From contig NC_091144.1 in the NCBI RefSeq assembly GCF_041381155.1, forward strand, positions 34,883,262 through 34,947,261: 64,000 nucleotides of DNA. Reading direction: 5' to 3'. Positions 1 through 64,000 of the stretch are shown piece after piece. The notes beneath the pieces are model-generated. The model was not told where the DNA came from. It made no database searches and was given only the letters and a program-made list of their open reading frames with translations. Position numbers and translations under genes: made by a program. Positions within the stretch are counted from its first letter, which is position 1. Each line of letters starts with the position of its first letter. This DNA is from Argopecten irradians. Its lineage: Eukaryota > Mollusca > Bivalvia > Pectinida > Pectinidae.

Positions 1-492
1 ATTTGTAGGTCACCACTAGTGATGTGCCAACAAACCAGACACTTTTGGATGAAAGATAAAAACGTAAATAAAAACTTTCGCAAATTATAATATCTGTTGA
101 TGTTATTCAGAATTTTAAAAACTGTCTTCTAACAAAATGCCATTCACTAGACCCCCTCCCCCACAGAGATTGTTAGTGGCTACACTAAAGCCATGGGTTG
201 ATTGGTGGATTAAATAATTAATTATAGCACGACAATCAATGACCGTACAAAACACCACAGACCAGTTCCCACCTGTTGAGCTCGTCGATGAATGTCCCTT
301 TCACAGTGTTCTGTCTATCGTAAAACAGATTTTTCGTTATTTTAGGACTATTTGTAAAACTCCATTGTCGACTGATAATAAAATCTCAAGTTTTGTATTC
401 CTATTTCGAAAACATCTGAATTTGAATGACTAAAACATAAAACTAGCTTGTTTAATACAAAAACTTTGGAATAAAGCATTATATAACAACGT
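1..492. other. Unassigned AT-rich DNA
   Basis: No coding exon, RNA gene or repeat end is recognised. The only open frames are short and low in complexity. Confidence 0.5.
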
Positions 493-578
493 ACAATGTA
501 TGTTGTGTGGATGTCTGTATGTTTTGAGAGGCTGCGGTATATTCGTGCTGTGTCTCCTTCTAGTAGTGGAACTCTGTT
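493..578 (-). repeat. SINE-like fragment (internal part only)
   Basis: It matches the internal part of the SINE-like family seen in fuller form at 3951-4487 and 6733-7255. Shared blocks include the GGCTGCGGTATATTCGTG-like segment and the following TAGTGGAACTCTG. Both ends are missing. Strand is given in the sense of the tRNA-like head. Confidence 0.6.
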
Positions 579-599
579 TAAAATGAAGAAAAATGAGTT

Positions 600-1345
600 T
601 AAGAATTCAAGACAAGCAATGTTCATCTTGACTTTGAAAGAGTCCAAGGATGGGCAATACATGCCAAGAAAAGTGCAGTTATACACAGGTTTGTGAAGGA
701 AGCTGAAATACGAACAATCAGCCAGACAGGGGGCTGGAAGCTGGCTGTAGGTCTCGACCAAACATTAACCATAAATTTCTCCACCAATATCAGACCGGAT
801 ATGGTTCTTTGGTCATCAGGAACAAAGGAAACTATCGTGATAGAACTAACCGAAACGTGCAACAAAGCCCACGAAAGACAGCGGGTATAAAGCCAATCTG
901 ATTAAAATACAGATACTTATAATCACTCCGTTAAATATAGGATCTGAGAAAATCCCATTGGGGGTCACGTCCAGATGACCTTTATACCACGTGGTATTCA
1001 TACCCAATCCATTTTCTACACCTTGCTACATCAATTGAAAACGATATTTCGTCCCACTATATATACACAATTACCTTTGTTGTGCTCTTTGGGCGAGATG
1101 ACTACAGTATTTCGTCCCCTGAAATTCACTGTCAAAATTTTGCCAGCAGCAATTTGATTGACCATTGACAAAGGTCACCTGGACATGACCTCTAATGGGA
1201 TTTTCTCAGATCCTCTTATCTAACGTAGTGATAATAAGGATCTTTATTTTAATCAGATTGGTATAAAGCGCTACTGATGAACGCAGAGAGCAGAAATAGG
1301 TATGCCCAGTTGATGGTAGATGCAAAGCTTTCCGTGCATTACATA
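600..1345 (+). pseudogene. Transposon endonuclease-like fragment, split by a foldback element
   Basis: The frame at about 691-889 reads a GGWKLAVGLD-like strand, then RPDMVLWSSGTKETIVIEL, then ELTETCNKAHERQR. I recall this order (RPD, a short beta hairpin, an ELT/ELTVP strand, then a charged helix) from PD-(D/E)XK-like nuclease domains of R2/CRE-type non-LTR retrotransposons and related proteins in fish and molluscs. The frame stops where the foldback at 893 begins. Beyond that element, about 1284-1345 can be read as RYAQLMVDAK, the KYxxL helix that normally follows. I therefore read this as one domain fragment with a later insertion. No reverse transcriptase is visible upstream. The family assignment is from memory and is moderate at best. 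Confidence 0.4.
893..1261. mobile_element. Foldback/MITE with ~95 bp inverted arms and 7-8 bp TSD
   Basis: The left arm starts CCAATCTGATTAAAATA at 893 and the right arm ends with its complement at 1261. The arms stay similar for about 95 bp, past a GGATCTGAGAAAATCCCATT block (about 941 left, complement near 1215 right). TATAAAG flanks both sides (886-892 and 1262-1268), or 8 bp if the preceding G is counted. An 8 bp duplication would suit hAT, but the class is not settled. Confidence 0.8.
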
Positions 1346-1904
1346 TGTACCTTATGGAGAAAGTTCAAGTTCAATCGCAATGCTGACACTTGAAAAGTGA
1401 ATTAAAATGGGTCTTGTACTACATGAGTATGACTACCTCCATGGCGAAGGTTTTCAAGTAAAAACAAATACATGTCTACCAATATACTGAATATTTCACC
1501 AGTGGGACTGTAAGTTTGATTTTTTTTAAGATGGAGGCTGTGGCAACCATTCAAAAAATCAACACTGGGCAAGGACAATATCAGAATTTTTCCAAACATG
1601 TTTAAACTTAATCCCACTAGTGGAAATTTGATAAAGACCTACTGTAAATCTTGGACAAGAAAACTGGTTGCAATGAAAACGACAGCTGTATGTACAATGT
1701 AGCTAAAATGGCAACAGATTTGTTTTATCTAGGTCAAATAATATCAAAAGCAATGTTAGGGACACCACACTGCTATTTTAATATATAGGACTCCTCAGTG
1801 ATGCTTGAGACGTCAAAAACCAATGTTTTGACAAACTATTCGAGACGTTCAATCAACGTTGATATTCAATGTTGATAACCGTAACCTTGGGCATCTTATA
1901 CGCC
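1346..1904. other. Unassigned AT-rich DNA
   Basis: Nothing recognisable. Short frames on both strands have no domain-like content. Confidence 0.4.
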
Positions 1905-2012
1905 ACCACCATATGGAATTTGAAACAGATCCCTTCTTTTTGAGAAATAGCGGTAACAGGAATTGGTTACTTACAAATGGACAGACCACAGATGATAAGA
2001 AATTTCAATAGT
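1905..2012 (-). repeat. Degraded end of pearl/Helentron-like element
   Basis: It shares the GAGAAATAGCGGTAACA block, the purine-rich GGACAGACCAC stretch and a worn AATAG...CTATCTGAT end with the better copy at 2228-3178. It looks like an older copy of that family's terminal part. Confidence 0.5.
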
Positions 2013-2227
2013 ACACTATCTGATAAAAGTAAACAATTCAAGCTGCAATGTTTTCATCATTTTATTTTTGGTCAGTCTTAAAAGCTACAAATACAACATA
2101 ACAAAGAAAGACTCAGAAATTCAGTTCCTGAGCCAAACCTAAATACAATAATTCATCTTTAACTTTGTGTCTAAACATTCTGTAAGATAATGTATTATTT
2201 TGTAATTCATATTAAACATTTTGAGTT
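2013..2227. other. Unassigned AT-rich spacer
   Basis: AT-rich DNA between two copies of the same repeat family. No exon or repeat end was recognised. Confidence 0.4.
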
Positions 2228-3178
2228 ATGACTCATTACCAGTGGAGGGTTCTGGGTCCGGCACCATACAACTTTCCCAGACAAATTTTTTACTCAAGCC
2301 TATGGAAAGTCATATACTTGAGTAAACAAAAGATCCCAGAGGGATCCTGGCGCCCACCAAAGAATGATCTATGTCTGACAACAGAAAGAGGGATCTTTTC
2401 CCTGCTTTTCAAACTTTTACTACATACTATATATGAAACTTGAGAAAGATCCTTTCAGTACTTTCTGAGATATGTAGCAGTAACAAACTTCAATTATCAA
2501 AATCCAAGATGGCTACCAGTCTATCATCTTGCTGACCGATAAGTCCGAAAATGCACTAGACCTCTTGGGGAACCTGCACATGAAATTTGAGAAAGATCCC
2601 TTCAGTACTTTCTGAGAAATAGCGGTAACAAACTTGAACTATCTAAATCCAAGATGGCTGCCGGTCGGCCATCTTGTTGACCGATCTGTCCCAAAATGCA
2701 ATATGCACAACAAGGGCCCTAGGGGAACCTACATATGGAATTTGAGAAAGATCCCTTCAGTACTTTCTGAGAAATAGCGGTAACAAACTTTAACTATCAA
2801 AATCCAAGATGGCCGCCGGTTGGCCATCTTGTTGACTGATTGGTTCCAAAATGCAATATGCACAACTAGGGTCCTAGGAGAACCTACATATGAAATTTAA
2901 GAAAGATACCTTCAGTACTTTTTGAGAAATAGCGGTAACAAACTTTAACTATCAAAATCCAAGATGGCCGCCGATTGGCCATCTTGTCGACCGATTGATC
3001 CCAAAATGCAATATGCACAACTAGAGCCCTAGAGGAACCTACATGTGAAATTAAAAAAAGATCCCTTCAGCACTTTCTGAGAAATAGCGGTAATAAGAAT
3101 TGTTAACGGACGACGGACCACGGACGAAAGGCGATTTGAATAGCCCACCATCTGATGATGGTTGGCTAAAAATCTATC
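2228..3178 (-). mobile_element. Pearl/Helentron-like non-autonomous element with tandem ~155 bp core
   Basis: About four and a half units of ~145-160 bp follow one another from about 2440 to 3105. Each has GAGAAAGATCCCTTCAGTAC, a GAGAAATAGCGGTAACA block and a short palindrome of the type AAGATGGCC...GGCCATCTT. The array ends in a CGGACGACGGACCACGG-type stretch (about 3106-3125) and a terminal stem-loop, TAGCCCACCATC paired with GATGGTTGGCTA, near 3140-3170. A terminal hairpin, a CCGT/ACGG-rich block and a tandem core match my memory of bivalve pearl elements and the Helentron-derived HINE/DINE elements. The hairpin end is taken as 5', which gives minus orientation. Confidence 0.6.
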
Positions 3179-3362
3179 TGAGAATAGTTTTATGGTGCCG
3201 GGCCCTGGTCAATCTGCCACCATGGCCCCAAACATATGGAGACTCCTACAAATAGACCTAAAATTTGTACTTTTAAAATATCAGTCTTCTTCAGGCCATT
3301 GATTTGTTGTATCTGACTTTAATATTTTTAAAGATTTTAATATAACAAAGTTAACCATTCAT
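3179..3362. other. Unassigned spacer
   Basis: AT-rich DNA between the pearl-like hairpin and a possible LTR. No feature recognised. Confidence 0.3.
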
Positions 3363-3655
3363 TGTAATACATGTTAATCGTTAGCTTTAGTAAATTATAG
3401 TGGTATAGTGCATCGTCTATCCCTAGATCGTATTCTTTTAGTGTGTAATTTATTTGTCGTTGATTGTACGTATTTAAATATTAATCATTGATGTCGGATC
3501 TTTCAGTTTGTCTTGTAGGTGTAAGGTATCACCTGATGTAATGTTATTGTAACGTTAGTAATGTTTGTATTTGTGTTGTTGCAGGGTAAATGTTCCTGTC
3601 ATAAATAAACACCAGTCCGGAACTTGCCGAGTTGGGTCATTGTTTAACCCTTACA
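3363..3655. mobile_element. Possible solo LTR (weak)
   Basis: A 293 bp stretch begins TGTAA and ends TTACA. It has an AATAAA-type signal about 50 bp before its end. These are the usual termini and layout of a Gypsy-like LTR. No clear flanking duplication is visible and no internal retroelement region lies next to it, so this is only a fossil candidate of uncertain family and age. Confidence 0.25.
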
Positions 3656-3666
3656 TCACTCGGTTT

Positions 3667-3722
3667 CACTTACATGACCCTGGCTGTTAGTAGGACGTAA
3701 ACTAATGAAACAAACAAACAAT
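3667..3722 (+). repeat. SINE-like fragment (3' end)
   Basis: It carries the family's terminal block: TTACATGACC, GGCTGTTAGTAGGACGTAA, then a (CAAA)n-type tail. Only the last ~55 bp are present. Confidence 0.65.
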
Positions 3723-3950
3723 ACCTTACCTACAACAGTGCGTATATATAGCTTTCCCGAAGGAAACCCATGTCACATCGAAATAGTAAGTTTGAATTGT
3801 ATAATTTTATTAAGCGCTAGCGTTAGTTTCAATTGACCATGTAATATTTTAACATGAATGTGTAAGGTCATTATGACAAACGCTATACGAATTACCATAT
3901 ACATTGAAATATTCCATGGTAATAGAGTCAATGAGTTTTGAACAATCTAT
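3723..3950. other. Unassigned spacer between SINE copies
   Basis: No coding or repeat signal recognised. Confidence 0.3.
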
Positions 3951-4487
3951 GTTTGTTTGTTTGTTTGATTAATTAACTCCTATTAACAGCTTTGGTCATG
4001 TAAGGACGGCCTCCCATGTATGCAGTGTGTTGCGTGTATGTTGTGCGAGGTGAGTGTTTTGGGAGACTGCGGTATATTCATATTGTGTCTTCTTGTATAA
4101 TGGAACTGTTGCCCTTTTTATAGTGCTATAACACTGAAACATGCCGCCGAAGACACCAAGCAACACACCCCACCCGGTCACATTATACTGACAACGGGCG
4201 AACCAGTCGTCCCACTCCCTGTATGCTGAGCGCTAAGCAGGAGCAGAAACTACCACTTTTAAAGACGTTGGTGTGTCTCGGCCAGGGGACAGAACCCAGA
4301 GCCTTCCTCGCAGCGGCGAACGATCAACTCAAGGCCAAAAGTGAGGAAGTGCTAAGGGAGGCATTAGGAAAGGTAAAAAGTCAGTTAGGAAGAAGAGACA
4401 AGATAAGATTCTAAATTAAGTCGTCTTTTACGATCATGCAATAGGGGCAGCAGGTACAATTCTAACGCCCTACCTGCAGGGTCAATC
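3951..4487 (-). repeat. SINE-like element, near full length (~530 bp)
   Basis: On the plus strand it opens with (GTTT)n, then GATTAATTAACTCCTATTAACAG, and ends near the CCCTACCTGCAGGG block. Read on the minus strand, a tRNA-like stretch with a box B-like GGTTCTGTCCC comes first and the (CAAA)n tail last, which is why the minus strand is called. The middle contains a CACCCGGTCACATTATACTG block shared with all fuller copies here. The tRNA-head reading is inference; repeat identity rests on about ten copies in this window. Confidence 0.8.
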
Positions 4488-4902
4488 AGGCGCTATAGGG
4501 GTCGCTAAATAATACCACCATAGTTTGCCAGGTACTGATTACACAAGTTTTGTCTTATCCATCATCCTGCATGCAACTGTATCCTTCAATGGCTATTGCT
4601 TTCTAGCAGTTTCATTTTGCAAGTTATAAATTAACTTTAATTGGAATAGGTCGGTCAATGTTTATAATATTATTCTCAATAAAATACTATTGTTACTAAA
4701 TTAGTTCTGGAAAGATTTTTTATTGACGAAGACTCTTGGTTCTGTCATTCAGTCATGCAACACCGTAGACTATATGAAATGCCATATATCCTGAGATATA
4801 AGAACTTAATAACTTTGGTAGGATGTCAGTAAAATCGAAGAATCAACCAGTTTACCTTTGCGGTAGCCAAATTCCCGCATTCGTTACTCTAAAATCGTTT
4901 TC

Positions 4903-4906
<4 letters not shown>
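4488..4906. other. Unassigned AT-rich DNA
   Basis: No exon, repeat terminus or RNA gene recognised. Confidence 0.4.
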
Positions 4907-4941
<35 letters not shown>

Positions 4942-5270
4942 TAACGTCATATTAATAGCCAGGGCCATGTAAGGACGGTCTCCCATATAAGAAGTGTCAT
5001 GCGTGTATGCGTGGTTTGTGTTATATGAGACCGGTATATTCATGTTGTATCTTCTTGTATAGTGGAACTCTAGGCCTTTTTATAGTGTTATATCAATGAA
5101 GCATGCCGCTGAAGACACCAAACAACACACCCCACCCGGTCACATTATACGGACAACAGGCGAATCAGTCGCCCTACTCCCTGTGTGCTGAACGCTAAGC
5201 AAAAACTACAACTACACATTTATAGACTATTGACTCGGCCAGGGGACCGAATTAAGAGCTTGACCTAACA
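4907..5270 (-). repeat. SINE-like element, truncated at its 5' (tRNA-like) side
   Basis: It starts with seven or more TTGA repeats instead of GTTT, then the conserved AATTAACGTCATATTAATAG block, the CACCCGGTCACATTATACGG block, and fades past GGCCAGGGGACCGAATT. The tail microsatellite differs from the other copies. Confidence 0.75.
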
Positions 5271-5495
5271 GACATTAATCTGTTCAAAATAAGTGAAATT
5301 ATGGACAAGATTTCTACATTTTGATAACACTTCTACTAATGAGTCTAAAAGGGAAGATCTCAATTTAAACAATAAAACAACATACACGTTGTATTCTACT
5401 CGGAGAGGGTAAACAGCAGAAGGAAACCGTATCATGAATATGGATTTTCTTTTGTAGGGTTTTGGATTTTATTAGTTTAACGTTCTTGTAAGGAC
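5271..5495. other. Unassigned spacer
   Basis: AT-rich; no feature recognised. Confidence 0.3.
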
Positions 5496-6735
5496 GTGTC
5501 TATGTTGTCAATTTCCAAATGGAGATGTATTATCTTTTTTGATAACAATCAATTTTTGGCCAGGAACTTGAAAGTGCAGTACAATTCGAAGGCAATGATC
5601 AGTGTTATTACCATACTTATCCATATCTTTCCCAAAGAATTATTTAATTTTTTCAAGAAGACATCAATCTTTCACCTCGTTCATGGTTATATAACTACTC
5701 TAAAAGCATTCATGGTATCACATCCGACATTTTCACACTGATCCAATCATCCTCTGTCATTTTCAATAGTTCCCGAGACAATTTTATCAACCAAATAATT
5801 CGAAAGGTTTATGATGGGCTTAAGTCTGACAGGGATGTTGTTAGGGAAGTAATAAATGGCAACGACCAATTTGATTTACCCATCACCAAAGGTGATCCTT
5901 ATGCACATGTCGAACACACTAATTGCGACCCCCAAACATTGTACATGGTGAACCATATATGAAAAACCCTTGTTCATATGAGTCAGTAACATCTGTATTG
6001 CAACACATCGTAAATTAAACCATTGGACACAGCAACAGAAAATGGGCGATCCTAGGATGCGATGGATTGCAATTTCTTGTAGGATCACGGCTTATACAAA
6101 AACATGATGAATTGTGAAATATTCTTTTACAACCAGGATTTGGACACTATGAAATTAACATAACAAAAACTTGTTTTAAACTCTTGGGATGTAGCTCGAT
6201 CAGATTTAGGCAAAATGTTAGGTTTCAACTCCATACAAGCTCAACTTTGTTGCCAGAAAGCCACAGACCACCATAGATCTTGGCAGATTTTATCAATTTT
6301 CCTTTACGGGTCTACTGATGAACTCGTATATCCGTATGTCAAGTTTTGCATGGAAATGGATGAACTACCGGCACTCAGTGGTTTTTACTCATGGTGTAGA
6401 GAAATTGAAGATCCAAGGTTTCTATTCATGATAGGTGCCATTTTCACTTATGTATTTGCGTTGTTTTTGTTCAGAAGTGCTTTTCGCCGAAATAACAGTG
6501 ACGTTATGGTCGCAGCAAGAACAAAGTTTTCTGCTTTGTTCTACGGCTTGAATATGACATCTTATCAGGAAATATAGACTACTTAGATCTGAAACGTAGG
6601 ATTCTTTCACCTAATCAAATTAAGTTTTTCATGGAGCATCGGCGCATTCTCTATTAGTGGCTATACCAGTGGAGGTGAAGGCGGATTTTTTTATTCTTGA
6701 GGGAAGCAACAGACGTACAAAAAAGGTTTACTTGT
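5496..6735 (+). pseudogene. Decayed ORF resembling DUF6589-family protein
   Basis: The best frame (6215-6577) reads MLGFNSIQAQLCCQKATDHH, SWQILSIFLYGSTDELVYPY, VKFCMEMDELPALSGFYSWC, then an RSAFRRNNSDV stretch and FSALFYGLNMTSYQEI. I recall this order (a KDHH..SWQ block, a YVK..C block, a hydrophobic strand, RRNN, then F..LF.GxNxxxYQxI) from DUF6589 proteins, which are expanded in cnidarians and molluscs and often sit near transposons. About 6640-6720 reads GYTSGGEGG followed by a shifted match to the E.NR..K end. Upstream (5500-6200) only broken pieces are seen, with stops and frame changes. It lies between two SINE-like copies. The function of DUF6589 proteins is unknown to me; this copy looks dead. 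Confidence 0.5.
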
Positions 6736-7255
6736 TTGTTTGTTGTGATTATTTCAACCTCCTATAAACAGCCAGGGTCATGTAAGGAGGGCCTTCCATT
6801 AATGGAGTGTGTGTAGCGTGTGTGAAGTGCTAGGTGCGTGTTTTGGGAGACTGCGGTATGTTCGTATAGTGAAACTGTTGCCTTTTTTTTATAGTGCTAT
6901 ATCACTGAAGCATGCCGCCGAAGACACCAAGCAACACACCCCACCCGGTCACATTATACTGACAATGTGCGAACCAGTCGTCCGACTCCCTGTATGCTGA
7001 GCGCTAAGCAGGAGCAGAAACTACCACTTTTATAGACTTTGGTGTGTCTCGGTCAGGGGACAGAATCCAGAGCCTTCCTCAAAGGGGCGAACGCTCACCT
7101 CAAGGCCAAAAGTGAGGCGGTGCTAAGGGAGGTTTTAGGAAAGATAAAGTCAGTTGGAACGAAGAGAAAAGATAAGATACTAAATTAACTCGCCTTTTAC
7201 GATCATGCAAAAGGGGCAGCAGGTACAATTCTAACGCCCTACCCTGCAGGGCCCA
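6736..7255 (-). repeat. SINE-like element, near full length
   Basis: It has the same block order as the copy at 3951-4487, from (GTTT)n to the CCCTACCCTGCAGGGCCC end. The two copies are close in sequence over the central region (CACCCGGTCACATTATACTG, GCAGGAGCAGAAACTACCAC), so both are probably young. Confidence 0.8.
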
Positions 7256-7615
7256 ACATTTTAAAAGTAAAGTGAGGAATAATTTCAATCCCTTCGGTCA
7301 TTTACGGAATAAATGGCGCTTGTTATTTGATTAAGTTGTATTTTCGCTCCTGAACGGCTTTGTATACAGGTAGGCTTATAGCTCGAGATATTTCAGTCCA
7401 AATAGCTAATAGATGAGAAGCGGCATAAATAAGTACGTGTAATCCTTTGCGCGAGGCAGAGAGCTGGACAGCTCGCGAGGTACACCTGTGTCAGGTAAGC
7501 ATGGGTTAACTGCCACTTTGTATATAGGGCCGTATAGCTCGATAGAACCAGTATTGGTTCACAAATAGGAATATAAGTTAATGTACTGGTAATGGCTAGA
7601 ACGCCAAGACAGAAT
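7256..7615. other. Unassigned DNA
   Basis: Somewhat richer in GC than the surroundings (for example around GCGCGAGGCAGAGAGC), but no frame, exon or repeat end is recognised. Confidence 0.35.
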
Positions 7616-7973
7616 TGTATTATTGCATGATCATAAAAGGCGACTGAATATAGGACGTTATATTTACTCTTTTACCTACCTGACAATAATGATAATTTCT
7701 GCTCCTGCTTAGCGCTCAGCAAAACGGGAGTGGGACGACTGGTTCGCCCGTTGTCAGTATAATGTGACCGGGTGGGGTGTTTCTTCGGCGGCATTTTTCA
7801 GTGATATAGCACTATAAAAAAGACAACAGTACCACTATACAAGATGACACAATACGAACATACCGCAGTCTCTCAAAACACGCAACTTGTACTTCACAAA
7901 CACTACATACGTGGGAGGCCGCCCTTACATGATTTGGCTGTTAATAGGACGTAAATATAATCGGACAAACAGT
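7616..7973 (+). repeat. SINE-like element lacking the tRNA-like head
   Basis: It starts ATTGCATGATCATAAAAGGC, then jumps to the TTTCTGCTCCTGCTTAGCGC block and runs to GGCTGTTAATAGGACG. The box B-like segment seen in other copies is missing, consistent with an internal deletion. Confidence 0.75.
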
Positions 7974-8096
7974 TGGTTTTAGTTGAACTATATATATTAT
8001 AGTGTAAGTGAGAAGGGCCAGGACAGTTCGTACAGTTCGTATATTTCTCCTAGGTGATACATATTATACTACGTTAGTTGTAGGATGTAATGCTTG

Positions 8097-8200
8097 TTTC
8101 TTTGTTTGTTGGATTCAATTAACGTCATATTGACATTCAAACATTCAGAGTAATGTAAGGACGGCCTCCCATGTATGCTGTGTATTAGGCCTAGCTAGCT
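8097..8200 (-). repeat. SINE-like fragment (3' end)
   Basis: It has (GTTT)n-like start, AATTAACGTCATATTGACA and GTAAGGACGGCCTCCCATGT, and then loses similarity. Confidence 0.6.
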
Positions 8201-10574
8201 AGAGTTGGTACAGTGATATGTAACGTAGGGGAGAAATATAGGAATAGTCCCAAACATAAAGATTAAGTTTATACGAAATGAGTAGGTTCGTCATTTTACA
8301 TGTATAAAAAAAAAAAATTTTTAAACTGGGGATTTTTATTTCCTTGGTGACTCATTTGCTACAGTTAATAACTATTTCTCCTATTCGTCCGCATATTGTC
8401 CGTAATCCAGAATACTCAGTATTATTTATTATCGTTAGGTTTAGAATTGTTAGCAATACTGATTATGGCAGCAAGTTGAAATACTGGACTGTTATATCTG
8501 CCTTTTGGTTTCATTTCTCTCATCTCCCGCCTGAAAAAAAACATGATGGAAAAGGGTATTTTGAGGAATGAGTATCTGAGATTACAGAATAACACAACGC
8601 AAAGTACTGAGACCATTCCCGCTATATACGGGACACATATTCGCCAGAAATTTCGCCTCTACTACACAGTAAGAACCACAACACGGAAATCCGGAGGCCT
8701 TCCACAATTGTAAGGCTACTATAAACACACGAGACCTTACGGTATTGGTTGTTAATAATCAGGGATTACGGATGCAATCACTCAAACTAAAGAAAAACTA
8801 AAGTGACGGATCTTTAGATACCGAATGCAATATTCACCCAACACTAAAGAAAATGCAAAATAAAAAAAAAGAATATTAGAAATATATAGTCCTATGCAGC
8901 TTTTATAAATCAGTTGTATTTTTTTCAGAACGTAAATATTGTAATGGGACCAAAAAAAGGTTTTTATCATATACCTATTTAGAAATCAAATTTCGCCTAG
9001 TTATGTGATTGTACATGATGCATATGTACAGTGTAGATTGTATCGTTACTTACCGAAGAATACATGCTGGTGAAAGTTTTTAACAAATAAGATTAATTTT
9101 AATAGAGATATAAATAAATCAGACTCTCTTAGATGAATGTTTTTTTTTTTTTTAGCCGAAAATGTGTTAGTTTATTATTGCATTGCATGATGTTATAGCA
9201 AATACCCATAGTACAAATTTTCTGAATTGAATCTGAAACTAATTGAGATACGATAACTAAATAAGTCTTCTATAATAATGAATACCGTACATACCCAAAC
9301 CTCTGTTTTACGTTTAACATTCTAGCATGTGGTAGATGTTTATGTTATAGTAATTCTGACTTAAAATTATAGGTTTTACATAAAATCGGAGACACGCACA
9401 CCTTCCACCGCGCTCTAATTTCTTACTGTGCTACAGTATAAATTTCATTCCACGAATTGCCGTCAAAATTTTTATTCATTTGGTGGTCTATATGAATAAA
9501 ACTAACCATGTAAAAAAAGCAAAGCAAGATTAAATTACCGTTTTTTTTAATCACATAAGAAACGTAATTCGATTTTTTTATATATATCTATTGGCAACCA
9601 GGTATTATTATATTATCTTGTTGATTTCGATTATTTCCCGATTTGTCATAATTAGTGTTTTAAAAGTAAAACATTGATTTCGTTATTTCATGAAATCCAT
9701 AGTATGCAGAAGACGCTCAAAGCAAAGATTAACAGATGACTCTAATCTCTATCTTCACTGTAATATTAACAAAAGTTTAATACCAGAACTTTTTCTATAA
9801 GGGTTAAATTTGGCAAAAATGGCCGAAAATGGTGCATTTTGTAGCTCAAAATTAAGAGGTAGGGATAGCATATAGTCTTATTATTAATACTGGTATATTT
9901 TTAAAGAAGAATACTGGAAAATAAATTCCACAAACATCCATAAATATCACACACCTCATTAGGAAATTATGACTTAAATTTCTTGTGTATTATGGTCAAA
10001 ACAGCAAAATTCACATAAAATCCAGTATCCGAGCACACGGACATTTGTTTTTTCTTCCATTTTTCTTTTATGGTATGAACTCCTATTTCCAAAAATCTAT
10101 ATGAGAAAAAAAGTTTAATAAAACAAAATTGTGGAAATAGTGAAATATTCCGATAAATGGTCGATAGGTAATTATACATCCTGTTAAATGGTGACCAAAT
10201 AGTAGGATACAATGTATTCCGATAAATCTCTATCTTGACGGCAATGCGAATAAAGTATACATAATGTACATGTTTCATAATTGTCCTCTTTTTAATAATA
10301 ATTAACGATTTTTTAATACATGTATACATGTAAATTCAGTCCTGCAAAAATGATTTTCAAATTCGCTCCTGATAATTTGATATATAGAGAACGCATCGAT
10401 TTTTTTATATAAATATTTTTTCATGTCAAATATAAGGCATGTTTTGTTTTGCTCACGATAAAACATAAGAATATTAATCAAATAGACATAACAAGCCGGA
10501 ATATAAAAACACCCGCCAAATTTGACCGGGTACCAAGTCGCATCAGCCAATCAGACGCAATGATACAAATTGAT
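8201..10574. other. Long AT-rich stretch, nothing recognised
   Basis: Frames of up to 120 codons occur (for example on the minus strand at 9967-10329), but they are rich in Ile, Lys, Phe, Asn and Tyr as expected of AT-rich non-coding DNA. They show no domain and no splice-site-bounded pattern. A 5' part of the gene starting near 10940 could lie here, but I cannot see it. Confidence 0.4.
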
Positions 10575-10745
10575 TTTCAGACGTAAGTTACGCAAAATCC
10601 TACGTCTACGTTTACACGTACGTGCAGAGTTAACGCCCTTTAGTGAAACACATCTTATGCACACGTAAGTTCGGACGTAAAGTCTACGTTTACGTCCTAC
10701 GTCTACGTGTAGACTTACTGACCTTTAGTAAAACTCAGTCCTGGT
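10575..10745. repeat. ACGT-rich repeat cluster with short inverted repeats
   Basis: Motifs such as CTACGTCTACGTTTACACGT recur on both strands. A short palindrome, GGACGTAAA paired with TTTACGTCC, lies near 10674-10698, and CCTTTAGTGAAAC / CCTTTAGTAAAAC occurs twice. It looks like a worn repeat rather than coding DNA. Confidence 0.45.
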
Positions 10746-10935
10746 CCTTCGGTTACGTCACAACTTGGATTATATTAATAATAGTCTCTTTTTCGAACAG
10801 TTCCTCAGGGTGACGTTCTAAGACCATCGGAATTTTATGTAAATAGTCTGTACCCGACATACAAATTAGCAGCATGGGAGACGCCCTAAGACCATCGTTA
10901 TTTGTGTACTGTAATTAAATGCATTTCATTTTAAC

Positions 10936-11142
10936 AAAGTTGGAAAAGATGGGTCAGCAAAACAGATAGTGGTGTTAGCCAGTGTCTTGACACAATACTG
11001 TCAATGCTTAGGAGATGTGCCCATGCATGCACCACGTCAGAATATGAAGATGCGTTACATAAACTGCAAAATTCGTCTTACAGGTCCAGCAAAAGTCGTT
11101 TTTCGAAACTGGCTCACAAAGACTTGGATGACTGAAGCAAAG
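10936..11142 (+). CDS. Linker exon upstream of SWIM finger (MULE-like)
   Basis: One frame reads TDSGVSQCLDTILSMLRRCA and continues with TTSEYEDALHKLQNSS. A second frame then continues with VFRNWLTKTWMTEAK and ends at a canonical donor, AAG|GTAAGT (11143). In MULE transposases the region between the DDE domain and the SWIM finger has this shape: a helix pair, then a WLxxxWxxxxxxW-type segment. Two good half-matches in different frames imply a single frame change inside the exon. The acceptor is weak and the start is uncertain by several bases. Confidence 0.45.
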
Positions 11143-12128
11143 GTAAGTTTAAAGACATGGATATCCTTGAGCTTAACTTTATAAGATTTTTCTTAATCCT
11201 TAATTAGGGGTAACAACCCCACCCCAAGAATTTCTTTGCTAACAGTCATTTTGTTGGATACCTCAGAAACCATCTCAATCCTAATCACTCAACAGAATGA
11301 AAAATGAACATGACCTGATAGTATTACCAAACTTTTAATTTCAGTTGACATAAAATAGTTATCAACTGATATAGCAGATACATATTCTCACCCTAATTTA
11401 GATGGAAATAGCCTCACATAATGCAAGAACATGACAATGTGTCCTTCTTCTTAATGATTTATTTAGTTTATCAATATTATTAATTCTGTAATTTTAATAG
11501 ACATGGGTATGGGCAAACAGAAATGAAAAAGGTCCCTTGGTAAATACAAATAATGGCCTAGAAAGTCAAAACAAAGTCTTCAAATATCAGTTCCTGGAAA
11601 AGAAAGAACCATAATCTGTCGGGGATGATTCAACACTTCTCCAGGAATACTTACCAACCCTGATGTTACAGGAAGTCGCAATAATGATTATCTTAATCGG
11701 TATTGAAGTTTACATTTTTTTTTCATTTTACACATTTAATTTTTGTACAAGCGTTAAATGCATATTTTTTAAAGGAACCAAAATTTAGAATTTTATTGCA
11801 ATCGAAAACAAATTGAAAATGAAGATAATAAGGATTTTAATTAGACTATGTAAAATGTAGCAAATATCTGCTGTAAAGGTCATCTCTATGATTAATATTA
11901 CTAGTCTTTTGAAAATGTAATTTCTGTTATTATCATGAAGTCAATGGAACAATATCATCGGGTGTATATCTCTTGTTAACATGTTCATGTTTACATAGCA
12001 CATTGTTTGGTAATTTTTTTAAATTACCAGTAATTATGGTCTTATAAATTAAAATTAATAATATTGGTTTTTTTTTTATTTCCAAACAGATTTTAATATT
12101 TTTTTTAATTCTATGTTGTTGGGTTTTT
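11143..12128 (+). other. Intron of the SWIM-Ulp1 gene, AT-rich
   Basis: AT-rich DNA with long T runs and no recognised repeat or exon between the linker exon and the tandem-core element. Confidence 0.4.
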
Positions 12129-13494
12129 AGGTCACCTGAGACGAAGTCTCAAGTGACCTATTCTAATCGCCTTTTGTCCGTCGTCGTGCGTCGTCCGTCG
12201 TATGGCGATAAACAATTTACTTTTTCGACTTCTTCTCCAAAACTACTGAACCAAATTTGTTGAAATTTTGCAGAAACCTTCCACAGCCAAAGGTCAACCA
12301 AAATTGTGAATTATATGGTCCCAGCCCCCCAGGGCCCTGAGGGGTGGGGCCAAAAGGGGTCAAATAGGCTAAAACTTCAAAAATCTTCTTCTGAAATTCC
12401 AGAAATGGTAGAATCAAATACTCTTCATAGATTGAAAGGTCTTGAGGTCCTTTACAAAAATGCGAATTATATGACCCTGGGATCTCACGTTCCCCCAGGG
12501 AGGGGGTCAAGTTTGCTATAGTTTATATAGGGAAAAGACATTTTTGAGCATTATTTGGTCATTTGTAATAGGATATAAGTCAAATGTTGTCAGAATTATC
12601 AGTATGAGATGGCCATTGAATCTTATTAACAGTTTTTCCACGACTGACCCCCAGGGGCCTGAGGGGTGGGGCCAAAAGGGGTCAAAGAGGCTAAAACTTC
12701 AAAAATCTTCTTCTGAAATTCCAGAAATGGCAGAATCAAATACTCTTCATAGATTGAAAGGTCTTGAGGTTCTTTACAAAAATTGTGAATAATATGACCC
12801 TGGGGTATCACGTTTCCCCTGGGGAGGGGTCAAATTTACTATAGTTTATATAGGAAAACTCATTTTTGAGCATTATTTGGTCATGTGTAATAGAAAATGA
12901 GTCAAACTTTGATAGAATTATTAGCCTGAGATAGTATTTTAACATCATATCCATATTGGTCCTGGCCGACCCCAAGGGGCCAGAGGGTGGGGTCTAAATG
13001 GCAAAAATTTCAAAAGTCTCCTTCTGAATTTACAAATTTGATGGAACCAAATACTCTTCATAGATTGGAAGGTCTTTTTAAGGCCCTTTACAAAAATTGT
13101 GAATTTCATGGCCCTGGCATCTCAGACTTTCCCCTGATTAGGGGTCAAATCTATTTTAATTGATATTGGAAAAACACATTTATGAGCATTATTTGCTTAA
13201 TTTTCAATAGGTCAAACTTGGTTAGAATTATTACCCTGTGATAGCATTTTAGCATCATATCCACATTGGTCCTGGCCAACCTCCAGGGGTAGATGGGCGG
13301 GGCCAAAAGGGGTCAAAATGACTAAAATAAGAAAAAAAATCCTCTGAATTCACAGATTTCATAGATTTGAAAAGTCAGTTATAAAATTACTGACTGGTTT
13401 CAGGGCCTGATGGGCCAATATATAGTGTTGTTTTGTGTCATAGTTCCATTCTGTCTCCGAACTCAGGTGACCGCTAAGGCCCATGGGCCTCTTG
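12129..13494 (+). mobile_element. Pearl/Helentron-like element with ~325 bp tandem core, intronic
   Basis: It opens with a stem-loop at 12130-12158: GGTCACCTGAGAC and GTCTCAAGTGACC around a GAA loop. A CCGTCGTCGTGCGTCGTCCG block follows. Three and a half units of ~325 bp (starting about 12297, 12641, 12969 and 13267) carry CAGGGGCCTGAGGGG-type and GGTCAAA blocks. Near the right end CTCAGGTGACC (13462-13472) is the complement of the first 11 bases, and a palindrome AGGCCCATGGGCCT (13477-13490) precedes a CTTG end. Subterminal inverted repeats, a 3' hairpin and a tandem core fit Helentron-derived elements. The frames inside are repeat shadows. Confidence 0.75.
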
Positions 13495-13794
13495 TTTTGT
13501 TTAGTTGTACAGTGCATGCGACGAGTAAGTGTATGAAGATATTGTATTGGTGCTGCTTTGTATTATCATCAGCAGCTAATATATATGTTTGCCACAGTAT
13601 CTTTTTAGTATGCCTTTAGTATGCTTAGTGCTGCTTACATCCTATCATATAACAATTTCAAATCCAAAATTAATAACATTTTAGTATATTAGCTTTAATT
13701 GTTGTATATCTTAACTATGTGCTCATTTTTAACCTACATTTGAAGATGTTATTACATTTATTCAGTAAGACGACATTTTTATGGTTTTATGCTT
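13495..13794. other. Unassigned intronic spacer
   Basis: AT-rich; nothing recognised between the two tandem-core elements. Confidence 0.35.
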
Positions 13795-14700
13795 TATGTC
13801 CTGGCGCGGCGTCCGTCGTCCCCATCGTCCGTTCGTCAACATTTCGTTTTTAAATCGCTACTAGTCATAGAGTTGTGCATGGATTGTAACCAAAGTTGGC
13901 CACAAATCATCCTTAGGGGGAAGGGGAACAGAACTTGTATAAATTTTGGCTCTGACACCCAAGGGGCAGGAGGGGCGGGGCCCAATAGGGGAAATAGAGG
14001 TAAATCCTATAAAATCGTTACTTGTCCTAGAGTTCTGCATGGATCGTAACCAAATTTAGCAAACAAACATCCTTGGGGGAAGGGGACCAGAACTTGTATA
14101 ATAATCATTTTGGCTCTGACTCCCCCGGGGGCAGGAGGGGTGGGGCCCAATATGGGAAATAGAGGTAAATCTGATAAATCGCTACTTGTCCTAGAGAGTT
14201 CTGCATGGATTGAAACCAAATTTGACCAAAATATCCATGGGGGAAGGGGAATAGAGTTTGTATAAATTTTGGCTCTTACACGGAGCTTGAGGTAAAAAAG
14301 GGGCGTAGGCCCAATAGGGGGACATAGAGGTAAATCCTATTAAATCGCTACTTGTCCTAGAGTTCTGCATGGATTGCAACCAAATTTGGTCAGAAACATC
14401 CTTGGTGGAAAATGAAACAGAAACTTGTATAAAATTTTGGCTGTGATCCACCAGGGCTAAAAGGGCGGGGCCCTATAGGGGAAATAGGTAAATCCTATAA
14501 ATCGCTACTGTCCTAGAGTTCTGCATGGATTGTAACCAAATTTGGCCAGAAACATCATTGTGGGAAGGGGAACAGAAACTTGTTGATTTTGGCTCTGACT
14601 TGATTGGGCCCAAAAATTAAATTTTTACATGATTTGAAACCAAATTTGACCACAAATTAGACATAAACAGGGAAGTCCTTCATTTTAAAATCGCTACCAA
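13795..14700 (+). mobile_element. Second tandem-core repeat family (~160 bp units), intronic
   Basis: A GGCGTCCGTCGTCCCCATCG block is followed by about five units starting near 13850, 14008, 14175, 14340 and 14500. Each has AAATCGCTACTTGTCCTAGA, a GTTCTGCATGGATTGTAACC block and a GGGGCAGGAGGGGYGGGGCC-type block. Layout (CCGT block, then tandem units) matches the elements at 2228 and 12129, but the unit sequence is different. No terminal hairpin was found. Confidence 0.6.
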
Positions 14701-14794
14701 AGTTTGATTTAAACCAAAGGTAGGCAATATGTTTCTGATTATCTACTAATTAAGTGTTTGAATACAGTTTACGTAATAATGCCAATGTTTTCAG

Positions 14795-15487
14795 GTGTCT
14801 AGTCAGTCAGCTGTTGAAAAACAGTTTTACATTGTAAACTTGGATTGTGGTAATGGACTGCCAAGCTGCAACTGCCACATTTGGAGCTGGACATTGTTGC
14901 CTTGTAAACACATGTTTGGGGTCTTCGCACATAGCCAGTATTCATGGGAGGATGTAGCTGAACATTACAGGAGTTCACCCTTCTTCAACATTGATGATGT
15001 GGTAGTGAAGATTCCTGTGACTTCAGGTTCAATCCCAGAATAATTGCTTGAGGACCCAGACATCGTATCCAATGCAACAAGTGGGGAAGAAACGGGTGTT
15101 GGTGATTTGCCTCTAGCAAAGAAAACATCAATAAAACTTAAAGCACTTACCATCACATGTAGAGAAAAGTTGTCTCTCCTGCAGAATGCGACATACCTGT
15201 GTCAGCATGAAGACGCTTTGAATGCACTAATTGATGTCCTTGATATTGAGATCATCAAGATCAATAACAATTTATATAAAGATCACGGTCTGTGTGAGGA
15301 GGCACCACCACCTCAACAAAAACAAGGTGGCTGCACAGAAAAATGAAAAACCTAGCAGACTGAAACTAAACCGTTGAGGAAAAAAAACCTGTGTAGTTCA
15401 ATACCATTTCGAATACCATTGATGCATCATCAACCATCATTGTTGATGGCATTGTCGAGAACAAACAACTTCAAGAGGGTATAACAG
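14795..15487 (+). CDS. SWIM zinc-finger exon
   Basis: The acceptor TTTTCAG precedes 14795. The frame reads through LPSCNCHIWSWTLLPCKHMF, a SWIM-type CxCx9CxH, followed by a GVFAHSQYSWEDV stretch like the helix after SWIM fingers in MULE transposases. A TAA at 15041-15043 interrupts the frame, which then continues in phase to about 15330, ending in a proline/glutamine-rich segment. After a frame change a further stretch ending ENKQLQEGIT reaches a possible donor at 15488 (ACAG|GTATC). SWIM fingers bind DNA or protein; here the role is unknown. Confidence 0.6.
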
Positions 15488-15689
15488 GTATCAACTTATA
15501 TTGATTTAGGCTGTCGTAAAATTAACTTAATACTATAAAACAAATCAGAATAAAAAGAGGGGTAAATCTGGGGCTGTTTACAAGATAGACAACACTTTAT
15601 TTAATAAGTTATATACATATCTATATTATTAGGATGAAACCTTATGATATGTTGCCTCCTTTGTTTTTTTTAACTTTTTAATATCGCAG

Positions 15690-15785
15690 TCATGGCTTTT
15701 CAATTTGAATCTTTAGAAATGGTAAAAGAAATGTCACACGGTGAATGGCAGAACTTGATTCAAGATGCAGATCGCACATGTTCCT
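15690..15785 (+). CDS. Possible exon between SWIM and Ulp1 domains
   Basis: An acceptor-like ATATCGCAG precedes a short frame reading MAFQFESLEMVKEMSHGEWQ and on to TCSFQ, then a stop. It is placed where an exon is expected and has mixed composition, but no domain is recognised and no clean donor is seen. Confidence 0.25.
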
Positions 15786-15914
15786 TCCAATAATTGCTAA
15801 ATGCTTCAAATGATGACTTATGAAACCACATGAGAAGTTAGGTCTTAATGGAACACTTTGATAAGTTCTTTTTCCACCATACATTGTATTTAGATATCGT
15901 GTTGATATTTTCAG

Positions 15915-16045
15915 CTCTGAATCATGTTGATCGCATTTGGGAGCAATCTAAGGAGTCCAATTATATACTAACAAAAGTATATGGATTTAATATTACTGAT
16001 TTGGATATCAAATCTTTGAAAAGAGGAAAGTGGTTAACTGATCAG
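15915..16045 (+). CDS. Ulp1/C48 peptidase exon 1
   Basis: Bounded by TTTTCAG and by CAG|GTAAGT. The frame reads NHVDRIWEQSKESNYILTKV and ends ITDLDIKSLKRGKWLTDQ. The end is the start of the C48 fold: an L..L..G.WL.D segment that continues into the next exon in phase. No stops inside. Confidence 0.65.
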
Positions 16046-16251
16046 GTAAGTATGAAAATGTTATAAATGATAGATGTATTATTTGAAAAACATGTGATTA
16101 TTATTATAAATTTTATCAAATAAGGACAATGACATACATGCATTGATTTTGGTACTTTGATATCAGCTTTTTCAATAGAATTACTACTTTAAATATGGTT
16201 AGGTTGGATTTTTTTTTTTTTAATATTTTTAAACCTTTGTTATTAATATAG

Positions 16252-16373
16252 GTCATGGATAGTTACCTTGCCTGTTTAGCACAAAAGGAACTGGACAAAG
16301 GAATAAAAGTCAAACATGAAGCAGTATCAACAATGACCAACATTATCAATGATACCCATGTTTGTGAATACTG
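16252..16373 (+). CDS. Ulp1/C48 peptidase exon 2
   Basis: It follows TTAATATAG and starts in phase after the previous exon. The reading VMDSYLACLAQKELDKGIKV matches the helix after WLxD in Ulp1 proteases (a V...Y...L pattern). The 3' border is uncertain: GTAAAA at 16374 gives a phase that does not fit the next exon. Confidence 0.6.
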
Positions 16374-16645
16374 GTAAAAATATGGTGTCATTATAAATTT
16401 TCGTTGGGTGAAATTCTGCACATATTTTTAAATTATAATTTCAGTCTGTTGCCAATTTCACAATAAGGTATCAATCAGATTTTTGCAGTTACGTTATGCT
16501 TTCATCATGGAAGTCACCCCCTCCTTGTTCTAATATAAAACTGTAATACAAATTTGTAGTGTTTAATCTTAAAATTTATAAGGTGTTGATCAAAACAAGT
16601 ATATTTCACTGAAAATATGGTTAAATATATGATTTGTTTCTTCAG

Positions 16646-16714
16646 TACCGCGTCATGGAGTATGACTTTATAGTAGAAGCTTACCATCAACGAGGAGGCC
16701 ACTGGGATTTAGTG
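16646..16714 (+). CDS. Ulp1/C48 peptidase exon 3, catalytic His
   Basis: The acceptor CTTCAG and the donor GTG|GTGAGC bound YRVMEYDFIVEAYHQRGGHW followed by DLV. HW is the conserved catalytic histidine plus tryptophan of the C48 family, followed by a hydrophobic strand. Confidence 0.65.
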
Positions 16715-17135
16715 GTGAGCAGTTCATAACATAATTATTGAAAAAAAAACAATTTGTACCCAAGGAAAGATATTTCATCTTCGAATAGAGTTGTCTCTCT
16801 ATTGATTGTGACATCATTCCTTTGTGAGCAAAAACTACATCATTTTGTATGAATAATATGACGTAACACTCACAGTAACATGACATATCAATCAGTTCCT
16901 AATCACAAAAACAGATAAAAAATTATGTGAAGAATAAGTAGAGGATATTGCATTTCAAGTGAATTATTTTACACCCTGTTATCATATAATTAAGTATATC
17001 AACCTTACAATGTTTTGGGCAAACACATTTATTGTGAGTTAATGAAAAGTTCGCACAAGTAAATAATATCTTTTCCCATTTCATCCGATATTGGTACGTG
17101 GATATGTCATATATAGGTGATTATTTGTTTATCAG

Positions 17136-17224
17136 ATTGTGGAACCAAAACGAGGAGCTGTGTTCTTTTAAAACCCACTAGGGGAAACTTCGTGTCAGCT
17201 AAGAAGGGCAATTAACAGCTGGAG
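17136..17224 (+). CDS. Ulp1/C48 peptidase exon 4, acidic/Asn position and a stop
   Basis: After TTTATCAG the frame reads IVEPKRGAVFF, a TAA at 17169-17171, then NPLGETSCQLRRAINSW. In active C48 proteases the residue before the LG is the catalytic Asp (DSLG or DPLG). Here it is Asn, which some related cysteine proteases of the clan use. The TAA probably replaced a Leu codon. Confidence 0.55.
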
Positions 17225-17645
17225 GTAACCCATTTTCAAAACAATAATGTCCGTCATTGTTGAAGAATAAGAATTAGTAGATTAGTAGACTATGATTATA
17301 ACTGTCAAGTACCAGTAATAACTAATGAGATAGATTGAAAGGTAGCAATGGAATCTCGTTTTTTTAATTGAAAAAATACCTTTACATTTAACTATCAAAA
17401 CTGTGTATAAATTTTATTCATTGAGATAATTTATCATAGTTGCAGTATATTTTGACACATGAATTGGTAGGAAATGACTAAGGTCTGAGGATTTTTGTGA
17501 TATATCAACCAAATAAAATTTGGACAGTTACATTGATTATTACTAAAAAAATGTACATAAATGTATATTCATGTGTAATTTTTCATATCATTTACACACA
17601 TTATCTCAATAAAACTCTGATGTATAAAACATCCTGGCATTTAGA

Positions 17646-17703
17646 GACCAAAGATCACGCTCAACAACAAGACAGCTGCAACTGTGGAGTGTACTGTTTG
17701 ATG
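17646..17703 (+). CDS. Ulp1/C48 peptidase exon 5, catalytic Gln and Cys
   Basis: The frame reads TKDHAQQQDSCNCGVYCLM and ends at ATG|GTAAGT. QxDxxNCGVY is the C48 signature: Gln forms the oxyanion hole and Cys in CGV is the nucleophile. The join to the exon at 17136-17224 is out of phase, so an exon may be missing or a base lost. Confidence 0.7.
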
Positions 17704-17997
17704 GTAAGTCAGGGTTAAATAAATCTCAATCATGATGAATTCTGGAAAAAATATTGACCTATTTAATTTTTATGTTTCCATCTGTTTTTCCCTATTTTTA
17801 AATTTTCAATGTATGATTCGTTAAATATTCAATTGTTCAATGCAATCTCGGTAACTTAAAGCCTTCTGATGTCAGAAGTGCAACATGCTCTGCAAACTAG
17901 TTCTTGGGGAATTTTTACATATATCTTCCACTTGATGTGAAAATCAAATCCTACTGCATTTATTGCTATTTTTTATTTACTTAATTTCTGTTTGCAG

Positions 17998-18093
17998 AAA
18001 GACATCTGACAGGAGAAACATTGTTGGGTATCTCCAGGACTGATGTGGAATCGAAGAGAAGGGAGATTGCACGTACATTCCTGCTTTATGAAG
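17998..18093 (+). CDS. Ulp1/C48 peptidase exon 6 (end of domain)
   Basis: Bounded by TTTGCAG and GAAG|GTAAGA. The usable frame reads RHLTGETLLGISRTDVESKR and on to REIARTFLLYE, the closing helix of the fold. Its phase does not match the exon before it, which suggests a small indel. Confidence 0.5.
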
Positions 18094-18292
18094 GTAAGAT
18101 AAAAAAAAACATACATTGTAGTGTAAAAGTTAATTTTCAATTCTAAGTTATTAATAAATGTTTTACTCAATTGCACTAACGGTACTCGATTTTAGAAACT
18201 GTCTACTTTGATACTCAAATATCCTTAAAGAGACACAATTGGAATACTGATGGTTTACAATTTTGTAACCGATTCTTTTGTACATTTTGCAG

Positions 18293-18361
18293 TATACATG
18301 GAAAAGCAGTGTCCTTGTTATGGATTTGAAACCACCAAAGAAGACCAGAACAATATTGTAG
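18293..18361 (+). CDS. PHD-like finger, first half
   Basis: Acceptor TTTTGCAG; phase agrees with the previous exon. The reading VYMEKQCPCYGFETTKEDQN gives the first cysteine pair (CxC) of a PHD-like finger. The donor GTAG|GTCCTT is weak. Confidence 0.45.
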   Translation, partial: YTWKSSVLVMDLKPPKKTRTIL

Positions 18362-18567
18362 GTCCTTTTCATTGTTTGATATGACTTTCAATTTGTATTT
18401 ATCTTTCAGTATTTTTTACACTTTTCTCACTTCTTATAATGAGGTCACAATGTAAATCTTAAGTCCTGTGTTAACAAAATATTATCTTTACATTGAATAA
18501 AAAAGCAAACAGATATGAGCTTATCAGTGGTTCATTTGTTTATCAAATTTCAATTTTATCTTTTCAG

Positions 18568-18679
18568 TTACAATGCCAAACCTGTGCCAGTCTTTCACAA
18601 AAAGAACCACTGCGTGAGAGAACAGATGGCCAATGCTGTAGGAGTTCCTTTTAGATGCAAAGTGTGCAGTCTTGTATAG
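18568..18679 (+). CDS. PHD-like finger, second half, and stop
   Basis: After TTTTCAG one frame reads LQCQTCASL and another reads FHKKNHCVREQMANAVGVPF followed by RCKVCSLV and a TAG at 18677-18679. Taken together these give CxxC, H, C and a final CxxC, the spacing of a PHD finger. The switch of frame lies near 18590, so one base has been gained or lost there. Confidence 0.45.
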
Positions 18680-18707
18680 AGGACACAACTATATATATGA
18701 TTTATTT

Positions 18708-18868
18708 AAAGAATGATTTTTATTTTTTTGTTGTTTACTGGTGTGTAAACTGCATTTTTTGTACATATATTTTAAATGACGCGCGTCAGCGCGCCATGTT
18801 GAAATATCTGTACAAAAAATGCAGTTTTTACACACCAGTAAACAACACAAAATTAAAAACATTCCTTA
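18708..18868. repeat. Palindromic repeat, copy 1
   Basis: Two arms of about 70 bp, TTGTTTACTGGTGTG with an AACTGCATTTTTTGTAC block on the left and their complement on the right, flank a GC-rich centre (GACGCGCGTCAGCGCGCC). Similarity to the copy at 23518 continues past the right arm for ~65 bp, so the palindrome is part of a larger repeat. Confidence 0.75.
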
Positions 18869-18935
18869 TATTTACATTTCGACCGACCATTTCATTTAAA
18901 TTTAGTGTTCCGGTGAAATTAACCTTCGTTTTTTC

Positions 18936-20315
18936 AACGTTAAACGATTGATGGAACCGCTGAGTAATTGATGGAATCGCGAAACAGCTGGCTCCAATTT
19001 GGCGGGAACATGTGTCAAGTTCCGGGAGTAAATAAAATATAGTTCAACAATAACTTAATCGTTTTTAATCCATTTATTCCATATGTTTTCATTTTTTTTA
19101 TTTTTTTAATGTTAACACAATGCGACTCATTGCATTCAAACTGATGTTGATATCGAACCCTTGTAATGGCATATATTTTAGCCTAACCGGATGCGCATTC
19201 ACATAATGGCGAAAGTCAGTGTTTTGGTTTTGTGTTCTTGCGCAGCAGCCCCTCTGCGTTTACGCAAGTGTAAACGATTGCCCGGTTAGTAAGGTTATAT
19301 AGGAAAGTGAAAACGAAAATGTAAATATTACTCTACATTTTGTGTTTACACTAGTCTATTTAGAAAAGTTTGTTATGCTATATGCATTTTAAAAATAAGA
19401 AATTATTTAATTATTAGTGCGATTGTACTCGTACTATTATTGTCCTTGTCGGGTGTAGAATATGTGTACATCCGCTATGCGCAGATTCCAACTGCGCACG
19501 CGATAGTCAGTGTCTTATAGCGTTTAATTGATTTCGCCATGATTTAGTGACACCAAACTTTCAAAAACATATATTTAGATATACCTGTCAGCGATAATCT
19601 ACTATAAATTAACAACAGTGACATTTCAAAGTGCTAAACGCATTTGTTTTGTGTAAACTTCAAACGACGTATTATACAAACCCTTGCATCGGTCAAGATA
19701 TTATAAGCATCTGATCGACTTTGGAAACTTCCGGAACAATACAATGCAATTTAGGTTTCTATAGTCAATAAAAGAAAGTGACGAAACGGATAACTTTTAG
19801 TACCAGCTACATATTTAATTTATTTCACGTCATCGTAGGTGTACGTTGCACTATCGCTTACTTAACCCTGTGACCATGGACCGCATTTGCTGCAGTTCTA
19901 ATTAATATTTATAAAATTGCACAGCTTTGCGTAAGAGAAACAGAATAAAAAACACATCATAAAATATCAGTCTGAGTATGTGAGCTCTAGATCTAATGTA
20001 CCCTAGAAAGGCGTTCAAGCATGACACAGGTAGGTCACCGCGTGCAGAGACTGGACGTTGTTCTAGCGGACAATTATTTTTTTAACAACGAAACAATTTG
20101 TTGTATCAATCAATAATTTCAATTAATGAAAGTAAAGGAAAGTATTTATTACAATGCACCCAACCATCTCCTTGCAATATTCCCAAGGATAATGAGCGAA
20201 AGTGATACGTACACCTGTTGCAGAGGATGATTTCATAGCGGAAATTAAGGATAGGGAGTATTTAGCGTGCACTTAATGTCTAACAGACATATTTCTAGTT
20301 AAAATGTTTATATTC
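18936..20315. other. Unassigned DNA with promoter-like GC-rich spots
   Basis: Around 19185-19290 lies GGATGCGCATTC, then a short frame starting ATGGCGAAAGTCAG. Around 19465-19505 there are further TGCGCA-type sites. These resemble NRF1-like promoter motifs, but no exon chain can be followed. The rest is AT-rich. Confidence 0.3.
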
Positions 20316-20469
20316 ATAGGGATTGGATTTCGTTTTTATGTTAACCATGCTTGTATGGAGCGATTCCTTTAAGAATATATTCTATGGGGCGCGTTACCCA
20401 TAGAATATATTCTTAGAGGAATTGCTCCATACAAGCATGGTTAACATAAAAACGAAATCCAATCCCTAT
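20316..20469. repeat. Near-perfect 154 bp foldback (inverted repeat)
   Basis: The arms, about 72 bp each, begin ATAGGGATTGGATTTCG at 20316 and end in the complement at 20469. Between them lies a ~10 bp loop (GGCGCGTTAC). I count only a few mismatches across the arms. No clear flanking duplication is seen. Confidence 0.85.
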
Positions 20470-21539
20470 ATTTACACTCACACGACTTTTCATTTATATT
20501 TTATGCAATAAAATCGTCATTTGAAAGTGACGTAATTATTCAATAAAACTCGGTCAAAAGTGGGAGGAGCTCACTCAATTCAACAGCGAATGATGACTCT
20601 TCACGTAAGATAAAATTATTCATCCGCGACGAAAAAAAGTTCAATAGTTTAATGTAAAATAAACATGACAAACAGAGTAAATTTTAGTGATAATTTTATT
20701 TAATCATATCAGAACTTTAAATAGGTATTAAATTTAGCTAAAAGTTAATATATAACGTTATAACATAAAGTATTTGTACTCGGCCACATGTGTGAACTCG
20801 GTGACCGTTATTGGGAAGCGATGCGAGGCTGACGCACGCTTACTCACTGGAGTTCTGAAGTTGTCAAAACACCGATGTTCAAGTAGCTAATTTTTTTTGA
20901 GAATGTCGTCTGACTTGACGATATTGCATCCTTCGGAGCCATGTGATTATATAATCTACGCTTAGATCCATCGCCATCTATAGATGGAACAACTTCACTT
21001 GTGTTCGATGGATACAATGTATTTGTGGTGACGTGTGACTGTCAACACGTGGATTACTAGCGGTGCATGTTTTATAATACACATGATTAAATTCTCAAAG
21101 AACAAAGACAAGAGAATATGTTTATAACTGACCTAGCTCTGTCAGAGGGTCTCACGCCCGTCAACCCCAAAGACTCGATCGTAGGACACAGACACAGAGG
21201 TAATGTTTACAATTGACATCCAACATTTTTAACAAAAATGAAAGCGCTGCACGTCGCCCCGGTCGGGATGTTTTTCTCGTTTCTTTATACAATTGTTAAT
21301 TTAAAAATGTTTGTATCATATTTAAATATAAAACATATATGTATTGTTTACATTTTCCGCAAATTCTATGAAAAACAGCAATATACACGTAATGTTACGT
21401 CAAAATGTAAACAAAGCCATGTGTTTCTTTTAAAAAAAAAGTAGCCCCTTTACGTTGCATAGAATATTTTCATACGCAAGTTCAAAGTTCAATGTTACCA
21501 TGCAGTTATGGTAAACATAATCGGCTAGGACTTACGTTT
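20470..21539. other. Unassigned DNA
   Basis: Moderate GC around 20790-21060 and a few short frames (such as one starting at 20903), but no supported exon. A promoter or first exon of a host gene cannot be excluded. Confidence 0.3.
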
Positions 21540-22150
21540 AGTGATCTGACCTAGGGGATCTGGTAACTGACAAAGGGTACAGTGTACTGCCTAGTGATCT
21601 GAATGACTGACCTAGGGGATCCACTGGACTGACTGGATACCGGTGCTGACTGGGATCCGGTAGACTAAACAAAGGGATTCAAAAAAATAGTAGAGTCTTT
21701 TTCTTCTTGTTTCTGACCTAGGGGAGATCGGTAGACTGACCTAGGGGATCCGGTAGACTGACCTAGGGGGATGACCTAGGAGATCCAGAAGACTGACCCA
21801 AGAGATACTATAGACTGACCTAGGGGATCTGGTAGACTGACCTTGGGGATACTACATATGTATATACTGACCTAGAGGATCCAGTAGACTGATCTAGGAG
21901 ACCCAGTAGACTGACCTAGGGGAGATGGTAGACCGACCTAGGGGAGCCGGTAGACTGTTCTTAGGGATACTATAGACTGTCCTAGGAGATCCAGTAGACT
22001 GACCCAAGAGATAATATAGACTGACCAAGGGGATCTGGTAGACTGACCAGGGGATCCAGTAGACTGACCTAGGAGATCCAGTAGACTGACCAAGGGGATC
22101 CGGTAGACTGACCTAGGGGATCCGGTAGACTAGGTAGACCTAGGAGATAT
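21540..22150. repeat. Minisatellite, ~22 bp units
   Basis: Around 25 imperfect copies of a unit like GTAGACTGACCTAGGGGATCC run for about 600 bp. Many contain the palindromes CCTAGG and GGATCC. One ~40 bp non-repeat insertion (near 21661-21715) breaks the array. Confidence 0.85.
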
Positions 22151-22847
22151 CTCTATTTATATTAAAGGGACATGAACCTAAATAAAACATGTAAATTTGA
22201 GTAAAATACATATTTAATACGTGTCAGATACCTTACTAAGTAATATATATCAGATCTATATCGATTGCTGAAGATGATGTTAAAACACCAAATAATGCAG
22301 GTTTTCTTGTTTAATTCTCCCAAACTTGACAGGGTTATCCCGCGGTTGTAAGGGAAAAGATAACTGTCTATTACGGGTGAGGAAAAGACAGTCAACACGC
22401 ACTTGACAATAACGTGACGTCATAATTATATGCAGTGATCATTTTCGACGACGTCATAATTTTGATGCATTACAACGTCGCTTTAATGACGATGCTTTCA
22501 AAATGTTTCTAAACAAATGAACTTTCACGTTTGTCGTTTAAGTATGTGAGAAAAATAATCAAACATAGGTTTGTCATGTGGACAGGGATATATCGATCCT
22601 CGTGAAAGATATTGGCCGTCAAAATATTTCACTCGAGTTGAGATATCCTTGTCCACATTTCAGACCTATGCAAGATTCTATCAATCTAGATTAACAGATA
22701 ATGTGTAGTTCGTTGTTTGTTCGTTTGCCGTAGTGATAATCAACTACCACACATAATTTAGAAAACGCTGAGAAAAATATGACGACCCGCTTAATGAAAA
22801 TTAGTAGTCTGTTTAGAATTGCACAGGTAAATGAATCCCAGTATTAA
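22151..22847. other. Unassigned DNA with several TGACGTCA-like sites
   Basis: It begins TTAAAGGGACATGAACC, which resembles one end of the TTAA elements but has no partner. ACGTCA/TGACGTC motifs occur near 22415-22495. No exon is visible. Confidence 0.3.
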
Positions 22848-22913
22848 AACGGCCCCACTGTAAAAACGGCCCCAGTCAGAACGGCATCAGTTAAAACGGC
22901 CCCGTAACAATAT
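22848..22913. repeat. Short tandem repeat, AAAACGGCCCC units
   Basis: Four imperfect copies of AAAACGGCCCCAGT-type units, 14-17 bp apart. Confidence 0.6.
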
Positions 22914-23198
22914 AAATATATGGTATTAAATTTTATATAATAATATTACATTATGTCTTGGTAATTAATACGTGTATTCATAAAATTATTTTTCATGGTA
23001 AACTATTATGTGCCAATGCATTTAGATGCATATCCATAATATATTACATATAAAATAAACAAAAAGTGGTAAATATAAAAAGTACATTTTATTTATTGAA
23101 TTTTATAAATTTTATTAGAGGGTGTCTGCCAACACTGAACCTGCCTCCGCAGTTTCACGTGTTGCCCAGCTCTTGCCACGTGGATGCCCCCTCTGCAA
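22914..23198. other. Unassigned AT-rich DNA
   Basis: No exon or repeat recognised. Confidence 0.3.
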
Positions 23199-23345
23199 GA
23201 TTTGTTTGTTTGTTTGATTAATTAACGTCCTATTAACAGCTATGGTCATATAAGGACGGCCTCCCATGTACATGCGGTGTGTTGCGTGTATGTTGCGTGT
23301 TTTGGGAGACTGCGGTATGTTATTTAGTAGCTGTATGATGATAAG
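23199..23345 (-). repeat. SINE-like fragment (3' half)
   Basis: It shows (GTTT)n, GATTAATTAACGTCCTATTA and the GGGAGACTGCGGTATGTT block, then ends. Confidence 0.7.
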
Positions 23346-23517
23346 CATAGTATTAACAGCAAGCTAGTAACATTTCGGACCCTACAAATTTCTCACGTTT
23401 GTTATACAGTTGTCCCTAGACTACTTTTATTGATATATTTCGAAAAAAATTGATTCTCTGGACTTTGATTTCATATTCGACTCGCTACGTTTCACGGTTT
23501 TTGGGCCTCAAATTATC

Positions 23518-23669
23518 TAAGGAATAATTTTATTTTTTGTTGTTTACTGGTTCATCAACTGCATTTGATGGACATATATTTTAAAAGTTAGCGCCTCATG
23601 TTGAAATATCTGTCCAACAAATGCAGTTCACACACCAGTAAAAAACAACAAATAAAAATCATTCCTTAT
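23518..23669. repeat. Palindromic repeat, copy 2
   Basis: It matches the copy at 18708-18868: TTGTTGTTTACTGG start, AACTGCATTTGATGGAC arm, complement on the right, and a shared right flank (CATTCCTTATATCTAC). The GC-rich centre of copy 1 is mostly missing here. Confidence 0.7.
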
Positions 23670-23887
23670 ATCTACTTTTTAACCGACTATTTCTTTTAAT
23701 TTTAATGTTCCGTTAAAATAAATCTTCGTGGCACCAATTTGTCTGCAATAAAATACGTTTAAACTAACAGAAAGTGCACAAAATATAGTGATATAATAAT
23801 ATTAAAAACATTACCTTTTTCATTCCATTCATGCAATATTTTTTTCAAATATTTTATTTTATGAAATATTATATTCCAATTGTTTAA
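23670..23887. other. Flank shared with palindromic repeat copy 1, then spacer
   Basis: The first ~65 bp match the region right of copy 1. The rest is AT-rich up to the TTAA at 23884-23887. Confidence 0.4.
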
Positions 23888-24112
23888 AGCGAATAGTCGG
23901 GCAAAGAAGGGCTAAAATCGGTAAAATGGTGTTAATATATCCAGTATAATTTCTTATGAAGTAGAAAAATAAAATCTCCCATCAAAATCGCTCTGTATGC
24001 GAATAAATTAATATTTATTATGGGAATCCTAATGCGTCCTCACGACCGGCTATCAGTGCAGTTCAATCTGAACGCATGCGCAACATCCACCACTCTCCTT
24101 AGTAAACAAAAC

Positions 24113-24229
24113 ATGGCTACCGTCGTTTTGAACCAAAAGGTTTCCGCCAAAACAACCAACAACCAACTGACTCACCTAAAATGCGAAAGGAAAGGCAATG
24201 GAGCAGCGACAATCCCAACAAATGACTCG
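24113..24229 (+). CDS. Possible first exon inside the 3.96 kb TTAA element
   Basis: An ATG in AACATGGCTACC lies about 40 bp after a GAACGCATGCGCAAC promoter-like site. The 39-codon frame, MATVVLNQKVSAKTTNNQLT and on, ends at CTCG|GTAAAC. No domain is recognised. It is kept because the similar element at 27851-28752 has the same arrangement: an ATGCGCA site, AACAAAATG, a short frame and a donor. Confidence 0.3.
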
Positions 24230-25009
24230 GTAAACATTACGATGTATGGAGAGTGTTAATACAACTTGTTATAGTGAAGAGAACAGTTCAAACGAGCACG
24301 CGGCTCCGGACCGCTACTGTACGTACCTAGGCCTACTACCCGGTACTCCCTGCTCAGCTGATTGTGAGTGAGTCTTCGTATTTTGATCATTATGTAAATA
24401 GTCCCTAGCAGTATTTTTTCATGAATGAGTGGTCACGTATGGTCACATGTTTCATACCTGTTCCCCAATCGCGTAAAACGTAACCCTGGGGTAAATAGCG
24501 GTTCTTTCGTGGGGGCCTCTTTAGGGGTAATGAATGCCCTGTATATTTATAAAATGTACCGTTGTAATGCATGTACAGTTAGAATGTAACCGCTAGTGCA
24601 TTATCAAGCTAAGATTTGTTTCAATTAATCTATAATATTATGCTACCGGTCAATTCATACAGTTCTGATGTATATATTTATAGATATTTAATTTGTAAAT
24701 TATTGTTCAGTACATGTTCTGGTAGTGTTATACACATACATTGTATGAAGGATTTACATTTTAGGTTAATTGGTAAAATTGTATTGTATATGTTCTGATA
24801 TACACATATACATATGTACATGTAGGTTTTAGCTTGTTCTTTAGTTTGTATATTTATTACAACTGTACCTGGTTCATGTGTATATGACAAACTTTACAGA
24901 GTTGAAATGTACTGCAGCCATGTATCATTTATAATTATTCTGAATTTTTGTTGGAACCCTAGATAATGAATTTTGTATCTTTTTTGAAACAATATTTGAT
25001 TCTATCAAA

Positions 25010-25411
25010 TGCATCAGTGACACTTTGGCCTTGAGTTGAGCGTTCGTTTCTGTGAGGAAGGCTCTGGGTTCTGTCCCCTGGCCGAGACACACCAAAGTCT
25101 ATAAAAGTGTTAGTTTCTGCTCCTGCTTAGCGTTCAGCATACAGGGAGTGGGACGACTGGTTCGCCCGTTGTCAGTATAATGTGACCGGGTGGGGTGTGT
25201 TGCTTGGTGTCTTCGGCGGCATGCTTCAGTGATATAACACTATAAAAAGGGCAACAGTTCCACTATACAAGAAGACACAACACGAACATACCGCAGTCTC
25301 CCAGTACACTCACCTCGCACAACATACACGCAACACACTGCATACATGGGAGGCCGTCCTTACATGACCATAGCTGTTAATAGGACGTTAATAAATCAAA
25401 CAAACAAACAA
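25010..25411 (+). repeat. SINE-like element, near full length with tRNA-like head
   Basis: Starts in the ACTTTGGCCTTGAGTTGAGC block, has a box B-like GGTTCTGTCCC near 25067, runs through the CACCCGGTCA-complement core and ends GTTAATAGGACGTTAATAAA with a (CAAA)n tail near 25411. This copy best shows the pol III-like orientation of the family. Confidence 0.8.
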
Positions 25412-26262
25412 TCAAAACATCAGTGACACATTCTCAACTTATAAAATGTTTTCTCTAAAATAAAAAAAATAAAAAACCTGTAGAATGAACCTACATTTAT
25501 TCATTTATATATATTTGAAATTGATCATTTCAATTTTTGTCATATTCAACAGATATAAAAATTGTTGGTTCTTTTTTTTCAGGCACCATGCATGCATAGT
25601 GACATGAATACAGAAAGTTCATCCCTTGGACCTGTATACATGTGCATGTACATACATACAATTAGCATCATATGAAGACTGAAGAATGTTGATTTGAGTG
25701 CTCTTGAAAGTAAACTTTACCAATATGGACCTAGAAGATCATGAACAGAACATTTAAACAGTATTAATTTATTAAATGTTCCTTTCATCTGTAATCATTA
25801 AATAAAATTATGATGCAATACTTTTTCATTGTTTAACTTTGTAGAAATATTTGTTTATATTAGTCCTCTAGATCCAGTGATTATAATTCTTGCATCCATA
25901 TGCCTGCCCATTTGTTTGTCAGGGCTTGTGAGATAGCTTTTCAATTACTTTTAAAATATAAGGATTTTTTTTATATATAGCAATATAGATACCATTGTCT
26001 TAGGATTTCTAAATTCTACTTTACAAGAGAGTAGACTCAACATATAAATAAAACCATAAAACTAGCAAGTTATCTGAAATGTTACAAATCTTTTTGTCTG
26101 AACCAAATTTCACATTTATTGTCTATGTGTAACTTGTACATAGACCATTTATGTATTAATACTGTAGTAACAGTGATTACAAACACATAGACTAAAATGT
26201 AGTATGTAGTACTATGTACATCTGTCTTTGATTTGAGTTCTAAACAAAAAAAAGTGGTACCT

Positions 26263-26514
26263 ATTGGGAAGTTGTGACTTGGGCGGGGGGTTGAAATACA
26301 GAAGAAATAGCTACACATGGAAAAAAGAAAGATATACAGTACCATATGGATTCAAAGTTGCTCCAAAATCAATGAGACTAAATAACCAAAAAAAGCCATG
26401 TAAACCCCAAATATGCAATGAACCGATCAATGATAAAGCACCCTTCCTATTCCAGTTATCTGTAGCTATTTCTTCTATATTTCAACCCCCCACTCAAGTT
26501 ACAACTTCCCAACC
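26263..26514. repeat. Inverted repeat, ~53 bp arms
   Basis: The left arm (26263-26315) has GGGAAGTTGTGACTTGGGC and GAAGAAATAGCTACA. The right arm (26461-26514) is the complement with about six differences. The spacer is ~145 bp. Confidence 0.75.
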
Positions 26515-27850
26515 TCATGATTTTCTGTCTTTTAGCCCCCCCCCCCCCCCCCAACACACACATTCCTGATTGATTGTCATGTTATTTCAGGTTCCTATTC
26601 AGGTATTATTCCTTAAAACCAAAAAGGGTATACACACTGTGTACTCTCAAAGGTAGGGAACCACTTCATTCAAAAATGGAATTTACAATTTCATCTTAAT
26701 TTTGAAATTTTCAATTTAATTATTAATTACTGGACTATTAAAACAGTATAGAACCCCTCGGCTACAGACAAAGTACTGTGGTACACATTTCTCTTAATTA
26801 ATTACTTTTCTTCCAACTCAATCATCTTTTTCTCCAGAGCACAAAAAAAAAACAGGAAACAACAGAAAAGGAAAGTAACATACATGTAGGCCTATATGTT
26901 TTCTGGAAATATATATGATGTGTTAATTCTCACAGCATAGGCCTACATGAATGTGAATAATTAAATATTATCAATGTTTGAGAGAATTTCCTAGTTGTAA
27001 TTCTATAGCAGCTACATGGAATGTACGTTTACATATATACATTGTACAATACATATACATTATAAAAGTTTCTTTCCTTCCAGCTGGACATTCATGTCAT
27101 CTCTCTCCAGAACTCAAATATTGTTTACAAAAAAAACCAGAGACATAGATAATTTAATTAAATCTCTGCAAAAAACTACACGAATAATTGAACACATATA
27201 TTGTACTTGTAAAATATCTATGTATGAGCTAATTTATTTTCACATCTTTGACAGCTACATGCATGGAAGTTGTATGGAACGTTTTCGTGTGGTTTTAAAT
27301 GGGAAATTATGTTACGATTATTTGTATTTAACCAGAGATTTAAATATCATTACTATTGAAATCTCTGATTTAACCTTCATGATTCGTTTGATGTAAAATA
27401 CGACGAATGCGATGCTGCAATAATTGCCTCTTGTCGGGGCCCCATCTCTGCATCGGCCGAATATTTGTGTCGATTTCCATGTATAAAGATGCTTTTATCG
27501 AAAAATGATTACAAAGCATTGTCATTAATGTAAGAATACTTCATTTGCATCAAATGTATCATCTCAAAACAACAATTTACATACCGCATTAGTGGTTTAT
27601 CACACGAAACGAAACCGACACGACCGAGAAACACATGTCCATGTTGACATTTCCACGCAGCCTCGTTTTCAAAGAGTTTGGCAATTTATATTTAGAACTG
27701 TGCTAAATTTACACGGGGCTTCCCCAAAATTTCAATGGTCAAAACTGGACACCGTAAGCAGAACTTGACCATCATTATGGTATACAATGACTTTTGGAAG
27801 GCCAAAGAACGCATTTAGACTGGTTTCCTTTGCCCGACTATTCACTTTAA

Positions 27851-28752
27851 AGGTAGGTTTCGCCCAACCAAATATTTTTTTTTGTCAAATCCGATAAGCG
27901 AAAAACATTTTAAAAAATACATCAATTTAATTTCTAAATGCGTATGATATTGAACAAATGTATCTTGAATACAAAATTGAAGGAAATCCTTGATTTATCA
28001 CGATGTCAGGCTGACAGGATAACATTCAAATGAAGCTGCGATGGATTGTGTTGTCGAAGCTTGGCTCATGCGCATTGTTTCGCACTAAACATAAACAAAA
28101 TGGGTGAATATAAGCCTGTGAAGAAAAAAATGTATCTGAATCGGCAACAAAGAGGAGGAAATTAGAATGGAATCGGTAGCACCCTAGGATATCTCTAGGG
28201 AATGAAATTCAGAGATGGCATGTAGCAATAGAAGAAACAGAAGCCACATCTCAAGCGGAACTCGCCCGATTCTATTGGGACTCATGTTGCACATGGTGAG
28301 TTAAATTTCAAAACATATGCTAGAGCACATACAGCAGCAGACTAACAACATAAATGTTTGATGTACTAAGCTAGCGAGCGTATATATATATGTAAGTAAC
28401 TTGAAGTGTTCTATATATATTATGTATAAACAATCCATCGCACTTCGACTTGTTTTTTTTTTTTTTTTGACTAAACATGCCGTGACAAGACTATCACTTC
28501 TAACCGACATTTTGTTGCACGCTTCCGTTTGTTGATGCGGCCTCGTGTTGGTAAAAAAAATTACGCCATGTTCCATGTAAAGCTTGACTTCGCTCTATTT
28601 TTAGAGGAGTATTTTCCTGGTCAAGCTAGGCAATGACCACCCATATTCTTCGTTGTATGCATCGAAAATGAACTGAAGATTATATCTATGTACAGGATAA
28701 ATTTCAATTTCGTATTCTTTATATACAGTATTTCATTGGGCGAGACCTACCT
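27851..28752. mobile_element. 902 bp TTAA-flanked element with AG...CT ends
   Basis: The left end AGGTAGGTTTCGCCCAA follows TTAA at 27847-27850. The right end is its complement with one difference (AGGTAGGTCTCGCCCAA), before TTAA at 28753-28756. It abuts the 3.96 kb element and they share one TTAA. Inside lies an ATGCGCA promoter-like site and an exon-like stretch (28100-28295). Confidence 0.75.
28100..28295 (+). pseudogene. First-exon-like coding remnant in the 902 bp element
   Basis: After CATGCGCATTG and AACAAAATG the frame reads MGEYKPVKKKMYLNRQQRGG and stops. In another frame RWHVAIEETEATSQAELARF and YWDSCCTW follow up to a good donor (ATG|GTGAGT). The second part resembles RW..L......D..LA.fLLD.y segments that I recall at the start of many mollusc zinc-finger-like and transposon-derived proteins. 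Stops and a frame change lie between the two parts. It looks like the 5' remnant of a longer parent gene in an internally deleted element. Confidence 0.4.
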
Positions 28753-28756
28753 TTAA

Positions 28757-29491
28757 TATTGACTATTGCTAAAATTGTTTTGAAGTTTTGACAACGTGGG
28801 GTACGACAGAGTGACCCTCTGTGTCCGTATATTCTTCATGTAGAACTCCTTAGATCGGCTTTAAAAATCAACCAAAGTGGTATTACCATAAACATTTTTT
28901 TAGTAAACCAATTTGCAGTTGACACATCACTTAAATTATCTTATAACCTAGTTTCTCTTTAAACAAGATTAAACATGTTAAAAGCTTTTACATGTCTTTC
29001 AAATAAATCCTGAAAAAAGTTATATGGATTGAGACAAGATAGGTTATGTGACAAAAACACATTCACTGAACGAAAGCCAGATAAAATAAATAGAAATATT
29101 ATTATCTATTGCTTGCAATTACATGGGTGATGTATATTATATTATATTTCAGAAACTTTTTTTTATTTTAAAATTGAATTGTAAAGCAAGAAGGCCAGAT
29201 TTTTGAAGAGTCATTTTCTTATATTTACGTATATGTATTTGATGATTTAGAAGGAAACATTGAAAAATAATGTCAGAGTACTACATCTTATACTTTAAAT
29301 TAAGGTTATTTTGTACAAACTACATGTTTAAGCTTTGCTTGCCTACTGTATAAAGTTATGATTGGTACGAGTCTTATCAATGTATTGCATTACCAAGGAT
29401 AATCATGTCGGCATTGGGTTTTTTTCTGCAATGAACATGATTTAGTAAAAATGTTACTGTATATCTACTGTTCTACTGTTCATCCTCGGAT
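28757..29491. other. Unassigned AT-rich DNA
   Basis: No exon or repeat recognised. Confidence 0.4.
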
Positions 29492-29833
29492 ATACCGCAG
29501 TCTTCCAAAACACGCAATATGCATTGCATAGACGTTACATACATGGGAGGCCTTCCTTACATGACCATAGCTGTTAAAGTTTTATGTGCCGTATTTTGCA
29601 TATACAGGAATCAAGATGAGCCTTTAATATGTTATTTAGTAACAAAAGTTACCAACATTTTGAGAATTGCAGCATTTTCAATGCATTGGTTTTGATTTTA
29701 CAAGTACAAATAAGAACTGGAAATGATTTTAATGCTAACATTATTATATTCACTTCTATAGTACATAGTTTTCGCCCAGCTACGGCATAAATCACTTTAA
29801 TAGGACTTTAATTAATTAAATAAACAAACAATC
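29492..29833 (+). repeat. SINE-like fragment split by a TTAA MITE
   Basis: ATACCGCAGTCTTCC to AGCTGTTAA lies at 29492-29577. The rest, TAATAGGACTTTAATTAATT and the CAAA-type tail, resumes at 29798. The gap is the MITE at 29578-29796. Confidence 0.7.
29578..29796. mobile_element. 219 bp MITE with TTAA target duplication
   Basis: TTAA occurs at 29574-29577 and 29797-29800. The empty site, GCTGTTAATAGG, is seen in other SINE-like copies. The ends are imperfect inverted repeats: AGTTTTATGTGCCGTA on the left and AGTGATTTATGCCGTA on the right complement, 12 of 16 bases alike. This fits the AG...CT, TTAA pattern of the larger elements nearby. Confidence 0.8.
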
Positions 29834-30479
29834 CTCGGAATGTTCTGTATGTGATCATGACGTCACGGTAAATAAAATTAAGTAGGTCATATTTGTTTGA
29901 TATATTGTTTTGGCTATTTATTGTACTGAAGCGTGAATGCTCTTTCATTTTTTTTATTTCACGTACTTTATGAGGTGATATAGTATTGCCTTTTTGAACT
30001 GTTATGGAACCTAGAAATTAGTGAAGAGTTCAGAATTTGGAGCAGATCGTTTTCAGTGTCAGAAACATATCTTTCTGGTGTCGATTGAATATATTCTGAG
30101 AGAGAATGGAGAAATGTTTTAATTATTAGAGTAAATGTCTATATATATGTTTTTAAAAGTTGTTATTTTTGTTGAGCAAATTCCAATTTTTGTGTCGGAA
30201 ATGAAGTGCGTTTTAAGAACAAATCATTTAAATTATGAACAACTATTCCATGCATTACTACTTAAAGAACGCCTTTTTTAATCTCTATTTATATAGATAT
30301 TTGAACGATAATCTACTTCCCGACAAATAATCATCAACCATTTTAACCAAGTTCAAGTTCGGGATATGTGCGTCAATTTTATCAAAATCACCTAACGGCT
30401 AATCGTACAGCTAGATGTAACGCTGAATAAATAACCAATTTTGAGTTGACAGTTTATTGTAGGAATACGAAAAGCATGC
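29834..30479. other. Unassigned AT-rich DNA
   Basis: No exon or repeat recognised. Confidence 0.4.
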
Positions 30480-30640
30480 AATCCGATGACGTCACACATC
30501 CGATTTTAGGAGTGGTTTGTCCTGCATCTGCATACAGCGAACGAAGAACAGCAGTATGACGTCATTCGATTAATAATGACGATAAGAACAATTTGTGACG
30601 TGACACTGAGAATAAGAAGTTCGAGTCCAAGGTGAAAATC
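30480..30640. promoter_or_regulatory. Cluster of CRE-like TGACGTCA sites
   Basis: GATGACGTCACAC, TATGACGTCATTC, AATGACGATAAG and TGTGACGTGACAC occur within 160 bp. They match the CREB/ATF motif on sight. No gene start is tied to them; the fucosyltransferase gene ends ~330 bp away and points this way. Confidence 0.3.
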
Positions 30641-30803
30641 TCGCCTAATTAGTAGTCCGGAACGTCAACTGGAATATCAATTTTATTATCCCACACAAAA
30701 CATTTATAAAACGGCCTGGGAGTGGAATAACGCGACGTATTGTGTTCCCTTTTACCTATCGTCGAGTTGTTTTTAATCGGTTTTCATCGTTCTGACGTAT
30801 CAA

Positions 30804-30868
30804 AATTATATATCCCGGTTATCACAATTATATGTTCCGGTTATCACAATTTATATATTCCGGTTCAG
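30804..30868. repeat. Short tandem repeat, ~22 bp units
   Basis: Three copies of a CCGGTTATCACAATTATAT-type unit. Confidence 0.6.
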
Positions 30869-30972
30869 GTTCGTTTAGTCTATACAGGAAAAAAATCCTG
30901 AGTACACACACGCAACTAAGGCAGTTATTGTGACGTTTTCTCATCATAGTCCTCACCCAGTAAAGGTTTGAC

Positions 30973-32241
30973 CTAAGGAGTCAGATCCGATGCATTATGG
31001 CATGCTTGTTTTCCGTTTGGGTTTATGTGCCAAGCTGCTACGTCACGGTAAACACGGCGGTGTTTCTCCGGATTGTTTAGTCTTTCACAAATACTACAAA
31101 ATGCAGCGTTCCATTAAAAAAACATGTCTTCTGTTTCGTAATATTGCTTCCATTTAAAATATTCCAAATAAGCGGTCTTGTTGTTAGCTAACGTCTTCAT
31201 ATGTTGAGCAAGTTCTTTCACAGATTTGTAGTCGTTTTGTGTTAAGGTAGGAATGAGGGGGGTGAAATATGGTTCTGTTACTGCCATCTCGTATTACTGG
31301 CACTATTGGATGCTGCATGACACGATGTTGAGATTTTTCTGTCGTGTAATCCCAACAAAGGGCATTTTCAAATGAAAGAAAAAACTTATACTTTGAAGAA
31401 CTGAAACGAAGCAATCTGGTTCAAGACTCCCTGATATATTAAAGCATGCACGATAGCGAAGATCGTTGTCACATTCCTTCAATTTAGTTCCGCATGATCC
31501 AAATATGTCAACTTGGATACCATGAGACTGTAAAAGTTTGATAAATTCATGTCTCTTGCTACGTGCTTTACAGTTACTTATAAACGCCACAGCCATCTTG
31601 TTCTTCTTAGCATAAATTTCATCCAAATCTTTCTGGTTGTATTTGGGTTTACTGCTTTTTCTAAAGTAGCCATGTTCGAGTGTAAAGTCAGCATCGCGGC
31701 GATATGACATGGTCCAGTTCACTTTATTCTTCAGGGCGTAAAAGCACTTTTTTTGGAAATAGAGTAAGTTGGACTTTCAAATTCAGTAAATATCCAAACT
31801 TGACCTGGAGTTTTCTTTGGAGGGCAGTATCGCATGGCCCTTGGCTTAAAGATAACGGCATCTACTTTGTCCATGGATATGTTTTTGTTTTTAGTTACAA
31901 TACAATCGGATACCGGACAGTTTTCAAATTTCTTTCCTGTTCCCCACGTATCAACTACCCAATCATCAAACACGTGGAAGAATTCTGGATTGTAGAAGTA
32001 AATGTTCTTCTTTTTCCGAATTAAACTGTTGGCTAGATAGTGAGTCGATGTGGAATTTCCTATTGTAATATTTCTTACATATGAAATATATCCCTGATGG
32101 ATTATAGAAACAGTTTCCTTTGGCGAAATGTCCAATCTATCAATGTACTTTAATAAAGCCAATCCGATGATAATGATGCTGATACATAATGTAATAGCTA
32201 CAAAACGTCTGGGGGTAAATTGATGCCAAAGCGTCATTTTT
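30973..32241 (-). pseudogene. Alpha-1,3-fucosyltransferase (GT10), single coding exon, frame-broken
   Basis: A type II Golgi enzyme that would transfer fucose from GDP-fucose to N-acetylglucosamine in glycans. From ATG at 32237 it reads a short tail, a membrane anchor at residues ~10-30 (FVAITLCISIIIIGLALLKY), a stem, WIFTEFESPTYS, then NWTMSYRRDAD, IFGSCG, the GT10 donor motif YKFFLSFENALCWDYTTEK, VPVI, and near the end WNAAFCSICERLNNP, with TAG at 30973-30975. The order and length (~415 residues) fit GT10. An acceptor, TTTTTTTCAG, lies just before the ATG (AG at 32242-32243), so a 5' exon lies upstream. Frame breaks: one base missing near an A run at 31748-31754, one missing near 31410-31416, one extra near 31235-31238, and a TAA at 31114-31116. 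All domain motifs are otherwise well kept, so recent loss or sequence errors in homopolymers are both possible. Confidence 0.85.
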
Positions 32242-32244
32242 CTG

Positions 32245-33105
32245 AAAAAAATAAGAGAACATTTGTTTATTTATTTATTTATCATTTAATGTATTTATTT
32301 ATTTAAATTATTTATTTATTTATTCACTAATTCATAACATGCGTGTTTTTCTACACCTAAAATCTCGATAATAAGGAGGAATCGAAATGATTTTGATTTT
32401 ACTTTTACTTTATTTTTGTCCATTTTATTTCGGGATTATTAATATAACAAGCTTATAAAACCGTTGATTGACCTCAAATTAATGTTCTTTAAATCAAGCT
32501 TTCTGAGTTTTCCTAACATTTATCTTGAAAAACATTCAACAACAGGTTTAGCCGCTATAGAATAGAATATAAACCGGCTCATTAGAATGTCGCAGCAAAT
32601 GATTAAATAACTACCGTGTTCTTTTCTGTTACCACCCCCTCAAGATCCAGTAATACAGATGATATAGACCATTGGTTGTCGAGAAGCCGTAAGTGAAATC
32701 AGAGTAACGTAGTGATGAGATTGGGTAACTACCGAATCTGAAAGTGACGCAATAGAACATACCAGCAATGGCAGTGCGCTCATAAAGTACTAGTATATAA
32801 TAAACTGGAGGGCGAAACTTTGGAGAGTATGGAAGGAAATCCTACTGAAATGGCAAGCCCATTCAAGTACCATTTGAATGGGTGGTCTTTGTTTAACAGG
32901 AACCAAAAAAACCACAAATTTTGGACGAAGGCTTAATATTTAGAGACGTTTCAAATAGTTATTGTCTTGTTGATAGATAGAGGATCTGTCATTCGGTTTC
33001 CTTCATATTAAATTTATTATTCGAGATTTTCAAATGAAAAATTCGAAACAAGTATCATAAATCGTATATGAATCAGCTTTAAGATTTTTTTTGTCAATGT
33101 AAATC
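32245..33105. other. Upstream of the fucosyltransferase exon: ATTT microsatellite and unassigned DNA
   Basis: (ATTT)n-like repeats lie at about 32265-32330. The rest should contain the 5' intron or exon of the fucosyltransferase gene, but no exon is recognised. Confidence 0.4.
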
Positions 33106-33109
33106 TTAA

Positions 33110-33820
33110 AGATGCTCCAACCGCCGACAGAGCATAAATGATATTCATAATTTGAACAATAATTGGTGTTTAGATCATGTATATATATGTCTAGTTAACA
33201 CAAAATATAATATAAAATAGTTTAATTTGCCTTTGGTGCATGCGCAATCAGTACAGATATTCCATATAGGATATAGTGTAACGGATTTTTTTCGGGATGC
33301 AATTAATTATTTGCGATAATTTTAAACTTGAAGTAAAATTAGAAGCTGTACTATCTACTGTATACGTACATTGTAACATGGTAAACATATTGTATTTTAT
33401 GTTTATGTTGTAAACACGCTCCATCCGTCCCGTACAGAGCAATAAATGATATTCATTACTTTGAACAGGAATTGGAGGTTTAAATCGTGTTTTATATGAT
33501 GTCTAATTAACAACAAAAAATAATGTACAAATAGTTTAATTTGTCATCTGGTGCACTGCGCAATCAGTACTTCATTTCATATAGATAATATAGTCCATGG
33601 AATTTTTTTTTTATATTTTATCGGGGTTGCAATTAATTATTTTTGTTAATTTTTGACTATTGAAGTTAACAATGGTAGCTCAAATTTATATCTCAATGGT
33701 GGTAAATGGTGTAAAAGTAAGTAACGTTTTTGTAACTGAAGAAAAAAATCTAAAGACGTCCTGCTTGCGTTTTAATGATAGAGAATAAAACAATACCATA
33801 TGTACAGCGGAGGAGCATCT
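33110..33820. mobile_element. 711 bp TTAA element with an internal ~305 bp tandem duplication
   Basis: The left end AGATGCTCCAACCGCC follows TTAA (33106-33109). The right end on the complement reads AGATGCTCCTCCGCT, with TTAC (33821-33824) as a worn TTAA. Inside, CAGAGCATAAATGATATTCAT and a TAGTTTAATTTG block recur about 305 bp later (33125 and 33433; 33218 and 33533). Confidence 0.65.
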
Positions 33821-33824
33821 TTAC

Positions 33825-34779
33825 AACGAAAACCATAGTGGAGCTTATATTGGCAAGAAAAAACAGTATAGAGTAAGAGTCGAAAGCTAGATATAAAATA
33901 TAGGGTACAAACGACATCAAGGTAAATATAATGAAATTTCCGCCCGACAGAAAAATAGATCCGGAAAAGGATTCCTAAAAATTATGACAGACAAAAGAAT
34001 GCAAAAAAAGCAAAGGCCAAAAAAAACAAGTCAAGCTTTTTAATTATACATTTTAGAAACTTGCATCCGAACCAAGTGTAGATGTCAAAAGAAGAGCGCA
34101 GCAGTGTTAATATACTAGAATATTAGCGTAGTAGGTGGAACGGTAATGTGAAAGAGAGGTGAAAATGGAGCAAAGAGCTAGAACTCAAACGTAACCTGTC
34201 TTGTGAGACAAGATTTTTGGTAATAAATATAACTCAAAGGTATCAACAGCAAAATAAATATCTAAAACCAAGTCCTATAACGACCCATAATTAACTTAAT
34301 AATTTAGACTCGGGACAATTCCGAAACCACCCACCCCCCCCATCGGAGGAATTGTACATGTAATCCAGTTATTAAAAAATGAGATAACAGAAAATCCTTC
34401 TTATCTACCAAGGAGATTTACTTTAGTCCGTTGTCCATGGTAAAAAATACACTACAGTGTTAAATGAACGGCTCGTTCCAGTGTTGCTCAAACTTATATA
34501 AAAAATTATCAAAACCGCACAAATTCCGTATTTCACGGAACCTGTCTAACAACCGGAGGATGCCATTTTTCGTCTTCTGCAATGTCTGATAGATATGGGC
34601 ACTAAGAACATCGAAAACTGATTATATCTGTTGGGATTGTCGATTATATAAGAGAGCATATGATTTTTGTAAATAGGCGTAATCTGTTGAGTAAACATAT
34701 AAAGAGGGAATAGAAGTGCAAAATGTTAAGAACTATAAAAGAAGCATTTATATGTGATCGTCGAAGATGTGTAAACTAG
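33825..34779. other. Unassigned AT-rich DNA
   Basis: Nothing supported. It may hold the 5' part of the worn LINE that follows. Confidence 0.3.
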
Positions 34780-36540
34780 AATGGTACCCAGACTCAGGAT
34801 TTTTACAAGGACAACTGTGGATTGTTCCTAGTAGAAATTTTGTCGCCGATATTATTTACAAGTTGTTTGGTCAATGACATTAGAAATTAATTTTAATAAT
34901 GATAATTGCACTTTATATTAGAGTTTTCGAACCAAATCAATAATTTTTTCACACACTTATGCAGAGAATATGGTGTTTGTTATCCGAGTCGCCAATGATC
35001 TCCAAGTCATTTTTGAATTCCCTTACCGGATTATACTACAAAATGGGGGCTTACTGTTGAATGTGCAGAAAACAAAAAATAATTGTTTTTAGAAATGGGT
35101 TGAACTATGAGAAATAAGAGAAATGATATCCATTAATGAGCCAATTGAGGTCGTAAATGAATTCAATAATCTGGGGCTCTATGTTAAACTATAACGGATT
35201 TTTTTTTTAAAACTCAAAGGCATATCTCAGAAACAAGGTAAAAAGCCTTTGTTCGCTGTTATGAATGTATGAAAAAAACAACTTTTTTAATGTTGAAACC
35301 AGTTTGGCAAATTTTGATCCTTATGTTAGTAGTGTTGTTGAATTATGGAGGTGAAATATGGGGATGTTCGAAAAGCTCCTGACATTGAAAAGGTAACAAC
35401 AGCTTCTTAAAAAGAGTACTTGGTGTGAAGAAAAAACACTAGTAATGCTATGGTATATATTTGAACTCGTAAGAGGTTTCTTTACTCAATTAAACAATGA
35501 AAAATAGAGATATTAAATTACTGAACCTGAAGACTAAAAAGTTCCGACAAATGCCATTTTAAAAGTAGCTGTCTTTAAAAGAAATGGTGACTACAAAAAT
35601 CATAGGCTATATATTTACCATATTGAGAATTGGGAAATTAAATAGATATGAGGGAATTGGCCTAAATGAATGAAAAGCTTTTGAAAACGTTTGCTCAAGT
35701 CTGATTCAGATATATTTTAGAACACGAAGTTAGTAAGATCTTTTAGACAGAAATATTGTATACGTTTGATAAATGATGTCATCTAAAGGAATGAACAATA
35801 TCACAAACATGCATATTACAACTTATTATTGTCAACCTAATTTAGATAAATCAATAATGGCTTATAAAGTTTAAGAGAAAACATACCTAAAATATATTCG
35901 GTATATCTGCCCATGATTTGAATATAGAGAGGGGGGGAGATATAGGAATAATACCTAAGAATCAGAGAATATGTGTTTCATTTGTAATGGATGATCATTG
36001 AAGATGAATTTCATATTCGTTTTTTAAATGTAAATGTGAATGAAGATTTAAGAATTTGAAATTTATAAAACCATCATATATGTGAACTTCTTGCATGTTT
36101 AAGTTAATACAAATCATTAAATACACAAAATGTAAAGGGACTTAAATAATTTGGTTAAATAAATTTCTTTTGCTTTAGATATAGATGAAAATGCTGTCCA
36201 TGTTAAGACCTGCTTTTTACCTCGTCGTCTCTGCTCTCTATCTCTCTCTCATCTCACTCTCTCCTCTCGTCTCTCTCCCCCTCTCTCTCTCAAATCGCCT
36301 CTCTCTCTCTCTCGTCTTTCTGCTCTATAGATACTACAATAGATATTGAATTTAATGGTAATGTTTTTTTTTAATCAAACTTGTATGGGTGGATGTGAAG
36401 TGCGTTGTGTAAAGTGTATATGGTTTTGTAATGAGAATCAATGTCCTTAGTGGCATTATGTTATTATTATGCATGAATGTTGTTGATATGTTGCGATAAA
36501 GTTGTAAAACTTAAAGCAAAATAAATAATCTTAATCTGTC
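34780..36540 (+). mobile_element. Decayed LINE (reverse transcriptase to 3' end)
   Basis: Broken frames read in the order expected of a non-LTR reverse transcriptase: a GQLWIVPSRNFVADIIY-like segment, YAENMVFV at the YADD site, a NGGLLLNVQKTKNNCF strand, FNNLGLYV, LNYGGEIWG, then a worn CCHC-like RICVSFVMDD...EFH. Many stops. Similar 3' ends are at 37900 and 40218. A 3' region ends near AAAATAAATAATC. Confidence 0.55.
36222..36329. repeat. CT-rich microsatellite
   Basis: Imperfect (TC)n with CTCGTCTCTCT interruptions over ~100 bp, inside the LINE 3' region. Confidence 0.85.
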
Positions 36541-37120
36541 CAATCATATACGACACCGTGCGAAACGGTGTTGACGTCATTGGGGGGGGATTAAATAGAA
36601 AACATTAGGTGAACCAAAAGACCTTGACCTGATAATGATTGACAGGTCACTGTATGGTACATCGATGTGTTATCATCTAGGTCGTTATCTGACCTGTGTC
36701 TATCCTATTTTTAAACCATGTTAGCTGAACGAATGAATTGTGTAAATGCATGCAATATAACGCACAATATAGCAAAGTTGAAAAAACTAGTTTATTATTC
36801 TACTGGGCAATAGTAGAACAAAAAAAGTGTATATTTAGCGCTAATACGGCTGTGATTGGTGAATACAGGAAATTTTCTTTTATAAATGGGAGAGAGAACA
36901 TGTTATTCTTTTTGGATAAAGGTAAATGAGGTCCGATTTAAAAAAAAAAACTATGCATTTAATAATATACATACAATGTACACCTACCCTAGAACTCTTT
37001 AAATTCCGCTGGTGTACAGGCTATATACATGTAGTACATCCATTGTAACAGAAAAAGAGTTTTTATATAATTACATAATATTTATGTCTCTAGTTGTACA
37101 ATTGTACATGTAAGCAAGAG
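36541..37120. other. Unassigned AT-rich DNA
   Basis: No exon or repeat recognised. Confidence 0.4.
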
Positions 37121-37410
37121 TTTTGTATGTTTGTTTGTTGGGATTAATTAACGTTCTATTTATACAGCCTATGGTTATATCTAGTGGGAACTGTTGCATA
37201 ACTTTATATAGTGTTATAATAACACTTGCAAGCGATCGCGCACCGAAGGACGCCAAGCAACACACCCGCACCCCGGATCCACAAAATAACAGACAACGGG
37301 CGAACCAGTCCGTCCCCACACACCAGTAATCCTGAGCGCTTACGTCATGTAGTAGAAACTACCACAATAATAGACATTGGTGAGTCACCGCTGGCCGATT
37401 TGACAGAACC
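37121..37410 (-). repeat. Old SINE-like copy
   Basis: It shows TTTGTTTGTT, GGATTAATTAACGTTCTATT, a CCAAGCAACACACCC block and ACAACGGGCGAACCAGTC. It is clearly more diverged than the other copies. Confidence 0.6.
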
Positions 37411-37899
37411 CAGAGAACATTTTATATTCATACTATAAAAATTATATTGGACAATGAAATTAATATTCAACGGTTGGTATGTCCATAAAACACAATAGAC
37501 TATTGAATATATGTAGGACAAGATATTACTTTGATAATGTAAGCTAAAATAATGGGACAAATAAAGTATGTGACTACACAATGTGGAACCGAATATATGT
37601 TAGAATTGTTGAGGTAATTTACCCCTTTGTCAAGACAAAAAAGAACAAAAAAATACATATTAAGGACGGTCATTAATGTTCACAAAAACCAAACAATGCA
37701 CACATATAGAACATAAAGATAAACTATAGGGACAATGGCGCAACGTATTTTCTGCGGGATGATCCCGTAGGTCAATCGCTATAGAATTATATTAGTAATC
37801 TTTAATTTTAATACGAAAATACAAGTATGTTGGGAAAAAAATACATCTACAGTTCTGTAAAAGAATTCTTGGTCTACGAAAAAATACATCTTATTTCAT
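37411..37899. other. Unassigned AT-rich DNA
   Basis: No feature recognised. Confidence 0.35.
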
Positions 37900-38815
37900 G
37901 ATTTACGGAGAGAAACCGGCAGGTATCCTATTACTGTTAATATTAAACTAAGAATGATAAAATTTTGGTATACTCTTTTATCCGATGAAAGCAAACTGTC
38001 TAGTTTTATGTACAAATTGATGTATACTTTCCATGTAGCTGGTCAGATTGAGGTTAAATGGATGATGTTAAATGTTTTAGACAGTGTTAGATTAAGTTTT
38101 GTTTGGATACATCAGAGAAACTGTTTACCTAATATTAATATCTACATTCAATAATTACTCAAAACTTCCACGATCAATTTCTACAAACATGTTTAACCAA
38201 TTAGAAAACACGCCAAGAGGACGGACAAACTCTTTATTTAAATATCATTTTGGCTTCGAAGGGTATCTTGTGCGACTAAATGTAAAAGACAGGAAAACAA
38301 TATGCAAATTTAGAACCTCAAATATAAAATTTCCGGTTGAAACTGGAAGATGGGCTGGGATACAACGTCAAGATAGAGTATGTCCACTTTGTAGCGCTGG
38401 TACTGGAGACGAGTTCCATTTTTTTATTTGTGTGTAACAATCATAATGTAGCCCAGTTGCGTAGTAAATATATCAATTACTACCACAGAAATCCTAATTT
38501 CTACAAAATGAAAGGAATGTTCTCAATATTTTATAAAAAAAACTATACTTAAATGTCAGTTTATTCATCAAAAAAAAAAACAGTCAAGTTATTATAACAC
38601 ACATTTATCACCCAGCATTGTGAGTATGTAGTAGGTAAGTTTATTATATTTATATTTACAATTATGAAATGTTAAAATATATGTATTTTCCATATTTCCT
38701 TTACAAATGATGTTACATTTTGCCTGTCATGCATTAATTCTGTTAAAAATGTCTGACCTCTTGTTACACACTATTTGGTGTGTCTGGGTGAATCAATAAA
38801 AAAATGAAATCTTTA
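37900..38815 (+). mobile_element. LINE 3' end with CCHC finger, decayed
   Basis: Two overlapping frames (about 37930-38154 and 38099-38437) read a MIKFWYTLLSDESKLSSFMY segment, then YHFGFEGYLVRLNVKDRKTI, FRTSNIKFPVETGRWAG and RVCPLCSAGTGDEFHFFIC, followed in another frame by RSKYINYYHRNPNFYKMKGM. This is the C-terminal tail of a non-LTR retrotransposon ORF2, with a CxxC...H...C finger. Frame changes separate the pieces. A 3' UTR ends near TGAATCAATAAAAAAATG. Confidence 0.6.
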
Positions 38816-40217
38816 ATTAGCACATGTTAGTTTGTAAGTTGTGTCATGAGTCATTTATTACAGGACGGCTATTACATATCGTGATATTTTTTGAGCAAAA
38901 AAAAATATTTGAAGTATTATTTCGTTTCAGAAAAACCCAATCATATAAGCTGTCTTTATTTTCACCTGTAAAGTCACCTGAGATTTACCAGTATTTCAGT
39001 ATCATAAGTAACTTTGGTGGGTTTGGGAAAATAATTCCTTCAATATATTCCTTAAAATATACATTTGTACATGTAATGTAGAAAATTATTAACTTAACGT
39101 AATCAGTGCTTTAATATACATGGATATATACACTGTAAATGCTAAGAATTAATAAGAAGCTACATGCGGATTATAAAAGACAATGCATTTTGGGTTCCAG
39201 GTGATATATTTTTTTTTCAAACCATATCTCAATTTTATCAGAAATTTTAATGTAACAGTAATCTGTATTGACATAGGAGTTCTCCAGGGCTTCAATTTTA
39301 GCCAACTTTCATTTTTTTTTTTTTTTTTATCGCATAGACATATATCTCTAAGTACATGCACATTGTATATGGTTGGAAAATGAGCTGAGAAGAAAGAGAT
39401 CATAAAAGTTTAAATTAAGTTACTCGAAAATTGAGACCTGTTGATTAAGGTTTACCCAGTCGTACAATTGATACATTTTTAAATTTTGGAAAACATATAT
39501 GACATAATATATGCACTTACTCTTTTGAAGGTAATTAATACACATGCTACATGTACTATATATATGTTTATAAAGGTCACTTAAATACATCTATGAAATA
39601 AACGTGTTGAGAAGTTGAGAGAAAAAAATAAACTTGTTGAAAAATATCACGTTTCAATAGGCAAAGGGCTAATATTGTTTCAAACTTTTAATCGAATTGG
39701 TGTTACACTAAGTTGAAATAAGATAATTCTATTTTTGTCTTGGATATTACTGAATGGGAAAGTTACTTCCATGTGAATTAATTTTAAAAGGATTTTGTTT
39801 GATGTTAGTATCAACTATAGAAAATCTAATGAGAATGATACCAGAGATTTTAGACATATCATGGAAATCTTGAAAATTCTTGAAATAAAATCATCATTAA
39901 TTTATTTTCATTCATAAATTCTATGTATTTTATTTTCATTGAACACTTATTGAAATCAAAATTAATTAAAATGATAATGAATATTTACATGAAGATAAGT
40001 ATCAACAGGTAACTGTTACAGGTAAATCTACCTGTTGGCATTGGGACTCCTTTTAGGAAAAAGACTAACCACTGTCACAACAAACTACCCTACAGGTAAA
40101 TCTAAAATGTTGGCGTTCAGAGATACACCCTTTCTATAAGCGGTTGAAGTATACCGTGTTATATATCAGAGTATTCGATCCCCGTATGTCAATTTTAACG
40201 GTACAGGTGAGTTGATG
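38816..40217. other. Unassigned AT-rich DNA
   Basis: Long T and A runs. A small inverted repeat near 40010-40045 (GGTAACTGTTACAGG / CCTGTTGG) is the only structure seen. Confidence 0.35.
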
Positions 40218-40440
40218 AAGCATGTCGATCACCGTTCCCAGAGGCGATAGTACTGTTTGTGACAAAAATGATGTAGAAAATAAAATGCATTTTGTACTAC
40301 TGTGTCCTGCTTATTCTGAGTTACGTAATAAGTTTATAAAAGCTTATTACCACAAACACCCAAGTGTATATAAATTAATCTATTATTTTCATCTAGATAA
40401 ATTGCCAATCGTAATGTTAACTGACAATCATTGTTTTTGA
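40218..40440 (+). mobile_element. LINE 3' end fragment
   Basis: The frame reads CDKNDVENKMHFVLLCPAYS, LRNKFIKAYYHKHPSVYKL. It aligns with the tail of the LINE at 37900-38815 (H...C, LRxKxI, YYH..P..YK), so it is the same or a near family, cut on both sides. Confidence 0.55.
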
Positions 40441-41313
40441 TATGTCATAAACAGTTCTCTAGGATTGATTTGGAGACTGCCGTATGACATCATATTAGTA
40501 TATCAATGGTGAGCAATACACTACTATATATGTCACGAGATAATATGGGTTTGTTCTTACGTACAAACTAATCCAACAACTGTAGCCAGCTGACAGTTTA
40601 ACACATAAAAACGGAGACAGATAACCCTGAAATAAAAAGAACAATACCTGACAATACATAGGGACACATAAATGTACCGACTACTATATCTTCTATATTT
40701 AGACTGTAAGGTATAAAATATAAACATCTATTTATTATAAATTGTATTTTAATTTCCGAGTTACATATATTTAAAAATAACACTTAATTTACTGTCACTT
40801 GACTCTATGCATTGCCCTAACCTCACCGACCATGTGCGGTCCTTTGTTATACATATTATAAAGGTTTATGGGACAAGTTATTTAAAGAAGTTCTAACAGA
40901 AAAAAAAAACTATAGTAAAAAGTATACTAATTATATTGCATAATGAAGAATAAGTTAATTAATTTATTTCTAGTTATATATTAAATAAATATACCTTTCA
41001 GCACCGTGGCCGTAAAGCACACCGGCTTCCAGCTATAGGTGGTCAATATATGTCCGGTGCCTATTTTCCATGTAACTCGCCAATCCATTCGCTCACCTCT
41101 CATACGTCATCATAACAACTTACATACATGTACACACAGATTGTCATGTACATGACATTACATGACACAGGGACATGCAAATTCAGACAAAACACAGCGC
41201 AGACAGTTTGTAGACAGTGAATTTTAACACCGTGACATAAAATAACAAATGTTATCAAGTATATCCAGTTATAGATATTGTGGAATTCATTTCTAGAAAT
41301 ATTCAAATGAGGT
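40441..41313. other. Unassigned AT-rich DNA
   Basis: No feature recognised. Confidence 0.4.
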
Positions 41314-41317
41314 TTAA

Positions 41318-41882
41318 AGGGGCAATTAATCTAAGAGAACATTAAAATTTGTACATATATCGGGGAAAAAACAGTTCTAATGGAAATTAGATCAGTCGGT
41401 TTTATTGTGAAATGCTAGAGAAGCCCATGGTGGTGGAATGCGTGTGAAACTTTGAAACTCGCTCGCTGTCCGCCATTACACATTGTGATCGAACATCTTG
41501 TATGCCGAACCCTGTCCCTTGCTCGTAGAGCAATGCAACTTTTGTCTAGAACTGCTGAAGTCGCTTTGACAGTAGTGGTTTCCCTTATTAGGTGAATTGT
41601 CTTGCATAAAAATCATTTTATTACCTCCTCAGTGGTTATGTAGTTCATTTGTTTAACGTGCGTGACCTTGGCTGGGGTATGGGTACAGAGTACATACTGT
41701 ACCTGCTTGATCGTATTGATCAACGATTTGTAATTACAACGGTATCAATTAAAATGCTTAACAATGACGTAGAATTTGTCAATATATTGTGTTAAATGTT
41801 TCATAAAAATGTAGACCAATACATTTATGCCATAATTTGCTTCTTGGTTATGTAAAAGAATTAGCCTGAGTGAATTGTCCCT
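41318..41882. mobile_element. 565 bp TTAA element with AG...CT ends
   Basis: AGGGGCAATTAATCTAAG follows TTAA (41314-41317). The right end on the complement is AGGGACAATTCACTCAGG before TTAA (41883-41886). The first ten bases differ at one position. No coding content seen. Confidence 0.75.
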
Positions 41883-41886
41883 TTAA

Positions 41887-42366
41887 AGGGGAAAAATAGG
41901 TTTGCAGATAACCCATGTATATCGGCCATCGTTTCTAAGGCAATGGCAGTCATTTTTGTTCATGACAACAAGTCAATAGTATTTGTATACCTGATAGCTG
42001 AGTATGAATATGACATTCTTGTCATACCGGTTTTCATTTCAACTCAAGCCCGAGAACTATAAATTAACATGGCACTCACCTGACAAAGTGGTATTGGCTT
42101 GAAAACTGTCAGTACTTATCAGGTAATCCTCAATATATCCAAGATGGCCACATCAACCATGTAAAACACTCTACTTTCACTACGTAGTATGCAAAATGGA
42201 CAAGTTTAAATTCATCGTGTTGACTATAAAATCACCTTGATCAGTCATGCGTCATCCGATCACGATACTTATTCTTTTAAAATCTTTTTTTTTAATGAAC
42301 ATATTTTCCGACACGGCTTAACCTTTAAAATGTTAATGTAAATGCAACACAGTGCAGGCTGATCAC
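41887..42366. other. Unassigned DNA
   Basis: No exon or repeat recognised. Confidence 0.35.
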
Positions 42367-42881
42367 GTGGATAACCGACAATGGGTTTTAAGTCCCAAAA
42401 GTTATTACCTCGACTAATGTACACATTTTAGATTGAACCCAGTGGCGTCAAAAAAGTGTAGAATGTAAACTATCTTTTCCTGTGATTTTAGTACAAATGT
42501 TTTAAATGAAAATATAAGCAATACACTGTTGGGTTACATAGTTGATATGAAGGCAATCTTGTTGGAAAACAAATATTCATGGCGCCATAACGGACGCCAT
42601 TATAACGTCATTTTACCCAATTTGATACTGTACACATATTGATACGTAACCTAATTGAGAAAACAGCTGAAACATTTGTTTTGATAATGTTTACCTCATT
42701 TCTCAGTGATGACACCAAAGATGCATCTTTTACTTATAATCACTCTTCGTAATATGTAACTATTTCTGTTATTTTCTCTGAAACATAACTTTGAAATTGG
42801 TAAGGTAGTGGGCCTACAAAAATCGTGTACTTAAGTTGAGGTAATGACTTTTGGGACTAAAACCCATCGCCGGTTATCCAC
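42367..42881. mobile_element. 515 bp MITE with ~50 bp terminal inverted repeats
   Basis: The left end GTGGATAACCGACAATGGG, then TCCCAAAAGTTATTACCTC, is repeated on the complement at the right end with about five differences. No clear TSD. The right side joins pearl-like sequence, so it may have inserted into or beside it. Confidence 0.75.
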
Positions 42882-43385
42882 TGGTTTTTTTCTAACGAAC
42901 TTCAAACGCTTATAACTTCATAACCCGAAGCTGTTCAACATGTGCGTTTCGTTATTTAGACAGATCGCGATATTGAACGTTTTTTTCTCACTATATGTTA
43001 TCAGAGATCATGTCTAGGTCAAGAGTTCGCTAGGGGATCAAATGAGGTCAAACAAAGGTCAAAAATGAACTTAACCATAGATATGTTTTGAAGAGCATGC
43101 TCTCAGATGCACATAATGACTTATTTTAAGATCGTATTATTGAAATATTCTGAATACCACAGCCGCCATCTTGAAAACACGTTTTGAACTTCTTCTCAAG
43201 TTCTACCGGTGATATTTGACTGGAACTTGCATGAAATTATCCTGACATGGTCGCAACAAAGTGTTGTTACATCTATGGGTGATCACAAATCGAAGATGGA
43301 TACCCTGACACTTTATCTTATTAATTTCCTATACGATTATTGCCAAGGTAAACAGATGACCGTTAAGGCCCTTGGGCCTCTTGTT
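42882..43385 (+). mobile_element. Pearl/Helentron-like element, 3' end
   Basis: The block TAACGAACTTCAAACGCTTA and CTCACTATATGTTATCA is shared with the array at 43970. The end is GATGACCGTTAAGG with a palindrome AGGCCCTTGGGCCT (43366-43379) and CTTG, almost identical to the end of the intronic element at 13462-13494. The frame spanning 43209-43622 is a chance ORF across this end. Confidence 0.65.
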
Positions 43386-43969
43386 AATGTGTTATTTATG
43401 TATATATTGATTTCATCGTTATGCGTTCTAACTTTCAACTTTTTCAGCGCTGTTTGTTCGTCTATGTTGCAAATTGTGATCATCATATCGTGCGTGTCTG
43501 TCTGTCATATGTTCGTGTGTTTGTGTGTTTGTCTGTCTGAGTTAATAAAATCATATCTGGAAGTATGTTCGTGGCATATGCAGTGTGTCCTGTCTGTAAG
43601 GACGTGTGCACGGTTCGTTTGAAAGACGAATGGAAGGAAGGACACGGTGATACCGTGTTCAACCAGATACATTGTGTATATATAATCATTATACATTATT
43701 ACTGTATTCGTTCTTTCTTTCTTTTTTGTTCGTTTGCTCTTTTCGTTCGATAGTTATTGTTTTCTTTCTTCTTCCGGGCTTGCGTTTGTTCGTTCTTTTT
43801 CGAACGTTTGTTCGCTCATTACAGATAGTTCGATTTTATGCGAAGAGAAAATTATTATAGCGATCGTCTGATCGATAACATGATTATTTGCTGGATGGAA
43901 ATCCCGTGTTTTGATCGCGATCAAATCTAGCTTCTAATTGTTATTTGTCTTTTTTTCTTATTTCCACAA
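43386..43969. other. Unassigned T-rich DNA
   Basis: It contains TGTCTG/TGTGTTTG microsatellite-like runs (about 43490-43545) and TTTCTTTC-rich DNA. Nothing coding is supported. Confidence 0.35.
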
Positions 43970-44830
43970 ATCTTGTTAGCAGGATATCTCACGAACTTTT
44001 ACAAAAGTGTTCAAGGTCAAGGTCACAGACGTTAAAAACTACTTTTTTTCGAACAAACTTTAAACGTTCATAACTTCATTACCGTACGCTGTACGTTATC
44101 ACCGTTCAGTCATTAAGGTAGATCGTGACATAGTGCGTTTTTTGTTTATTATATGTTATCATACATGTAGATTATGTCAAGGTCAAATGTTTTTCATTGG
44201 CCTTAACCTTAACTCAAGGTCACAGGGGTCAAAATGCTTGAAATCTTTAAACGACTTCTTCTTAATAAGCGAGAGGCCTAGAGACCTGACATTGGGCCTG
44301 TGGTATGCTGAGATGAAGGGCTAAGGTTTCTTCAAATGAATGACCTTGATCTTCATTTAAGGTCATGGGGTCAAATAGACTGAAATATATTTAAACGACC
44401 TCTTCTTAAAAACCAAGAGTCCTATAAACCTGATATTTGGCATTTGGCATGCTGAGAATCAGGCCTATCAAGTATATGAATGACATTAATCTTCATTCAA
44501 GGTCGCGGGGGTCAAATAGGCTAAAACCTTTAAACGAATTCTTAATAACCAAGATCCCTAAAGACCTGATATTGGACCTGCAGCACGCTTGGATGATGGG
44601 CTACCATGGTTGGTTAAATAAATTATCTTGACCTCAATTCAAGGTCACATGGGTCAAATAGACTAAAACATATTGAAACGACTTTGTCTTAATAACCAAA
44701 CGGCCTAGAGACCTAATAATTGGCCTGTAGCGTGCTGGGATAAAAGGAATACCATGTTTGTTCAAATGAATGACCTTCATTGAATGGCACAGATGTCAAA
44801 TAGGCTATTTTTTGTTTGTTCAGGTGTTTG
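43970..44830 (+). mobile_element. Pearl-like tandem array, ~160 bp units
   Basis: About five units carry an AAGGTCA...GGGTCAAAT block (near 44218, 44366, 44505, 44646, 44785), a TTTAAACGACTTCTTCTTAA block and CCTAGAGACCTGA. The left part repeats the ACTTTAAACGTTCATAACTT segment of the element at 42882. It breaks off at the piggyBac sequence. Confidence 0.65.
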
Positions 44831-44859
44831 TCTATCTGACCACATATGAAATCATAGCT

Positions 44860-46598
44860 TAAAGGTCTGTCATACTTCCTTCTAGGAAATTGTTAAGCTG
44901 ATTTGCCGTCCATGAATGTTGTAAAACGATACGGTTTAAAAGAATTGGCAATTTTTCAAAAATGTACGATGTATTAGAATGGTTCGTTATTTTGCAGCAT
45001 CCAGCATATGATCCAGCTGCACGTTTCAAACCACTGCTAACCTTTATCAACAGAATATTTCAAAGGTTTTTGATACCCAATCAGGAGCTATGTGTAGACG
45101 AGACGCTAGTGTCTGCAAGAGGTCAGAGTATAATGCGTCAGTATATTCCAACCAAGGCAGCCAAATTCGGTATCAAGTTCTGGATGCTGTGTGAAGCGGC
45201 AACTGGATTTACAGAGGGCGACAATTTGATCCAACACCAAGAGGAGAGTTGCAAGAAACTCATGTCATGAAAAGTCTCTTGAGATAAACCTCCCTGTTTC
45301 ACAAAGGCTACCATGTATTCTTTGATAGCTATTTCTTCTTAATATATTTCTTCTCTTAATCTTGCATCCCGTCTTTTAACATGCAATACATATGTAACGG
45401 GAACATTGCGAAAAAATCGCCCAATGCCGCGTAACATTCAGCAGGCAGACCACCAGGCTGGCACTGCCATTCACATGCGGCAGAGAGATGTTCTTTGTGT
45501 AGCGTACAAAGACGAAGTGGGTAAAAAACCAGTGCGTAAGTTCAGCACTTTCCTTCCTGCTCAGGAGATGCAGACCGGACGCCCAAACATCATTCACCAA
45601 TATAATAGGTAGATGGGAGCTGTCGATTTGCCTGACGCTGTGATGAGCGCATATAGCTGCGTTCGACGTAATAAAAAGGTTTGGAAAAAAGTAGTATTGC
45701 ATCTGTTTCATCGAATCATGATGAACGCCTATATTTTATATAAGAACAACACGTCGGATAGAGTGGTATCAAGGCTTAAGTTTATTCAGATGGTCATAGA
45801 AAATTTAGCTGGAGTTCAGCCCGATGCACTGGAAGTAAGACCGAGGCCGAGGAGATGTCATGTAGACGTCCTCCCGCAACGGAAGTAAAAAAAAACTGTT
45901 GCGTATGCTCTAGCCGTGCTCGCGGAGAAATCAGGCGCCGAAGCCGAACTGCATGTACGCTATGCAGGAGAAGATTGCATAGAGAATGTATTCGATTACA
46001 CCACTGCATAGAAATGTAGATTTAAAACTACACTATCAACTGAAATAAAAGAATTATGTATATAGGCCTGTGGTGTGTAAACTGTGTTTCGGAAATACAC
46101 GGATTTCACTCAAAAACCTATAACGTTATTATATAAGTTAATAAATATATCATTTTATGTATGTCAAATTGACTTATCGTTGATCTGGAGATAAAAACTT
46201 CTCTTTGTGTTGTTAATTAGTCAATATAGCACAGTGGCGTGTATATAAGTACATACGTACGTGTATATATATACAATATAACTCAACTTTGCTGGATTCA
46301 TCATTTTTCATATGTCATAAACTCGCCTTTGTAATATTTAAAAAACAGAAACATATGAAATGTGTAAGTATGATATAAAAAACTATTAGTATATTAATAC
46401 AATTTAAACAAATTTATTCATATTTTCTTTTTTCTAATAATCATTAAGGCGAGTGTCTGTGTCAGCGTATATGCATTAATCTCCTGAAGATATAAAGCAA
46501 AAATGAAATGACGTCATAATTGCCATAACGTCATAATTGGCAGATCGGCTATTTGACAGTTCGAATTTGGCGACGTCAAAAACTTGGCAGTCTAAGGG
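44860..46598 (+). mobile_element. piggyBac transposon, 5'-truncated
   Basis: A piggyBac-type (DDE_Tnp_1_7) transposase that would cut and paste at TTAA. An acceptor TTTTGCAG leads into HPAYDPAARFKPLLTFINRI at 44998. Motifs in order: CVDETLVSARGQS (first catalytic Asp), QYIPTKAAKFGIKFW, KGYHVFFDSYF (second Asp, in another frame), GTLRKNRPMPRNI, FSTF, then MGAVDLPDAVMSAYS (third Asp) and NAYILYK. The C-terminal zinc-binding part has CCVCSSRARGEIRRRS and CTLCRRRLHREC, ending TAG at 46017-46019. A TAG at 45610-45612 and frame changes near 45270 and 45885 break it. The right terminus, CTTGGCAGTCTAAGGG then TTAA (46599-46602), looks like a piggyBac end. The left end and the N-terminal region are missing, replaced by pearl-like sequence. 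Confidence 0.8.
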
Positions 46599-46602
46599 TT
46601 AA

Positions 46603-49548
46603 GATACAGTGTCTATCCTGTGTGTCCGTATGTATATGTCCATAGACAGATAATGCTCATGGACAGCTGATATATATATATAACGTCAGTGATAGTAACC
46701 CCTGGAGTATCGAGGATGCGTACATACATAAAGGTCGTTCACCATCGTATACGTAGCTAAACAGCCTTCGAATATAATACAAGCTACATATTGTGTGAAA
46801 TATTACAATAACTCTATCGCCGATCGCACAGTTGGGCTCGCGCTGTATCACCGTAATCAACGTTATTTATCAAAAGTTGGAGTTTTTGTCACTCACATTT
46901 CACACATCACCGTGACACACCGTGGACGGATACTGAACCATGTATTGCTGTGAGAAGGCAGCAAAATCATAAATGTCCATTTATCTCTAGCTGTTTTCTT
47001 TCTTGTTTATTCTGCATCCAAGCTCTTTCTTATCTTTATCACTCATGGATAAAATTGTGTAACATTCCTTGAATATAGTTCAACAATTGGATTGCATGGC
47101 CACGACATCATCCGTTTAATACATATTCTCTTATACATTGTATTTCACACCTGATAGTTGGAACCCACATATGAATATGTGTACTGGTATATACATGTAT
47201 AATAATACCATCTATCCGAGATTGAATGAGGTTTGGAGCACATTTTTATGCATTATATTTACAATGTGTGATTTTAACTTGTTTTAACCAAGATATATAC
47301 CTTGTATTGACAATGTTCAATGACGGGTTAAGTTTTACGGTTACATGTACTGAACATGTAGTACATTTATACAATGTATGAAAGTTTTGAGTCATAATAC
47401 CAAATATACATTACTCTGGAAATTGTCTGATAGTCTGTAAATGTCATGTAATTAAAAAGGTAAAGTACAATGTACATGTACAGTACGTTGTGTGTGTTTT
47501 ATCACAGAGTTTGACGTTCTGTCAATAATAATTGCATATCGGTCAGTTGTTGTTTACTGACAAGTTGATCTAATGCAGTCTTAAATTGTGTGGGGGAGCT
47601 GAATTTCTGTACTATAGATAAATAAAGTCATACAATACTATTTTACGGATATTTCGTAACCTGGTAGGTTGATACATTTATTCTGGGCTACATATGTATA
47701 ATATGTAAGCCTACATTTGATTTTAAACATATTTTCATTGTCGTAAATTATTGACAACAGGGATTGGACACAAGTTTTGCCAACTTAGTAACGTCCTCTC
47801 CCGAATACATAATATGAATATATACATCATTGTATATATAATATGAATCAAAAACTTTCTATTTTAAGAATGAAGGAGAAAAGGGAAAGATATAGTAGTA
47901 TAGGAGAGGAGAAGCCTACATAATATCAACTGTTACGAATGACGCACTGTCAGATTGTGCATGCACGTGGAAGTGCTTACCCTGCTAAAGTGTCACAATA
48001 TAGGTAACGTATACTATCGCTATACCCTTCAATGTCGCATATTCAAACATTCATGTGCTTGTGACGTACCTGTTCTCACCATTGTTATGTTCATGTCATT
48101 GTCCGTGGCGCAAAACAGGCAAAATGTTGTGCCTACACAGTAAACACACGACTGGTGTCAAGCTAGCGTCAAGCTAGCCCACAATAACTCAAGTTTTAGT
48201 TTGGACCTATTCGTACTTCCGGTTTGTTCAAGGAAATTCTTTTCTGGTTTCCTATAGCGTTTAATCGAAGTGGAGATGTAAAAGGTAAACAAATAATATT
48301 ACTTGAAAAATGATATTTTGGTTATAATTTTAATGAGGTTGAATAGTAAACACTTTTAAGTGACTTCGGTATACATTATGCAAGCCAGAGTTACTTTATT
48401 TTACTGAGGCTAAATGATCCTATTTCGAATGTTCGTGAAATACAACTTCTCTGTTTCCTACTGGCCAACTGAGTATTCATAAAGATACTTTTAAATTATT
48501 ATCACATTTCGGTTTATTTTCAAAGGCAAGTATCATTTTGACTAACTTTTGCATTGAAATAGACAATAGCACAGTCTGCATTGTACATATATATATGCTT
48601 GGAGGATGAACACAGAATAGGTATGGTAAAGTGAAGATAATTCCATGATTAATTAAGTAAACATTCACTTAAGAATATAGAAGTAAATGTTTTATAAATT
48701 TTAATGAACTCATCAAATTTATGCCACTTTTACATAAAATAATTTCAAAGGCATACTTTAAATTTCAATGCACCATGCTACATGTACATGTATTCATAAA
48801 TGTATTAATAACTTATTCACTTGTTATATTAAGACTTGTACTGTATATATCATTTATTGAGTGAATCATGATCCCTGATTTTTGATAGACTGATCCTGTC
48901 ATGGTTAGTAGTGTAGTCAGAAGTGATGTGTGACAATTGGAGACAGTATTTTTGGTGGTCATGAAAATCAGGTTTGGTGCGATATATCGAAATGTGTACA
49001 AATGATACTCAAATGATGCAAAATATTATGCACAGATCTAGCTTAATTAGTAAAACAGAAATTTTGCTCGGTTGAATTTTGTTGTAACCTTCTTGTCTTT
49101 TCACAAATTTTCCACATCAATATATATATACATTTGTTTTAATGAAAAGAAAAACAAAGGTAACCTTAAAAGAAAACAACTGACTTATCTTGAGGTTTTA
49201 TCTGTATGTTATCATTTTATTTGTATCAATATATTTATATATCATTGTATATGGAAAAAAGAATATTTAGAGTCAGTGAAAATTTTAATGAATAGCATAT
49301 GCCTTATGTTTGGAGTAAAATTTAAAGGAATTTATAATACTAGCAATATTTCTATTTTCGTAATAATTGTAGAAAAAAAAATAATCATTAAAATCAACAG
49401 ATTTTTCTCAATTCAAATCATATCAGTTTTCATTTGGACTTAAACACAGAGAGATAGACATGTTTTCAGAGAAAATTGCACTTCACATCAATGATACCAG
49501 AGGAGGAACTCCGGTGAGTGCTCAGGTTCATTTCTATTGCAGGAAACA
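46603..49548. other. Unassigned AT-rich DNA (~2.9 kb)
   Basis: Frames such as 47955-48143 and 49072-49443 have AT-driven composition and no domain. Small TA-rich microsatellites (46670-46682) are present. No exon was recognised. Confidence 0.4.
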
Positions 49549-49903
49549 TACAACTTAATTTAAGATAGCTATCTACTCAAATATACCCCTAGGCAATACA
49601 AACTACAAAATGTACAAAACATATAGTATAGAGTGTAACACCTTCTAGTATAGGGCTCAGGGGTCAACATGATTTTTATCCTCTTTTTCTATATAGTCTT
49701 GTTGAGGGGTAGATTTTCTAAGTTTTATAGGAAAAAAGTCTGACTTAATTTAAGATAGCTATATGCCCAAATGTACCCCTAGGAAATACAAACTAGAAAA
49801 CGTAAGGCATAGGGTGAAATACCTCCTAGTATAGGGTTCAGGGGTCAACATGATTTATATCCTCTTTTTCTATATAGTCTTATTGAGGGGTAGATTTTCT
49901 ATT
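49549..49903. repeat. Tandem duplication, ~190 bp unit
   Basis: CTTAATTTAAGATAGCTAT starts each unit (49552 and 49743). Both contain TACCCCTAGG, CTAGTATAGGG and GAGGGGTAGATTTTCTA. The units are about 85-90% alike by eye. Confidence 0.8.
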
Positions 49904-50355
49904 CACGTTTATTCCCCGCCATATGATGTTTTATGTTGAAAATATATGTATAATTGATCTGTATGCATTTTTGTTAGGATTGTATAAGATGTCGCGTCAG
50001 TTAACAAGTCAGGTATCGTAAAATAGATCTTGATTATGATAACATGTGGTTATTTACATATCTTATATTCGTGTGCATTTATATGAAGGATATTTCAGTT
50101 TATCATATCAACAGCAATAACTAGTCTAAGAGTTAAACTTATTGGTATTTGTTATACTTTCAGCTTTCTACCTTCTCATAGAAGTTGTATACTTTGTATG
50201 AGGAAATAAAAGGATTTTTTGAAAGAAAATCTAAGGTCTTTGACAGTTCATTTTATGAACTGTAAGACAAAGACTATAACGTTTTTTAATATATTTCGTG
50301 AAATAAAAGTGCAAAGTAATATTAACTACATGTTCATAAATACCATATTTTGGAG
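49904..50355. other. Unassigned AT-rich DNA
   Basis: No feature recognised. Confidence 0.35.
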
Positions 50356-51335
50356 ATGTCTCAAATAAAGAATAAAAAATGTTGTATCACATATGTCACT
50401 AAATGGTTTGATATCGGAATACTTGAAAACTTTTCTTACTTTTCTTTATAATGAAATGTATCTGCTTGAGTTTAGATCAACAACACAAAATAAATTAATC
50501 ATACCTAGAGCGCACTCTGAATTATTTGAGAAAAAATCCTCTTCGTTACAGTAAAGTTATGCTCTGAGATAACTTACCAACTGCTCCATCACATTTTTCA
50601 AAATATAAAAATGTTAAAAAATGATTTTAATAATGTACATAAATTTTTTCTTTGTATTTATCTGTAAAGTTAATGTCTTTATATTATCAACACCACACAG
50701 GTTACTGTCCCACAGTAGATACACTAGATAATAATCAAAATGACAACTCATACCCACTTAGACAAACAAGAATTTTTATCCCTCCACTTTGCAGAACTAA
50801 TAATAATTTCGATAGCTTTTTTCCTGAAATGTGCCGAAACAGTAACACTACTTATTCCTATCTTCTGAGTTCCCCTGTTGTTGCAACATTTAAAAAACAA
50901 TCAAATGAAGATATTGTCTCTGATAGTGAATCATTATCAATTTTCAAATCAGAAGGTTGTAGAAGGGCAAATATTGTTTTATGTCAACTTCGTAACTCCT
51001 GTTGTAACCTTAATATTGATTTGTACCATGATCATCTTACTAAATATCCAGCTTGTACTTGCTCTGCTGAAAATGAAACAGTATCTCATTACTTCCTGGA
51101 ATGTCCCATTTTTATTAATCAAAGAACTTCTCTGTTTACTTCTATAATTGTTATGCAAACCACAACCACATTGACATAGATATACTCTTCCAAGGCTGTC
51201 CCGACTGTGATGGTCCTACAAATAAACTACTACTTGAAGATATAAATTGCTTTATTGGAAAACTCGCCTTTTTAATTTATATAAGACTTAAAGCCAGGAT
51301 GGGAATAAATAAAATGAAATAAATAAATAGTAGCA
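50356..51335 (+). mobile_element. LINE 3' end, decayed
   Basis: Broken frames at 50400-50650 read LEFRSTTQNKLIIPRAHSEL, the FRS..~..L..PRA..E segment found near the end of many LINE proteins. The frame 50652-51179 then has CRRANIVLCQLRNSCCNLNI and PACTCSAENETVSHYFLECP, a CxC...H...C finger. The last ~120 bp read ILFQGCPDCDG and LLEDINCFIGKLAFLIYIRL in another frame. A 3' tail of (ATAA)n follows. Different family from the tails at 37900 and 40218. Confidence 0.6.
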
Positions 51336-51389
51336 GTGACCAGTGTAACAATTGCACATGGACTTTTGGTCCAAGCCTGCCAGTGACTA
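51336..51389. other. Short spacer
   Basis: No feature between the LINE tail and the inverted repeat at 51390. Confidence 0.3.
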
Positions 51390-52289
51390 TATGCGACGGC
51401 GACTGACAAAATGGGCCCAGATGCGGCGATTATGACGTCGGAATAAATGACGTTATAAAGTTACGCACATTTTTGCCGACGTCACGACGTTTATTTGCGG
51501 AAACTCTCAATAAACTACGTTTCATAAAGCCCGTATTTTATGAATAAATCTAACTACCTGTACAGTATCAATACATAATATGAATGGTAGACTGGTGAGT
51601 ATCAGGTGATCAGTACATATATGTAGGTACTTTCTAACAAAAAATACAAACGAATAAATAAATATAGCTGCAAACAGCACATTAGAAAAAAATATCAAAG
51701 ATAGGAGTGAAACAAATTCTGATTTATCTCAATCAGTTTCGACTGAAATTCCAATATGCCACATGTCAGGGGATCCAGACAAATATATTTATAAATAAAT
51801 CTAATACAGTTTTAATATTTACAAATATTATCTAGCAATATTGTTTCTTCACGGATATTCTGAAAAATCCACAGGCTTTGCTCTTTCACAAGTTGATAAT
51901 ATTTTGCAATACGTCGTAACATATTTAAAATAAAATAACGAAAATCAAAGTCGTAAAAGTCACTGAAATTATACCGAATACATTGAAGCAAACATTAAAT
52001 ACAAAATAAAGGCAAGAAAATTGTGTTAGAAATATTCTGTCTGTATTGTAAGAGGACAAGGAAGCAGATTTCATCAGCCGAGAATTGAATTTTGTAGATG
52101 AACCACAGACGTTTGGCTTTATACATATTGCTTTCTCTTTACATGAATACATACGCAATTCGAGTAGATAGAGATAGAACAAAAATATCTATAGAACCAT
52201 ACACCTGTGGATGAACTTTAATTTTGTATGAGAATAAGTTAAGTTTCTGATCAATGCAAATGATGTCTATTTTCTTGTAGAACTATGCG

Positions 52290-52753
52290 ATAACAAGGAA
52301 TGTGGTATTTATAGTGGACGTCGGTAGAGTTCAGTACTTATGCTTTGGTCACATCCCCTTCCGATTAGGCACGGCTCCCGGCATGCATTTTAGCCGTTTT
52401 TACCTGGTCTCCGGACGGACACCAGACATTGCCGGTCGGTGGACGGGACCCTCAGACAGCAGCGGGGAAGTGCCCGCAGATTTTTAATTCGAAGTTAGAA
52501 TATTCCCGGTGTCCCGTAGAATTTCATAATCGGCCACATATCCTTCACATATCGTTTAATCGAGCGGCAATCACATCGCCCGACATTTGGCCGGGCCTGG
52601 GGTACAAGTGTCCTTCGTTGTCCGTAATCAACTAAGGCGATATTCGTACGATGTCCAGTGAATAGGCCAGTTATCGCCCGGACATCATATGATTATCGAT
52701 TGATTTAGCATTAGATATGTTAGGTCGATATTCACTGCCTCACCCCCCCCCCC

Positions 52754-52789
<36 letters not shown>

Positions 52790-53090
52790 TTTGAAACAGA
52801 CGTCGTACGATTACCGCACGGCCTCTTTTTAATGTACATGTAAATTATCTCGGACAGATTTTTTGACCGGTGTTGTCCAGTATCGGAGAATGGCCCCAAA
52901 CCAGCGGTGTAATCCCGATTACCCCCTATCTCCGGATACCGACCGATCATTGTGACCATAGCATTAATTCTGATGACATTATACAGTACATGATGCAGGG
53001 AGTGGTCAAGGGACGAAGATGATTTATATACTTTGTACAGTTTTGTGAGGATCCCGCACACCAACCCCACCCAGTCTAGTCAAATCACTC
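52290..53090. other. GC-rich stretch with poly-C/poly-A run
   Basis: Unlike its surroundings it is rich in CpG (for example around GGACGTCGGTAGAG, CATCGCCCGACATTTGGCCG and GGATACCGACCGATC). A run of C then ~30 A lies at 52743-52785. Short frames lack any domain. It could be a promoter/CpG-rich region or an old insertion of another origin. Confidence 0.4.
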
Positions 53091-55230
53091 ATGACCACCA
53101 GTGCTTAAATCTTAGGGTGAAACAGTATTTTTCATTTCATCTACACCATCTTGAAAGAGCTTTATGTAGAAAAAAACTATTTTAGAAACAACAGGGGTCT
53201 GAGAATTAGTTACAATTTATAGCATTTTTTTATCTGTGTACCAGAGTGTACATGTATTGGTTTTAGGGGTCTTATAATCAAGATAAAACAAACTGTGGAA
53301 CGTTTTATCCAGAGCATTAGGACCTCTTTATAGTGATCTATTGGCACTGTGGTGGGTTCAAATTGATATAAACTGTTACTAATTCTCAAAACCCTCTGTT
53401 TGAAACGTTTTGTTCGTCTTTTTTTTCAATCGTGTGTATTGCAATTTCTCTTAACGTTTTTTATCCGAAATACATATAAAGTAGAACTCTAAAAATAGGT
53501 TTAGTTCTTGAGTTGTCTATAAGATATATTGAAAGGAAAGACCCTTAAATGTAAATGCGATCAATCGTTTCTTAAATTTGATCACTCCATCCACAGTTTT
53601 TTGTTTTATGTGCAATAATGGGTCAGTATACTAAATCCAGTAGCATATCTACATGATATAAAATTTAAAATGTGTGAATCGGAGAACTACGAACACTTCC
53701 TGATTCACAGTTTAAGAAATCTAAATAGTTGACTTAAAACACACACATTTAACAGAAAAAATCAGTAAAAGACATACATCGTTTTAGTGTTTTAAATGTC
53801 GATCTGATTAAAAAACACAACAGTTATTAAACTGAATTGCCTTTGTTTACCATAATAACCTCCTTCCCCACCACCATTTCCTGGGTGCTATATATTGTGA
53901 CCACTTTGCTCGATCCCGAGTGCATGTATGAACTGTCCATGTCATATCGTTAAAAAAACATTTAACAAACCCGCACACTATAATCAGATTAAGAACAACT
54001 GATACAAAAACAAGATGGATCTTGAATGTATAGATATAACAATATATATATATAACAATACATATATAAATCCGTATAATTTTATGTATTATATGCGGTA
54101 TTGTGGATGAGATAGAACGACATTATTCAAGTCATACGGAAAGGAACATGGGGAATTGAAAATATATATTACTGGTTACCAATGTAATCAGCCTACACGA
54201 CGGGTGTTTAGACATGTACACAGTGGTGTCCGAGGGTGAACGCAAAGAGATCGGAGGGTTCGGGCTCGATTCACTAGTACTTTGAAAACCTCATTTAACC
54301 CGTATACGATGTTTCATACATTAGTCTTTTTATTTGATCATTTAATCCACATTCAATTTAGTTTTGACGGTTTTATTTACATCATCTATTCGGACTTCGT
54401 CAATTCTTAGCACATGAGCGCATACACATGCATGTGCATGTAGATAAATGCTGTTCATGCATAAATGTAATATTATTTGACGTCTTCGGTATATCTCTCA
54501 TCGGTCACTCCATTAATGCTATTCGTATACCAACATTCTAGTTAAAAGAATCTAGAAGCATATACATGTAAACTTTAATCAAATGCACAGATCTTTAACT
54601 TTTTAAATACGAACATACAAAGCAATAGCATTGCATGAAATTTTCCTCGTGAAGTTGTTTTTTTGGCGGTTGCTGTGGAACCATGAATATTAAAAAAATA
54701 TCATATCTGATTTATTAATGGTATCATTGTCGAACCATGAATATCTCTACCAACGAAAACATTTTAAAATTCCAAACCATGAAACTAAATTACACGCGAA
54801 AATATTTTGTTACACATAGCACGCAGTGTTTCACCCCGTCACATCGTAGAATTAGATTGTTATATGTACGTGTCACAGATTATCTTGTATTTTGATAGAA
54901 CGGACAATGTACCGGTGTAGTTTCATGTAACACTGATCGAGCTAAACTTTTTTTTTAATAAATTACATGTGTTAAAGACCAGTCCAAAACATAGTCATAT
55001 GCACCTGTATGTTTTATGTAACGTCTTTGGCAGCCTTGTGACATGACGTCAATGTTCATGACGTGATGATTTGACGTCGCTAATTTTGTCATTGATGAAT
55101 CCACATAGTGCCTCATTCAAAGTCGCATATCTCTTGAATGCTTTATCCTACGGCTTTAATATTTTGTAAACGTAATCTACACACCATGAAGTAAATAAAA
55201 ATGTGAAAAAATGAAAATGTGATTTTTCCT
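53091..55230. other. AT-rich DNA inside the 3.9 kb interval
   Basis: No exon, repeat end or RNA gene recognised. Confidence 0.4.
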
Positions 55231-55265
55231 CATCTGGGCCCATTTTGTCAGTCGCCATCACATAT

Positions 55266-56415
55266 ATGTTTGATATTTAGGTACTATTATAATATAACTT
55301 TTGTTGTACATGTACAAATTTTGGTGTGTATCAGGTGTGTGAGGTATTCCAATATGAGTTATGTCCCCTTACCCGTGTTATGATTTTTCATTTCATATTT
55401 ATGTCTACTTAGTTTCATTGTTTTTCTTCTCACTTTTGCCACTATTAGAGAGAGCTTATATAGGCTTTGCCTGTTGTTTAATCTTTACAATGTTTGGCAA
55501 CAAAATTTGATAAAATCAAATAGAAGTTACACTATAGATGCATTTTTGTAAATGAGCGTGAGCTATCTCGAGTACATTTGATATTTATTAATATATAAGT
55601 CCATTTGTTTTAAACAATTTCTTTGTTTGAATGAATGCTTATTTCAGTGAAACAGTGACAGAAATATTACAAAAGGAATGCACCTTTTATTTTTTCGTGT
55701 TGTGAGGCCTATATGTAAAATTACAGTGTACTAATTATGTAACCTTCGTAAAATAAAGTTTTATTATCATTATTATAGTATCAACAGAAAAACCACCGAC
55801 CAATGGTCGGTACCTGCTAACTACTACCCTCATTCTCCCATACAACACCCCTCCCCTCCCCTCCCTTCCCCTCCCTCATGGATGTTGAATCTGCGACCAT
55901 TTTACTGATATAAAACAACAGAACACAGTAGTTTTAAGTGTATTTCGAGTGTCATTGATATTTTTTGTGAATAAAAGAGAAGTTGTTTGGATGCAAATGC
56001 AAACTTCTTTTGCTCCAGTATATAGTCTTGCTATATATCATAAGTAGAAATGCAGAAATTACAGGTTCATAAAGATAGAAAGGTGATTGAAATGTGCGCT
56101 AAAATGTCTTTTATTCAAATAACCGGTATCGATCGATAATAGAAATTTAAATGTCTTACTTTTTCAAACTAAAAGTAACAGGCGGGTATATTGAACTTTA
56201 GCCACACAATCAGCTTCTTCTGAAAAATACCCCCCTCCCCAACAACAACAACAACAACAACAAGAAAAGAAAACGCAAAAATCAACATACAGTAGATTAA
56301 CTGTAAACCATACAATAGCATGTCCATGGCTGCTGTTTAAATCACGACCAACCTTACTTATAGATTATTTTTCCAGGTTTATCTGAGACTATGATTTCTA
56401 AGAAATATGGAAAAT
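55266..56415. other. Unassigned DNA with simple repeats
   Basis: A (CCCCT)n-like run lies near 55848-55877 and (CAA)n at 56241-56262. Otherwise AT-rich and featureless. Confidence 0.5.
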
Positions 56416-59400
56416 TTGGGGGGGGGGTCCATGATATTGGACTTTTCCTTCAAACTTGGAAAATATTCTATTTATACCTCCTTTAATTCTTCAAATAAAG
56501 TGAAAGGAGGTTGAAAATGATAAAATTGGCAAAAGTTTGGATAAGAAAAAATGTCTCCATTTTTGTCAATCATATCTTGAACTGTTATTATTCCTCTCTC
56601 ATACTAGTCTTTCCAGTAAACTGGTTTTTTATTAATGGTAAAGAGAGAGTTGAACCACCAAGGTTCTGCTAATATATACATGTCATCGGCAGTAAATACT
56701 TTTTTAACCTCTGAAAGCATCAAGAAAACCTCCTTCCAAAATTAATTATTTGTTCTTTTTGACATCAATTTATAGAATCCATCACCAGCATTAGAGAGAT
56801 GAATTTCAACTCCATGCTCATGGTCCCCTAGCAGGACATGTGCCCATGTACATACTGGGTTTTTCATCAATCTTCTTATCCAACCAAGCTTTAAAGACTT
56901 TAAGAATAACTCTAAATGTATCATTTTTAGCCCACCCCTCTCCTTACTCTGAATGACTTGTTTTCTAGAAATTCTATCTGTTGAGTTACCCCATAAATAT
57001 GAGAAGATGATTTTGTTATGTTTTGTCAAATATTGATTACTTGGCGAAGGTAAGCTCATAAATAAATGTACCAATTTAGAAATTGCAAGTGATTTAATAA
57101 CTGTTATTCTACCAAGCACAGTTAAATATCTTTTGGACCAATTATTGAGGAAGGCTTCGACCTCATCGATTTTTTGGAGGTAATTTAGTTCCATCATATC
57201 CTCAAGTTTTATGAATAAAATTCAAAGTACCTTTACCGGACCCGTCCAGTTAGACTTCATATCACTGCAAATTTTATCGTCTGATCCTTTCTTTCTACCA
57301 AACCACATCACACTTGTCTTTTCAATATTTGGCTTTTAACCAGAAAATTTAGCATATTGATCTAGTATTGATAGAGCAGCTCTAAGAGAACTGTCATCAC
57401 CATTCAATAACAATGTTGTATCATTTGCAAATTAGCTTATTTTAAATTCCTTTTTATTTATTTTGATACCTACTACCTCAGAGCTGTTCCTGATTATAAT
57501 AGCCAATACTTCAGCACACAACAAAAAATATAGGGAGAGACGGGATCACCTTGTCTACAACCTCTACCAATTTTAAAAAATTCTGAAAAAAGCCATTCTG
57601 TATAACACAAAGCTTAAAATCATAGTTCATAATTTCAATCCGCTTAAGCATTAAATGTCCGAAATTTAAAAAAAAAAAAGGTTTCATTAATAAATCTCCA
57701 TGATATAGAATCAAAAGCCTTCTCAAAATCTATGAATAAAGCCATCCCTGGAATATTTTCTTTATCAGCATAACTCATAATGTCATATAACATTCTGGTG
57801 TTTTCCCCAATAAATCTATTTTTCATAAAACCAGTTTGATTTTCAAGAATGAGATGATCAAGAGTTTTTTTTTATTCTGTTACCAATACATCCTGAGAGA
57901 ATTTTATATGTAGTATTAAGCAAAGATATAGGCCTCCAGTTTTGTGAAAATTCCCTTGGCTTATACCTTTGGGAAGAAGAGGCACAACTCCTTGTCTTTG
58001 AGTCCAGGACAAAGACTGACATTGAAAAGCGTACTTAATGAAACAAAAAACAAATTTTCTTAAATCCTTCCAAAACAATTTGAAGAATTCAGCTGGAAAA
58101 CCGTCAGGGCCAGGGCTTTTGTCATTTTTCATTTTTTTAAGTGATTAAAGTACCTCGTCAATTGAAATATTTTGCTCTAACTCCTTTCTCATTTCTTCAT
58201 TTAATTTTGGTACATCAGTATTATTCAATTGTATGTCCAAATCCACTTCATCTAAGCTATCATCCTTATCTCTATATAAGTAAGAATATCTTTCTGATCA
58301 GTTACCTCTACATTGGAGCTATTTTTTTATTTTTTTTATTGTTTTATTGACATAATGCCTTCTTTCTAAGTTAGTAAAGTACTTACTAGGTTTTTCTCCA
58401 TCTTCGATCCATTTAGCTTTTGCTCTAATAATCAACCCTTTCATATATTCTTTTCTATACATTTCTTGTTCAAGTTTTTTTTTCTTTCAACATTTCTGAA
58501 AAGATTTCGGATTCTGGAGATTCTTCAGGCAGTAATTGAAGAGAATTTATATGTTCTTCAAGATAAGTTTGTTTTTTAGTTTTATTGCGCTTCACTTCTG
58601 CAGAATAGCTTATTGTCATTCCCTTGATCTCTAGTAATAGTGTCTCAAACAATAAATGATAATTAATTGTAAAATGAATATCAAGGAAGTCCATTTCAAC
58701 AAGCTTGCCTGTCATATGGAAAAGCAGGATATCGACATATAACTGTCTTAATTATTTCATTAACTTTTTCTGTGTATTTCCAATCTCTAAGAAGAGTTGT
58801 ATTAAATTTCCAGAAGCCTCTGCCTCTCTCAAATTTTGTAAATTTTAATTTGAATTCTATCATTGAATGGTCTGTCCTATAACCTGAACTATTACAAGAG
58901 TTTTCATAAACTGATAATAACATTTGTGATACAAGGTAAAAATCCAATCTGCCTTTTTAAATTGGAATATTTTAACCAAGTGTATCTTTTACTTTTGGGT
59001 GGTTTATCCGCCAAGGATCACACAGATCAAATTCTTCTATAAGCTTGAACATCTCTCTTCGATTATTTATATCATTATAATTATAAACATCCAAATCTGT
59101 GTCAAGGATTCAATTCCAATCTCCACAAATTATTACAAATTCATTATCGAAGGATTGGACAACCTCTCTAATATTCTTAAATAACAATGGCGAGTCCTTA
59201 TTAGGACCATATATGTTAATAAGAGTAAATCAGTATCCAGAAGACTGTACACTCAATGTAATCATGCTGCCATGATCATCTCTAAGGATATCAGCTATCT
59301 TATAATCAAAATTTGTATTAAACAGTATGGCCACTCCTCGAGCATTACCTTGAAAATTATTAAACACAATGTCATAACCCCATCGTTGTCTTATAAAAAG

Positions 59401-59560
59401 ACTATCACGATCCTTGAAGTGAGTATCCTGTAAACAATATATAGAACTTTTCTTTTTCTTAAGGTAATTAACAACATCTCTTCTTTTGTTGACATCGCCC
59501 AGGCCCTGACAGTTCATTGAAAGTATGTTAACTGCCATAGTGTATGTATATTACATTCTT
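56416..59560 (-). mobile_element. L1/Tx1-like LINE ORF2, decayed
   Basis: On the minus strand: an APE-type endonuclease start, MAVNILSMNCQGLGDVNKRR, CLQDTHF and FNNFQGNARGVAILF (59230-59538); a reverse transcriptase with KNDKSPGPDGFPAEFF (58100 area), FIGENTRMLYDIM, ALFIDFEKAFDSISWRFI and FANDTTLLL at the YADD site (57414-57431); then the L1-type tail NNWSKRYLTVLGRITVIKSL, FSYLWGN and GGLKMIHL (56742-57197). Further downstream, ILAEPWWFNS and VQDMIDKNGDIFSYPNFCQF continue to about 56500. ORF1 and clean ends are not seen. Catalytic changes: the endonuclease Glu is Asp (QDTH for QETH), and the reverse transcriptase FADD is FAND. Many stops and frame changes; not active. Confidence 0.8.
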
Positions 59561-59694
59561 AGTTTTTTCCAAGTCACTCCAACTCTCTGGACCCCGTCTA
59601 ATCAACATATTTAACAGTGATAGTAGACGAAAAAATATAGTGGTCTGTAGATACAAATGACAATACACAAGACAAACATATGGAAATGTTACTA

Positions 59695-60701
59695 CAGTCA
59701 AACCTCGATGATTCGAACTTCGATGAATCGAATTTCTCGCTGTATCGAACTTTTAGTCTGGTCACGAATTTTTCTTCACTATATAACATTACTAACTAAC
59801 CCATGTATGAATCGAAGTTTTATGAATCGAAGTTCTCGATGTATCGAACTTTTTTCATGGACCATTTGTTATAGAATCATAGGAAACTGACACTCGATGA
59901 TTAGAATAAAAAATTACCTGTACAGATCAGGTGTTCGCCGATACCCCGTGGCATGCTGTCACACCTAACTGTCTCGCGACGGCCCTTCGCCGGACAATAG
60001 GGATTATGACAGCTTGTGTTGCTTGCTTGATATCATCAAGATAATTAATATCACTAATCAGGCCGATACCCGGTGCTTTGTTTTTACAAGCTGCATTAGT
60101 AAATCATTAGTACGGCAAAGATACAGTTAGTCGTTTTTGATGTTCGCCGCCGCCATTGGTAGCGGTTTGTAGAATTTACGGAACGGTAAATAGCGAGCGA
60201 CATTATTAGTAACTCATACTCAAAACTGTTACATTGCACAACTTTGGCATAAATACTGGAGCAAATCGATCATTCTAAATCGAAGTATTTTGTAGGTGTT
60301 GTAGCGCTTTCGGTTCCTCCTGTTAAGTTTCGTTTTTACAACTTGTCTTCGTTTTTTATATTCATTCCGTAATATTAACCATCGTTTAAATAGTCACCAA
60401 ACGAACACTTGTACATGGGTTAGGCCTAGTACACGTAAGTCTTGTTTATGATATACGTATGTATTGCTAACGATAGCAATACATTAATTGCATACTTCGT
60501 TTTTATGGTGTTTTTGCTTGTGGTAAACACAATAATTATAAAGTTTACGGAACGGAGACGACATGTACACAACTACTGTACCACAGTTGGTCATGGGGTA
60601 AAAAAAAATCGGTCTAATTTCAACCACGAATAATTCGAAGTCTCGATGTTTCGAAGTTTTTCTGACGGTCCCTTGAACTTCGATACATCGAGGTTTGACT
60701 G
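59695..60701. mobile_element. 1.0 kb non-autonomous pogo/Tigger-like element
   Basis: The ends CAGTCAAACCTCGATG (59695) and the complement at 60701 are flanked by TA (59693-59694, 60702-60703). ATTCGAAC/ATCGAA-type motifs repeat inside both ends: three or more on the left to ~59850, two on the right. This is the terminal style of pogo/Tigger elements. The interior has no transposase. Confidence 0.8.
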
Positions 60702-60703
60702 TA

Positions 60704-62057
60704 CATTCAATAAATGTACATGTAACAAAAAAAAAAGGTAATTCTTCCCGAAAACATGGTTGGGATGGATCCATGGCCTCTTGGGGCTGGTAGATATACA
60801 TTTTTTCCATAGCGTAGCATAATCAAAGCATAGTATGATACTTAAGTGTACTTGACTCAATATATAGCCAGTATTTGGCAATTTATAACTGCAGTGTATT
60901 TAGAGAACTTTTGGTTTTCTCCCATATGCAGGAAATGCTACCGTTCCCTGGTACAAGCTACGCTTTACATAATAACATTAGCGTGCATTAAACCCATTTT
61001 ATTTTTTAAATACACATATATCATTATAATTTAAAAAAATATTCTTACTTAATTCCTAAAATCTAGAATAATCTCTCAAACGGCCAGGTGACATATCACA
61101 CCTTCATTTTCAAGATTTTGACCCATTTGATCTGTATTAAATTACACTTATAATTAGCCGTCTATAAAACTAGACTGCCATTGAAAAACGGATCCATGAG
61201 AGCATGTAACACTCAACTGTGAAGAATAGACTCATCAAATTATACATATATATTTATATAAAAAATTTATCCCAATCTAGAGATATTTCTAATTTTCGTT
61301 GCAATAGTTATCTACTCTATAATTAAATGGATAACACTTACAACATCCTGTAAGTACCGGGATACTCCATATATGTGTAAGCTTAGTACACTAAGCCAAT
61401 TTAGGCTTTAAAAATTTCAAATTTAAAGTTTCAGTGTATTTTATGCAAATCAAATAACAAGGGGCAAAACTAATACTCCAACATATTTACATAAGGCTAT
61501 CATCCTTTAGATACTTAAAATTAACCACCAAACGAAACAACAAAGACGCGAAGCTTGACAGGAAACAGTACATATTTATTTAAAATCATAGTTTGAATCA
61601 AAATTCACAACTAGTGGAAGATAGAAAGCTAATTTGTCTTTACTTCTATTCTTTCCCATCCTGTAGTTTTGCGTTTCCATCACTTGCCTTGACACAAGTC
61701 GGTACGGACTGACATCTTCGTATCTCGGAAGATTTAGAAGATATATCTTAAATTTTCGTTTAAAAGATACGAAAGCTCACGAAATGACGGCCTGCTTCAG
61801 AAAGTAAGGCGGTAATCCACGCATCCGCAAGCTACGTATCAACGGAAAATCAGTCGTCGCCCAACGTCACGGTCAGTGCACAAACACAAAAGCTCCCGCG
61901 CTGTACTTCCCCAAAACCCAGTGTGACTTATCCTTCTCATATACGTCCTTGATATAACAGATGACAAAAAAAGGATGGATGTTTTGCAAAAAATATTTTA
62001 TGTTTTTTTAATAAAATTAAAAAGTTTAAGTAAACAATTTTTCTTAACTGTGGAAAG
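60704..62057. other. Unassigned DNA upstream of the sushi exons
   Basis: AT-rich, with a GC-richer piece at ~61660-61960 (CGCAAGCTACGTATCAACGG, CCAACGTCACGGTCAG). No exon could be defined; earlier exons of the sushi gene may be here or further left. Confidence 0.35.
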
Positions 62058-62258
62058 GTACGCCTAAACCATGTAACCCACCGAACGCTATTGCTGATGG
62101 AAATGTTGAAGCGCCATTACTCTCCGTCGGAAGTGACGCAACTCACTCGTGTGATGTCAACTACATCAACACTGGTGGAACCGATAATACTCAAATCTTT
62201 GTACTTGGTGGTACATGGTTTGTACATAAACAACACTTTTTTGGTCTGCTTGACTGCT
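62058..62258 (+). pseudogene. Decayed sushi (CCP) exon copy
   Basis: After GGAAAG the frame reads TPKPCNPPNAIADGNVEAPL, LSVGSDATHSCDVNYINTGG and FVLGGTWF. It is a clear duplicate of the exon at 62386-62568. The third cysteine is Phe, the last cysteine region is shifted by an insertion, and the donor is lost (GGTCTGCTTG where the other has GGTCTGTAAG). It is likely skipped. Confidence 0.65.
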
Positions 62259-62385
62259 GTTCCGTTACCAAATTATGACGTCATCATGTTCATAGAGCGT
62301 TTTTGACATTGGAAAATTTACACCCATAAATTCATTTAACATCAAATGAATGATTTGTATACGGATTTTCCATCTGTTGATAAAG

Positions 62386-62568
62386 GTACCCCTAAGCCAT
62401 GCGAATCACCTAGCACCATTCCTAATGGAAACTTTGATGCATCATCTCTCTCTGTCGGGAGTGTCGCAACCTACGCGTGTGATTCCACCTTCATCAACAC
62501 TGGAGGAGACAGCAGTACTCGAACTTGTATACTAGGGGGCACGTGGTCGGGAACCATCGATATGGTCT
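62386..62568 (+). CDS. Sushi (CCP/SCR) domain exon, intact
   Basis: The exon is 183 bp and phase 1-1, the classic shape of a sushi exon. It begins GT, completing a codon begun in the previous exon, and reads TPKPCESPSTIPNGNFDASS, VATYACDSTFINTGG, STRTCILGGTWSG and TIDMV. The Cys-Cys-Cys-(Trp)-Cys pattern with the closing W and a final Cys split across the junction fits the module, which mediates protein binding in complement-like and adhesion proteins. The donor is canonical (T|GTAAGT). I infer a secreted or membrane-anchored extracellular protein. Confidence 0.75.
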
Positions 62569-62576
62569 GTAAGTAA

Positions 62577-63342
62577 AAGTGATCAAATAGAAGACGAACA
62601 CAAAATTCAAGTTGGAAGACAAAATTTATTTTTTAGCAATATTAAAACATTAATCAGACAGCAATATTAATTAAATGATACACCTTATGAAGCCAAATGG
62701 GGTTTCCAATAATTTCAATAAAGCCTAAATGCTGTTTAAGATAATTTAAGGTTTTAACATAAAATCTAAAAACAGCTAATATTAAAATGGAAACTGTAAC
62801 TGAAAAAAACTAATATTTCTAAATAATTATCAATAAAATATTATTTAATGATTCTTTCCACAATTTTCAGTAGTAAAGGGACAAGAAATAAGATTTCTAG
62901 ACATGTAGATGATTTTATAATAAGAAGTGTCACGCATGTTGTTTATTTTTTATTGGTCAAGTACTGGGGGACCAAGATTTTCTTTGGCAAACCATTGGGT
63001 TGCCCGATCAATTGAAACTGTTTTGGGATAGGGTCAGGGTTAGGGTTAGGGTTAATGTTATTTTGAAACACGCACTACACTCTTAAGAACATGTCTCTTG
63101 ACCGAATAAAATTTTAGAAAAAAAAATAAAAATAACATATACATAAATGTATGACTCTTGAATAAGTTACCCGGCATACAGTTGAGGAAAAGATCATTTA
63201 TAAGTGCCATCGGATTTATGTACATATTTTATGAAAATGTAAAATGTACTTAATATTGTTTCCTAAGATAAACTTATTTGAATAACATCTGAATGACAAG
63301 ATAATATAATGTTAAAATATATCTATGTGATTTCTATTGTAG
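62577..63342 (+). other. Intron of the sushi gene
   Basis: AT-rich intron between two exons in matching phase. It holds a short telomere-like repeat at 63031-63055. Confidence 0.6.
63031..63055 (+). repeat. Short telomere-like (TTAGGG)n run
   Basis: Three TTAGGG repeats preceded by a GGGTCAGGG variant, inside the intron. Confidence 0.8.
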
Positions 63343-63488
63343 GTTCACCTGTATACCGCTTTGAATTAACAATTGCTGATGGTACCACAGGCGAAGTTTA
63401 CATGATTGTGCATGGTCAAGATGGATCTTTTAAATTTACTTTCCCCTCTTCTGTGCCCCTTCACACAGTTGGTCTAGCTGTCTATGAG
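63343..63488 (+). CDS. Downstream exon of the sushi gene
   Basis: The acceptor TTTCTATTGTAG precedes 63343. GT completes the last sushi cysteine (T|GT), giving CSPVYRFELTIADGTTGEVY, then MIVHGQDGSFKFTFPSS and VPLHTVGLAVYE, and ends at GAG|GTAATA in phase 0. It is a beta-rich segment of unknown family. The gene continues beyond the window. Confidence 0.65.
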
Positions 63489-64000
63489 GTAATATGAGTG
63501 TGCCAATGAACTACGTGTCCCAATCTGCAATTTGTTTAACAGATACTAAGGTTATCTTCCGGAATTTCTTTTTTTAAAAAGCTAATGTTATTCCAATTTT
63601 AATAGCAGAAAAACCAAAGACTCAACTTCACGACTCCTGTCTGTATTTCCAATTTTATACAAACTATTCGAAAATTAGTCGATGATGTTTTCTTTGGATT
63701 TGTGGATCCCCAATTGTTATGAATAATATAGATTTGTGCCAAATATAATCTACAGAATGAATGAAGCTTCCTCGGCGTTTTGGGAGACAGAAAGAACTAA
63801 AAAAGATAGGCAGGAGCGTTGAAACTTTTTGCTGGAAATGAAACTTTTTTATTGCAATATGGTATACCGTATTTTATGTACAAGGTAATATATTATAGTA
63901 GGTTTTTGATTGCATCGTTCCAGGCTTATATTTATTAAAAAATGAAAAAAAAAAAAAAAAAAAAAATGAAATAGTGACCTCAACCGTGCATCGAATTCTC
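63489..64000 (+). other. Next intron of the sushi gene, with poly-A run
   Basis: No further exon is seen before the edge. A run of about 22 A lies at 63945-63966, possibly a retroposon tail. Confidence 0.4.

What the first reader, a model, noticed from the sequence alone, without database searches (positions are those of the whole stretch)
10936..18679. SWIM finger, Ulp1 peptidase and PHD-like finger in one multi-exon gene
The exons read in order as a MULE-type linker, SWIM CxCx9CxH, a C48 domain with HW and QxDxxNCGVY, and a PHD-like CxC...CxxC...H...C...CxxC. MULEs with SWIM and MULEs with Ulp1 are known separately. A spliced animal gene joining SWIM, a C48 peptidase and a PHD-like finger would be an unusual architecture. 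It could be a transposon protein or a captured host protein that removes a ubiquitin-like modifier.
Basis: partly seen in the sequence, partly recalled or inferred. Interest (0 to 1): 0.75.

Follow-up and report, generated by a model that had tools for sequence, protein, structure and literature searches.

The report
Decayed transposon gene with SUMO-protease domain
The stretch looks like the broken remains of a jumping-gene protein that once joined a zinc finger, a SUMO-protease-like domain and a second finger, a kind of combination largely described before in animal transposons, so it is mostly ordinary.

Summary
On the + strand, in order, lie a MULE-type linker, a SWIM finger (CxCx9CxH), a split Ulp1/SENP-like C48 domain and a finger with C4HC3 spacing. 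Six of 10 exon junctions are GT-AG with matching phase. The C48 pieces, read together, match human SENP1 in order (E 2.9e-7; Pfam C48 25 bits, cut-off 20.7).

The "gene" is a wreck: stops in the linker exon, in the SWIM exon and inside C48, frame changes, and asparagine where SENP1 has its catalytic aspartate. This copy can hardly make the joined protein. No transposase core was found, but the scan used also missed the split C48, so a decayed core is not excluded.

The architecture is close to the known: a 2010 paper reports an animal Ginger1 transposase ending in Ulp1 plus PHD, names an alignment with Mutator transposases, and cites Ulp1 in Mutator elements of hydra and lancelet. SWIM is common in MULEs.

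Best reading: a degenerate, 5'-incomplete copy of a multi-exon MULE-like transposase gene. Only the full set, SWIM with Ulp1 and finger in one animal element, may be unlisted. Interest is low.

The parts
10938..11142 (+). Linker exon E1: CLDTILSMLRRCAHACTTSEYEDALHKLQNSS in frame 10938, then VFRNWLTKTWMTEAK (11098-11142) in frame 10936; donor gtaagt at 11143, phase 0. Start of the exon unknown; the frame change is inferred.
   Evidence: no Pfam family above cut-off (CDC37_M 13.3 bits, cut-off 25; none)
11501..11611 (+). Acceptor taatag, phase 0, fits E1. 3' end unresolved.
   Evidence: NTNNx[LVIM]E in 2 of 200 shuffles; no Pfam match for E1 end + E1b
14795..15487 (+). SWIM exon; CxCx9CxH at 14867-14911; TAA 15041-15043 and TGA 15344-15346 in the SWIM frame; frame change before about 15400; donor at 15488 is phase 1 in the later frame and fits the next exon
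   Evidence: Pfam SWIM 18.8 bits, cut-off 19.6
15915..16045 (+). C48 exon a: LNHVDRIWEQSKESNYILTKVYGFNITDLDIKSLKRGKWLTDQ, phase 1 in, phase 0 out
16252..16371 (+). C48 exon b: VMDSYLACLAQKELDKGIKVKHEAVSTMTNIINDTH...; 3' end uncertain
16646..16714 (+). C48 exon c with catalytic-His block YRVMEYDFIVEAYHQRGGHWDLV; frame starts at the acceptor, phase 0 out
17136..17224 (+). C48 exon d: IVEPKRGAVFF, stop TAA 17169-17171, NPLGETSCQLRRAINSW; Asn in the column of SENP1's catalytic Asp
   Evidence: alignment
17626..17703 (+). C48 exon e with Gln and Cys block KTSWHLETKDHAQQQDSCNCGVYCLM; start arbitrary (no clear acceptor); donor phase 0
17998..18093 (+). C48 exon f: RHLTGETLLGISRTDVESKRREIARTFLLYE; phase 1 in (does not fit exon e), phase 1 out
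18293..18357 (+). First half of finger with C4HC3 spacing: (V)YMEKQCPCYGFETTKEDQNNI
   Evidence: no Pfam match
18568..18679 (+). Second half of the finger, in two frames: LQCQTC (frame 18568), then VFHKKNHCVREQMANAVGVPFRCKVCSLV and stop TAG 18677-18679 (frame 18569)
   Evidence: no Pfam match; no PHD match in the PDB

Best explanation
This is a degenerate, 5'-incomplete copy of a multi-exon Mutator-like (MULE) transposase gene of an animal, whose ancestor encoded linker, SWIM finger, Ulp1/SENP-like C48 peptidase and C-terminal PHD-like finger in one chain. Inferred mechanism of the ancestor: an RNase H-fold core (not found here) cuts and joins DNA, the SWIM finger helps bind element DNA, the C48 domain removes SUMO or a similar modifier from the transposase or from host repair or silencing proteins, and the PHD-like finger binds a chromatin tail or partner. 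Shown here: the order of the sequence blocks, splice-compatible junctions and the lesions. Not shown: the core, activity, transcription. This copy itself most likely makes no functional protein.
For: SWIM and C48 matches and their order; extra linker exon with NTNN block fitting exon E1 in phase; 6 of 10 junctions GT-AG and phase-consistent; stops and frame changes in linker, SWIM exon, C48 and finger; Asn in the catalytic Asp column; SWIM listed for many MULE groups and Ulp1 or Ulp1+PHD in animal Ginger1 and Ulp1 in Mutator transposases.
Against: No DDE/RNase H domain was found on the + strand in 1-19998, though the same scan also missed the split C48 domain, so this is weak. No terminal inverted repeat could be assigned: a 390-bp inverted pair at 94% (3950-4339 and 25024-25414) does flank the locus, but that repeat has 11 matches in the window, itself included, on both strands, so I read it as a dispersed repeat. 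The MULE label of the linker is recalled resemblance; no Pfam model matched. Four of 10 junctions do not fit or are unresolved. The finger halves match no PHD model. No relative was found in the collections available, which are prokaryotic and viral.
Confidence: 0.7

Rival explanations
1. A single-copy host gene derived from a transposase (domesticated, ZSWIM-like) that acts as a deSUMOylating chromatin protein, here recently lost or mis-assembled.
For: Several clean exons and splice phases survive; Cys, His and Gln of the C48 site are present.
Against: Stops at four places plus frame changes along the length, and Asn for the catalytic Asp. Two of the stops (15041, 17169) stand in a frame that goes on beyond them, so single-base indel errors of an assembly would not explain them.
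Confidence: 0.1
2. Ulp1-PHD tail of a Ginger1- or Zisupton-type transposase, not of a MULE.
For: Ginger1-9_HM ends in Ulp1 and PHD; Zisupton is recalled as a zinc-finger and SUMO-protease transposon.
Against: A SWIM finger with an upstream NTNN-type linker fits MULEs (recalled); the Ginger paper does not mention SWIM (0 occurrences). No paper in the library held Zisupton together with 'SUMO protease' or 'Ulp1', so Zisupton was not compared.
Confidence: 0.1
3. Two or more neighbouring remnants, a SWIM-bearing MULE fragment and a separate C48-finger fragment, that were never one protein.
For: E1b and the SWIM exon are 3.2 kb apart, about 2.2 kb of it repeats, with a stretch of the linker missing; the junctions E1b-SWIM, b-c, d-e and e-f do not fit or are unresolved.
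Against: The SWIM exon's donor (15487, phase 1 in its later frame) fits C48 exon a (15915, phase 1); same strand, and Ulp1 after the transposase as in published elements.
Confidence: 0.1

Closest known systems
Animal Mutator (MULE) transposases with Ulp1, hydra and lancelet (cited in PMC2836005; passages seen)
   Same: Animal Mutator-type protein with an Ulp1 domain; the Figure 1e legend names an alignment of Ulp1 and PHD domains of Ginger1 and Mutator transposases
   Different: Whether those carry SWIM could not be read (Repbase Reports and figures are not held); this copy is broken and lacks a visible core
Ginger1-9_HM transposase (PMC2836005, Table 1)
   Same: Ulp1 followed by PHD at the transposase C-terminus, introns present
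   Different: Gypsy-integrase-like core with H2C2 finger; the paper does not mention SWIM
Plant KIU/VANDAL MULEs with Ulp1 (PMC13317346 passages; PMC6446971 table rows)
   Same: MULE with Ulp1; VANDAL group listed with SWIM
   Different: Plant elements; Ulp1 sits in another gene of the element (VANC/KIU); no PHD listed for the group
Human SENP1 and SENP2 (PDB 6nnq, 2ckg, 1tgz)
   Same: Best solved relatives of the C48 part, same order of blocks
   Different: Catalytic Asp is Asn here, with a stop just before it

Membership tests
Mutator-like element (MULE) transposase | DDE/RNase H catalytic core | tested here: inconclusive
   No Pfam match in + strand frames of 1-19998; the same scans also failed to find the split C48, so sensitivity is poor; minus strand not scanned
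Mutator-like element (MULE) transposase | SWIM or other zinc finger (common, not universal) | tested here: met
   SWIM 18.8 bits against cut-off 19.6, borderline, all four ligands present
Mutator-like element (MULE) transposase | Terminal inverted repeats (some groups lack them, PMC6446971) | tested here: inconclusive
   A 390-bp inverted pair at 94% flanks the locus (3950-4339 / 25024-25414) but the repeat has 11 matches in the window on both strands, so it is no proof of ends; no other convincing pair
Mutator-like element (MULE) transposase | Target site duplication, mostly 8-11 bp (PMC6446971 table) | not tested
   Element ends not found
Peptidase C48 (Ulp1/SENP) | Profile match | tested here: met
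   25 bits, cut-off 20.7, on a read-through of joined pieces; SENP1 E 2.9e-7; exons a+b alone E 0.0012 against SENP1 but no Pfam match
Peptidase C48 (Ulp1/SENP) | Catalytic His, Asp, Gln, Cys | tested here: not met
   His, Gln and Cys present; the Asp column is Asn and follows a stop (catalytic positions recalled)
PHD finger | C4HC3 ligand spacing and profile | tested here: inconclusive
   CxC, CxxC, H-x4-C, CxxC present but in two frames; no profile match for either half
Ginger1 transposase | Gypsy-integrase-like core with H2C2 and GPY/F | tested here: inconclusive
   No integrase match on the + strand of 1-19998, same weak sensitivity
Zisupton | KDZ-type transposase core | tested here: inconclusive
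   No KDZ match in the Pfam scans, same weak sensitivity; its SUMO-protease tail is recalled, not read

The most novel reading that the evidence does not exclude
An animal MULE lineage whose single transposase carries SWIM, an Ulp1 peptidase and a PHD-like finger together, a combination not listed for any group in the MULE table rows that I saw, with intact, active copies elsewhere in this genome.
Probability: 0.3. Interest if true: 0.35.

Novelty: new member of a known kind. Interest (0 to 1): 0.13.

Why it matters
If intact relatives exist, they would help ask why unrelated transposases (Ginger1, Mutator, plant CACTA) repeatedly carry SUMO/ubiquitin-type proteases and chromatin fingers. This particular copy adds only a fossil example.

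Tried and rejected
Own genome search: none held. Relatives: SWIM exon in viral contigs, phages and prokaryote genomes, and C48 exons a+b in viral contigs: none; these single-protein scans reach close relatives only, and the other exons were not searched there. One search covered the neighbouring ORF 6164-6574, none. NCBIfam: nothing for the SWIM exon, one spurious ATP synthase match for C48. SWIM exon against the PDB: none. Finger halves against the PDB: none for the first; weak C2H2 and other zinc-binding matches for the second, rejected as chance. C48 exons a+b, c+d and e against Pfam: none. Second copy of the gene in the window: only short weak matches, best E 0.005. tRNA and Rfam at gathering score: none. 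The 390-bp inverted pair around the locus was considered as element ends and set aside because the repeat recurs in the window. Papers: all terms of SWIM/Ulp1/Mutator or SWIM domain/Ulp1/transposon in no paper; listings looked through, and passages of PMC12730594 (none of SWIM, Ulp1, SUMO, PHD) and PMC12062965 (none of the terms). Zisupton with 'SUMO protease' or 'Ulp1': no paper.
Full report
What is there. The SWIM finger CNCHIWSWTLLPCKH lies in an exon that starts at 14795 after ttttcag. Pfam gives SWIM E 0.0012, 18.8 bits, slightly below the curated 19.6. The C48 part is split over six blocks. A read-through joining them scores 25 bits against Peptidase_C48 (cut-off 20.7) and matches human SENP1 with E 2.9e-7, blocks in order. 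Because that query joined pieces by my choice, I also searched the first two exons alone, which splice cleanly: the first 11 of 20 hits are SENP1 or SENP2, best E 0.0012; the rest, E 0.35 and above, are other SENP/Ulp proteases and glutamine synthetases. The same piece and the other small pieces find nothing in Pfam.

A missed exon. Reading the gap between the first linker exon and the SWIM exon, I found TWVWANRNEKGPLVNTNNGLESQNKVFKYQFLEKKEP at 11501-11611. It follows taatag, joins the donor at 11142|gtaagt in phase 0, and resembles the W...NTNN..E..N stretch that I recall from MULE and FAR1/ZSWIM proteins. No Pfam model matches it, so that label is recalled, not tested.

Chance. Over 200 dinucleotide shuffles of the whole window, six frames, QxDxx[ND]CG[VIM][YF] never occurs; NTNNx[LVIM]E occurs in 2, the WLxD pattern in 13, CxCx9CxH in 21, [ND]CG[VIM][YF] alone in 46, the HW pattern in 78, a looser SWIM pattern in 103. 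Most single short motifs are thus not special, and the window holds a second CxCx9CxH at 48094; the order on one strand with profile support is what counts. The patterns were chosen after seeing the sequence.

Splicing. I count 10 junctions. Six are GT-AG and phase-consistent: E1-E1b, SWIM-C48a (phase 1, in the later frame of the SWIM exon), C48a-b, C48c-d, C48f to the first finger exon, first to second finger exon. Four are not: E1b-SWIM (a stretch is missing), b-c (donor unclear), d-e (donor phase 2, no acceptor that fits), e-f (phase 0 against 1). The exon bounds were placed by me from the translations, so this count is not an independent test.

It is broken. Stops: TAA 11612 (linker), TAA 15041 (between the SWIM finger and the rest of the same exon), TGA 15344 (same exon), TAA 17169 (inside C48). 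Frame changes: within E1 (inferred), in the SWIM exon before about 15400, at the e-f junction, and within the last exon, where LQCQTC and VFHKKNHC...CKVC are in different frames. TGA 15344 and TAA 11612 may be effects of frame changes; TAA 15041 and 17169 are not, since coding-like sequence goes on in the same frame. In the SENP1 alignment the column of the catalytic Asp holds Asn, right after the stop (catalytic positions recalled). Single-base indel errors of an assembly would not give the two in-frame stops.

The last finger. CPC ... CQTC ... FHKKNHC ... CKVC has C4HC3 spacing if the two frames are read together, but neither half alone matches a PHD model or a PHD structure. I call it PHD-like on spacing and on position after Ulp1, as in Ginger1-9_HM.

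Surroundings. No DDE or RNase H domain shows on the + strand of 1-19998, but the same scan missed the split C48, so a decayed or split core would be missed too. Whole frames of the minus strand and of 20000-64000 were not scanned. Of the 3.2 kb between E1b and the SWIM exon about 2.2 kb are repeats (12130-13500 and about 13850-14600). One long inverted pair flanks the locus, 3950-4339 and 25024-25414, 390 bp and 94% alike; because this repeat has 11 matches in the window, itself included, on both strands, I take it for a dispersed repeat, not for the ends of this element, but cannot exclude it. A palindromic MITE-like repeat follows the stop at 18704-18865, with a second copy at 23515-23665. 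The window holds other transposon remains: piggyBac-type and a LINE-like endonuclease. The SWIM exon found no relative in viral, phage or prokaryote collections, nor did C48 exons a+b in viral contigs; animal genomes are not held here, so copy number and intact relatives could not be tested.

Literature. PMC2836005 (section 5 read, other passages seen): Ginger1 transposases, one excepted, carry C-terminal OTU or Ulp1, one of those listed (Ginger1-9_HM) Ulp1 and PHD; the Figure 1e legend names an alignment of Ulp1 and PHD domains in Ginger1 and Mutator transposases (the figure itself is not held); the discussion cites Ulp1 in Mutator elements of hydra and lancelet. PMC6446971 (passages and table rows): SWIM in many MULE groups, PHD in Rehavkus; the groups MULE-Cg and MULE-Mollusca list no finger; the words protease and peptidase do not occur. 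PMC2528002 and PMC13317346 (passages): Ulp1 in plant MULEs and CACTA. I found no paper stating SWIM, Ulp1 and PHD in one animal protein, in searches of an open-licence library that lacks Repbase Reports.

Verdict. A degenerate copy of a MULE-like transposase gene with protease and finger tail: a new, broken member of a known kind.

Noticed in passing
window 31306-32270 (-): Fucosyltransferase (GT10) pieces: N-terminal and C-terminal domains in two overlapping ORFs of different frames.
   Followed up: partly
window 44902-45267 (+): Transposase fragment, Pfam DDE_Tnp_1_7 59.1 bits, piggyBac-type by recall.
   Followed up: no
window 5648-5959 and 6164-6574 (+): Two long ORFs with protein-like sequence but no Pfam family above cut-off; the second found no relative in viral contigs. 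Inverted copies of the 390-bp repeat lie on either side (4025-4443 and 7621-7910).
   Followed up: partly
window 59233-59550 (-) and 56745-57221 (-): Endonuclease-like ORF (Exo_endo_phos 30.1 bits, LINE-type by recall) and an ORF that looks like a reverse transcriptase C-terminus but has no Pfam match.
   Followed up: no
window 18704-18865 and 23515-23665: Two copies of a palindromic MITE-like repeat, about 79% alike.
   Followed up: no
window 3950-4339, 4917-5259, 6732-7110, inverted 7690-7971 and 25024-25414: About 390-bp dispersed repeat, 80-94% alike to the first copy; six further shorter matches and parts elsewhere in the window.
   Followed up: partly
window 21602-22153: 22-nt tandem repeat array.
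   Followed up: no
window 20316-20469: Hairpin with 73-nt arms, 97% complementary, 8-nt loop.
   Followed up: no
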